Assembly (NCBI GenBank): GCA_025267735.1
Contig: CM046303.1
Span: forward strand, 55,011,403 to 55,075,402
Direction of reading: 5' to 3'
Origin: Mactra quadrangularis
Lineage: Eukaryota > Mollusca > Bivalvia > Venerida > Mactridae
DNA length: 64,000 bases
Under the pieces are notes generated by a model. The model did not search any database, was not told the DNA's origin, and was given only the letters and a program-made list of their open reading frames with translations. Within the stretch, counting starts at the first letter, position 1; every line of letters begins with the position of its first letter. The translations under genes and the position numbers were made by a program. Of the stretch, positions 1-64,000 are shown in pieces.

Positions 1-164
1 TCTACTATATACTTTGTCATAAGTTGTTTCGCTTTACTAATTCTAATTGCATACATTATATGCATAATGAATAATGTAATCTACTGTATACTGCTAGTAT
101 TCGGTGCCTGTTTTATTTTTGGCGATTTTAACGCAACTGCAGCAAATTTTATATGGCATTTACG

Positions 165-421
165 ACGGTCAGTCAACCTACTCACTGTTCCTGGAAAGGC
201 TTAACCTCAGGAATTAACTGTTAATCAGTTACAAGGCGCATACTTCCGTCAGTGACTGACAACTGCCAGGAACATGATTAAGAATCATTTGTCGGAGAGA
301 GAATGGCCGTAGAAATTATTTTATGACCAAGGTATACGAAAGTACGCCCCCGTCCGGGAATCGAACATACGACCCCTCGATCAGTAGAGGCTTGTTCTAC
401 CAACTGAGCTAGCCGGGGCGG
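165..421 (-). repeat. tRNA-Lys-like SINE, copy 1
   Basis: Read on the minus strand, positions 421 to about 345 resemble a tRNA head. An A-box-like segment (TAGCTCAGTTGGTAGAAC) and a B-box-like segment (GTTCGATTCCC) are present. The start and the GGGTCGT stretch resemble tRNA-Lys. The T stem and acceptor stem do not pair properly, so this is not a working tRNA. The body continues down to about 165 and contains a block (gtcagtgactgacaactgcc) also found in the copy near 2555-2760. A third, more decayed copy lies near 48060-48255. Confidence 0.7.
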
Positions 422-430
422 CTTGCGACT

Positions 431-1282
431 TTTTTTAATTTTTGTATAACTAATTGTGTATATATCAATTTCTGAACCCCTAAGGAGATGAAATATTTAA
501 TACATGAACAACATAAAAAACATCATTGTATATACATATTTAAGTCGAACAAAAAAAGTACAAGGACGTTTACTGCTATATAAGCCAAGGTAGACATTCT
601 TACATACGTAAGTTTAAAACATATTTGTACATCTCTTGACATTGTTATCCATAGACGTTGTAAATTAAGTACATCTATTTAATTAAATGGTCTCTGTTAT
701 TATGTTAATTCAGCATTTTTTCCATTTGTCCCTCAAGTTTATGCTTATTACGCGCTTTTCTCGTTCTTCATGTTTTATTTTGCATGTACATGTACATGTA
801 TAATTAATTCTTGTAACAAAAAACAATAGAGATTTAAAAAAAGTTGCCGATAAAGAGTGTGTATATATTGCATCATTTTAATTATGTTTGTATACATATT
901 TAATTTTAGCTTGACTGATTCTTACAACTTAGATTAATTACTTTCGAGTCCGCTCCATAGTCCTAGAGTACTGAACTAATAGGCTAAAGTTTCAGCTCAA
1001 GGAAACAACGGAGTAGGTTTTGGATATGAATCAAACCAATGCGGAGCTGGCTATCCAATGATTACCAATACAATGTCGTGATTACTCGTTATGTAAACTT
1101 AAAGTGGCTGTAGAAGAGAGTGGCTATGATGGAGATAGTAATAGTTTTGAAAATAGAGAAGAGGATAAAATATGAACACGTCGCTGACGACACATGGTAA
1201 TTTATTTGGGTGACTTTAAATAACGGTACAATAATAAGTCTTAATGCTAATGACAGTCTCTCAATTTTTCCTAATGTTTTAA
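431..1282. other. AT-rich intergenic DNA, no gene seen
   Basis: No open reading frame or splice-bounded coding exon that I recognise. Only short low-complexity stretches are visible, such as a tgtaca palindromic run near 784-800. Confidence 0.6.
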
Positions 1283-1356
1283 GGAGCAGTGGTCCAGTGG
1301 TAGGACGCGCTTAAAGACCACAGGGTCTCGAGTTCAAACCCCAGTACCCTCCTGGG
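1283..1356 (+). repeat. tRNA-like SINE head fragment
   Basis: The plus strand shows a tRNA-like 74-base stretch with an A-box-like part (GTGGTCCAGTGGTAGGACG) and a B-box-like part (GAGTTCAAACCCC), ending in a short complement of its start (ggag / ctcc). Stems are imperfect, so a SINE head or tRNA pseudogene is more likely than an active tRNA. Related fragments occur at 49840-49905 (minus) and 57374-57420 (plus). Confidence 0.5.
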
Positions 1357-2172
1357 TACTAATAGGGATCACCTTCCAGAAGATGATTTCAATTTATAAT
1401 CAGATATTATAATTGAAAAATTAAAAGTCGATTGAACATGTATAATTGTATATGGAAGCAGATTTTAAAAAGCACTCTTACTTTAACTTTTTAGCTTTAA
1501 CTTAGAAAACATTCTCGTATGAGAATGTTAGATCAAGAATACAATTATGAATTGTAAAACTCCTTAAAACAGACAGCCACAATCGACTAAGGAAGTAATT
1601 GTTATAAACAGGTGCGCGTTATTCAATGGGGTCTCTTGAAGAGCTCCGTTTCTATGTTCACAAATTGTGCCTTATCTTAATTACCAATCTTATTCCTTGA
1701 TTAAAACGGTCTTTGATGTATTTTAATGATATTTAATTTTGAAATATAATCGTTCGAGATAAAAAACATCTTCAGTCTGGAAAAGCGACCTTGACCTTCA
1801 AATGCATGAAAAAGGAATCTTTTGAAGAGGCGGTTTTGACAAGTGGTTGTCTGGAGAAGGCTGTACCGTCTATAATCTAGATCTATAATGTATCAATATA
1901 AAACAATTCAGTCATTTTGTTACACACATTGGTAACATCTGTACATTCACATATATATGACATTCAACTAAACACATGTCTACAAACACTATCCAGGGGG
2001 AGACAAATATGTAACTTTCCTCCACACTTTTCAGTCTCCCTGTTCACTGGCCTAGATCTATGGTCAAGCTGTAGCATTTTTACCCAGTATACTATATTAT
2101 ATACACATACTCTCACATACTGAACACATTCTGACCTCTACCTCACTTATGATAGAGATTGGTAAAAAATAT

Positions 2173-2544
2173 TAGGACTGTCGTTGATAGAAAATTGTGT
2201 ATCGATATATCGAAAAGCAAGTATCGGTGGTATATCGATATATCGAGTCAGACAAGGAGTGTAATAAAAGCCTCTATAACTTCAGTGTATACTATATGAT
2301 GGCCTCCTGATGTTATGCATAATGTTTTAAGTTATTTCAAATATAAAACAAACTGTATTTTCTTGTTTTTAATACTTTATAACAGAAAACATGAAAACTC
2401 ATAAATATATAAAAAGTCCTACAGTATAAACGTGTAGTTTTATAAAATGCTAGATTGTATCGATATTCGAAATTATAAACTATATCGGATCGTCTGTCAA
2501 GAAACGGTGACACATCGATATCGCGATTTTCGATGACGGCCCTA
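2173..2544. mobile_element. hAT-like MITE with 'taggrctgtc' ends, copy 1
   Basis: The left end reads taggactgtcgttgat. The right end, on the other strand, reads tagggccgtcatcgaaaa, so the termini are imperfect inverted repeats. Both ends continue into tatcgatatatcga-type AT-rich palindromes. I see no coding capacity and no clear target duplication. A related element with ends tagagctgtcattgat / tagagttgtcatcgat lies at 49953-50385. The assignment to hAT is inferred from end sequence only. Confidence 0.5.
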
Positions 2545-2554
2545 GGAGAAATGT

Positions 2555-2760
2555 AGTCAACCTACTTACCGTTCATAGACAGGCTTAATCTCTGGATTGG
2601 ACTGTTTTGCAGTTACTTGGTGCACATTTCTGTCAGTGACTGACAACTGCCTTAGATGATTTAGAATCAGTGTTTGGAGGGAGAATGGCCGTAGAATGTT
2701 TTTCATGACTATTCTTCACGAAAGTATGCCAAGCTCGGGAATTAAACCGAAGAACCGTTC
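2555..2760 (-). repeat. tRNA-Lys-like SINE, copy 2 (decayed)
   Basis: Shares with copy 1 the order of blocks 'gtcaacctac', 'gtcagtgactgacaactgcc', 'gaatggccgtagaa' and 'cgaaagta'. The tRNA head is truncated and mutated around 2735-2760. It is inserted directly next to the hAT-like MITE. Confidence 0.6.
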
Positions 2761-3257
2761 CCTGATAATAGAATGTTGTTATACTGAGATTATCACCAAC
2801 ATTAAAGTGTGTTTTACCGTACTGTCTGTCATAAAGCATATGTTAATTAATGTAATCATTAACAGGAAATTAATGTTAGTAATTACCTAGCTGTCTTGAA
2901 ATACGCCCAGAGAGTTGAATGCACGCCTTTGTTCAGTATGTACAATTAATATTACATCAATATCATATGTTTCTAGCAATACGCTATGTGTTTAATACAA
3001 ACTTTGAAGATGTTCCAAACATTTATACGTGCGTTCTGCCATTAAAGATGAAATTGAACACTGGCTAGTGGTTATATGTAATAAATCTTATTAAACAGGC
3101 ATTTATTCTGATACATGTACATTTAAGTGGGTAGAAAATAACAGGCGGTTATGCACGTACCTGTGTTTAAATTGTGAAGGCCATATTTTCAAACATCTAA
3201 CAAATAAATGTAATAAGTTAGCAAACAACTAATAATTTATGTCTTATACACTGAAAC

Positions 3258-3352
3258 CACAGGCGGCTTGCGCGGTCCAAAAGCAAAAACACTATAAATA
3301 CATTATGTATATATATAGTGTTTTTGCTTTGAGACCGTGTCGGTCGCCTGTG
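3258..3352. mobile_element. 95-bp hairpin MITE with 8-bp target duplication
   Basis: Almost the whole element is a hairpin: cacaggcgg... at the left end and ...cgcctgtg at the right, with the inner arms agcaaaaacactata / tatagtgtttttgct matching perfectly. It is bracketed by a perfect 8-bp direct repeat, actgaaac, at 3250-3257 and 3353-3360. An 8-bp duplication with CA..TG ends fits the hAT superfamily. It has no coding capacity. Confidence 0.8.
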
Positions 3353-3360
3353 ACTGAAAC

Positions 3361-5790
3361 CAATAACTATCTTCACATCAAATTAGCTAAACAAGAAAGA
3401 AATCAAAGCGCTGAAGGCTCTGAATGAACGATTTTATAGAAAGTCAATCTGATTAAAACCCGATCTTAAATTTTCCGCTCGCCTACTCGCTAATTTAGAT
3501 CTGGCCGTTTTCAAACGAGGGTCACGTTCAGTGACCTTTTCTCATCTAATAATTGTTATGATACGTAACTTGTTTACATCTTTTACGTCACGCAATTTGA
3601 AATGAGCCCTCCAATGGCTGACTGTGAATAATACCGCTGTTAAATTAGCTCGCAAACCTCGGTCTAAAAATTGAAATTACGAAATCAAAATGTTATTAAT
3701 AATAGTGTTTCGTCTAGATGAAAGCTACGCATTGATTAGTCGACATAAAGGTCATCTCGACGTGACCCTCCATTGAGATCTTAGAGATCCTATAAGACAA
3801 CGCTCTACAAGATATCAGTTTACGGAGATAGATAGAAAGTTTGCAACTAAATGCAGTTATGTTTGAGGAACAGAACCGAGGACGAACTAATGTGGAAAAT
3901 GATAATGGAGTGGATTTCCTTATACATTGAACACATAAAATCGTTCAAAAAAGATTAGACAATTGTTAGATCGTAGACATTCAAATTTAGGGCATTGTAA
4001 TGTAAGAGTGGCCATATTAATGTGTTGGCGCAATACAAATCTAGATGTATGTAAATACTTGTTGATAAAGACTAATGTAGGCTATTTTAGTGCTGATCCA
4101 TTCCGGAATTTTGATAAATCGGGACCGCGACGACCGCCTAATGAGCTATTACTATCATTATGTTATAATTATATCACAGGCTGGGCTATTTGTTACGCTG
4201 AGGCCACGCATCATCATTTCACCGATGAAAGTACAGTCTTAAGTAGCTTCATACCCATCCTACTGAACAAATTGTTTGAAACCTGATAAAAAGGCATAAA
4301 CTTATTCAGAAAATTAGTTTATCAATCAATATTTTCATGTTAAGGTGCAGGTCTGTTATCATGCGGACGATGATTATTAATGGTTCAATGAAACTGATTG
4401 TGCCACAGGGAGCTAAACTCGCTAACTTGTGTATAGTCGTGTTACCCCGCCTGTGTATTGTACAAGGTACTTAACCATCCCCCATCTGATAACACCATCC
4501 CTCTTCAATTGCTACAAGTGAGATTATCGTAGAAGATCGCGCGGTTTTATCAGAGAGTGTCATTACATCATCTGTGGTAACAATAAGTGTTATGACACTT
4601 TAGACCCGTTGTACAATAGGCTACGCGCAGAATTTTGAATCTAGGGTCCCGAAGGAGTTTCTTGTTCGTGTCTCAAGCGCGCTAGTAATACTCTCCCATG
4701 AATATTATCAATACAGTACAACCTCCTTTGAACAACGCCCACTGAAAGGGACTAAAAAGTGTTGCTGTTCAGAGGTTGTTGCTCTGCAGGGATTAAATTC
4801 AATCAAAATTATGCCTAAAGGGAATATCAAAAATTGTTGTTTTGTAAAGGATATGTTCTGTAGAAGACCGCTCATATAATCTGGATAACTGTCCTTCTCT
4901 ATATCCACAGTTGTGTTTCCTTCCTAACTACGACATTGCACTAACTTCATTCGCAGCTCGCCACACAAAGCTTGCATATAGCTTTTGCATTGGCAATTAA
5001 TCTGTTGGCTGTAGTGTAGTTACAGTAGCGTGTACAATGTATTTATCAGACTCAGGTCAATTTGCACTTACTATACTAAATTGTTTAAATAATTATGTTA
5101 ATTGTGAAAAAATAAAAGGTGTTCCAAGTAGTTTTTCGTTTGCCACTTTATGGGAACTGACAAAGATCGACCAAGCAAAGAAAGTAATCATAGCCCGCAC
5201 AGGATATACGGCAATTCTCAGTACGAAGGTCCATTTGGGAATGTGAATATGTGAAAAATCAACTTCAAATAAAACAGTTTTAAATGAATTTTTCATTATT
5301 ATGCATGTATCAGGGATGTAAATCTAATTTTCTGGATGCATAACTATCTTATTGCAAGTGCTATGGCCATATAAAGAGGGTAAGGTGTAAACATTTTACT
5401 ATTCGCTTTTAACCTCCGATTTTGTACCCTCATTGCAGACAGTAAAGGCGTACACACAAATATCTTCTTCCGTACAAAATAAAATGGTTTGGTTTTCAAC
5501 AATTATACATGTCTTTGTCTAAAAATAAAAAAAATCGACCACAATGACTTCTTAATTAAGTCATTACATCCCACGGAACTTTAGGCACACTTTTCAATAC
5601 TAAGATTAAAATCAAGACTGTAATCATTGGTGACAATTCAATTGTTTTCTTTTATTTGTGGACGTCACAATGATAGCCTGCTGTTTCTTATATTTCACTT
5701 TCATCATTGCCGATACAAAAAATGTACATATTACCTTAGATAAGCCGCATACTTAAAAGGCACGTATATGTATAAAGAACAGGTGCAATG
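3361..5790. other. Intergenic DNA, no recognisable gene
   Basis: Contains a 107-codon open frame (3963-4286, plus strand) that matches nothing I recognise and has no supporting context. The remainder is ordinary AT-rich sequence. Confidence 0.5.
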
Positions 5791-7795
5791 GTAACGGAAA
5801 TTTTAAATTGATTATATAAGGTTAAAACATAGTCAAATCCACCAAGTCTTTAACTGAACCAACAAATGTGTTACTTTATAGTTGCATTTTATTTCTAAGT
5901 CAAATGGCTCACACGAATACAACATATTTTTTTCATATCATTTGTTCTATATAAATAATCAAAAAATACGACTAGTATAACAAACGCATTATTAATTAGA
6001 AAACTTGAATGCTTTTGTTCAAACAGATGACGTGGTTCAGTTGAAACATAAAACTAAGACACTGATTAAGAATGACAAGATCATAACTCAAAACAGCGCT
6101 TTTCCGCAAAAACAACATAGTAACGGAAATTTTGTTCACAGAGATATCTGCCACCTGGCATTATTTGATCTCTGCAATAATATTTAACAAAATCACGAGT
6201 ACATGATTTTAATATGTTCGTATCTTTTCAATTCAGTAAACTGATATACATGTATATATGATATAAAGAGGATATTGAATGGGTCCAGAGGAGTCATGGC
6301 CACTTACATGAGAAATAGATTGTAAGAGCATCTGACACAAAATCTATTGATACATTTATTTGTATAAAAGTGTGACATTGAGTTGGCATTGCTAACAATA
6401 AAGCTCTAGACCATACAATTTACGAATTTGTTTTCAATTTTTCGTTATATAATTCCATGTTTAGTCTTGACTCCCTTTTAGCGGGCCACTATTCAAATAT
6501 GTTGACCCCTGAGGCGGTGTCAATATTGAACCCATAGCAGGGGCTAAATTTGAAAAAAAGGTGGCTGACCTTTATTAAATGCATTGTGCAAAGTTAAAGA
6601 CTGATGGCTTTAATTTTTGTCAATACAATTTTAAGAGACTTATGACAGACGACGGACAAACATCAATCAGAATAGATCACATTGAACAGATCGTGCTCTG
6701 GCTCTAGTGAGCTATAATATAAAATCTGCTAAACACTATCGTTTTATGGTACTTGGTCTACTTGTTTGAGACTAATACGTGTATTTTATTAACCTTTGGT
6801 AAAATAGTATTGACTTGAAATCATTTTTAAACTTACAATGCTGTTTTATTACGGACAAAAGACATAAAATATCCGTTACCACATAGTAACGGAAATTTGG
6901 TACACTTATATTCTCTGTCTGTCGTATTTTAATAATTTCTTGAAGTAAATCAATATTTGAATTTAAAGCCATATTTGTGCTCGTAATTCATAATACACAA
7001 CGAGTTAATTTCAGCTCAACATATTACTTATATCGCAATTAATAAAAGAACTGTCAACTTCATAATTAAACTATTTCTTAATTTATCTAACTAACTCAAA
7101 AATGTGGTTTTTTTACCATGAAGCGTTCCTGAAGTCATTAGTGACATAAATATATGATGCACTGACTGGCGCAATGTCCCCACGAAACGTATATGACTGA
7201 TATTCCAAACATGGTAACGGAAATTTAAATCACGGAAATTTTAAATTCGTATTGAAATTACGTGGTTTGAGCTCTACAAAGTTACAAACGAAGAATTATT
7301 CGACCATCTATAAACAGTTATAGTCAATTGATGTATTTATCGTCATTATACCGTTTCAGTATAGCTGGTATTTTCAGCAGCACCGGTAACGGAAATTTTG
7401 CTTATTTACTTTTTATTGACCCCTTTTACATTTGTCTTTCATGTACTGTCATATATCATTCATACCAAAGGTTTTTGTTAATTCATTTAATAGTCAATGA
7501 AACTAAGATAACTTTTAGGCGTTCTTTATAACTCTGTGTTGAAATTTTGCTTTCCAATCCAGCTGTGGCAGATACGGTATCGGAAATTTTATGAAAAGTA
7601 TAAAGTCTGGCGACATGCACTCTGCATTAGATATTTCAAAAATGTCTGACATACTGTTCTACAAAGCCTTTTAAGTACAAATTTCAATTGTTTACTAATG
7701 CATTTGCACACAAATTTAACTCTTTCAGTGGCCGTGTTCGCTGCAATTTTATTGCAAACAACACAGGGGTGGACTGGCGACAGTAACGGAAATTT
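5791..7795 (+). repeat. Seven dispersed copies of gtaacggaaattt
   Basis: The 13-base motif gtaacggaaattt, or a one-base variant, occurs on the plus strand at 5791, 6120, 6886, 7214, 7386, 7577 (gtatcgg variant) and 7783. A truncated extra copy (cacggaaatttt) follows the one at 7214, and a reverse-strand relative (ccgttacc) lies near 6873. Flanking sequences are not obviously alike, so this is a conserved short motif in diverged DNA rather than a simple tandem repeat. Function unknown. Confidence 0.7.
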
Positions 7796-8785
7796 AAAAT
7801 AAGGGTCTAAAATGGCGGTTACGATTTAATCACTAATCCGATTTTTGTATTTTTTTTTACACAATCATTGGACATCTACTAGGTAATGGACGAAACACTA
7901 AAATTCATTTTCTTACTTACTAGCTGGGAGTTATGTAACATTTTGTCAAATGGACCTTCGTATTGAGAATGACCGTATAAACGAAGTGATTGCATTTCGT
8001 CCGTTATTAAAATTAGCGTAAACTAAGGGAGTACTGGTTAATCGATATACCGGTTAATATTGCAATACGAATTTTGATGGTTTTTAACCAGTTCGTTGTT
8101 TTTCTGAACTGGCTTTTCGTAGCTATGTGCCATATTGATTGTTTTATATCGGAATCTGAAATTTAAATGTTTGAAAAATGTTAAAATATGTTCAAATCTT
8201 GAAATAATCTTTTTATGGGCTATACGGGCGTTACCCGAGAAAGAAAGAGTGCAGCCCGCATTAACCGTTATAAGGATGTGGCTTCAACTATGATCAAAAG
8301 CGGATGTTCATTGAGTAACAAGAATTTGCTAACAACCAATCACAATGATTATTTCATGATATGTACTTACAGTTGTATATCTCAATGGTTAAACAGAACA
8401 GAACAGAGAAAACCAATGACTTGCATTTTTTATTAATACTGATTAAGAAAAAGCGACTATTTCAATGCAATTTTGAAATTTGAAATATCTATAAAAGGTC
8501 GAGTATCTACTTCAAACCAGCTGTTTGTGACGTCGGGAAATCTTAATCTGATTAGGAGCGGTTCCTTTGGAATTTGGTAGAGCTATGCAAGACTAATCTA
8601 ACTCGATGTTGATAAAAAACATTGTTGACTAGTTTTGCACTGCATCATTTAATTTCTTTCCGTGTATTGTAAAGGAATAGTACTTTGTTGATACAACCGT
8701 AGGTATGACATTTATGTTCAGTGAGTCATATTTTCAATGGAAGGAGTCTAAACTAAGTGCTACGTACATCAACATTTCTTACAGA
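7796..8785. other. Intergenic DNA, no gene seen
   Basis: A 73-codon open frame at 8215-8436 has no recognisable domain. Nothing else stands out before the large element begins. Confidence 0.5.
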
Positions 8786-8794
8786 CTATCTCCT
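8786..8794. repeat. Left 9-bp target-site duplication of the giant element
   Basis: ctatctcct directly precedes the terminal inverted repeat (atgaacgtaaagttgg...). The same nine bases directly follow the other end at 26744-26752. Confidence 0.88.
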
Positions 8795-9115
8795 ATGAAC
8801 GTAAAGTTGGCAGACTCAGCAGACACAGCAGACACAGCAGAAGGAACGATCCTTCTGCTGTGTCTGCTGGCAGAAGGATAAATCTACAGCAGAAGGAATG
8901 ATCCTTCTGCTGTGTCTGCTGGCAGAAGGATACATTTACAGCAGAAGGATCAATCTTTCTGCTGGGTCTGCTGGCAGAAGGATTGAATTATAACAGAAAG
9001 ATGTGTCTGTTGGCAGAAAGATTTTATAATAACAGAAAGATGTGTCTGCTGGCAGAAGGATTAAACAACAACAGAATCAATCTTTCGGCCACGTCTGTTG
9101 GCAGAATAATTGAAT
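8795..9115 (+). repeat. Left outer terminal repeat block
   Basis: After the 16-base end sequence come repeats about 55-60 bp long that contain 'cagcagaaggat' facing 'atccttctgctg' with 'tgtctgctggcagaagg' between them, so each repeat is itself partly palindromic. The repeats become more diverged inward (ggcagaaagatt, ggcagaataatt). The mirror block at 26431-26743 differs by only a few bases that I can see. Confidence 0.88.
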
Positions 9116-12100
9116 TATAATTTCAAGCTTCAATTTAAGCAAAACATGTGATATTATGCATCATTTTAAAGCTGATAGTTATGAAAATATTTTGATGAGT
9201 ACATTTTGAACAGTAAATAAAGAATAAGGGCCTGGTGAGTAAACAAAACAGGCCCATTTCGAATGTGAATTTTGTGTTCGACTGACATCCTTCTGCTGTT
9301 ATTTAACACATGTTTTATTAATCATTTCATCTATCTGTTCACAAAATCAAATTTTATATAGAACAAGCTTTAATCTGGTATATATATGTGCGATAAACTC
9401 TATTTAATTGCGACAAATTATACGTTAATATATCGAGTACGAAAATTCTCAGTGCGGAAGTTCGGTTCGATATTTTCATTAAAAAAGTGCCAATACATGC
9501 TATTTACCGAGTCTTATTTTAAGCCACATTTAAGACAAAATATGCGATATTATGCATCATTTTAAAGCTTATACATAGAAAAAGGTTTAGACAGGTCGAT
9601 TTTGAATTTTTGTAAAAGAATAACAACAAGACGAGTGTATAAAGTAGCCCTATTTTCGGACGTACATTTCGGTTTGAGTGACATCCTTCTGCTATAAATA
9701 AATACTCGTATTCTTAATTAATTTAAAAACTAAATCACAAAATCAAACTGGCAATAGAATAAGCTTTCTTTTGATGTATATATGAGTGAATAACTCGACT
9801 TAATTTGGACAAAATTTATGTTTATATGTCAAGTTCGTAAATTCACCCGACCACAGATTGGTTTGATTTTTTCATTGAAATGTGCGAAAACATGCTAATT
9901 ACCGAGTCTTATTGTAAGCCTAAATTTAGGCAAAACATGTGATATTATGCATCATTTTAAAGCTGATTGTTGTAAAAATGTTTTGACAGGTACATTTTGA
10001 ACAGCAAATAAATAATAAGGGCCTGGTGAGTAAACAAAACAGGCCCATTTTCGAATGTGAATTTTGTGTTCGACTGACATCCTTCTGCTGTTATTTAACA
10101 CATGTTTTATTAATCATTTCATCTATCTGTTCACAAAATCAAATTTTATATAGAACAAGCTTTAATCTGGTATAAAGATGTGCGATAAACTCTATTTAAT
10201 TGCGACAATTTGAACGTTAATTTATCGAGTACGAAAATTCTCAGTGCGGAAGTTCGGTTCGATATTTTCATTAAAAAAGTGCCAATACATGCTATTTACC
10301 GAGTCTTATTTTAAGCCACAATTAAGACAAAATATGCGATATTATGCATCATTTTAAAGCTTATACATAGAAAAAGGTTTAGACAGGTCGATTTTGAATT
10401 TTTGTAAAAGAATAACAACAAGACGAGTGTATAAATTAGCCCTATTTTCGGACGTACATTTCGGTTTGAGTGACATCCTTCTGCTATAAATAAATACACG
10501 TATTCTTAATTAATTTAAAAACTAAATCACAAAATCAAACTGGCAATAGAATAAGCTTTCTTTTGATGTATATATGAGTGAATAACTCGACTTAATTTGG
10601 ACAAAATTTATGTTTATATGTCAAGTTCGTAAATTCACCCGACCACAGATTGGTTTGATTTTTTCATTGAAATGTGCGAAAACATGCTAATTACCGAGTC
10701 TTATTGTAAGCCTAAATTTAGGCAAAACATGTGATATTATGCATCATTTTAAAGCTGATTGTTGTAAAAATGTTTTGACGGGTACATTTTGAACAGCAAA
10801 TAAATAATAAGGGCCTGGTGAGTAAACAAAACAGGCCCATTTTCGAATGTGAATTTTGTGTTCGACTGACATCTTTCTGCTGTTATTTAACACATGTTTT
10901 ATTAATCATTTCATCTATCTGTTCACAAAATCAAATTTTATATAGAACAAGCTTTAATCTGGTATAAAGATGTGCGATAAACTCTATTTAATTGCGACAA
11001 ATTATACGTTAATATATCGAGTACGAAAATTCTCAGTGCGGAAGTTCGGTTCGATATTTTCATTAAAAAAGTGCCAATACATGCTATTTACCGAGTCTTA
11101 TTTTAAGCCACATTTAAGACAAAATATGCGATATTATGCATCATTTTAAAGATTATACATAGAAAAAGGTTTAGACAGGTCGATTTTGAATTTTTGTAAA
11201 AGAATAACAACAAGACGAGTGTATAAAGTAGCCCTATTTTCGGACGTACATTTCGGTTTGAGTGACATCCTTCTGCTATAAATAAATACACGTATTCTTA
11301 ATTAATTTAAAAACTAAATCACAAAATCAAACTGGCAATAGAATAAGCTTTCTTTTGATGTATATATGAGTGAATAACTCGACTTAATTTGGACAAAATT
11401 TATGTTTATATGTCAAGTTCGTAAATTCACCCGACCACAGATTGGTTTGATTTTTTCATTGAAATGTGCGAAAACATGCTAATTACCGAGTCTTATTGTA
11501 AGCCTAAATTTAGGCAAAACATGTGATATTATGCATCATTTTAAAGCTGATTGTTGTAAAAATGTTTTGACGGGTACATTTTGAACAGCAAATAAATAAT
11601 AAGGGCCTGGTGAGTAAACAAAACAGGCCCATTTTCGAATGTGAATTTTGTGTTCGACTGACATCCTTCTGCTGTTATTTAACACATGTTTTATTAATCA
11701 TTTCATCTATCTGTTCACAAAATCAAATTTTATATAGAACAAGCTTTAATCTGGTATAAAGATGTGCGATAAACTCTATTTAATTGCGACAATTTGAACG
11801 TTAATTTATCGAGTACGAAAATTCTCAGTGCGGAAGTTCGGTTCGATATTTTCATTAGAAAAGTGCCAATACATGCTATTTACCGAGTCTAATTTTAAGC
11901 CACAATTAAGACAAAATATGCGATATTATGCATCAAATTAAAGCTTATACATAGAAAAAGGTTTAGACAGGTCGATTTTGAATTTTTGTAAAAGAATAAC
12001 AACAAGACGAGTGTATAAAGTAGCCCTATTTTCGGACGTACATTTCGGTTTGAGTGACATCCTTCTGCTATAAATAAATACACGTATTCTTAATTAATTT

Positions 12101-15100
12101 AAAAACTAAATCACAAAATCAAACTGGCAATAGAATAAGCTTTCTTTTGATGTATATAAGAGTGAATAACTCGACTTAATTTGGACAAAATATATGTTTA
12201 TATATCAAGTTCGTAAATTCACCCGACCACAGATTGGTTTGATTTTTTCATTGAAATGTGCGAAAACATGCTAATTACCGAGTCTTATTGTAAGCCTTAA
12301 TTTAGGCGAAACATGTGATATTATGCATCATTTTAAAGCTGATTGTTGTAAAAATGTTTTGACGGGTACATTTTGAACAGCAAATAAATAATAAGGGCCT
12401 GGTGAGTAAACAAAACAGGCCCATTTTCGAATGTGAATTTTGTGTTCGACTGACATCCTTCTGCTGTTATTTAACACATGTTTTATTAATCATTTCATCT
12501 ATCTGTTCACAAAATCAAATTTTATATAGAACAAGCTTTAATCTGGTATAAAGATGTGCGATAAACTCTATTTAATTGCGACAAATTATACGTTAATATA
12601 TCGAGTACGAAAATTCTCAGTGCGGAAGTTCGGTTCGATATTTTCATTAAAAAAGTGCCAATACATGCTATTTACCGAGTCTTATTCTAAGCCACAATTA
12701 AGACAAAATATGCGATATTATGCATCATTTTAAAGCTTATACATAGAAAAAGGTTTAGACAGGTCGATTTTGAATTTTTGTAAAAGAATAACAACAAGAC
12801 GAGTGTATAAATTAGCCCTATTTTCGGACGTACATTTCGGTTTGAGTGACATCCTTCTGCTATAAATAAATACACGTATTCTTAATTAATTTAAAAACTA
12901 AATCACAAAATCAAACTGGCAATAGAATAAGCTTTCTTTTGATGTATATATGAGTGAATAACTCGACTTAATTTGGACAAAATTTATGTTTATATGTCAA
13001 GTTCGTAAATTCACCCGACCACAGATTGGTTTGATTTTTTCATTGAAATGTGCGAAAACATGCTTATTACCGAGTCTTATTGTAAGCCTAAATTTAAGCA
13101 AAACATGGGATATTATGCATCATTTTAAAGCTGATTGTTATGAAAATGTTTTGACGGGTACATTTTGAACAGCAAATAAATAATAAGGGCCTGGTGTGTA
13201 AACAAAACAGGCCCATTTTCGAATGTGAATTTTGTGTTCGACTGACATCCTTCTGCTGTTATTTAACACATGTTTTATTAATCATTTCATCTATCTGTTC
13301 ACAAAATCAAATTTTATATAGAACAAGCTTTAATCTGGTATAAAGATGTGCGATAAACTCTATTTAATTGCGACAAATTATACGTTAATATATCGAGTAC
13401 GAAAATTCTCAGTGCGGAAGTTCGGTTCGATATTTTCATTAAAAAAGTGCCAATACATGCTATTTACCGAGTCTTATTCTAAGCCATAATTAAGACAAAA
13501 TATGCGATATTATGCATCATTTTAAAGCTTATACATAGAAAAAGGTTTAGACAGGTCGATTTTGATTTTTTGTAAAAGAATAACAACAAGACGAGTGTAT
13601 AAAGTAGCCCTATTTTCGGACGTACATTTCGGTTTGAGTGACATCCTTCTGCTATAAATAAATACACGTATTCTTAATTAATTTAAAAACTAAATCACAA
13701 AATCAAACTGGCAATAGAATAAGCTTTCTTTTGATGTATATATGAGTGAATAACTCGACTTAATTTGGACAAAATTTATGTTTATATGTCAAGTTCGTAA
13801 ATTCACCCGACCACAGATTGGTTTGATTTTTTCATTAAAATGTGCGAAAACATGCTAATTACCGAGTCTTATTGTAAGCCTAAATTTAGGCAAAACATGT
13901 GATATTATGCATCATTTTAAAGCTGATTGTTGTAAAAATGTTTTGACGGGTACATTTTGAACAGCAAATAAATAATAAGGGCCTGGTGAGTAAACAAAAC
14001 AGGCCCAATTTCGAATGTGAATTTTGTGTTCGACTGACATCCTTCTGCTGTTATTTAACACATGTTTTATTAATCATTTCATCTATCTGTTCACAAAATC
14101 AAATTTTATATAGAACAAGCTTTAATCTGGTATAAAGATGTGCGATAAACTTTATTTAATTGCGACAATTTGAACGTTAATATATCGAGTACGAAAATTC
14201 TCAGTGCGGAAGTTCGGTTCGATATTTTCATTAAAAAAGTGCAAATACATGCTATTTATCGAGTCTTATTTTAAGCCACAATTAAGACAAAATATGCGAT
14301 ATTATGCATCATTTTAAAGCTTATACATAGAAAAAGGTTTAGACAGGTTGATTTAGAATTTTTGTAAAAGAATTACAGCAAGACGAGTGTATAAAGTAGC
14401 CCTATTTTCGGACGTACATTTCGGTTTGAGTGGCATCCTTCTGCTATAAATAAATACACGTATTTTTAATTTATTTAAAATTTGAATCACAAAATCAAAC
14501 TGGCAATAGAATAAGCTTTCTTTTAATGTATAAATGAGTGAATAACTCGACTTAATTTGGACAAAATATATGTTTTTATGTCAAGTTCGTAAATTTACCC
14601 GACCACAGTTTGGTTTGATCTTTTCATTGAAATGTGCGAAAACATGCTAATTACCGAGTCATATTGTAAGCCTAAATTTCGGCAAAACATGTGATATAAT
14701 GCATCATTTTAAAGCTGATTGTTGTAAAAATGTTTTGACGGGTACATTTTGAACAGTAAATAAATAATAAGGGCCTGGTGAGTAAACAAAACAGGCCCAT
14801 TTTCGAATGTGAATTTTGTGTTCGACTGACATCCTTCTGCTGTTATTTAACACATGTTTTATTAATCATTTCATCTATCTGTTCACAAAATCAAATTTTA
14901 TATAGAACAAGGTTTAATTTGGTATATAGATGTGCGATAAACTCTATTTAATTGCGACAAATTATACGTTAATATATCGAGTACGAAAATTCTCAGTGCG
15001 GAAGTTCGGTTCGATATTTTCATTAAAAAAGTGCAAATACATGCTATTTACCGAGTCTTATTCTAAGCCACAATTAAGACAAAATATGCGATATTATGCA

Positions 15101-16600
15101 TCATTTTAAAGCTTATTACATAGAAAAAGGTTTAGACAGGTCGATTTAGAATTTTTGTAAAAGAATTACAGCAAGACGAGTGTATAAAGTAGCCCTATTT
15201 TCGGACGTACATTTCGGTTTGAGTGACATCCTTCTGCTATAAATAAATACACGCATTTTTAATTTATTTAAAATTTGAATCACAAAATCAAACTGGCAAT
15301 AAAATAAGCTTTCTTTTAATGTATAAATGAGTGAATAACTCGACTTAATTTGGACAAAATATATGTTTTTATGTCAAGTTCGTAAATTAACCCGACCACA
15401 GTTTGGTTTGATTTTTTCATTGAAATGTGCGAAAACATGCTAATTACCGAGTCTTATTGTAAGCCTAAATTTAGGCTAAACATGTGATATTATGCATTAT
15501 TTTAAAGCTGATTGTTGTAAAAATGTTTTGACGGGTACATTTTGAACAGCAAATAAATAATAAGGGCCTGGTGAGTAAACAAAACAGGCCCATTTTCGAA
15601 TGTGAATTTTGTGTTCGACTGACATCCTTCTGCTGTTATTTAACACATGTTTTATTAATCATTTCATCTATCTGTTCACAAAATCAAATTTTATATAGAA
15701 CAAGCTTTAATCTGGTATATAGATGTCCGATAAACTCTATTTAATTGCGACAAATTATACGTTAATATATCGAGTACGAAAATTCTCAGTGCGGAAGTTC
15801 GGTTCGATATTTTCATTAAAAAAGTGCAAATACATGCTATTTACCGAGTCTTATTTTAAGCCACAATTAAGACAAAATATGCGATATTATGCATCATTTT
15901 AAAGCTTATACATAGAAAAAGGTTTAGACAGGTCGATGTAGAATTTTTGTAAAAGAATAACAGCAAGACGAGTGTATAAAGTAGCCCTATTTTCGGACGT
16001 ACATTTCGGTTTGAGTGACATCCTTCTGCTACAAATAAATACACGTATTTTAAATTAATTTACCAACCAAATTACAAAATCTGACTGGCAATAGAATAAG
16101 CTTTCTTTTGGTGTATAAATGAGTGAATAACTCGTCTTAATTTGGACAAAATATATGTTTATATATCAAGTCTGAAATTCGCCCGACCACAGTTTGGTTT
16201 GATTTTTTCATTGAAATGTGCGAAAACATGCTAATTACCGAGTCTTATTTTAAGCCACAATTTTGACAAAACTTGTGATATTATGCATCATTTTAAAGCA
16301 GATTGTTTGAAAAATGTTTTGACGGGTACATTTTGAACAGTAAATAAATAATAAGGGCCTGGTGAGTGAACAAAACAGGCCCATTTTCGAATGTGAATTT
16401 TGTGTTCGATTGACATCCTTCTGCTGTTAATAAAAACATGTTTTATTAATTATTTCACCAATCTATTCACAAAATCAAATTTTATATAGAACAAACTTTG
16501 TTTTGGTGTATAAATGTGAGATAAACTCATTTTAATTGCGACAAAATATATGTATTTAAATATATCAAGTACGAAAATTCTCAGTACGAAAGTTCGGTTC
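9116..16600 (+). repeat. Left arm: array of 792-bp dimeric repeats
   Basis: Units begin with ccttctgctgttattt at 9289, 10081, 10873, 11665, 12457, 13249, 14041, 14833, 15626 and 16427. Spacing is exactly 792 for most units and 793 and 801 for the last two. Each unit has two related 396-bp monomers, A (starts ccttctgctgtt) and B (starts ccttctgctata, for example 9685). They share the order 'ccttctgct', 'cacaaaatcaaa', 'agaa(c/t)aagctt', 'taccgagtctta', 'gatattatgcatcattttaaagct' and 'gacat'. Divergence increases towards the centre (14.0-16.6 kb). A 62-codon open frame recurs on the minus strand only because the unit recurs. Confidence 0.92.
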
Positions 16601-16860
16601 GAATTACTCTCACATTTGTGTACCAAAAGAAAGCTTGTTCTATATATAATTTGTTTTTGTGAATAGATTGGTGAAGTAATTTTATAAAAGATGTATTTAT
16701 TAATAGCAGAAGGATGTCGATCTGTCGAACAAAAGTTTACATTTGAAAATGGGCCTGTTTTGTCCACTCGCAGTGCCCTTATTGTTGACTTATTTTTCAA
16801 AATGTACCCGTGAAAACATTTTCCAAACAATCAGCCTGAAAATGATGAAATTCTGACAGT
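16601..16860 (-). repeat. Orientation switch: inverted monomer at the inner end of the left arm
   Basis: At about 16600 the left-arm monomer stops mid-unit. The sequence continues as monomer material in the opposite orientation (agaaagcttgttctat, tagcagaaggatgtc, gggcctgttttgt). The block ends in 'tactgctgtactgctgtactgccg' type repeats near 16866-16890. Confidence 0.75.
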
Positions 16861-19845
16861 AAGGCTTTACTGCTGTACTGCTGTACTGCCGTTTCTGCTG
16901 TCTTCACATACATGCACTAATTGACACTTATTTTTTTTAAATTGAAAAATGTTCACAAGAAAACTGAGGACCTTAAAAGATTCTCCTTAAAAATCACAGT
17001 GATTGTTACTTTTGGTTTTAGATACAAATGAGTACAAAGTTATTTTCTTCTTGATCAAAGGTTGAAGCACATAGTGCAGAAACCTCAATCTAAAAGCAAA
17101 ACAATATTTGTACATGAAATACATTTATTTCTATGGTTGCGGGGATCCAAACAGAGTGCAAGTACCGAGTAATTACCCCGGTTATTTTTAACGGGGTAAT
17201 TGGATCTTTAGGATTGGAGATCCTTTTCTATTTATTAAGTTTAAAGCCAAATTTTGACATATTGATGTAGAAATCAAAACTATTTAGGGAAATAAACTTT
17301 AATTGATGAAATTGTATTAACTATATATACTTATAAAGGTTTTTTAAGATTAATATTCCAGCTATTTTTATTTCTAGAGTGGAATATAATGTAAACAAAG
17401 TGTGAAAAATCTAAAATATTGAGAATTTTAGTTCTGAAATTTGAAATTCTTATGTTTTTAATATTGTTAATGTCATTTGGTTTATATTACAATGGTTGCA
17501 TTGATACTATTATGTTTAATGACATCTTTATATGTCTCCAATCCATAAAGAGTGATTTTTTTGTAAAAATTTAAGGTTTTTAACACTAATATGCAGTCTT
17601 TTATTGAAGGAGATGGGCAAAAAATTGTCCTTTTGTCAAAAATATCATACTTTTCAGTATTTAGTATATGTAAGGTACATGTAGTAATTAAATAGAAGAA
17701 TTAAAATAATTTGAAAATGGTGTAAAATTCAACAATTTGAACTGTTTAAATAATAAAATTGGTGTTTCCCTAACCCGGAAAGTTATTCAGAATGATGTTT
17801 TTAAAGAATTTGACCCTGTTTTGTTGAATAATTTTTGGTCTTAGGTCTATGTATTTTGCTATTTAGTGAAAATCACTTGAATTTTAAACAAAACTAGTGG
17901 ATAACAGTTTATATAAGAGGTTTAAATTACCTCATTGTTATAGTTTTATAGTTTGTTATGTGAAAAATAGCCATTTAAATGGTATTTTCTGCATTATGGT
18001 GTTATATATACAGATTTCATTGAAACTCTTGAGGTACTTGCACTTATATTGGGTGATATAAATGAAATAGACTGAGAATGGGGGCTCTAGATCTTATCGG
18101 TCATTTGGCAATCAACTATATAAGTTTCTAGAGCCATATAGACTGAACTCCTGACCGCCTTGCTTGTATCTAGTAGGATCTGGATGTCAAAGGGGACATC
18201 ACTGAAACCCATTGTTGCCTTTAGGAGCTCAATTTTGGCTCCAAATGGTGTAGGAGTATTTTGGAAGCTCCTGTGGCAGAATGAACCAGTCCCAATGATG
18301 GCATTCAGGTTTTTTAAATTTTTTTGGTTTGAGCCCTGGCCCAGAATTTAACAGCCTGCCCAGACCTGAAAATGAGTGGCATGACTCCTGCCTCTGCTTC
18401 TAAAAGATGCTGTGGGGGTGGTTGGTAAGGCCCTTAGAGCAATTCTCAATGCTTAATTCTGTATAATATTTAGTCTTTGGAGTTGGGAGGGGCTAGTTAC
18501 AGAATAAATTTCAGCTCCATATTCATTTTTTGATCTTGTGAGAGATTTGTACATTAGTAATAGACTGTTTTAATCAGTATTCTAAAAAGTTTAAAATTTT
18601 ACAAAAAAATCCGGGCACGTTAAAAGATTCCTTGTAAAAAATCACATTGACTGGTACCTTTAATTTTTGTAACAAAAGATTAAAAGTTACACACAATGTA
18701 GTGTACTTCTTGAATGAAATCTTCTGTACAGAGCACAAAAGACTCAATCCATAAGTACTATAGAAAAAGTTAAACAATAGTATTGTATTATTAATTGCGG
18801 GGATCCCAAAATAGTGCGAATACCAAGTAACTACCCCGGTTTATTAAACATATCCGGGGTGATTGGATCTTATGGACCGGAGAATATATTATATATATAT
18901 ATTAGTATACATATGTCAGTTGTTGACATATTTTTGAAAACTCTATAATATTTTCTTAAGAGTTATTCATTTTGATATTTTTTTTCAGTATTGGAACAGA
19001 AAATAAACTTTAATAGGTGTTCCAATAGATTTTTTGTTGATTTTTTAGTAAAAATATAATGTGAAATTCTAAAACCCAAGACATTTTAGCTCTAATTTAA
19101 AAGAATTTTGTCATTAGGTATATTAATGAAGTTTTTGATATATATATTACTGTGTTTAAGATGGTAATTTCAGGTCTTTTGTTTCTTTTACAGGTTCCTA
19201 ACCCATAATTAGTTTAAGAAATTGTTAAATTAAAGGTTTTAAAGCCTTTTAATAGGCTAAATTGTATAAAATTTGTATTAAAATAGACAAAATAATGTCT
19301 TTTTGTAGTAAAAAACATAAATTTCCACATTATATGATTAAAATATATATATTCCTGTATAGTAGGAATTAAATAATGTAAAATAATTTTAAGATTCAAC
19401 AGATTTGTTGAATATTTGTTAAATTTATGGGTTTTAGTAACCCGGTAAGTCTGGTAATAGTGTTTATCTGGGTAAAAAGACCCTGATAATGTATATTTAA
19501 GTAGGATTTGCATCCTAGGATATATTTAATTACAATGAATTTAAGGCATTTTTAATTTTGCTAGTAAATAGCATTAAAATTAGAGGTTTTGGGTACCTCA
19601 GAATTGATTTTAAGTCTTTTCAGGACTTTCAAATAAGTTTAATTAGATGTTTTAACTGCATTTTGGTGTTTTTATGCAGTGTTTATGTAACTCATATGGT
19701 ATTCGCACTTAATTGGGTGGAATAAATGAAATAGACTGAATTTGTGGGATCTAGATTTTGTCTTTCATTTGACAGTCTACTATGTAGATCTCTAGAGCCC
19801 TATAGACTGAGGTTCTAACTGCCTTGCTAGGATCACCACCAAATA
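16861..19845. repeat. Central region with two diverged copies of a second module
   Basis: The first copy starts near 16950 and the second near 18590, in the same orientation. Matching landmarks are 'ttaaaagattc(t)cctt' (16975 / 18620), 'gcggggatcc' followed by a ggttat/ggttta hairpin segment (about 17140 / 18797), 'aatgaaatagactga' (about 18062 / 19726) and a 'ctctagatc ... tctagagcc' imperfect hairpin (about 18085-18135 / 19748-19800). Offsets are about 1.64-1.66 kb. Copy 1 carries an extra tail (about 18165-18560) absent after copy 2. No credible open reading frame; the longest candidates (63, 67, 99 and 102 codons) show no known domain. Confidence 0.7.
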
Positions 19846-22800
19846 ACACCAAAATAAATCTTATTCTATTGTTAGTCTTGATTTTGCGAATAGGTTGGTA
19901 AATTAATAAATAAATCGTGCATTTATTAATAGCAGAAGGGTGGCAGTCAAACCCAAATTTATATCCGAAAACAGGGCTAACTTCTACACTCGCCATGCTG
20001 TTATTCTGTATTATTTTTTTCGCAAATAGACATTTCAAAACATTTTTAATTTGATGCATAATGTGTAAGGTTTAAGTCGAAACATTCTCGAAAATTGCTC
20101 TCGAAAAAAGACCTGTTACTAGTCATTTCACAAAAAAGAATCATTTAGAAAAAACTCAAACATCGAACCAGTTAGTATCGTTCGGCCTTATAAAAATCGA
20201 GTTTTGTATGTTAATATATATCAAAAGAAAGCTTGTTTTATCTTCAGTCTAATTATGTGTATGGATTTGTAAAATACATAGTCAAACATGTTTTTGTTTA
20301 CAGCACAAGGATGTCAGTCGAACACAAATTCACAATAAGAAATTGGCCTGTTTTGTACACTCGACAGGCCCTTATTGTTTATTTATAGTTCTAAATTTAC
20401 CCGTCAAAACATTTTCCAAACAATCAGCTTGAAAATGATGCATAAAAGCACATGTTTTAACTTAGTTGTGGTTTAAAATAAGACTCGGTAGTGTGCATGT
20501 ATTTGCACATTTTTTGAAAATATCGAACCGACCTTTCGTACTGAGAATTTTCGTACTTGACATATTTAAATACATATATTTTGTCGCAATTAAAATGAGT
20601 TTATCGCACATCTATATACCAAATTAAAGCTTGTTCTACATAAAATTTTATTTTGTGAACAGATAGATGAAACGATTAATAAAACATGTGTTTATTAACA
20701 GCAGAAGGATGTCAGTCGAACACAAAATTCACATTCGAAAACGGGCCTGTTTTGTTTACTTACCAGGCCCTTATTATTTATTCACTGTTCAAAATGTACC
20801 CGTAAAAACACTTTCACAACAATCAGCTTTAAAATGATGCATAATATCACATGTTTTGCCAACATTTAGGCTTACAATATGACTCGGTAATTAGCATGTT
20901 TTCGCACATTTCAATGAAAAAATCAAACCAAACTGTGGTCGGGTAAATTTACGAACTTGACATAAAAACATATATTTTGTCCAAATTAAGTCGAGTTATT
21001 CACTCATTTATACATTAAAAGAAAGCTTATTCTATTGCCAGTTTGATTTTGTGATTCAAGTTTTAAATAAATTAAAAATACGTGTATTTATTTATAGCAG
21101 AAGGATGTCACCCAAACCGAAATGTACGTCCGAAAATAGGGCTACTTTATACACCCGTCTTGCTGTTATTCTTTTACAAAAATTCAAAATCGACCTGACT
21201 AAACCTTTTTCTATGTATAAGCTTTAATATGATGCATAATATCGCATATTTTGTCTTAATTGTGGCTTAAAATAAGACTCGGTAAATAGCATGTATTGGC
21301 ACTTTTCTAATGAAAATATCGAACCGAACTTCCGCACTGAGAATTTTCGTACTCGATATATTAACGTTCAAATTGTCGCAATTAAATAGAGTTTATCGCA
21401 CATCTTTATACCAGATTAAAGCTTGTTCTATATAAAATTTGATTTTGTGAACAGATAGATGAAATGATTAATAAAACATGTGTTAAATAACAGCAGAAGG
21501 ATGTCAGTCGAACACAAAATTCACATTCGAAAATGGGCCTGTTTTGTTTACTCACCAGGCCCTTATTATTTATTTACTGTTCAAAATGTACCCGTCAAAA
21601 CATTTTTACAACAATCAGCTTTAAAATGATGCATAATATCACATGTTTTGCCTGAATTTAGGCTTACAATATGACTCGGTAATTAGCATGTTTTCGCACA
21701 TTTCAATGAAAAAATCAAACCAAACTGTGGTCGGGTAAATTTACGAACTTGACATAAAAACATATATTTTGTCCAAATTAAGTCGAGTTATTCACTCATT
21801 TATACATTAAAAGAAAGCTTATTCTATTGCCAGTTTGATTTTGTGATTCAAATTTTAAATAAATTAAAAATACGTGTATTTATTTATAGCAGAAGGATGT
21901 CACTCAAACCGAAATGTACGTCCGAAAATAGGGCTACTTTATACACTCGTCTTGCTGTAATTCTTTTACAAAAATTCTAAATCGACCTGTCTAAACCTTT
22001 TTCTATGTATAAGCTTTAAAATGATGCATAATATCGCATATTTTGTCTTAATTGTGGCTTAAAATAAGACTCGGTAAATAGCATGTATTTGCACTTTTTT
22101 AATGAAAATATCGAACCGAACTTCCGCACTGAGAATTTTCGTACTCGATATATTAACGTATAATTTGTCGCAATTAAATAGAGTTTATCGCACATCTATA
22201 TACCAAATTAAACCTTGTTCTATATAAAATTTGATTTTGTGAACAGATAGATGAAATGATTAATAAAACATGTGTTAAATAACAGCAGAAGGATGTCAGT
22301 CGAACACAAAATTCACATTCGAAAATGGGCCTGTTTTGTTTACTCACCAGGCCCTTATTATTTATTTGCTGTTCAAAATGTACCCGTCAAAACATTTTTA
22401 CAACAATCAGCTTTAAAATGATGCATAATATCACATGTTTTGCCTAAATTTAGGCTTACAATAAGACTCGGTAATTAGCATGTTTTCGCACATTTCAATG
22501 AAAAAATCAAACCAAACTGTGGTCGGGTAAATTTACGAACTTGACATAAAAACATATATTTTGTCCAAATTAAGTCGAGTTATTCACTCATTTATACATT
22601 AAAAGAAAGCTTATTCTATTGCCAGTTTGATTTTGTGATTCAAGTTTTAAATAAATTAAAAATACGTGTATTTATTTATAGCAGAAGGATGTCACCCAAA
22701 CCGAAATGTACGTCCGAAAATAGGGCTACTTTATACACCCGTCTTGCTGTTATTCTTTTACAAAAATTCAAAATCGACCTGACTAAACCTTTTTCTATGT

Positions 22801-25800
22801 ATAAGCTTTAAAATGATGCATAATATCGCATATTTTGTCTTAATTGTGGCTTAAAATAAGACTCGGTAAATAGCATGTATTGGCACTTTTCTAATGAAAA
22901 TATCGAACCGAACTTCCGCACTGAGAATTTTCGTACTCGATATATTAACGTTCAAATTGTCGCAATTAAATAGAGTTTATCGCACATCTATATACCAGAT
23001 TAAAGCTTGTTCTATATAAAATTTGATTTTGTGAACAGATAGATGAAATGATTAATAAAACATGTGTTAAATAACAGCAGAAGGATGTCAGTCGAACACA
23101 AAATTCACATTCGAAAATGGGCCTGTTTTGTTTACTCACCAGGCCCTTATTATTTATTTGCTGTTCAAAATGTACCCGTTAAAACATTTTTACAACAATC
23201 AGCTTTAAAATGATGCATAATAACACATGTTTTCCCTAAATTTAGGCTTACAATAAGACTCGGTAATTAGCATGTTTTCGCACATTTCAATGAAAAAATC
23301 AAACCAATCTGTGGACGGGTGAATTTACGAACTTGACATATAAACATAAATTTTGTCCAAATTAAGTCGAGTTATTCACTCATATATAATCAAAAGAAAG
23401 CTTATTCTATTGCCAGTTTGATTTTCTGATTTAGTTTTTAAATTAATTAAGAATACGTGTATTTATTTATAGCAGAAGGATGTCACACAAACCGAAATGT
23501 ACGTCCGAAAATAGGGCTACTTTATACACTCGTCTTGTTGTTATTGTTTTACAAAAAATCAAAATCGACCTGTCTCAACCTTTTTCTATGTACAATCTTT
23601 AAAATGATGCATAATATCGCATATTTTGTCTTAATTGTGGCTTAGAATAAGACTCGGTAAATAGCATGTATTGGCACTTTTTTAATGAAAATATCGAACC
23701 GAACTTCCGCACTGAGAATTTTCGTACTCGATATATTAACGTATAATTTGTCGCAATTAAATAGAGTTTATCGCACATCTATATACCAGATTAAAGCTTG
23801 TTCTATATAAAATTTGCTTTTGTGAACAGATAGATGAAATGATTAATATAACATGTGTTAAATAATAGCAGAAGGATGTCAGTCGAACACAAAATTCACA
23901 TTCGAAAATGGGCCTGTTTTGTTTACTCACCAGGCCCTGATCATTTATTTGCTGTTCAAAATGTACCCGTCAAAACATTTTTACAACAATCAGCTTTAAA
24001 ATGATGCATAATATCACATGTTTTGCCTAAATTTAGGCTTACAATAAGACTCGGTAATTAGCATGTTTTCGCACATTTCAATGAAAAAATCAAACCAATC
24101 GGTGGTCGGGTGAATTTACGAACTTGACATAAAAACATATATTTTGTCCAAATTAAGTCGAGTTATTCACTCATTTATACATTAAAAGAAAGCTTATTCT
24201 ATTGTTAGTTTGATTTTGTGATTCAAATTTTAAATAAATAAAAAATACGTGTATTTATTTATAGCAGAAGGATGCCACTCAAACCGAAATGTACGTCCGA
24301 AAATAGGGCTACTTTATACACCCGTCTTGCTGTAATTCTTTTACAAAAATTCTAAATCAACCTGTCTAAACCTTTTTCTATGTATAAGCTTTAAAATGAT
24401 GCATAATATCGCATATTTTGTCTTAATTGTGGCTTAAAATAAGACTCGATAAATAGCATGTATTTGCACTTTTTTAATGAAAATATCGAACCGAACTTCC
24501 GCACTGAGAATTTTCGTACTCGATATATTAACGTTCAAATTGTCGCAATTAAATAAAGTTTATCGCACATCTTTATACCAGATTAAAGCTTGTTCTATAT
24601 AAAATTTGATTTTGTGAACAGATAGATGAAATGATTAATAAAACATGTGTTAAATAACAGCAGAAGGATGTCAGTCGAACACAAAATTCACATTCGAAAA
24701 TGGGCCTGTTTTGTTTACTCACCAGGCCATTATTATTAATTTGCTGTTCAAAATGTACCCGTCAAAACATTTTTACAACAATCAGCTTTAAAATGATGCA
24801 TAATATCACATGTTTTGCTTAAATTTAGGCTTACAATAAGACTCGGTAATTAGCATGTTTTCGCACATTTTAATGAAAAAATCAAACCAATCTGTGGTCG
24901 GGTGAATTTACGAACTTGACATATAAACATAAATTTTGTCCAAATTAAGTCGAGTTATTCACTCATATATACATCAAAAGAAAGCTTATTCTATTGCCAG
25001 TTTGATTTTGTGATTTAGTTTTTAAATTAATTAAGAATACGTGTATTTATTTATAGCAGAAGGATGTCACTCAAACCGAAATGTACGTCCGAAAATAGGG
25101 CTACTTTATACACTCGTCTTGTTGTTATTCTTTTACAAAAAATCAAAATCGACCTGTCTAAACCTTTTCTATGTATAAGCTTTAAAATGATGCATAATAT
25201 CGCATATTTTGTCATAATTGTGGCTTAGAATAAGACTCGGTAAAAAGCATGTATTGGCACTTTTCTAATGAAAATATCGAACCGAACTTCCGCACTGAGA
25301 ATTTTCGTACTCGATATATTAACGTATAATTTGTCGCAATTAAATAGAGTTTATCGCACATCTATATACCAGATTAAAGCTTGTTCTATATAAAATTTGA
25401 TTTTGTGAACAGATAGATGAAATGATTAATAAAACATGTGTTAAATAACAGCAGAAGGATGTCAGTCGAACACAAAATTCACATTCGAAATGGGCCTGTT
25501 TTGTTTACTCACCAGACCCTTATCATTTATTTGCTGTTCAAAATGTACCCGTCAAAACATTTTCATAACTATCAGCTTTAAAATGATGCATCATATCACA
25601 TGTTTTGCCAAAATTTAGGCTTACAATAAGACTCGGTAATTAGCATGTTTTCGCACATTTCAATGAAAAAATCAAACCAATCTGTGGTCGGGTGAATTTA
25701 CGAACTTGATATATAAACATAAATTTTGTCCAAATTAAGTCGAGTTATTCACTCATATATACATCAAAAGAAAGCTTATTCTATTGCCAGTTTGATTTTG

Positions 25801-26430
25801 TGATTTAGTTTTTAAATTAATTAAGAATACGTGTATTTATTTATAGCAGAAGGATGTCACCCAAACCGAAATGTACGTCCGAAAATAGGGCTACTTTATA
25901 CACTCGTCTTGTTGTTATTCTTTTACAAAAATTCAAAATCGACCTGTCTAAACCTTTTTCTATGTATAAGCTTTAAAATGATGCATAATATCGCATATTT
26001 TGTCTTAAATGTGGCTTAAAATAAGACTCGGTAAATAGCATGTATTTGCACTTTTTTAATGAAAATATCGAACCGAACTTCCGCACTGAGAATTTTCGTA
26101 CTCGATATATTAACGTATAATTTGTCGCAATTAAATAGAGTTTATCGCACATCTATATACCAAATTAAAGCTTGTTCTATATAAAATTTGATTTTGTGAA
26201 CAGATAGATGAAATGATTAATAAAACATGTGTTAAATAACAGCAGAAGGATGTCAGTCGAACACAAAATTCACATTCGAAATGGGCCTGTTTTGTTTACT
26301 CACCAGGCCCTTATTCTTTATTTACTGTTCAAAATGTACTCATCAAAACATTTTCATAACTATCAGCTTTAAAATGATGCATAATATCACATGTTTTGCT
26401 TAAATTGAAGCTTGAAATTATAATTCAATT
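19846..26430 (-). repeat. Right arm: the 792-bp array in inverse orientation
   Basis: The same A/B dimers as the left arm, read on the minus strand. On the plus strand the landmark cagcagaaggatgtcagtcgaacac recurs near 20700, 21492, 22284, 23076, 23869, 24660, 25449 and 26241, about 792 apart. The inner 19850-20700 part is strongly decayed and the outer units are close to those of the left arm. The arm is about 0.9 kb shorter than the left one. Confidence 0.9.
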
Positions 26431-26743
26431 ATTCTGCCAACAGACGTGGCAGAAAGATTGATTCTGTTGTTGTTTAATCCTTCTGCCAGCAGACACATCT
26501 TTCTGTTATTATAAAATCTTTCTGCCAACAGACACATCTTTCTGTTATAATTCAATCCTTCTGCCAACAGACCCAGCAGAAAGATTGATCCTTCTGCTGT
26601 AAATGTATCCTTCTGCCAGCAGACACAGCAGAAGGATCATTCCTTCTGCTGTAGATTTATCCTTCTGCCAGCAGACACAGCAGAAGGATCGTTCCTTCTG
26701 CTGTGTCTGCTGTGTCTGCTGAGTCTGCCAACTTTACGTTCAT
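26431..26743 (-). repeat. Right outer terminal repeat block
   Basis: Mirror image of 8795-9115, including the same order of variant repeats. Visible differences are single bases (for example cttctgccacg versus cttcggccacg, and gggtctgttgg versus gggtctgctgg). Confidence 0.88.
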
Positions 26744-26752
26744 CTATCTCCT
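26744..26752. repeat. Right 9-bp target-site duplication
   Basis: ctatctcct directly follows the end sequence ...actttacgttcat and is identical to 8786-8794. Confidence 0.88.
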
Positions 26753-29514
26753 TAAGGTACAGAAGTATCTCTCCCATCCATTTAAAAGATCGTTCATTAT
26801 TCATAAGAGATTAATAACATTGCTGTCTTACAGTGATATCTCAATAACTTTCATCTCTACAAAACTAAAATTGCATAGAGTCAAGAACAGTATAACGGTT
26901 CGACACATATCCAACTATTTGTCCTTTATCGATAAGCCTAATATGCTAGTGCGCGCTATATAGAAATAAGAAGGACATTGGTACTTAATCTAATATAACT
27001 CGGAATTAAAAGTATTTATTATTCCATCCCATTCAGTTTCATAAAATTCAATTCATCCTCTTTCTTATGGTATATATCTCATAAAAATTCAAAAATAAAT
27101 AGTAGGGGGAATTTTGAGTTAAAAATGTTAACCCTATTTCCTATGCATTTCAATACAAAAATGAATTTTTTTACCTCAACATTGGCAACGTTTAGCCCAA
27201 TTTCTGTTTTATCATTTAAAAATCTTTTCTATCCCAATCGGATTCAATTACTACGATCTTTTCTTTAATAAATGGTATAGGTTTTATAATTTTTGAAGAA
27301 TATTTAGTAGGGGGAAATAGCGAATTAGTTTAGTAAGTATTGTTTTTTCTTTCTTTCGGGAGATTCCGTATCGCTATACGGAAACTGGCGAAGATAGCCG
27401 AACGACCGATAGAATATGACGCTTTATCGCTACCGATCTTATCAACGGTCAAATATATTATATGTTATCGAGCATTATAATCAAAGCCATAATATGAAGA
27501 TATATTTATCAACAGTCAAGTTGAACACTAACTGCTTTACAGACATGAAATTATTAAAATATAACATGCATTTAAGCAACGAAATAAACTGCTCAAACCA
27601 TTCTGCTTTTTTAAAAAAAAGTGGGATACTTAAAATTATAAGACCACGCTATATATTCATTTATATGTCTAAAAAGCTTGTAATGATAAATGTCTATTTT
27701 CTTTGCAGTAAAAATACTCTTACTTTTGATAATGGGACTTTACAGATACAAGATTTTTTACTCTATGAAAATAAATCTATGTGACAAGATTAAAACGTAT
27801 TTTTTTTAACTTCGAGTTTACTAGTTACAAAAGTTGAAAATCGTATGGCATTGTATAATTCGTTATTTGTTTCGTGTAAACTAATTATTTAAGAAGAGGA
27901 AAATATTTGGTTTTATAAACGCTGTTTAAATGATTAATTGAAGAACTTAACATTTACAAGGTTTCCATTACTAGAGAATTCATAAAATAAGTAATAAAAA
28001 TCAAATGAATTTTAGCTCATAAAACGTATAAAAGATAAAGAATTTACGCATAGGTGAGAAAAACAACAAAAGAAAAACTGTACATGTATTTTCTCGTTTT
28101 ATTTGCCTACTCATACAGTTTAATGCTTTTTCAACTTATAGCATTTGTCTTTTCGTCACAGTATTGTTTTTCAATGTACTAATTGGACTTGTTAGTTTGC
28201 ATTTTCTATAAATCTTTATTCTTTCAGATACGACATGCATTGATTAACTTTATTACACTCCTTATTCGACCCCTGTTGGTGCGTTTATCTACATCCAAGC
28301 GGGTGTCATTTTATACAAGGACCCTATATAAGCAGGGTCCTTGTTTTATGACAGGATACTACTATCATTATTATACCACCAAGGTTGTAAAACACACACA
28401 GGGTAGCGAGGATGATATCTAGATTTTATTTTTTATACAATAAATCTTTGAAATGCTGTCTGCCTGTTTTTGGCGCTGAAGTTTAAAAAAAATAGCCGGT
28501 GTTAATACTTTTAAAGGATAAAGCATCTATTGATATTAATTGATTTTCCAGATGTTTGTCTTTATATGAAATTATATTAAATATTTTCAGTATTTTAGTA
28601 CAATTTATATGCCTACTGATTGCTTTTTTAATTGTCATTGAAATAATTATTTATGTTTATTGTAAGTATTAGTATGTACATTTACTTATGCTGTTGCAAA
28701 TGTAAATACACACAAGGTGTAATGAAAATTATGTGTATGATACATAGTTTATAAATATTAATTCTTTTCATCAAAGGAAACGTAAATCAATCTCCTTGAA
28801 ATATATTTTATTCTTACCGCGCACTGCAGGGTTTGTTATTTATAAGTTTATACCAAAATATAACAGATATCAAATGTTGGTAATAGACGTCATGCAGTGT
28901 CAATCACGTGATATATTGATGGGGTTGATCAGTTTTATCAGTAGATATGATCACAGCAGGGTGTCATATCGGAAATTTCCGAACAATACCGAGTGCAACG
29001 ACGGAGGCTCTGATAAATTATCGATTTTATCGAGAAGTAAAATCAGTAAGTTACGAAAGGACAAATAGTTGGATATGTTATCAAGCGCATAATGACACTA
29101 GTCTAATATTATCTATAGTTAATTAATTATGCCCTTGTTGACAAGATTAATATGATATAATATATACATGTATATGTATATGATATCTCTATCATGCTTG
29201 AATCATGGGCGTGTTTTTAGAGCAGTACGTACATATCGCCTTGAAAACAACACAAAGCAAAACTTTTCATTTACTTAAAAAAATCCTCTATTTTATTTAC
29301 TTCTCGTGCTGTTAGTTTATGACATCACGCGTAATCAAAGGAATCAGATTCCGATAAAATAGGCTTAATTAAATGCACAGAGAATTGTTTGTGGTGCAGA
29401 AACACATACTAAGACAACAGTGCTCTATACAGTACATGTGTACTTACGTACTACTGTACAATCTGACATGGACAAGGAAATAAACAATGAGCATCAATTA
29501 TCGTACACATGGAC
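26753..29514. other. Intergenic DNA with inverted 23-mer and a hairpin
   Basis: No gene recognised; open frames of 79-122 codons (for example 27416-27784, 28796-29068) have no domain I know and no splice context. A perfect 23-bp inverted pair, acatatccaactatttgtccttt, occurs at 26905-26927 (plus) and 29056-29078 (minus). An 11-bp perfect hairpin lies at 28315-28344. Confidence 0.5.
28315..28344. repeat. Perfect 11-bp hairpin
   Basis: acaaggaccct (28315-28325) and agggtccttgt (28334-28344) are exact reverse complements around an 8-base loop, in otherwise AT-rich DNA. No role can be assigned. Confidence 0.6.
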
Positions 29515-29910
29515 AAACCGGTACCACAACCATAGCGACGCCGTGAAGAACTTCATTATATCGGCATAAACCGTGTTGAATCGGCGATCACCAGAGTTTG
29601 CCCCGGAAGTGCTTAAAATTTAAGTACAACCTGGATTCACCGGGGAGCGAAACCGGAAAGATCCGAGGCATCACAGTAGCTCTTCCGGTATGATCCTTCT
29701 CTCCACCTTAAGACAACCTGATGGAACCACATGTAACCGGTATGGCTTGTGGCCAAGGTAGAGACGCGGTGACTTCTAGCAAGGCTTCTATATTTACTTC
29801 AGGAATCTCCCTGGTTCATCCCGGTCTACTGGCTACAAATTACCGTGACTCACTGCATGGGGCATATGCCGGGACAGTGTGAACTAGGCATTAAAGACTG
29901 GAACAGTCAG
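29515..29910. other. GC-richer island, non-coding as far as seen
   Basis: This 400-bp stretch is visibly richer in G+C and in CpG (ccggtaccac, gccccggaag, accggggagcg, atgccgggacag) than the 1 kb on either side. All frames are broken within about 40 codons. It could be a decayed mobile-element piece, a promoter-like unmethylated island or an RNA gene; nothing here decides between them. Confidence 0.4.
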
Positions 29911-30197
29911 AGAAAATATACTTTTTTCTGTCGGAATTACACAATAACAACAAAGATATAAAACCACTGTGTTGAGCAGAAACAACAACAAAAACTTGTT
30001 TTCATGAACTGTTTAATTAACAATATATGGCGACATTATTACATCACACTGGTAGTTTATTATTATTACACTACAATAACAATCATGATATTAATAAGTT
30101 TTTCTTTGAAGTCAATATCTCCAATTTAAACAAAGAATATGCTTATACGACTCGTTATTATATGAATACATTTTGCATCGTTATAAAAAAGAATAGA

Positions 30198-30533
30198 CTG
30201 TAACCTGTTCAATTACCCAAAATGTTACAAAACGTTCCGTAACATTACATTCAGAACTCCTCGGTCATTCGCTGCGAATAATTTAATCTAATAAACAAAT
30301 ACAGTACATGTATATACGATCGTTAAGGCAATTAGTGATGTTTCAAAATTTATGGACTAAAAACGAAACATCACTCATTGCCTAAACGATCATATAATTA
30401 TTTACTTCAACACCGGTAGTTTTATAATAGCGTCTAAATATGTCCGAGATTATTCGCAGCGAATGGCCGAGGAGTTCCGAATGTATCGTTACGGAACGTT
30501 TTGGAACGTTTAGGGTAACTGAACAGGCTACTA
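30198..30533. mobile_element. Foldback element, family 'ctcctcggccattcgc', copy 1
   Basis: Left arm (about 30198-30345) and right arm (about 30362-30533) are imperfect reverse complements. Matching blocks in order are 'gta(a/g)cctgttca(a/g)ttaccc', 'aaaacgttccgtaac', 'gaactcctcgg(t/c)cattcgctgcg' and 'gtgatgtttc', with a loop of about 20 bases. Related pieces lie at 33388-33575 and 63880-64000. No coding capacity. Confidence 0.8.
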
Positions 30534-32108
30534 CAGATTCTGTTCTGGTCATCCGTATTCAATTGCGACAATGTACTTCATATTTGTACAAATCTATCTG
30601 ACTAAAAAGTCTATCTGCTATAACATTACTATTACAAGTTTGCATTGTGGAATGTTTAATAAGTACAGCAAATGACAAGGTCCCAGTTTCACAAAAACAA
30701 AAAATCTTAGCTTGAGAATATGCTCAAAATATATACATTGTGTATATATTTCCACTCAGCGGCCATGTTGTTTCATTTTATTTAATGACTTCACCATTCA
30801 TACTTGTTTATTTGTGTAAAAAGTGTGAATATTCAAATTACATATTTATTTGGGAATACATTTTTGTGAAATACAATTTTGTAAAATCTAAGTGGAATTT
30901 TAATTAGAGTGAAAACTCATACTTCAGTATTATTTAGAACTCAGTGCCAGGTTTTATTAATTGATCTAATGGCCATAAAATGAAGTCATGACGTTATCTC
31001 ATATAACATACAAATGTTAAACACAGGCTTACAATAGATGGGGAGCCTTAGATTTTGGGTTGAACAATAAACCTAGCTGTTCAAATATTCATGATTATCT
31101 GAACGTGAATATTATGATAGATTAGAGCTGCTTATGTCGTATGATAGGTTTTTCGTCACGATATTTCAATAACAGTGAGGCCACCAGTACAAAAACAATG
31201 CATTCAGTCACCGTGAAATTATTCAAGCTTTGACAGTTGAGAAAAAACGGACTATTGCATTATATAACTTTACCACATTATATTTTTAATTGTTAAGTCT
31301 TGTATACTACATTTAAATGATTAAAAACAATGTGTTATTTCGATTTTAAATTCTGGGACAATTGAAGTTCGGTTAAAAATAGTTTAATTATGACCGAAAT
31401 ACATATCTGAACTAAAGCATGCTATGTATCCTATAAAATAAAGTCATCAATTTCACCACCTAGTTCAACGAACTCGTCTTTTTAGAAAAATGTATATAAA
31501 TCTGCCATTTTGTTCTGGATAATTGGGACCACGTCCAAATGATCACACCATATGATTTTTTCAACAGTTTTCACTTTACTATATAAATTGTATCACATGT
31601 TTCAACCGATTGCCAATAATTCAACATTTTATTCATTGCATGTGCCCCCACTACTTTAAATACCACCTTACTACCACGTCACACGTAACATTTTGTGTGT
31701 GACTGATCCTAACAGGCATGTATCAATCTTGTTCAATAGGCTGCTTTATCGTGGTCCTTACAGTGATGACACATGTACATTCAGAAGCAATATCACCCTA
31801 CGCATTGTGAAACATTTTTGTACTTGGAGCAACTTGCTCCATCTATGTAATCATTCAAGCATGTTCAATGTACAAAAATGTGTATTTTTAAATCAAATTC
31901 AATTGTCAATGATGCGTACATTAACCCCGATGATTCAAATCATAAACTATTTGTATGTCTATGATTCAAATTCTAGAAATATGCTTGATTTTCCCCGTAC
32001 ATAGATACTGATAACTATTTTATCGACAGTGAGTACAGAAGTACTGTACTATTCAAATCAGCGGGGTCAATATATGCGCCACTGACAGTTCAATAAAATT
32101 GAACAATA
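30534..32108. other. Intergenic DNA, no gene seen
   Basis: A 103-codon open frame (31693-32004, plus) has no recognisable domain. Near 32036-32095 lies a repeat block (ggggtcaatatatgcgccactgacagtt...) that recurs at about 38583-38630. Confidence 0.5.
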
Positions 32109-32110
32109 TA

Positions 32111-32485
32111 CAGTACCCACCATAAGTTTGGAGACATTTTCACTTTGTAGGCTTACTGAATAACTTTTATCGTGAGATTGATAAATGTTTATATTGAAAT
32201 GCTTCTTAGTTTTGCTCTTTTCTTTGGTTATCGTTAAAAGTATAACTGAGACTACATAAATAGCATAAAAGCTATGTTATGGAAAGTAATTACTGTAAAC
32301 ATGGTTTTGGAGGCACAAGGATGTCAGATGCTGAATCTTATAAATGTGTCACAATCATAAAAATGTTTTCATTTTGTCAAAAACTATACTTAAATGTATT
32401 AAAATAGTGTTTTTTACAAAAATAATCATCAAAATTCAAGAATTGTAGAAAACTTCTTTTGTCTCCAAACTTTTGGTGTGTACTG
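32111..32485. mobile_element. Tc1/mariner-type MITE, 375 bp
   Basis: The ends are inverted repeats of about 30 bp: cagtacccaccataagtttg on the left and, on the other strand, cagtacacaccaaaagtttg on the right, continuing as gagaca in both. TA dinucleotides flank it at 32109-32110 and 32486-32487, as expected for Tc1/mariner target duplication. There is no transposase frame inside. Confidence 0.8.
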
Positions 32486-32487
32486 TA

Positions 32488-33387
32488 TGCATGTGCTAGA
32501 TAACTATTTACGAATAGGGATAACACTAGGTCAATGATAATTATACAAGAGTACTATTTTACATAAGTACGAATACGGTAGGTCCTTATTTGACCAAATG
32601 TTAGGAGTTATCTTTATGAAACAATTCACAAAATTTTCTCACTTGATGCTTTAGTTTTATCAAATAGATACCATTGTGCAATATCCGTAAATAAATTAAC
32701 CTAATCAAGTTAATCATAAATTTTTCACCTACTTGTATTCAATAGCCTTGATCTAGTAGCATGTGAAAACGTTGATAATTTATATTTGAACAATTAATTT
32801 TTACATATTATTTGTTTACATGTACCTGGCACAAATGGGGACAAACTTTTAATCTAAATAACATCCCATCATATCCATGATTGAGGTCACTCACACTTTA
32901 CGGTCACGTGCTTTATATCTAACATTGTTCATAACAAGTGGGCCACTAGGGCGATTTTGTGATTTCTTTTTTTGTTATTGTTATTTTCAAGCAAGTTATT
33001 GCTCTTGTTTCACGAGACTTCATATTCCTTTTTTGGTAAATTTGAATGTTGTATCTACGGTATGCGTACATGCCTTTACAGTTAAAATTGATCATTGAGA
33101 GCTTATCCTTATGTTTCAAAATAGAGAATTAGTCTACCTCTAACATTCTGATCCTAAGGGTTATCAAATTAACGTGAATGTTGATAATCTCTGGGTATGC
33201 GAATGACCTTTAGCGATTCCATGAGATTTGTAAAATAAACATTAAATATCTTTACAATGTATGCATGTATAGTAATTTGCAATTCTTCAAAAATTAAACG
33301 AATCTCATCGGACAAATACTGTTACTATGAAAGCGTATTGTTTTAGGCTCTATAATGGCAAGTTGAAGGAAATTTACCCTTCACCAG
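32488..33387. other. No gene recognised
   Basis: Lies downstream of the distal SGSM3 terminal exon and may include its 3' untranslated region or flank. No polyadenylation signal could be assigned with confidence. Confidence 0.4.
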
Positions 33388-33575
33388 TAGCATTCGGAAC
33401 TCCTCGGCCATTCACCACGAATAATCTCGGACATATTTACGACACATGTATACTCAAATAAAATGCTTTAATCAGGTTCGAAGTCAACTTATCCACGATC
33501 GTTTAGGCGATAGTATTCATAGTAAATGACCGAGGAATTCCGAACGCATCTGTAGAACGATCGTTACAAACGGAC
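33388..33575. mobile_element. Foldback element, family 'ctcctcggccattcgc', copy 2
   Basis: Left block cattcggaactcctcggcca and right block (minus strand) ttcggaattcctcggtcatt are inverted, with the same inner segments as copy 1 (aataatctcggacatattta, cgatcgttta). It lies 125 bp beyond the stop codon of the distal SGSM3 terminal exon, so it probably sits in or next to that transcript's 3' end. Confidence 0.65.
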
Positions 33576-33700
33576 TTTTCCGAGGTATATGCCGAATGTT
33601 TCCGATGGTTAATCGAATACAAGAATAGGGAAAATTGTGAATGATAACATAATATATATACATGTACATATATAATAATAATATATAACACGTATGAATG

Positions 33701-33836
33701 CTACAAATCCCAACTAAATAAATGATGTTTAACAAGCATGTCTTTAACTCCTTCCTTCAAAGGTTTTGCAGTAGGTTCTGTTTTCTTTGGCAATTCCCAA
33801 TCCATTGAAAGATTATAAGAAAATTGAGAAATCAAC
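33701..33836 (-). CDS. SGSM3: SGSM3 terminal exon, distal copy
   Basis: 136 bp including stop TAG, acceptor tactttcag. Completes arginine, then [18 protein letters not shown]..., [24 protein letters not shown]. Of the three it is the closest to the vertebrate C-terminus ([26 protein letters not shown]), so it is probably the ancestral one. It lies 14.5 kb from the branch exon. Confidence 0.88.
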
Positions 33837-36800
33837 CTGAAAGTAAACCAAGAAGAACCATTCACCAAGGATAGATAGAATATAGATATATAGACGGTAT
33901 CTAATGTAACTATGGTACATATATAATACATAAACCTTGTCCGAGATTTCTACGACCAAACATACATGATATACTACTTTATAGAACTTAGTAAACCAAT
34001 GATAGCGAGTCCATTCAGAGTTATCGTTCTTCTTTCTCACTAAAAGCTCTGCAATTTATGATATTTTTAATATTTAGGTATTTAGTAGCTTTTGTAAACG
34101 TGATTGAAGCAACGGTGCACGATGGCCTGGACTCTGATTACACGATTGGGAACTACTTTCGATAAGTTAACAGAGATGTTTGTGGCAGAAGGAACGATAA
34201 CTCTGGATCAAAATTGGTAAATACAATATTCAACCGAGGTGAAATGATCAAAGCTTCCAATGACAACATGCAGCAATGTAAAAATCTATGAAATAAGTCT
34301 GCCTGATAAAAAAGTGCAGAATCCCACCCAAACATGTTGAAATTTCTTGTCGTTGGTTTATACTTCAACAATCTTAATGTCCATCGTTATAAATACTAGA
34401 TCTAGTCACGATCTGTAATTGTTTCTGATAATCTATTTTAACATTCAAATTTTAAACGTCTTTTTAGACAGATTTATTTTTTGCACTAAATGTTCCATTT
34501 TGTATTGAACTGAAATCATTGACAGTGTTAAACATGTCTTTCAATTTTTACTATTATTCAAAGTTTAAGCTTTTTTCAGTTTTTTAGCATCGTATGATGG
34601 CAGAAATACGCTACCATAGTTCATTAACCCACGTTTCTGTACTATTAGATATTGTTATTCAAATTTGACCGAGTTGGACTTTGGGAATCAACAAACATAG
34701 TAACATAGAAAACAACACCAACTGTTTGTACTAGTATTTATGGAATGCATAACAGAATGGTTATATTTAATACAATGTTCATGTTTTGTCCTTGAATTCT
34801 AAATCGGTTTGGCAAGATGACAGGAAACGTGTCCGAAATATCAATAAATCCGAGATTTGTAATGTGCCAAGAATTATTAGATGTAACCTACTTCAGAGTG
34901 TGTGAAAATGCGTAAATTAAAAATATGGTTCTAAAACAACTGCGGAATACAATGTTCACCAGTTTAACACTAAAGTTTTGTGGGTACTTTTCTAAGGATA
35001 GCGCTAGCTATACCTCTATAGGCCTACCTCTGGCACCCTGCTTACCCAAAGGTTATACAAAAAATGTACCTACACTCACCAAAATTTCTAATCGGTTAAA
35101 AATCTTAATTATTAAGAACATGATATGATTTTGTCTGGAATATACCTGATAGAATTTCCTTTAATATATATAGCAATAATAGTCATTTAATAATTTATTG
35201 ATGATTTTCAGTTCCACTTATAAGATCGAGTGTAAACTAAAAATTCAAATGATACAATGGTAAGATGATAATCAAAACTTTGCAACATGTAAGCTAACTA
35301 AATTATATCGAGTTTTATCTTGAGGTGTTCCTGCAAATATAACCAAAGCACTTTCGACTTTGAATGATACTAGCTGCATAACCTAACGAATTCGATAACA
35401 CCTCTGAGTAGAACGCAATGTGAGGATTACATATTTTGAATTCAGATGTCAAAAATTTCCGATTTCTAAATAAAAAATGAAGGCTAGCTTCGCGCTGACC
35501 TAGCTTAAGGTCTTGCGCTGCCCTATCGTTACATGACCTTGCTACATGTACGAGACCTTTTTACTGGATAAATAATTTATCTATAATTCATTCCCACAGA
35601 TCATTAGCGGAACAACGTCTTCTGTTGAATATACCTTTCCAAGTTCAAATTTTATATAAGTGTAGACGCCCAACAGAAAAGGAGTACTAATATAGCTACG
35701 AACCTAAACAACGATCGGTGACTAGGTCAACGCATGCGCAATTAGTGAGAGCAATGAAAATTGCACAGATGATTTTTGAATTAGAAAATCGTGATTAGCA
35801 AGTTCAATACCAATGCCAGTGAATGATCGAATGATTTCTAACCTTGACACACTCTTGAACGATAGTTTAAATATTTGATAAATTCTTCTCAAGGTACTGG
35901 CAAGCAATAGTTTATAATGTTTCAATAAAAATGCTCGTAAATTAAGAATATTCCATAGATTAGCATACCTGTATGATTAAAACATGTGATAGTGATGTAT
36001 TTATAAACAGGTATGATTTGCGCAGCATTCTTGATTAAAAAGAGAGTTTTCATGAGTTTTTTCGTATTTTAGTGCTTTTCCAGTTTCCAATGTTGCATAT
36101 CGTGCCGCCGGCTTTCCATAGTTATAATGAATCTGCACGTGTGCATTATGATACATAATTTCTATTGCCATAGTGCATAGTACTAATGATTAAATAATAC
36201 GTAATTTAAGAAATAACATACAGTTGTTGATATTTTATTGTAGAATAAAACAAAAGCACGAGCTTTGATGTGCTTAAGTTAATGAAAGATTACTTTAAAA
36301 GCAAGAGTTATTAAATAAGCGCACCAGAACGAGTGTCTATGTTTTATTCCACAGTTAAATATAGAAAAAAACTTTAAGTTATTTTTATCATAATATAAGA
36401 AAAATAAATTATTTTGACCGGTAAGTTTTATAAACGAGGGAGTAAATGATAACAGTCGTGTAATGCGCAATATTAAAATATAGTTGATGTCACGTAAAAT
36501 ACATGTACTGTATAGAGTAAAAACGCTCGCACCAATTTCGGGACATGTAATTGAATCTAACGAGATGCCAGACTATTCAGAAATAAAGGATATTGAGGAT
36601 AGGCATCGTAAATGAACTTAGGAAGTGTAAATATCAATTATTACTTATCACGAATACATCTATGTGCGTATGTAACACGTACGAGCTCTTTTGTATAATT
36701 TTAATGAACAAAAACAGTGTAGGCCTAACCTGTCAGAATTTTAGAATGATGAACATCTTCATTGAATGATAAGAAATGTGTCAGACGAGGGAAGGTTGTT

Positions 36801-39800
36801 CACAGCCGACACGTTAACAGTGGTGTAGCTTGTGCGTTTTGGAAGTTACGCAAGCCATAAGTTTTAATTAATTGTGGGGCCATTCCCAGTCTTAGAATTT
36901 AAAAACATAATGTAAAAATGCACTCTTCAAAATTAATTGTTTGCTTTTAATTCTTTCTTTTCATACTTGATCTCACGCACGTGAGTATCGATGTGCCAGG
37001 CTACGTCACTGTTCAATGTGAGTAAATAATAATAAAACATGAGGAGATTGACAGTATATAGATTACAATGACTTATTTCCATATAAAAATGGTCAGTATT
37101 AAGTTACAAATAGCGTACCACACTTATATACACAAATCAGAGTCATTAGACTTTTTACTGGTATATCTACGGTTATCATAATAAATGATACAAACTTTGG
37201 GAGTATATATTCAGGCAACCGAAATTTACATACAACTAGATATTTATAATCGTATAATCGTTGAATATTAAAACAAATCGTATTTTATCTAACTAAATTC
37301 TATGTCCCACTCCAAGCCAATGAAATATGTTTTATAGCACTTTGTCTTACACCAAATAATGAAAAATAACCAAATCACCATTTTGCTTACAGACTAGATG
37401 TTAACATCATTTATATACATAAAATGTCCGAATCACTGGACGAGATCTTACAGATCGAGTTTCACGTATATATGTAATGTATGTATAGCGACAATATACT
37501 AAAATTCATGTCAACCCATAACCGGTCACTAAACTACAATAAAGTCCATCAAATAAACATAAATTTGCATAGTTTCAATAGATTTCACGTAATTTGCAAC
37601 TAAATGATGTTTTACAACAAAGGGACAAAATAAAAAATGTTTTATCATTTCTACTTAAATAACCGATTTGTTCAGAATGATAAATAGTTCGTTGCCAAGG
37701 TAACCACACCAGTAAAATACATTTATAAATCCCAACTAAACAAATGATGCTTAATTAACATATCCCTGACACCCTCTTTCAATATATTACGTTCCTTTGG
37801 TTGTTTCATCTTTAATGGTAACTCACGGCGTTCAGACAAGTTGAATGAGAACTCGGACAACAATCTGAAACAATGTACAACAATAACAACATTTATACAT
37901 GAAAAACAAATAAACAAGACTACATGCCAAGTGTTTTAAATCAATTTGAATACATTCACAAGATTTTGATGTTAATGTTCAATGGCGGGCCCCATCTGAG
38001 AAAAGTGCCTTGGACAGTAATTAGGCAGTAACAGTCGAAAAAGTTCCGCATGCACAGGCATATTCAAAATGCATTCCATATAAAGAGCGCAGGCTCCATT
38101 CTGCGCTCAATGATAGTATTTACATTGTATCGGTTTTTTTTAGTATTTAGGGAAAGGCACAGGAGCCTAACATTGTATAATACATTCAGAAAATTAATCG
38201 CATTTTTTCGACGTGGGTGAAAATTTTGAGGTAAACTAAAAAATTAGAAAATGCAAGAGTTCAAAGACATTTTAGAAAGGGAATGGACCCGTAAACAACC
38301 CCTGTAGTATAATAAAAAAGTCCCTAATTGTAAATGTTTTTTAAAAATATACCAGAAAGCAGCTCTGTTATACAATGATAAGTTCATATTTCTATAAATG
38401 TTTCCAGCTTGCCACAGCAAATACTTCAGTTCTTCTTATTCAAATTATTTTCGTACATCCTATATAATGGGGTGTGCCGATGTTCAACTTACATTCATTA
38501 AAAAGTTTACTGTACAGATGTATAAGTCTCATGGCTATACTTGACTTGTTCACTGTACAATTTCACAGTATTTATAGCTCAGTGGGGTCAATGTATGCAC
38601 TACTGACAGTCGAATAAAATTCATCAATATTCATGTGCTGTATGATTATTCATAAACAGGGATTCTTTCTCTTTTCTTTTTATTGGGTTTAACGCTGTGT
38701 CAACACAATTTAGGTCATTTTACGGTGTCCAGCGCACCTAATATAGCTTTCCTGGACCCTTGTCTATAACCAGTACTCACCCACTCTTCCGCAAGGCCAG
38801 ATTATTCTCCATATATCTTAATAAAGGAGGAAAATGAACATTATTGTCAAATTTTCATGGAAGGGAATAACTTTCCCGGGTGTGATTCGAACCCCTACCC
38901 CCTTCAGGACACAAGATTCCAAATCCTGGCGCTAACAACTGCGCCACTGACCCAGGTTAACAACAGAGGTTCAACTGCGTCAAGAGATACAGTACATCAC
39001 CAGAAAGGTTAAAATATTGTTATCACTGATAAAGGCCAAGTTATATGAAGTGGTAATAATGTAAATATAATTGTGTTTATTTTAATAGATATATTACATC
39101 AAAAAGTGCTAACAAGTGGTTGTAAACTATGTGAAGATGTAACAATTATCAGATACCACATAATACTTGATTGATTGTTAATCTTGTCACATTTCAATGA
39201 GGTGAGTTTTCAGGTTTGGGCTCATATGATTACGAATTTCAAACAGCATTTTTTTTCTCACCTGATATAAGACAGTAGGTTGCAAAATGTGAGGCAACTT
39301 CAGTAAGGAGTGTGCTTTGATTTTGATGATAAAACCTGGTGAAAAAAACTTAACATGAAATATGTTTAACATAGATTTAATGGTTATGTAGTTTTTATTA
39401 TCAACATGTTGCATTTTATCTGCAAAATGTGTATAATGTGATTGTGGTTCGAGCTTCGGACCCCCCTAGAAAAGTTCAGACCCCCCCCCCCCTAGAAAAA
39501 AATCCTGGATTCGCCCCTGCTCTGTATACAGCCTAAATTAATGTTCGTTCAATCTTTAGTCTCAGTCATCGTAATCAAGGGTACCAGGGGACAAAGCCCT
39601 TTCTAGCAATATATGTAGGGAACTGACCAAAAGTCACTATCGGAATTTTGAAATACCCCCATTTCACCCAAACATTTAAGAACAGTGTGTGGTGCTGTAA
39701 CAACAATTTATCAGTACATGGTAAACATAAAATTGACAACAAAAACATGCCTTGTACCAAATTTATTATCAAATAATATTCAAATAAAATACAACAACAA

Positions 39801-42800
39801 AGTCTTAAGGTAACAATTATAAAACTATAAAAGTAAGACAAAACAAAGATAAAGGATTTCTTATATAGATAACAGAAACATCAACAAAAGATAAATCATG
39901 CAAAACATAAAATAAAATATATAATAAATCAGCAGGATTTCAATATTTACAGTATGACCTGAGAAATCTAAACATTGCTGGGATCAAACATGAACATTCA
40001 ATATCCTGAAATTCCTGAATTTAGTGAGTTCAACAGCTTTTAAAGTGCATATGAAAAGAATGTCGGTCCTAAAAACCCTGAACTTCAGGACCAATTTTCA
40101 AAATTCCTGAAATTCCCTAACTTCAACAGCTACTATTGTTCATTTGAAAAAAAACAAAAACATTTTCTCTGATACCAGAAATCCTTATTTCCTTATTTCC
40201 AGGACCTCTAACTTGTCACACATGATATTCTAATTTTATAACTTTCTGGATTTAATAATGATATTTTGCATTCTAATATCCAAAATGGGATAACCAAAAA
40301 TTTATTGAAAATTTCCGAAAAATCCTGAATTTTTCACAGTTTCAATTTCTCAGGTGATACTGTACAGGTAAAAATGTTAACATTATGCATAATTCATATG
40401 GCTTCCTATGACTTTGGTAATATTTCTTATAGCTTCATATTTCTTACTCTCTCAACAGTTTGAACTATATAAATAGGATGAGGCCAATAATGTTTATCTA
40501 AAAACATGTTGTTTAAAAACAACAAGAATGGGGAGGGGGTGCAAACAAAGTTCATACATACTCAGAAATATCTAGAAAGCACTAAATTCTTTGTTTATAA
40601 GTTCTTCCCTAAAAAAAACTATTGTAAAGTAAGGTAAATTCAGTTCATGGTTTATTTCATAACTACAAGCTATAAAATGACTTTGGTTCTTTTTTTCTGA
40701 TCATAAAACATTGGAATGTATGAATGGAATAACTATCTCAGTATTAACAATGCAAAAAACAATGTTAGTGGTAATTATGTGTGGAACAATGGATCATCTT
40801 CAGGCACCGTTGGCTACATTACTCTCAAAGATTATAATAAACAAAAGGTAAATATGCAATTTTGTTGGTTTTCAAAGAATCTTTAAGCGCAAATAACTTT
40901 GTAATGAAAATCAAGTCAACTTCAGTAAATCAGCTGTTTTTCTGGTGTTTAACTGTTCAATACTGACGGAATTTCAACAAAAAGAAGTTAAGTTAAAAGA
41001 AAAAGATACAATATAATACAATACTAAACAACTGAGGAATAATACATAACAAATCATGTATGTTATATACAGAAAATAAATTCTTATCATTTTCCAAATA
41101 AAAATACAACAAAAGAGCTTAGGAGTTTAAGTAAATGTCAAAAGGCACGTTATTCAACATAAACTGAAAGTTACAAATACTTAACTTTTTACCCACAGCT
41201 AAAATAGCATAGCATAGCACCATACATGTCTAAATGAAATACATTTCAGATAATAAAAAGTCAGGGACAAAAATAAATACAGGTACTAAAAAATCTAAAA
41301 AATCTAAATGACTACAATCCAATCCTATCCTACATCTACATTTTCATATGAAACATAATATTATTGAAGACTTAATTTTAACCAAGAGCATGGTAAGGCA
41401 TTACCACAGCTAGTCTCATTAAGTCAGACCTTAAATATGCTACCTATAGTAGAAAGTCGGCAACCTACAGATGAGAAAATTTAGTGGAGCATAAAATAAT
41501 GAGACTGAGCTTAGTCTACCCTTACCTGTCTTAAAATTAAGACGGTTCTACCCTGACAATTAATGGAATTCTAAGGAGACTGTTCATGATCTGTGCTGAC
41601 TCAAAACATGGTTCTATCCTAACAATTATTAGAACGCTATAAATGAATCAAAATAAACAAGAAAATTAACACACGGATACGGACAAAACAAAAAATAATT
41701 GAAAATAAATATTATAAAGTAAAGGTTGGCAGGAATAGTGTCACAATGTAAACAAGAGCTCCGCTGGGCGGGGCATTATACGGCCGTGTGCAGTCCATGC
41801 TGTGTTCTATCTCATATGAAGTTCCTGTGACCTTGACCAATGACCCCGGGATCTCAGAATAGGTCCCATCCTTAACTGGAGGGCTATCCAAAGCAAAGAT
41901 TTTAAGAACCTAGGTACAGCCATGGTTGAGTTATCACCAGCACAAAGTTTTCCCATACAAACTTCCAGTGACCTTGACCCTGGGGCCTCAGAACCAAAAG
42001 TTTTCACCCTTGACCCAAAGAGTATTGATACATAAAATTTGGTGATCTTGGATAAAGTTGGTTGTTGGAAAAGGTTTTTCCTCATGATTTCCTTGTGACT
42101 TTGACCCAGGGGCCTAAAACCAAAGGGGCATATGCTAGACATTTAGGCTACCCATAAAAAATTTGGTAAACCTGAGGTACAATCATTATTGAGTTATTGT
42201 CTGGAAAATGTTTCAATAGAAATTAAGTCCCAGTGACTTTGACTTTTGACCCTGGGGTCTCCAAATCAAAAGGGAACATCCTCTACCAAAGTGCTATCAA
42301 CACATTACTCCTTGACAAATGGGCTGATCCACATAAAATTTGGTTAACCTAGGTACAATCATTGTTTAGTTATTGTCCAGACAGGGTTTTCCATATGATG
42401 CCCCTGTGACCATGACCTTTGACCCAGGGGCCCCATAACCAATAGGGCATATCCTTGACACATGGACTACTCTCACATAAAATTTGGAGAATATAGGTAC
42501 ATTGGTGGTTCAGTTATTGTCTGGACAAGTTTTTCATTGTTTGCCATTTTTACTTTATTAACATATTGATTAAACATTTGAAGTCACTGCTTGGTAATTT
42601 GATATCTTATGGTTGAAGGTTTAAACTTGACCCAGGAGCCCCAAAACCAATAGGGAACATCCTTGACACAAGGGCTACTCTCACATGAAATTTGGTGAAC
42701 CTAGGTGCAGTCATTGTTGAGTTATTGTCCGGACAATGTTTTTCAATATGATGCCCCTGTGACCTTGACCTTTGACCCAGAGGCCCCAAAACCATTAAGG

Positions 42801-45800
42801 TTTATCCTTGACACATGGGCTACTCTCACATAAAATTTGGTGAACCTAGGTACATTGGTGGTTCAGTTATTGTCTGGACAAAAATTTTCCATATGATGCC
42901 TCTGTGACCTTGACCTTTGAACCTGGGGCCCCAAAACCTACAGGGCACATCCTCGACACAAGGGCTACCTTCACATAAAATTTTGTGAACCTAGGTACAG
43001 TCATTGTTGAGTTATTGTCTGGACAAGGTTTTTCAATATGATGCCCCTGTGACCTTGACCTTTGACCCAGGGGCCCCAAAACCAATAGGGCATATCATTA
43101 ACACATGGGCTACTCTCACATAAAATTTGGTGAACCTAGGTACATTGGTGGTTCAGTTATTGTCCGAACAAGTTTTTCATTGTTTGCCGTTTGACTTTAT
43201 TAACATATTTATTGAACATTTGAAGTCACTGCTTGGTAATTTGATATCTTCTGGTTGAAGGTTTAAACTTGACCCAGGGGCCCCAACACCAAAAGGGAAC
43301 ATCCTTGACCTATGGGCTACTCTTACATTAAATTTGGTGAACCTAGGTGCAGTCATTGTTGAGTTATTACCCGGACAATGTTTTTCAATATGATGCCCCT
43401 GTGACCTTGACCTTTGACCCAGGGGCCCCAAAACCAATAGGGCATATCCTTGACACATGGGCTACTCTCACATAAAATTTGGTGAACCTAGGTACATTGG
43501 TGGTTCAGTTATTGTCCGGACAAAGTTTTTCCATATGATGCCTCTGTGACCTTGACCTTTGAACCTAGGGGACCCAAAACCTATAGGGCACAGCCTTGAC
43601 ACATGGGCTACCTTCACATAAAATTTTGTGAACCTAGGTACAGTCATTGTGGAGTTATTGTCCGGACAAGGTTTTTCAATATGATGCCCCTGTGACCTTG
43701 ACCTTTGACCCAGGGGCCTCAAAACCAATACGGTACATCCTTGACCCATGGGCTACTCATACATAAAATTTGGTGAACCTAGGTAGATTGGTTGTTCAGT
43801 TATTGTCCAGACAAGTTTTTTTCCCATATGATGCCCCTGTGACCTTGACCTTTCACCCAGGGGCCCCAAAACCAATAGGGAACATCCTTGACACACGGGC
43901 TACTCTTACATAAAATTTTGTGAACCTAGGTACAGTCTTTGTTGAGTTATCGTCCGGACAAGTTTTACCTATTTTAAGTCCCAGTGACCTTGACCTTTGA
44001 CCCTGGGGTCTCAAAATCAATAGGGAACTTCCTCCACCCAAGGTCTATCCACACTTAAAATTTGAGGAACCTAGGTACATCCTTTCTTGAGTTATCATCC
44101 GGACAAGCAATTGTCCACGGACGGACAGACGGACAACATCGTAACATAATACGACCGTTTTTTCAAAACGGGCGTATAAAAAGTACTCACAACACTAGAT
44201 ATAATGATTATTCTTAAACAGAATAAAAAGGCAATGCAGCTGCACTTTTTGTCCCTTCTCTGCCCTTTTTGCTTCTCCCACAGCAGAAATAGTTTCTTTG
44301 AAACATCAATCCTGTGATGTTTCCTGCCCCTTTTCTACCTCCCTGCCCTTTCCTGGTTTTTAGAATAATCACTACTACACATAACATAGTGAAAACAAAA
44401 TCACAATAAATAAATGACTGGAAATAGAGACCCATAAGTTATAGAACCATTTGTAAAATGTATATGTAGTAAAACACAACAGTAATGAAAGGGAGATAAC
44501 AACATAAGTGAAAAAATGTATAAATTAAAGCATGAAAATATTCAGGATTAAAATCTCCTGAAATTAACTTTGTATGTTTTGCATAAAATACCGTGGTATT
44601 GAATGGTACAGTAAGTCAGTAAATGCTGTTTTAGAGAACCTGTACACATTAATATAATGGTAATTTAAACCAGTCCAAAATTTAAAGCATGTGGGGATAC
44701 TGGAAGAAGATTCAACCAGAAGATACCTTGGGGTATGCTGCAGAAAGTTTTTGAAATGCAAACAACCAAATCATTAAAAAAAAATTTGAAAACTTATTGG
44801 TGTGTAGGGGGGTAGTTCATTCCCAACCTCCTTCACATCTGGTGTTGTAAAGATACATTGTATTAAAGCTTTGATATTAGATAGTAAATACACAAGAACA
44901 AATTTTAAGTTAAGTATGAGGAAACAAAAATGTGTAATTAAGCTTTATATTATCAGATTCAAATATAAATGGTTAGGAGAAACTAAACTCTTCCACTCGT
45001 CTTCAAAAAATGCTTATTAAGTTAACAAAGTATTGCACTAAATTATAACAGAAAAAAATAATCTCATTATATTTTTGTGAAATGGATTTCAATAGTTCCA
45101 ATGACTGGCCAGCAGTCTTCATTAATTTTAAAATACATTGGAATGAATGGTATAAAACAACAGTGTAACATTCATACAAATACATGTATAAAGACATGCC
45201 ACTTCAACCAATACTGTAAAACAATGTCCCAAGTAATTCATTGCATCTCCATGTACAAAACCACTGACTAGGTAGAGACTTCAAAATTTTCTAAGTGCTG
45301 ATTTTTTTATTTCAGTAGCTTTTACATAGATAAAAATTCACTTCTAGTGCCGTTTAATTCCTGACCTTCAGGATAAATTGAAAAGAAACTTGGCCTCAGA
45401 TACTGAACTCAGAGACTTAATATAGCTTCTACAGAAGTTGGAATATTCTATTTTATCTATGAAGCTGCTTAACAGGTTATGTTACAGTCCCATAAACATA
45501 AAAATAGCCGCGAGGGCACCGTACGGGTGCCGTGCGATCAAGCTCCGCAAGGACTTGTACGACTCTTGCGTACCCGTACGGACTGTTACATTTTTACCAG
45601 GGTCAGTGAGATGAGCCACGGATACACGTATCAGTTTCAAAATCAAATCGTGAACACAATCGTGGCCGAGTATGGATTAAACTTGCATATCTTCCAGCTA
45701 CGACTCCGTACAAGTGTGTTATTTTGTGCCATGTGCGTATCGTCTCCTTGATACGCAAGGCTTCCCACGGCCTATGGCTGTCTGCACGTACAGGTCCGCA

Positions 45801-48800
45801 ACAAGCCACTATTTTATGGGACTGAGGCATTACTCTACATCAATTAGAAATGAATCATCACAGAAGTTCAGAAATAAAAGCATAAAAGCTCAATGTAATT
45901 GCATTGAATCAGAAAATACCTTTATGAAATGCACATACAATGTATATGAAAGCCACAAGTACTGGTATTGATGCCATGAGAAAATCATACCCTTTGAATA
46001 AATATACAGGGCCATCCATAATTACCTTCACACTTTAGTAAATATTTAATGGTTTTTTTTACATTTTTACCAATACTTAAGACCTTGATAACATATCTTT
46101 AAGTACATGAGCATGTATAACAATTACAGTTGCATAAAGTATCATTACTTATCTTTCAAATGTTACATTCTATTCTAAATCTTGTAATGCATAAATACAT
46201 ATGAAATAAGTTTTAATCGTATACATGAAAAATAGACTTTTTTTACTAATGTAAAGGTAATTTTGGATGGTACTGTATATAAATGATATCTAATTAAAGT
46301 AGTTAATACAGTGGTAAACTACATGTGCTGGCATCAGTGCCATTTTTCCATTAGAAATAATTCCCTATGAAAAAATATACATGAATTGAAAGTATGGGTA
46401 ACAGCAGTTATACAGTTATATCTCTAAAGTTGCCATGAAAACAAATGATGAGCAATTAAAATATCTTTAACAGACTCTGTTATCATTTTCCCAGGGTTTC
46501 TCTTTTTTATTAGTTCATATTTAGAATCAAGGTTGAAACCAAATTGAGATAAAATCCTGAAATAAAATGAAAATAGAAATAAAATAAGGATACATACAAC
46601 ACAAAGAAATAAAACAACCATTGAATAAGTCATCTCCTTAAATTTCTCCAGCACCAGCCCAATTTATCATGCTAAATATTTCAGGGCAAAATTTTCTCAA
46701 CAGCCCCTCTGTATGAAATAAGAAATTTTCACTAGCCAGAATCAATTTTCAAGAGTCTCTGCAGGTCTGGACATTAAAAGTCATTCTATTGCCCTTGACA
46801 ACCTATATTTGGTTTGGGCAACTTGTTACTGCTAGTAAACATTTGATTTGGGCAAGTCAAACATAAAGCCGGTTGTCCAACCAAATAACTTAGTTTAAAA
46901 ATTAGCTCAAAGCCAGGGAAGGACTTAACTAATTTTTAAACAAGGTTACTTGGTAGGACAACTGGTTATATGTTTCACTTGCCCAAATCAAATGTTAACA
47001 AGAAGTAACATGTTGCCAGAACCAAATATAGGTTGGATTAAGGTGATGACTGGAATAAAATTATATCATGATAGGCATAGGAATGAATTCAAAAAATGAT
47101 GCATACTGTAAGATACTTAATGTTTCTATGATGAGTTTTTTGCCTATCAAAATCCAAGGTCTAATAGAACTGCATAAGGGTTTAAGGGGTAAAGATACAC
47201 GAAAATATGAACTTTTTAATTCAATCAATTTTGTGCTTGATTTACTGGTGCTCATTTGCCTTAATTCTCAGTCCTAGATCTCTTTTATCATAGATTCTTC
47301 ACAGAATAAAGTATCTCCATGACAACTTAGCTTAGCTGAGAGAGAAACTGAGTTGTTGAAAATTATGTTTAATGGAATGGAAATTAACTTTGATGAGCCA
47401 CTTTGAATTTTAGAAAAAACAAGTAAATCTGTGAGCTAATGCTCACTAGTGATACCCCCGCAAAAAATCTAAAAATATGCGACAAACAGGAAGTAGATGA
47501 GCAAGGAGCATGAAATCGCTTTACACCACATGGGACTATGGGATGAAGCAATATGCAAAGTATTAGGCTGCTGCATGTTATAGTTGCTGAGAAAACTGCG
47601 ACAGAAATTTTGTAACGGACGGACGCACAGATGGACAAGGGTAAAACAGTATACCCCCCTCTTCTTCGAAGCGGGGGTATAATTATGCATGCATCATTTT
47701 CTGAAACTTGTGATGAGAGGTGTTGAACCACAAGGACTAGTTAACGCAAGTAGCATGAGTAACAAAACAACTACAAATAATAATACGTAATAGATAACAA
47801 AATTACTACATAAAAACAAAACAAAGCAATACAAAGCAATACTCATGTGAAGAATGGACAAAATAAAATACTGTAGAACAATTTACAAAATCAAATAAGG
47901 TGCCACAATATCAACTATTTCATGCTACAGAATGAATGCCTATTATTTTACAACTGAACCAAGAGGCAGCAACTTAGTAGTAGATTTTTTATGTTATAGA
48001 AAGCCAATGTCCACCAGTTGAAATAGAGAGAATGTCCCAGTATACATAAGCCATATTTATAAGCCATACAACTTGATTTTTTTACAAAATTAACAACAAT
48101 TGCCCAACATGATTTAGAATCATTGGTAGGAGGAAGAATGGGCATAAAAAATTATTTCATGACAAAGCTCCAGGATAGTATGACCCACCCTGGAATCAAA
48201 CCTACAACCCCTTGATCAGTAGACATGTGCGCCACCAACTGAGCTTGCAGAGCAGTTGAAAATGGAACACAAAATTCAAGTTGCATGACTTATAGACATG
48301 ATCTAACCAACAATAATCTATTAAAACATATATGAGACAAACCTGAGTTCACATTTGATCTGTACCCAACCAGGACTACGCATATATGACCATGGATGAT
48401 ACCATTTCTCTACAACATCAGTACATGAACACAATGTCTCTAACCATAAATGTAACACTTGTTCACTGTAATTGTACAGAAAAACATACAAAGCTATCCT
48501 AATGTTCTTGGACAAAAGTTTTGAGATCAATAGACTATATCCGGAATTCAAATATTTGGGTTTTTCCCCTCCGGTACAAACAAACTTTCACCATTACAAT
48601 GAAAACACGTGTACGAAGAACAATAGGATTTAATCCATAGTTTGTGCTATTTAGCAATAATGTGTAACTAACTTTGTTTGTACCGCCTGGGCACAGACGA
48701 AAAAACTCATAACTTTGAATTCCGGATTAGGACTATTGGTCACACATACCTCAAGTAAATTTACCATACATAAAAACTTATTCATGTATAGTGCGACAAT

Positions 48801-51800
48801 ATTAACCTGAGCTTGAACTACCTTATTATAATAATTACACACCTCACTAACATTAAATTGTGAGTTTCCGAATGCGTGTATACAGTTATACACATATTTA
48901 TAACAACCTAAGTAATTATAAATCAATTTTGTAAACATGGCTTGCAACAGTATGTTTAATTTTGAACACATTCATTTGGGGGAAACAAGTAAGTTCACAT
49001 TATTGTGGCTCAGTTTCAAACTTAAAGTATTTATTCTTATGAAAACAAAATCAATTGTTCAGTCCATGTATTTTGCCGAAAGCTTCCAATTAAACTCGAT
49101 TTACAAAAAAGACAAAAATGGAGGGTTAATACTGAGTTTAACATATTCTTGCATAGAGGTCAAGCTCAGGTTGATATTGTCGGACTATAACATAGTTTGA
49201 TACATAAGATGATAAACTAATGAATGCTTATTTTGAAAAAAATATTCAAACAATTATTAAATGATTACAAGGGTAAAGTATATATATATTTTTCAAATTC
49301 TGAATTTCCTGATTTCAACAGCTTTTACTTTAGAAAAGAATGCTTTCTCAAGTCTTGAAATAGTCAGAACTTCTGGACCAATCCAAAAAACTTCCACGAA
49401 GACAAATTCTTTCAAGAATGGTTTAGCAACTTTACCCAGCAACCTTAGGTTATAAGATCTTGTTTTACAATCAAGCTAAACAAATTTATATAAACATAGT
49501 AAATTTAACAATAAAAACTTACTTTAATCCACAGCACATCAGTGATCTTAACTTGACATCCATTTGTGCATGAACAGCATCATGGGAAATATTGACAGCT
49601 TGTACAGCCTATATAATATAACAGACAAACAATCTACATTAACAATAGCATGCTTTTATCAATAGCTAAAGTTATAATTGTAGTTTCAAGTCTGCTTCCA
49701 TATGTGTTCAGCTGACTTCACAATTTTGTACAATAACTTCTGATCATTGTAATCCCCTTCAAGCAGGTGATCCATTTACACTTCCATGTGGTGGAACAAC
49801 TGTATGCCAACTTCTAGCTAGCTCAAGGAAATTAGCAATGCCTCTAGTGGGGTTTGAACCAGGGTGTTATAGATTCTTAAGCACACATGCTACCACTGGA
49901 CTTCTGTTTCAACATATAATACAAAAGCAATTGAATTTTGTGTATTATAAACTAGAGCTGTCATTGATTGGGCTATCAACAGTATCAATAAATGAATATT
50001 GACGATACACCGATATATATCGATGCATTCACTGCTGTACTTTACAGACTATTTATGTTGTCATTAACTCATAAAAGATGTATACTTGTCATGAGTGTTA
50101 GACCTTGGTATCCTGCATTAAACTGGTAAGTAGTTGGTAAAAAAGATTTGTATTGATAATAAATAAATAAAAAGATCTATCACAAATTGATTGTTTATTA
50201 TCCATTCATATTATGACAGTGCACCTGTTTCAGCTCACTATAGAAGGTTCATCTTGAAAATTTGGACCCTTTTATACATTTATCTACATAGGCTTTATTA
50301 TCAATACTTCAAGTTTCATATCAATTTTTGATCGAAAATAAAATATTGACGCTACACCAATCTGATAGAATCGATGACAACTCTAATTTAAACTGTATTT
50401 AATAACACAGTTCACCTGATAAATGTTTTTGTATTCAAATAAATATGGAGTTCAGTTTACCTTTGCATTCATACAATGGCAAAATGAGAATTCAAACAAT
50501 GCCCCACTTCAAAAAAGAATTAAAAAGGTCAATTTTGGCCAAGACCGAGCTAGTAATGAGTTAGTATAGGAATGATTAGATAGAACAATCTTAGTATAAC
50601 ATACTCTGTATAGAATCTCCTCTGGTGTAAGAACCTTGCCATCTTCATCTAATCTGAATGTTTTACACAACACTAATCTTGAATATACAGACTGGAAATC
50701 TTTCTCTACTTCATGAGAGGCAGCCTGGTTTAAAAAAACAACAACATAGAGTTTAACAGTCAAGAATAACATATAGAAACCATGAGATTTAGACCTTAAT
50801 TAACAAAATATGTGTAATGAGAAGTTATAATGACATGGAGAATTATTGTTATACAAATATGTTTATATTCAAAGTATAAATGTTAGCTACAATAAAATGC
50901 ATAAGTACATAAAATTAACAGGGATCAAACGCAAGCAGGATTTATCTATAGAAAAAAATTGTATCATTATAGTGAAAATTTAAAAGATACTATTTTTTAA
51001 AACAAAATTGCACATTTTAAAATGTATAATCACTAAGTTTATCAAGACATCAGTTATAACAATTTTTTCAATTTATTAGGTGAAGACAGAAATTTTTAAT
51101 CATACAAAACAAAAATATAAATGTTAATTATTACCTCTTCAATAAATAACCATGGATGACATATACTTCCTAACAATGAATGTCTTTTTAAACCATGTTC
51201 AAATACTGCCTTTAAAGCTGGACATAAACTAAAATGGAATAATCATACATTAAAATTTATGCTACGTAAAAACATTCACATACGAAATAATTGCAAACTG
51301 ACTGAAATGTCATTTTATTGGGTTTCTTTATTTCAGTTTTCAAAAAATATGTAAACACTAAAAACAGCTTTGGAAGAAAATCAATGGTTTGATACTATGT
51401 TCAGGAACCAATATCTTGAATCAAATCATCAAATTTATCACATAGCCTCCAAGTTTGGGCAAAAGTTAGACTGCCTCCCTAAGAAAACATGGAAGAGGCT
51501 ACAAAAGCAGACCTGAACAAATATTGCAACCTCTTTGCCATGTTTAAACCCTTTATTCTTAAGAAAAAACTATTGTGCAGCCTTTTGCTTTATCTAAATC
51601 CAATTCACAATGTACTCAATTTAATTTCTAAGCACAATGTAATTCATATTCAGGTAAAACCATACAAAAATCAAGTGGTATTTTTATGCTACATACGTTC
51701 CCCTGACTAGATCTGTTATTGCTTCAGAAACTCCATCATCACCAGCTAATGAATAACTTTTACTTCTTTCATCTAATAATTCAACAAACTTAGCCGGGAA

Positions 51801-54800
51801 CCATCCTCGTAAACCATTTAACTCACCAACCCAACAGTGTTCATCTTTCATTGAAATTATCTGCAATACAAGATTACATTGTACAGTATTAAAAAATGCA
51901 TAACCAGAAACAGTGTTTTGAGGAAGTATTAAAAATAAGTATATGCTCTATAAATGTCTGAGTCAAGGCAGACTCTTCACCATTTTCTTCTTGACACCGA
52001 AGTATTTATGAAATCATAAATAATTACAAGGTATTGCCACCCTGTATGATAAACAATACAACAACAGAGACCTCTAAAAGTCATTGGTATACTTATAACA
52101 TTAAAAAGGATAATATTGGACAACAAAAAGTCTGGCATTCCAGAATAATCATCAAAACATGTAACCTTGCGAATTCACAGTAAGTCTGTTAGTAATATTA
52201 TAGCTATTTAGAATGTTAAAGTACATCAGAGTGTCTATGGTCAATATGAACAACCGATATAAAAGAAGTATTTAACATAAGGGAGACAACTCTTACTGTG
52301 ATAACATCATTTTTTCTAAATCCTAATTCATCATCATCATGTCTTTCAAAGTCTAATAAAGCTTTAGCTCTACGTCGTCTGTTTCTTGCTACATTCACAT
52401 AGTTCTCTAAATCTTTGGCATGACTCTCCATTGAATAGTCTGCTTGTAAATTCTAAAATATAATACAAAGCAGGTACATTAAATAAATATAACAATAGGC
52501 CTTGACTTTATTCAGAACTCAAAATAACGGGTTTTTTCCATCTGAGCACAGGTGGTACAAACATTTTCTACACATTATTGCTTCAAAGCATGAAAGCATG
52601 GATTAAATCCTTTTTTTTGTACAAAGGGAAAATCCTAAATATTTGGATTACTGATATAGACTATTAAGGCTTTCCTTTGTGAAGTTTAGTCAGAAATTAT
52701 TGGCCTGATACGGGTCAACCTGATGAAAATCTAATACAATCCATATAGGAATTTCTATAAATGTTACAAAACTGCACAAAAACACAGTGGATGTTATACA
52801 AACACAAGTGACATAGTGTGTATTATTATTCTAATAATATAAGTTGACTTTCTATAATAAAGACAACTTGTTTCAACAAACTCTAAACATTTCCAGTAAA
52901 AAAATGCAAATTACTAAGTCTACCTGTAATTCTAAGGACACAGTATATACATTTGTACTATCAAACCAATTAGTATTAATTCTTACCACTTTAATATTCT
53001 TAGGATCCAATGACTGGAAGTGTCTGGCAACTTGTAATATAGCCTCTCTAAGATCAACCAATAACTCTGTCTGTCTTATATTCTTGGCTTTACCAAACTC
53101 ATCATCTTCATTCTCACCCCATAATAATAATGACATTAATGATTTAGATCTTCTTAAATGACGTTTATTCAATTGCTGAAATATATGTAAAATGGATTGA
53201 TGAATTTTATGCAAACTGAAATATAAGTGAACTGGGAAATAAAACAACTTTTTTAAGACATCATTAGATCAAACACTTAATCAGCAATTGAGAGGACCTC
53301 GGTAAATTGAGCTGACATTATTTGATTGGGTTTTACGGCACACCAACAGACATAATTTGAAAATTATTGCATACATGGATATAATTGGTAATTAAATAAA
53401 TAGGAAAACATGTATGCTTACAGCCTGTAATTACCATCTTACTTTTAAGCTTTTCATTACATCCAAACCATATGCATTGGTGAGAGTTCAAAATAGACTA
53501 AATTAAAAAAACTCTAAAATTCACCAAGCATATCAAGCATATGGTTCAACATCAATTTGTAACCAATCAATACATTGTTCACCATACAGATACTTTCATT
53601 GTAATGGTACATGTATGTCTGTACAGCAAGTAAAAACCCATAATTTAAATTCAAGATGAAATCTATAAACAAATTGTATCATGACAAATTACGCTACCAA
53701 CCTGCTTTGGTAAATTTTTGGCTGATTCTGGATTAACAATAGCACCTTGATCTGCCATAATATAAGCAAGATGTTTACGTCTATGAGTGTCGACAACAAT
53801 ATCAGTTAATGATCCACATACTCTATAGGCAAGCTAAAACAGGAATAAAATATAAATATAGCTTAACGTTCAAAATTCTTAAATTTCATGATTTCATAAG
53901 CCTTTACATAAAAAGAACTTGATAACATGTCCCTATAATCCTAAACATCAAGATCAATCCTGAAAGTTTTTACCCATATAAATGAATATTTGAATTGTTT
54001 CTGCATTACTTCTTTTAACAGGCAGAGTCATACGCAGTGGATATTTCATGTATTTTTCAACAATGTAGCAGTACTAGACAATTATACTCAAGATTAAGCA
54101 ACTGCCTACAGCCTAACTGTAACATAAAGAGCATCAGATAGTAGCAATTTTAAAGACAAAATCCTCAACACTGAGACAGAGGATAAGCAAAATGAATAAA
54201 ATCAATTTTGTTTGAATCCAAAACTTTTGCTATAAAAAGGATAACAAGCATGAAATATTGAGAAGTGTAAGACATGGTGTCCTTATAAAGACCACAGTCT
54301 AGTATTCAGCCTACTTGGAAAAATGCAGAAAAGAAAAGATATACCTCAATAAGTTCATCCACATCTTGAACATCACCGGGTACATCAGACAAAGCATTAA
54401 AGATTTGGGCAGAATTATCTAATGTTTTCAATTCATTCTCCTGGAAAATAATAATAAACAAACTAATATCATTTAAAATCAGTTACCATAAATTTTCAGT
54501 CACAAGATACATATCTGCACGAGTAGAAATCTTACAGAGGATATATATCCAGTGCCATCCATAATAACCTTCACACTTTTGTAATTATTTATAATTACCT
54601 TTACACTTTTGTAAATATTTAATGTGTTTTTACATTTTTACCTATACTTAAGACCTTGAAAACATATCTTTAAGTACATATGCATGTATAACAATTACAG
54701 TTGCATAAAGTAGCATTACTCTTCTTTCAAATGTTACAATCTATACTAAATATTGTAATGCATAAATACACATGAAAGTTTTTATTGCATACATGAAAAA

Positions 54801-57800
54801 AACAGACTTTACAAATGTAAAGGTAATTTTAGATGGCAATGTACTTGAAAATTTATTCATATTACTGAAAAACAGACATATTGATCAATGTTTTCTATCA
54901 AAAGTAAAAACAGTATCATGAATGTTATAGTCTCAGTAACAGTATACCTTTGAACAAAACTATTTTCAAAATATTAAACAGAACTGTTGCTATTGGAAAC
55001 CAGATATTTCACTGCAAATAAGTAATTTCCGAGAAAATGCCACATTCCTTATCACAACAAAGACAATAACAGTAAAGTTCCACTATCAAAACCATCATAA
55101 ATGACAGTCTTAGTAGTGGAATGGTCTTAATATTGGAACCTTTTTCTTCTAAATTTAAAAACTTAGTACTTAAAATTTGTCAAAAATCACATGAATTTAC
55201 AACAACCAAGGTAGTTCTTACAGCAGAACTTTACATCACTACATGAACATACCTTCATTTTCAACATTCCCATAGTCATTTGAAACAATGTTGTGGATCC
55301 ATCATAAAAGAATAAATCCCAAAGTCGAAGTAAAACTTTCATATGTACTACACTAGCAAACAATGTCAGAAACCAATGTAGACTTATCAAGGATAATTCT
55401 GAAATAAAAACAATCCTATCAATGTTATTACTAGAGTAGAAATTATAAGAGCGTATCAATTCAAATCTTCATAACAGTAAAACCTGCCTTAGTAACCACC
55501 TTCATAAGCAACCTCTTATCTTAAACAAAGTTCTTAAACAAATTTCATCCCTAGCATTTTTTATTCTTTTATTACTCTCATTTATATTTTATTATTCTTA
55601 TTTATAACTTAAACCATCACCTGTAAAACTAGATAACCAATCAATATTCTTGACTTCTTTTTGCTGAACAACCATTAAAAGAATCACAAACAATCAAGAA
55701 AATTAGTCAGGTAGAAAAATAATTCCCACTCCATCAATTACATGTACCTGTATATTTTTGGTATTGTATACATAAATGTCTCAGTATGTCTTTTGCAATC
55801 ACATTAATAATAGATTGCAAAATCGGGAAAAAGAGAAGTGAAAATTTTGCTTAATAATCCTGTAAGATGAACATTTTTAGACAAATTATTAGTATTTCAT
55901 GACAAGTACATTATTGTATAAATATACATGCAAGTCTAATCTTTAATGTAGCACAAATATTATGTACAGTTTAAGGGTGTCCATATAATTAATTTGTTAA
56001 TTGGGCCAAAGTCGTTCTTCTACATATACAGCAAGTTAATATAATGTATGCTTCATGTCAGCTTTACAAAATAGTAATCACAATGGATTGCACCATGCAT
56101 GTTGTTTTATATCTATACCAAAAAACTTTAACTCCCAAGTCACAGTAGCTAACTTAGCTACTCAGTAATACATAGGAATCCTGAAAATTGTGGCCACAAT
56201 AGGGGATTGCACAAGGCAGATTGGTCATTACCTAAAGCAAGTAATTTAATCTCTCGGTTATCACAAGTTAAAGACATAGCAAACCTCAAAATTATACACA
56301 AATTTCAACAATCATAGCAGTATTGTTAGTTTGCAAACCATCACAATAGTTAATACACAAATTTAATTTCACAAAAACCTATGAGTAAAAGGAAGGTTTT
56401 AAGTTATGTAAAACTATGCAATCCAAATCACATTCCCAAACAACTTACCAATATTTTATCATTATATCAGGTATAAGCTGGAAATATAAGGATTTTGAAA
56501 TAACCTCTAAAAATGTTTTCCTAGTAATACAAGATACTGTCTTTCAAGAAAAAAACAACATGTCTCTGTAGTAAAAATAATCCCACATATATTTTCTATA
56601 TTGATTTAAAAAAATATTTTTTTAACACTTTAACAGCATACATGCAAGGGTCAAAATTATCTGAGATATATTATAACATGTTATTACTAACTTAATGTAT
56701 TTATAACATTATTGGGTTGATGCTCAGATAAGTAAAGTCATAAAATACAACCTTAAATTTCTTTGGCACCAGCCCAAATTATGAAAATTATCTACTAGCC
56801 CAACTTTATAAGATATGTAATTTTCATCAGTCTGAAATCAATAATCATTCAGGCTAGTGGTCAAAGTAATGACTTCAAGTACATTGAATTTCATCCATAA
56901 AAATATGAATAAATCATAGGCTTAGCGCAAAACGATCATAACTTAAAGAAGAGTGAGTTAGGATCGTTTTGTGCTGAGCCTGCAAAATGTACTAACCTAT
57001 ATCATGTTCTTTGAGGACAAGATCTGTATCAGGTAGATAACTTGTTATCAATTGTCTTAGTACTCTCTGATCAGCCTGAATAAAACACAGTTACATCATT
57101 ACAATAATAATTAGCGTAAAAATATAATGTATAATTCACATTATTTATCAGCTGCTCTGAACACAATATACATGTAAGTCTAGTCTAGAAGTTTTAAGTC
57201 AATGAACATTTAAAAATAAACCTTTCACATTTACCCCATGAAAAGGAACAGAGAGTCTATGGAGAAAAAACCCCATCAATAATTAGTTATACAACAAATG
57301 ATTTAATTCTATGTCACATAATTTAACTTTTAATCATAGTAAAATTACTTGTGTAATACATGTAATATGTAGGAACAATGGTTCAGTGGTAAGACATCCA
57401 CTTAGGGGTGAGAGTAGCAATGCTACATGATTTTTTTAGATAAATAATTTCTATAAAATTCATAGATTCATGAAAAGGTATAACACTTATAGTGTAAACC
57501 CAGCAATTTTTATACAAAAATATCAAATGCAAAAAAAATGGTGTCATATTTTGCACATCAAGTAGTAAGACCTCTAAAAACAGAATTGAAGAAAAAGGTC
57601 CAAATGTCAGCCCAATGTTATATTTAGTTTCTTAAATAATTTTTATAAAAAGTAAAATGTTTGTTTGAAAAACAACACTTAAATGAACAAAATAAAATAC
57701 AACTTACATATTGAAAGTAAGATTTTTAACCAAGTCAAGTGTATGAAACATACTATAATGAAAAACTTTCGTGACAATTAGAACCAGGTTTGTTGTATAT

Positions 57801-60800
57801 AGTTTTAGGTTACTAAGTTTAGCAACTATATGTTATATATAATGAAATTGATTAAAAGACCAAAACATAATTCAGAAATGAGGAGGCTACCAGTACTTCA
57901 TGGTCTGTAACAGAGACATGTTGCATATGTCTCTGGTCTAAGACTATATCTCTGAACATTCTGATCACTTTATTCCAATAAGCTGTTTTTAATTTTCAAT
58001 TATAAAATCCACCTGAACTGAAGATAAGTTTAACTTCGTTAAATAAGTCTCATTTTCCCGTAATTAAAGAAAAATTTTAAAAAAATTCGAAACGTGTCAG
58101 GTACGAAAATTATTGGGGACGAATGTTTACATTTTACTAAGTAAAGTTTTTAACACTTTAAACTACTTTTGTATGATTTAAAACATTACATAACCATTAT
58201 GGAGGCACTTTGACACAAAAATATTCCAATCTTTTTCCTTATTTGCCGCAAATTTCATGAAAAATCGTAAAATATTGGACGAATATATTTTCTTCGTTTC
58301 GTACCTGCCGCCATATTGGATTTTTGTTTACAATTGACAGGGTCTATATTTTACTGAATTATGACATTATCCGATGGTTTTTATGTATAAAACGGGTCTA
58401 TATCAATAACATACACTCAAACCTTACGAAAAACACTAAAAATTTTAGCGAAATACGCCGATTAATGTACAAACAACGCTTTTATAATTTTTGAAGTCTG
58501 TTTTTTCTGTGAAAAACGGCGAGTTTTTGGAAAATTTGGGGGTTTCCTAATAATTGGGTGGTCCTTCTTTGTCATTCATATGAAATTTTTTTGCTAAATG
58601 CCGTTTTTGTACCTTATTTTTAGCGAAATAAATAGGTACCATTGTTGGGCCGACTTCAATGCCTCATGAATATTCATTAGCAGCATTAAAGGGACACTAC
58701 TCCAATTGATTTTGCATTGCTAACTTTAGACTACACTCCTTACACTTACCTGTATACTTAATAATGTACTGGAATAATAAGATGCAGGTAATAAATCTTC
58801 TATAATAGCACACACATCATCTCTTTACACTTACCTGTATACCTAATAATGTACTAGAATAATAAGATGCAGGTAATAAATCTTCAATAATAGCACACAC
58901 ATCATCTCTTTACACTTACCTGTATACTTAATAATGTACTGGAATAATAAGATGCAGGTAATAAATCTTCAATAATAGCACACACATCATCTCTTTACAC
59001 TTACCTGTATACTTAATAATGTACTGGAATAATAAGATGCAGGTAATAAATCTTCAATAATAGCACACACATCATCTCTTTACACTTACCTGTATACTTA
59101 ATAATGTACTGGAATAATAAGATGCAGGTAATAAATCTTCAATAATAGCACACACATCATCTCTTTACACTTACCTGTATACTTAATAATGTACTGGAAT
59201 AATAAGATGCTGGTAATAAATCTTCAATAATAGCACACACATCATCTCTTTACACTTACCTGTATACTTAATAATGTACTGGAATAATAAGATGCAGGTA
59301 ATAAATCTTCAATAATAGCACACACATCATCTCTTTACACTTACCTGTATACTTAATAATGTACTGGAATAATAAGATGCAGGTAATAAATCTTCAATAA
59401 TAGCACACACATCATCTCTTTACACTTACCTGTATACTTAATAATGTACTAGAATAATAAGATGCAGGTAATAAATCTTCAATAATAGCACACACATCAT
59501 CTCTTTACACTTACCTGTATACTTAATAATGTACTAGAATAATAAGATGCTGGTAATAAATCTTCAATAATAGCACACACATCATCTCTTTACACTTACC
59601 TGTATACTTAATAATGTACTGGAATAATAAGATGCAGGTAATAAATCTTCAATAATAGCACACACATCATCTCTTTACACTTACCTGTATACTTAATAAT
59701 GTACTGGAATAATAAGATGCAGGTAATAAATCTTCAATAATAGCACACACATCATCTCTTTACACTTACCTGTATACTTAATAATGTACTAGAATAATAA
59801 GATGCAGGTAATAAATCTTCAATAATAGCACACACATCATCTCTTTACACTTACCTGTATACCTAATAATGTACTAGAATAATAAGATGCAGGTAATAAA
59901 TCTTCAATAATAGCACACACATCATCTCTTTACACTTACCTGTATACTTAATAATGTACTAGAATAATAAGATGCAGGTAATAAATCTTCAATAATAGCA
60001 CACACATCATCTCTTTACACTTACCTGTATACTTAATAATGTACTAGAATAATAAGATGCAGGTAATAAATCTTCAATAATAGCACACACATCATCTCTT
60101 TACACTTACCTGTATACTTAATAATGTACTAGAATAATAAGATGCTGGTAATAAATCTTCAATAATAGCACACACATCATCTCTTTACACTTACCTGTAT
60201 ACCTAATAATGTACTAGAATAATAAGATGCTGGTAATAAATCTTCAATAATAGCACACATCATCCAGAATGTATCTTCTTCTTCAACAAATAACAGTAAT
60301 GAAGCTGCTATCTATAATAGACAAAATAATAAATAAATAGTAAAATGTCATTTCCTTGTTTTTAGTTTTTCTTTTGATTTTTCTTCAATCCCATTTTTCT
60401 TCAATGCCATGTAAGCTATAACAACATAAAATTTTACCTTCAGAGGGTATGTTTTAACTCCTTATCTGTATGCAGTTATCCCAGTCTTTCTCTATCACCA
60501 ACCCAATGCATTATTTTATACAGCAAAGAGCAGAAGTTTTAACTATGTCATTCAAGCTTACAATAAGTTGTTTTTTAAACTAGCTTGTAACAATTTTCAC
60601 TCGTACTGGACTTTGAGCTTATGAGTTGAGATGAAAATCGCTATTTTTTTACTGTGAATTGTTTGAATACTGCAAAAATTCTTTGCTTGTCTTAACTAAA
60701 TTAAGAGCAGTTTCAGAGAACTACCATTTTCAAACATTGCATTTTTTAGGATAAAATTTTAGATGAATATAAAACTGAACATAAAACAAAATCAGATCAA

Positions 60801-63800
60801 ACCTTGATGGAAAAGCACAAAATGTTTTGAAAAGGCATTAACAGAAAACACAATAATTGAATCGTGATTCCTTTCAAGTTGAAAGTATATAAACTTTAGG
60901 GTAACAATAAAACAAAACCTACCACTCCAGTACCCTGACAGTATCCAATGTCAGGAAATAACCAAGCTAATCCACGTAATATCCTTCTTAATCTAGGTAT
61001 ACCTGTACTATGTATATTACAATAACATGCATTACTAGGCATTGTTCTCAATAGATCCTGAAATGAAACAAGGTGTAAATTCTGAGCTGATTTATTTATA
61101 GCACAGTATAATGTGTCTCTCAATAAAGTGTAAGTTCAATGTGCATCTACATTTGATGATAAATTATCTTACAAAATAATTCTGAGGTTGTACCACACCG
61201 AGTTTTTGAATCTTGTGTACTTAAGTGGAGAGGGGTTCAAGTCCCACCCAAAGTGTTTTTACCTTTCCCTGAAAATTTGTCAAATTTGTGTTGGTGTGCC
61301 GTAAAACCCAAACAAACAAACAAACAAACAAACAAATGAGCTACAATCAAGTGTGTTTATTAAACAATCCCTAAGACCTAGTTTAATAATATTTCATCAG
61401 CTGTGGTCAATAGAGCATGTGACCAAAAAATTACTTTTAAATTCTATAAGTGTTTCTCACACAATACCAAGCTGTCTTACAACAACTACAAAATTAGCAG
61501 GCAAAGGGTTGCCCAGGATGACCATTTTTTAGTTTGGGCAACCAATACTTTCTTTTGGGCAACCAAAATGCAAATGACATATAGTGCTTGGCCTTAAAAT
61601 AATCTGTTCAGAAAAACACTTTCATATCCTGATTTTGTAGACTGAAACAATATCTAAACATCTGAAAAATCTTAGAGTTTTGTCTGACAAACTATCAATA
61701 TTAAAACAAACCTTTTCTATTTGTTTAGATGTCATAAGATGATCATTAGAACTGGCTTTAACAATATCTTTATATGTAAGATCAGATTTCTTTTTCTTAT
61801 CAACTGCTCCAGATAATCTCATCCATAAATGAGGACGTAAAGAATGGGGTATACCCTCTCGTACCATCTGTCTTAATTTTTCAGTCCTTTGAAAACGACT
61901 ATCAACCTGGCAATGTAAATATTTCAAAATTAATAATAATGTGCCATGAGCATAAACAAATTTTACGAAACCAACAAATAAGTAAATTACATATACAATA
62001 GCAGAGAGACGGTGTGCTAGACTATTTGAGTGCTGTGTTTGTGGCAAGGCTAATCTTTAAACATCAAGAGATTTGAATACAGAACTTAGTTATTCAATGT
62101 AAATAACTCAGACAAACAATGATTACATAAGCCATATCTTTAAAGAATAAAAGGTACATAACTCCAAAAAAACCATCAAGAGTTACATCCCTTCTTGTTA
62201 AAATTAATTGTTGAAGTATTTAAAGGGCATAACACAAAAATCATCCACAATTACATCCCTTTCAAGTTAGAATGAATGAACAGTACATCAAAACAGAATA
62301 GTTATATTGAGCCCAAAGCAATTATGATTATAATCTACTAAAAAAAAAACTACGACAAACAATAGAAAAATATTAATTATATAAATAAACCTTGTCCCAT
62401 GTTAAATCTTCAACTTCTTCATTGTGTGTAAATTCAAGGTAGGCAATCCATTTCAATCTATGTTGTGGATCCTCTACAAATGGTGTACTTAATAATTTAC
62501 TGGAATTCTCTTCAGGTCCATCTGAAATATTGAAGTAATAATAGTTAGAAATTTTTCTAAAGCAAAATAGCAGGCACCACACCCTGCCCTTTTTTGCCCC
62601 CCCCCCCCCCTGTTGCCCTAAAGGTCCTGTCCTGCCAGCATCAAAGCAACCTGTTCAGTGTTGTCCTTAAATTTCATTCAATAGTTATTTTCATAATGGT
62701 CAATCATCTGTTAACACACTTGTTGACTGTATAATTTTTATATATCAGCAATTACATGACATGCTGACTGATGGTAAGTGTCAAAAAATTGATAAAGAGG
62801 TCGCCGGGTTATGTTTACATGATAACATTCTTACATACCTATATGCAATCTGGTACCAATACATGTCAGCTAGTATATCAGTATCAACTCAACAAAGACA
62901 GGACCGGTAAATGTTCTACATTCAATCATTGGCTTTGATTTATTTTCTTGAGCACTAGCTCAATTTATGATGTTGTATAGCCTACGATATAAAGTCAATA
63001 ATTTTCACTAGCCTTAATCAATATTCATTCATCCCAGGCTTGGGGTCAATTAAGAGAATGACTGTACATCAACAGAGTATTAAAGATCAAATCAACTATA
63101 TTTTACCATATAAAGGACCCTACAGGTGAGAGAGGTCTAGATCACATGAAACATACATTATAAAAAAATCAGACCCTGTAAGTTAGCTTAAAACAGCTGA
63201 TCTACAGTGACATTAGCAAGTTCACAATTATACATTCTAAAATAATTATGTGAATAATTCAAAGGACTTACCTTCCTCTTCGACTCTGAAACCAAATTCA
63301 TCATATCGGTAGTCTAGTTGACCATTTGAATCTTCAGGCTAAAGGTAAAACAAACATACAAACTAATTACATTCTTAGTGAATACAAAAATAAGTAGCAA
63401 ATTTTTTTATCAATGAATTAAAATAATTTATCTAAAGCACTGCTTTTTTCTTTAGAAAAAATGTAATTACTTAACATCTAACTAAATGTGTTCTAAGAAA
63501 AATATCAACAAAAGTAGATCTAATAAGTAGTTTAAATTTGTGCCTACAGCCCTACACTGTCAAAATAAACGTCATTGCAGAAACAAGTTATCATCATTAT
63601 ATCAAATAAATATTCTTGCTTAAAGTGAAAATATCTTAAAACTAAAATGTGATATTAATTACAGGATTTCCAAGTTTTATCATAATATCTTGAGGCCACA
63701 TGGATGGTGTCAGAGCAGAAAATGGTCCACCAGGAGTTGGGCTGAACTCTGAAGATCCCTTGTAAGGGGAAGTTGCAGAAACACTGACAGATTCAATATC

Positions 63801-63841
63801 TCCTTCAACAATATCATCCTCATCTTCAGAAAGAGTCTCAA
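33701..63841 (-). CDS. SGSM3: SGSM3/RUTBC3 orthologue, TBC-SH3-RUN protein (5' end missing)
   Basis: Small G protein signalling modulator 3. The family acts on Rab GTPases through the TBC domain and couples to membrane partners through SH3 and RUN domains. Seventeen internal exons plus one of three terminal exons join in frame with GT-AG boundaries, giving about 779-782 residues after the missing first exon (human protein about 750). The TBC region is about residues 134-345 of this partial protein. Its arginine finger I-E-K-D-L-L-R spans an exon junction and its glutamine finger is in GYCQGTG. SH3 is about 521-578 ([24 protein letters not shown]) and RUN about 600-760. Residue order matches vertebrate SGSM3 throughout, so identity is firm. 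Oddities are the three alternative last exons and an 85-bp tandem array of an exon end with its splice donor. The initiation exon lies outside the window. Confidence 0.96.
33837..37722. other. SGSM3 region between distal and middle terminal exons
   Basis: Intron for transcripts ending at 33701 and 3' flank for those ending at 37723. AT-rich, no recognisable exon, RNA gene or complete mobile element; short open frames (63-75 codons) look random. Confidence 0.5.
37723..37864 (-). CDS. SGSM3: SGSM3 terminal exon, middle copy
   Basis: 142 bp including stop TAA, acceptor acattgtttcag. Completes arginine, then [20 protein letters not shown], a basic insert (QPKERNI), and [23 protein letters not shown]. 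Intact and closer to the vertebrate C-terminus than the proximal copy. It lies 10.5 kb from the branch exon. Confidence 0.85.
38583..38630. repeat. Dispersed repeat shared with 32036-32095
   Basis: cagtggggtcaatgtatgcactactgacagt... resembles cagcggggtcaatatatgcgccactgacagt... near 32050. Both are followed by aataaaatt. Origin unknown. Confidence 0.55.
38680..38957 (-). repeat. tRNA-derived SINE with 'gggtttaacgc' tail
   Basis: On the minus strand from about 38957: an A-box-like GTGGCGCAGTTGTTAGCG and a B-box-like GGGGTTCGAATCA, a body, and then, at the low-coordinate end, the complement of 'ttattgggtttaacgctgtg'. A similar terminal phrase (gggttttacggcacaccaaca) recurs at 53325-53350 and, reversed, at 61295-61318. 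Confidence 0.6.
39481..39492 (+). repeat. C12 homopolymer
   Basis: Twelve consecutive C next to a second short C run ('gacccccctagaaaagttcaga'). The duplicate phrase on each side suggests a small tandem duplication. Length may be unreliable in the assembly. Confidence 0.7.
39990..41749. other. Intron DNA with a decayed dispersed repeat
   Basis: The phrase 'attcctgaattt..gttcaacagctttta' (about 40005-40040) with 'ttcaggaccaattttcaaaattcctgaaattcc' recurs in weaker form at 49295-49385 ('gaatttcctgatttcaacagcttttac', 'ttctggaccaat') and 53865-53910. The rest of the interval is unremarkable. Confidence 0.45.
41750..44178. mobile_element. Bivalve-type repeat element with degenerate internal tandem array
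   Basis: Starts aacaagagctccgctgggcg with attatacggccg. Ends with a ggacggacagacggacaaca segment followed by a hairpin tacgaccgttttttc / aaaacgggcgta. Between them, units of about 150-170 bp (with larger insertions) repeat the order 'cctaggtacagtcattgttg', 'gttattgtc(c/t)gga', 'gatgcccctgtgaccttgac', 'ctttgacccaggggcccc' and 'catgggctactctcacat'. Open frames on the minus strand merely follow the repeat. The start and end are roughly complementary (tatacggccgt / acgggcgtata). It lies in the intron between the middle and proximal SGSM3 terminal exons. Confidence 0.8.
44179..45484. other. Intron DNA, nothing recognised
   Basis: AT-rich; short open frames only. No exon with splice boundaries and SGSM3 similarity, and no complete mobile element seen. 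Confidence 0.45.
45485..45824. mobile_element. GC-richer foldback element with 'cagtcccata' ends
   Basis: Left end cagtcccataaacataaaaa and right end (minus strand) cagtcccataaaatagtggc are inverted. The inner part has the palindromic pieces ccgtacgggtgcc / gcgtacccgtacgg. The element is clearly richer in G+C than the intron around it. Open frames of 75-90 codons cross it on both strands but match no known domain. Superfamily unknown. Confidence 0.65.
46007..46275. mobile_element. Tc1/mariner-type MITE, copy 1
   Basis: Ends cagggccatccataattacc and (minus strand) cagtaccatccaaaattacc, flanked by TA on both sides (46005-46006, 46276-46277). The interior is shared almost line by line with 54550-54845. 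It lies just downstream of the proximal SGSM3 terminal exon (46424) and so could be in its 3' untranslated region. Confidence 0.8.
46424..46556 (-). CDS. SGSM3: SGSM3 terminal exon, proximal copy
   Basis: 133 bp including stop TAG, acceptor attttatttcag. Completes arginine, then [16 protein letters not shown]...[21 protein letters not shown]. It is the most diverged of the three: it lacks the (D)WELP-type core, has AHHLFSWQL instead of KHHLFSWDL, and lies 1.8 kb from the branch exon. Frame is intact. Confidence 0.85.
46799..47034. mobile_element. Foldback element of about 236 bp
   Basis: Left arm cctatatttggtttgggcaa...gtaaacatttgatttgggca...ggttgtccaaccaaataac. The right arm has the reverse complement of each block (ttacttggtaggacaactgg, gcccaaatcaaatgtt, gccagaaccaaatatagg), so nearly the whole length can fold. 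No coding capacity. Confidence 0.75.
47419..47683. mobile_element. Short element with 'atacccccgc' inverted ends
   Basis: Starts aacaagtaaatctgtgagct with a hairpin (gtgagctaatgctcac), then gatacccccgc. Ends with ggacggacgcacagatggac, then a terminal hairpin tatacccccctcttc / gaagcgggggtata. Layout (aacaag start, hairpin, ggacgga segment, terminal hairpin) is the same as in the larger element at 41750-44178, but it lacks the internal array. Confidence 0.75.
48060..48255 (-). repeat. tRNA-Lys-like SINE, copy 3 (decayed)
   Basis: Shares 'atgatttagaatcattggtagga', 'gaatgggcataaaa..ttatttcatgac' and the reversed tRNA head ('ggaatcaaacctacaacccc', 'ttgatcagtaga', 'ccaactgagct') with copies 1 and 2. 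It sits just 3' (in transcript order) of the last common SGSM3 exon. Confidence 0.65.
48343..48465 (-). CDS. SGSM3: SGSM3 last common exon, RUN domain
   Basis: 123 bp. Encodes [30 protein letters not shown] and [10 protein letters not shown], ending with two bases (AG) of an arginine codon. All three downstream terminal exons complete this codon to arginine, so this exon is the branch point for the alternative C-termini. Reading past its donor (GTTTGT) gives only a few residues before a stop. Confidence 0.94.
48528..48738. mobile_element. Foldback MITE 'caatagnctatatccggaattc', copy 1
   Basis: Left caatagactatatccggaat and right (minus strand) caatagtcctaatccggaat are inverted; inner ggtacaaacaaa blocks are inverted too. 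It ends 63 bp before the acceptor of exon 48343-48465. A related element is at 52493-52670. Confidence 0.7.
49523..49608 (-). CDS. SGSM3: SGSM3 coding exon, RUN domain
   Basis: 86 bp. Encodes [20 protein letters not shown], then RSLMCCGL and two bases that join the next exon to make asparagine. Donor GTAAGT. Missed by long-frame searches because of its size. Confidence 0.93.
49840..49905 (-). repeat. tRNA-like SINE head fragment
   Basis: The minus strand shows AGTCCAGTGGTAGCATGTGT (A-box side) and GGTTCAAACCCC (B-box side). Stems are incomplete. Confidence 0.5.
49953..50385. mobile_element. hAT-like MITE with 'tagagctgtc' ends, copy 2
   Basis: Left tagagctgtcattgatt and right (minus strand) tagagttgtcatcgatt, with inner gatatatatcgat palindromes as in the element at 2173-2544. 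It lies in an SGSM3 intron. Flanking 8-mers (ttataaac / atttaaac) agree at only six positions, so the target duplication is doubtful. Confidence 0.55.
50605..50724 (-). CDS. SGSM3: SGSM3 coding exon, RUN domain
   Basis: 120 bp, 40 codons. Encodes [20 protein letters not shown] and [20 protein letters not shown], almost unchanged from vertebrates. Donor GTATGT. Confidence 0.95.
51135..51228 (-). CDS. SGSM3: SGSM3 coding exon, RUN domain start
   Basis: 94 bp. Completes the threonine codon, then [20 protein letters not shown] and CHPWLFIEE, the first conserved RUN block. Donor GTAATA. Confidence 0.93.
51697..51860 (-). CDS. SGSM3: SGSM3 coding exon, SH3 second half
   Basis: 164 bp. Encodes [20 protein letters not shown] then [10 protein letters not shown]; the tryptophan and the GWFP/FVE end of the SH3 fold are intact. 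Ends inside a threonine codon before GTATGT. Confidence 0.95.
52297..52452 (-). CDS. SGSM3: SGSM3 coding exon, SH3 first half
   Basis: 156 bp, 52 codons. Encodes DYSMESH..., then [20 protein letters not shown]; the ALLDFE (ALYDY-type) and DELGF motifs start the SH3 domain. Ends VIT on a codon boundary before GTAAGA. Confidence 0.95.
52493..52670. mobile_element. Foldback MITE 'caatagnctatatccggaattc', copy 2 (decayed)
   Basis: caataggccttgac... on the left and, on the minus strand, ttaatagtctatatcagtaa on the right, with the shared interior 'ttttttccatctgagcacaggtggtacaaac' close to the other copy. It lies in the intron next to the first SH3 exon. Confidence 0.55.
52987..53175 (-). CDS. SGSM3: SGSM3 coding exon, linker before SH3
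   Basis: 189 bp, 63 codons. Contains the basic RHLRRSKS run and the strongly conserved [20 protein letters not shown] segment, then [10 protein letters not shown]. Acceptor tttcag, donor GTAAGA. Confidence 0.94.
53702..53833 (-). CDS. SGSM3: SGSM3 coding exon, linker
   Basis: 132 bp, 44 codons. Encodes ...[20 protein letters not shown] and ends NLPKQ, matching the conserved [10 protein letters not shown](I/M)ADQG block of SGSM3. Donor GTTGGT. Confidence 0.92.
54345..54440 (-). CDS. SGSM3: SGSM3 coding exon after TBC
   Basis: 96 bp, 32 codons, phase 0 to 0. Encodes [20 protein letters not shown] and a run ending DVDELIE, matching the vertebrate SENSASIFNTLSDIP region. Acceptor ttccag, donor GTATAT. 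Confidence 0.9.
54550..54845. mobile_element. Tc1/mariner-type MITE, copy 2
   Basis: Same interior as 46007-46275 ('cttaagaccttga(t/a)aacatatctttaagtacat', 'aacaattacagttgcataaagta'). It carries an internal duplication of the segment 'ataattacctttacacttttgtaa' near its left end, and its right end is decayed. It lies in an SGSM3 intron. Confidence 0.75.
55253..55398 (-). CDS. SGSM3: SGSM3 coding exon, TBC C-terminal part
   Basis: 146 bp. Encodes [16 protein letters not shown] then [14 protein letters not shown] and ends GMLKMK; the S..WFLTLF and RLWDLFF motifs are TBC motifs near the domain end. Donor GTATGT. Confidence 0.95.
55460..56900. other. SGSM3 intron, nothing recognised
   Basis: AT-rich sequence without splice-bounded SGSM3-like exons. 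A phrase at 56756-56850 ('ggcaccagcccaaattatga...tttcatcag') resembles one at 46645-46730 and one at 62950-63020, so a decayed dispersed repeat is probable. Confidence 0.45.
56918..56981. repeat. 64-bp hairpin next to a splice donor
   Basis: aggcttagcgcaaaacgatc and gatcgttttgtgctgagcct are near-perfect reverse complements around a loop of about 24 bases. It starts 15 bp downstream, in transcript order, of the donor of exon 56997-57075. Confidence 0.75.
56997..57075 (-). CDS. SGSM3: SGSM3 coding exon, TBC middle
   Basis: 79 bp. Encodes [18 protein letters not shown]...KEHDI and leaves one base. Acceptor attcag, donor GTTAGT. A hairpin element lies 15 bp beyond the donor (56918-56981). Confidence 0.92.
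57076..58735. other. SGSM3 intron with a small inverted repeat
   Basis: Contains a tRNA-like phrase at 57374-57420 and the inverted pair caggtacgaaa (58098) / tttcgtacctg (58298), probably the ends of a decayed element of about 210 bp. The rest is AT-rich intron. Confidence 0.45.
58736..60265 (-). repeat. 18-copy, 85-bp tandem array of an exon end plus splice donor
   Basis: Units start ctctttacac(ttacctgtatac) at 58821, 58906, 58991, 59076 and so on, exactly every 85 bp, to 60181. The first (58736) differs slightly at its start. The last unit is the end of the genuine exon 60195-60311. On the minus strand each unit contains the coding sequence for [16 protein letters not shown](S/G)IQ followed by CAG|GTAAGTG. 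Variants are ggaataa/agaataa, gatgcagg/gatgctgg and acttaat/acctaat. No unit carries the exon's own acceptor. 85 is not a multiple of 3, and reading past a donor meets a stop after five codons. Confidence 0.95.
60195..60311 (-). CDS. SGSM3: SGSM3 coding exon, source of the 85-bp array
   Basis: 117 bp, 39 codons: begins [18 protein letters not shown] and ends with a stretch finishing SSTLLGIQ, then donor CAG|GTAAGTG. Acceptor chosen as attatag before ATAGCAGC because it preserves frame and the human-like G-V-(I/V)-A-A order; tatagatag is a nearby alternative. The distal part of this exon and its donor are the unit that is tandemly repeated just downstream in transcription (58736-60180). Confidence 0.93.
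60923..61057 (-). CDS. SGSM3: SGSM3 coding exon, TBC catalytic fingers
   Basis: 135 bp, 45 codons. Begins D-L-L-R, finishing IxxDxxR with its catalytic arginine, and contains GYCQGTG with the glutamine of the second finger (YxQ). Both fingers intact implies an active RabGAP. Donor GTAGGT follows GTG. Confidence 0.95.
61190..61340 (+). repeat. SINE with B box and (caaa)n tail
   Basis: Contains a B-box-like GGGGTTCAAGTCCC, then 'ggtgtgccgtaaaaccc' and six or more caaa repeats. It matches in part the tail seen reversed at 53325-53350. It lies in an SGSM3 intron. Confidence 0.6.
61712..61906 (-). CDS. SGSM3: SGSM3 coding exon, TBC domain start
   Basis: 195 bp, 65 codons, phase 0 to 0. Contains [17 protein letters not shown], the typical TBC opening (GIP..LR..LW), and SYKD-type helix residues. 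It ends at Q-I-E-K, the first half of the catalytic IxxDxxR arginine-finger motif. Confidence 0.95.
62391..62521 (-). CDS. SGSM3: SGSM3 coding exon before TBC
   Basis: 131 bp, acceptor tttcag, donor GTTTAT (weak after AAG). Encodes ...[20 protein letters not shown]... and ends DLTWDK, matching the segment before the vertebrate TBC domain. Enters in phase 1 and leaves in phase 0. Confidence 0.93.
62597..62610 (+). repeat. C14 homopolymer
   Basis: Fourteen consecutive C in an SGSM3 intron; length may be uncertain in the assembly. Confidence 0.7.
63272..63338 (-). CDS. SGSM3: SGSM3 coding exon '[11 protein letters not shown]'
   Basis: 67-bp exon between acceptor tttag and donor GTAAGT. Encodes 22 residues including YDEFGFRV, a conserved SGSM3 block, and leaves one base that completes the aspartate codon in the next exon. 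Too short and split to appear as a long open frame. Confidence 0.92.
63663..63841 (-). CDS. SGSM3: SGSM3 coding exon, N-terminal acidic region
   Basis: First SGSM3 coding exon visible. Acceptor tttacag before 63841, donor GTAATT after 63663. Enters with one base owed from an upstream exon beyond the window edge and ends on a codon boundary. Encodes an acidic stretch ([13 protein letters not shown]) and then [14 protein letters not shown], which corresponds to the start of vertebrate SGSM3. The preceding acidic part extends the protein beyond the vertebrate N-terminus. Confidence 0.9.
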
Positions 63842-63879
63842 CTGTAAACAAAACATAAAAACAAGGGGTCATATCATTG

Positions 63880-64000
63880 AGAGCTCCTCAGCCATTCATC
63901 CTAAATAACCTCGGACACATTATATAAGTATGTAGATACTAGATGCCATTTTGGAACTACCTTTGCGTCACATGTGGAAACAAAAAACTTAAACCAGTGA
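63880..64000. mobile_element. Foldback element, family 'ctcctcggccattcgc', partial copy 3
   Basis: gagctcctcagccattcatcctaaataacctcggacacattata resembles the arms at 30255-30290 and 33392-33430. It is cut by the window end. It lies 5' of the first visible SGSM3 exon. Confidence 0.55.

Follow-up and report, generated by a model that had tools for sequence, protein, structure and literature searches.

A dispersed family of giant foldback elements with satellite-like arms in the bivalve Mactra quadrangularis

The element and its coding content

The window analyzed here, a 64,000-bp stretch of the Mactra quadrangularis genome (GCA_025267735.1, contig CM046303.1, positions 55,011,403 to 55,075,402), contains an element of 17,949 bp (8795-26743; Table 1) that is directly adjoined on either side by the 9-mer CTATCTCCT; the chance agreement of two unrelated 9-mers, computed at the composition of the window, is approximately 1e-5. 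The ends of the element match exactly, left against inverted right, over 176 bp, and from the 95.8% identity of its inverted arms over 6.5 kb a denatured strand would be expected to snap back on itself. The element shows the structure by which foldback elements are recognized, long inverted repeats with tandem subrepeats. In its 330-bp terminal domain there are 9-, 52- and 39-bp subrepeats, along with three near-palindromes of 26 bp that follow the pattern CAGCAGAAGGAACGATCCTTCTGCTG (24/26 positions).

Table 1. Features of the window element (window coordinates)
Feature	Position	Strand	Remark
Left target duplication CTATCTCCT, 9 bp	8786..8794	.	
Left terminal (flanking) domain, 330 bp	8795..9124	+	first 176 bp identical to right end
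Left-domain near-palindromes, 3 x 26 bp	8835, 8887, 8939		first matches at 24/26
Left arm: array of 18 complete 396-bp units, A/B alternating	9125..16600	+	
Unit piece in right-arm orientation, 247 bp	16601..16847	-	79.8% identical to right-arm unit
Core, 3.0 kb	16848..19845	+	two diverged direct copies, spacing approximately 1.66 kb
Right arm array	19846..26413	-	2 diverged units beside core, then 14 regular units
Right terminal domain	26414..26743	-	inverted copy of left domain
Right-domain near-palindromes	26574, 26626, 26678		
Right target duplication, 9 bp	26744..26752	.	

An earlier note on this DNA had reported identical 9-mers abutting matching ends, long inverted arms built of a 792-bp array, and an absence of coding content, and our analysis bears out all three. 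The two halves are not simple mirror images: the orientation of the array reverses at 16600/16601, and the core sits within the right-oriented part.

No frame of 130 amino acids or more was found in the element, the longest being 126. The two direct copies in the core are 68-85% alike within their matching blocks. A decayed gene was considered for the core and rejected, since none of the 15 stop-to-stop frames of at least 48 amino acids that overlap it has a Pfam match below E 0.11; a scan of joined short core pieces, which took in only portions of five out of six frames, gave a best E of 0.13. A structured RNA was likewise rejected: Rfam returned nothing at gathering scores (two weak matches had E 2.7 and 3.1), and when conserved core blocks were folded, five of six strands were indistinguishable from or worse than shuffled sequences (z -1.25 to 0.30); for the sixth (17130-17240, plus strand) z was -1.89, and 8 of 200 shuffled sequences folded as well. 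The core may simply be a passenger of the transposon. Elsewhere in the window, a TBC/RabGAP-like exon is recognizable at 61622-62056 (4p17_A, E 1.1e-4).

A dispersed family and the movement of a whole unit

We searched the genome to which the window belongs (979 Mb, 447 contigs) with pieces of the element. The first 26 bp of the end have 298 exact matches (145 on the plus and 153 on the minus strand), and a control pattern, the same 26 bp read backwards, has none. The first 200 bp have at least 166 matches (40 of 843 candidates scored), and a 1.2-kb piece of the core has at least 40, all of 97% identity or more (40 of 225 candidates scored). A 30-mer from the core recurs exactly at 80 places, on contigs C1-C4 and C6-C19. 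The search of the host genome with the end sequence, which the earlier note had proposed, therefore replaces its "single" element with a dispersed family. The 20-bp end sequence had no match in the collections viral_contigs and genome_contigs.

Pairing was analyzed for 100 of the 298 ends, among the matches listed (C1 to C8:37.2 Mb). These form 29 adjacent plus/minus pairs less than 60 kb apart, and 42 of the 100 have no adjacent exact partner. Twenty of the pairs lie 7.8-38 kb apart, and the core is present in every one of them, as shown by the exact 30-mer in 19 and by alignment in the one on C5. The remaining nine comprise eight of between 225 bp and 5.8 kb and a single pair of 58 kb. The C5 copy (12.6 kb) was considered as an autonomous candidate, as it has no exact core 30-mer, and was rejected: the core is present there together with an insertion of 3.3 kb, and long frames are absent. 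Copies of 5.8 kb and 7.9 kb contain no frame of transposase size.

Nine giant copies (E0-E8; 16,967-27,003 bp, all free of N) were compared in full. Because E1-E8 were picked from the best-scoring ends of the 200-bp search, this sample is biased toward young, intact copies. Core identity among all nine is 98.1-99.7% over ungapped columns, with two clear groups, {E0,E3,E7} and {E1,E4,E8}, and a looser one, {E2,E5,E6}, at 99.0-99.2%. Frames of at least 130 amino acids occur in five giants (E2, E3, E5, E6 and E7), in or overlapping stretches without similarity to the arms and core of the window element; those stretches in E3 and E6 are nested elements, and the frames in E2 and E7 resemble, on visual inspection only, portions of reverse transcriptase genes.

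Target duplications were examined at 38 end pairs, of which 28 have perfect 9-bp duplications, of 28 different sequences. All nine giants are among these, as is a 5,833-bp copy that has no core; a 7,868-bp copy matches at 8/9 positions. One of seven short copies (L115) has a perfect duplication and six (225-2,065 bp) have none, and two of the short copies, L110 and L111, have common flanks. Among 20 further pairs drawn from the 26-bp end list, 17 are perfect, one (C6:31.77) matches at 6/9 positions, and two (C1:36.57 and C1:26.42, both outside the list of clear pairs) have none; restricted to clear pairs, the count is 17 of 18, at sizes of 12.6-37.9 kb. The 10 imperfect cases thus consist of one at 8/9, one at 6/9 and eight without a duplication, and the uniform length of 9 bp (28 of 28) refers to perfect duplications only. 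As a control, left and right sides of different pairs among these 20 were combined (380 pairings), and none came within one mismatch. The perfect duplications are 71% AT, as against 67% in the window flanks, and have no strong consensus.

The strongest single result comes from C6, where two 14,375-bp copies lie 46,905 bp apart with two differences between them and the core at the same offset. Their duplications differ (GAAAAATCC and CATGTACTT), as do their flanks, and the nine other giants align to them at 95.8-97.4% identity in the best single stretch. Since the two are nearly identical at different targets, arms and core moved together: the whole unit was copied to a new place very recently. 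From the clean duplications at the two outer ends we infer that the other copies, the larger ones included, also moved whole. The suggestion in the earlier note that an entire satellite block had moved as one transposon is upheld by these twins and by the 28 perfect, different duplications among 38 pairs, which also supply the mobility with target duplications expected of a foldback element.

Composition and homogenization of the arms

Each arm is an array of 396-bp units of two types, A and B, strictly alternating in the window so that an A/B pair measures 792 bp. The two consensus sequences agree at 284/397 positions, and a 198-bp half-unit gave no significant match. With at most one mismatch allowed, the element holds 57 copies of the motif AGCAGAAGGAT, in steps of approximately 396 bp within the arrays, and the remaining 46 kb of the window holds none. 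The longest runs common to the A and B consensus are GATATTATGCATCATTTTAAAGCT (24), TTACCGAGTCTTATT (15) and TCACAAAATCAAA (13); the run ATCCTTCTGCT has a length of 11, or 15 if the preceding TGAC is counted. Judged by these lengths, the motif is one among several boxes common to A and B, and not the longest. A search of viral_contigs with a 15-bp unit motif returned 79 stretches and was discarded, a motif this short being uninformative.

The 18 arms of the nine giants contain 324 units (157 A and 167 B). Arm length varies from 4.9 to 14.4 kb, nested insertions included, and the number of full units from 10 to 35, the two arms of one copy differing. Some arms are split by nested insertions, and the A/B alternation is broken by a few units beside the core or an insertion.

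To describe how units are related, nearest relatives were determined after 14 diverged units had been dropped (1 of 157 A and 13 of 167 B), leaving 156 A and 154 B. The nearest relative lay in the same arm for 67.8 of the A and 58.3 of the B units, against means of 8.6 and 8.5 (maxima 21.1 and 17.1) in 60 label shuffles. For 17.9 A and 23.9 B units it was found in the partner arm of their own element, with shuffle means of 9.1 and 9.3 (maxima 17.0 and 16.8; 60 shuffles). Judged by these counts, homogenization acts chiefly among the units of a single arm and weakly from one arm to the other. In the outermost 1.1 kb, mean identity is 99.0% between the arms of one element and 98.4% between elements, and only 8 of the 18 arm ends have the partner arm as their closest relative, one tie included.

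Mirror copying between arms was considered for the window element and rejected. Its A units that lie equally far from the left and the right end show no excess likeness (11.9 versus 11.1 mean differences between arms). Its B units are closer at offsets 0 and 1 (12.1 and 10.9 versus 16.3 differences), but likeness among them falls with distance inside an arm too, and the excess is explained by an outer and an inner B subtype; mirror copying may contribute to it.

Origin, mobility, and relation to known systems

We consider it very probable that the window element is a copy of a recently active, non-autonomous, cut-and-paste foldback family, likely moved by a Mutator-like (MULE) transposase. Another history would have a short foldback or MITE insert first and its satellite arms grow in place, site by site. 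Short copies with the same ends do exist (225-2,065 bp), arm lengths vary between copies and between arms, and units cluster by arm; as the sole process, however, growth in place is refuted by the C6 twins, in which an already grown unit of 14,375 bp has moved, and it sits poorly with the presence of the same core in all 20 adjacent pairs of 7.8-38 kb, so that we regard this history as improbable. Growth in place by unequal exchange, which the earlier note had raised as its other option, is possible as a second process, consistent with the differences in unit number and the likeness of units within an arm.

It is more improbable still that the copies are segmental duplications or artefacts of assembling palindromic repeats. 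Long inverted satellite arms are admittedly hard to assemble, and two short copies, L110 and L111, have common flanks. Against this, the nine giants are free of N, each with a perfect duplication of its own sequence; comparison of their joined flanks (760-991 bp) gave no mutual similarity at E 1e-5, and the C6 twins differ in both flanks and duplications. Helitrons are not known to have terminal inverted repeats or target duplications, both of which are present here, and a Helentron- or Helitron-type carrier can be given almost no credence. In an oyster, Crassostrea gigas, non-autonomous Helentrons do carry satellite-like arrays (PMC7492417).

The earlier note knew of no described element of this design, a claim that does not survive comparison with Tetris of Drosophila virilis, which has the same design on a smaller scale: a foldback with a flanking domain, tandem repeats in its terminal inverted repeats (TIRs) and a middle part (PMC4079207). 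The likeness to Tetris is one of described structure. Tetris repeats have also given rise to ordinary satellites. Like the giants, Tetris has no apparent coding content and its repeat number varies between copies; its duplications are 8-10 bp, compared with 9 bp here, and its authors assign it tentatively to the Mutator superfamily (PMC4079207). Its TIRs, however, reach at most 1,735 bp with repeats of approximately 220 bp, compared with arms of 4.9-14.4 kb built of 396-bp A/B pairs, and three structurally complete copies with a variable middle are described (PMC4079207), whereas the giants have a conserved 3-kb core found at 80 or more places.

Tm1 of root-knot nematodes, a Phantom-type Mutator/Foldback family, shares with the giants composite foldback-like TIRs of variable length and mostly 9-bp duplications, with no clear target consensus (PMC3169594). 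Its non-autonomous classes occur alongside a transposase-bearing class, so that, unlike for the giants, a transposase copy is known; the passages considered here describe no satellite-scale arms (PMC3169594). Rehavkus has 9-bp duplications and Phantom, where a length is given, 8-10 bp, and minisatellites occur in Rehavkus and in aphid Phantom, but the TIRs are 26-400 bp in the former and 18-613 bp or absent in the latter, and a transposase is present (PMC6446971). Galileo, of the P superfamily, has long TIRs that in some subfamilies contain tandem repeats of variable number, the longest being in non-autonomous copies; its 7-bp duplications and TIRs of up to approximately 1.26 kb are unlike those of the giants (PMC3688188, PMC3573991).

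In open-access titles and abstract openings we found no foldback or MULE-type element this large with satellite arms. Foldback design itself is known; what is new here is the satellite-scale architecture together with a conserved core. The efficiency of DNA transposition is reported to drop above approximately 6 kb of cargo, and Pack-MULEs in one large survey measured at most 7 kb (PMC6431247); arthropod MULEs span 1.4-10 kb (PMC13359780). Here a 14.4-kb unit with no recognizable gene has recently moved whole, and clean 9-bp duplications lie up to 37.9 kb apart, making the family a direct system for asking how transposons overcome the length limit. It is equally a system for the origin, spread and homogenization of two-monomer satellite arrays outside the usual satellite blocks, and it means that a single insertion can account for an inverted satellite block at a dispersed site.

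Source of the transposase

In the mechanism that we propose, a transposase encoded at another locus, the likeliest being a member of the Mutator (MULE) superfamily, would bind putative palindromic CAGCAGAAGGAT sites in the terminal 330 bp, and perhaps also a putative half-site in each unit, pair the ends, cut, and insert the element at a 9-bp staggered target. The arms would grow and shrink by unequal exchange or gap repair, their units being kept alike mainly within one arm. A more speculative extension, which we hold to be on balance unlikely, is that every 396-bp unit has a transposase half-site and that an arm of 5-14 kb could load many molecules and so offset the length penalty. In Galileo, the TIR repeats hold secondary transposase-binding sites, and its authors suggest that multiple sites may offset such a penalty (PMC3688188). 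If this is true of the giants, they would be a "transposable satellite": arrays would grow under selection for recognition of the ends, and the family would spread two-monomer satellite blocks, reaching tens of kilobases, over the chromosomes.

That the mover belongs to another superfamily (P/Galileo, Merlin or hAT) is a minority reading, with a modest share of our belief. It draws on the lack of any autonomous copy seen and on the foldback form arising in more than one superfamily, for example in the P-type Galileo (PMC3169594, PMC3573991). The length of the perfect duplications, 9 bp in 28 of 28, disfavors a Galileo-type transposase, for which 7 bp is reported (PMC3573991). In Tm1, a MULE foldback, 9-bp duplications are more frequent than those of any other length (PMC3169594), and 9 bp lies within the 8-11 bp given for MULEs (PMC6446971).

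A Mutator-type transposase is probably the mover, by analogy with a MULE gene beside a foldback-type arm in the same genome. The genome contains 43 MULE-domain matches (E 0.001; 74 candidates, all scored). Around the 80 cores and 100 of the 298 ends, no transposase with the family ends was found, the nearest of the 43 lying 83 kb from any core and 66 kb from any of those 100 ends; C9-C19 were covered through the cores only, and the other 198 ends by count. Two of the 43 loci, L117 and L118, were examined in detail. L117 was rejected as a relative: the 8.3 kb examined there bears no resemblance to the family and lacks long inverted repeats. L118, on which the analogy is based, has an 852-amino-acid frame whose MULE match scored 29.0 bits, over the cut-off, in the genome search and 23.0 bits, under the cut-off of 27.6, in a second profile scan. 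The L118 element is known from its downstream arm alone, its left end not having been found in the stretch examined. This arm consists of 27-bp repeats that recur in a 4,956-bp foldback, to which its end and first 1.7 kb are 82% identical; that foldback is nested within the giant E3 and flanked there by the 9-bp repeats TTTATTTGC.

Target-site preference and short copies lacking duplications

The family's target preference is weak and symmetric: among the 28 perfect 9-bp target duplications, G or C occupies position 1 in 16 and position 9 in 15, and the middle is AT-rich. Six short family copies (L110-L114 and L116) lack a target duplication, although both of their 26-bp ends are exact; these are perhaps recombinant or abortively repaired copies. 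They are comparable to the chimeric copies reported for Galileo (PMC3573991).

Insertions nested in giant copies

Two giant copies, E3 and E6, carry nested insertions (see table). The foldback within E3 has 9-bp repeats on both sides (TTTATTTGC), and its end and arm are matched by L118, a MULE locus. The insertion within E6, bordered by a 10-bp direct repeat (GTTCGATTGA) and containing 21-bp subrepeats inside its inverted repeats, represents a third family whose TIRs contain tandem repeats.

Probable rearranged copy on C8 and features of the window

Two triplets of family ends on contig C8 lie 14.7 Mb apart with identical internal spacings, and probably represent a rearranged family copy that was itself duplicated or moved. 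The window also contains two tandem arrays and an exon of a TBC/RabGAP-domain gene, probably SGSM3-like.

Coordinates of nested insertions, end triplets and other window features
Feature	Location	Strand	Description
Nested foldback, 4,956 bp	E3 (C15:21969621-21988851), element coordinates 9600-14555		Arms of 27-bp tandem repeats
Nested insertion, 5,463 bp	E6 (C9:66589810-66615222), element coordinates 6830-12292		141-bp inverted repeats
Family-end triplet 1	G000 C8:18855628, 18855812, 18856705		Spacings 184 and 893 bp
Family-end triplet 2	G000 C8:33554245, 33554429, 33555322		Spacings 184 and 893 bp
Tandem repeats, 145 bp	Window 42627-44107		Also scores as 290-bp period
Tandem array, 85-bp unit	Window 58736-60264		18 copies, 98% matches
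TBC/RabGAP-domain gene exon	Window 61622-62056	(-)
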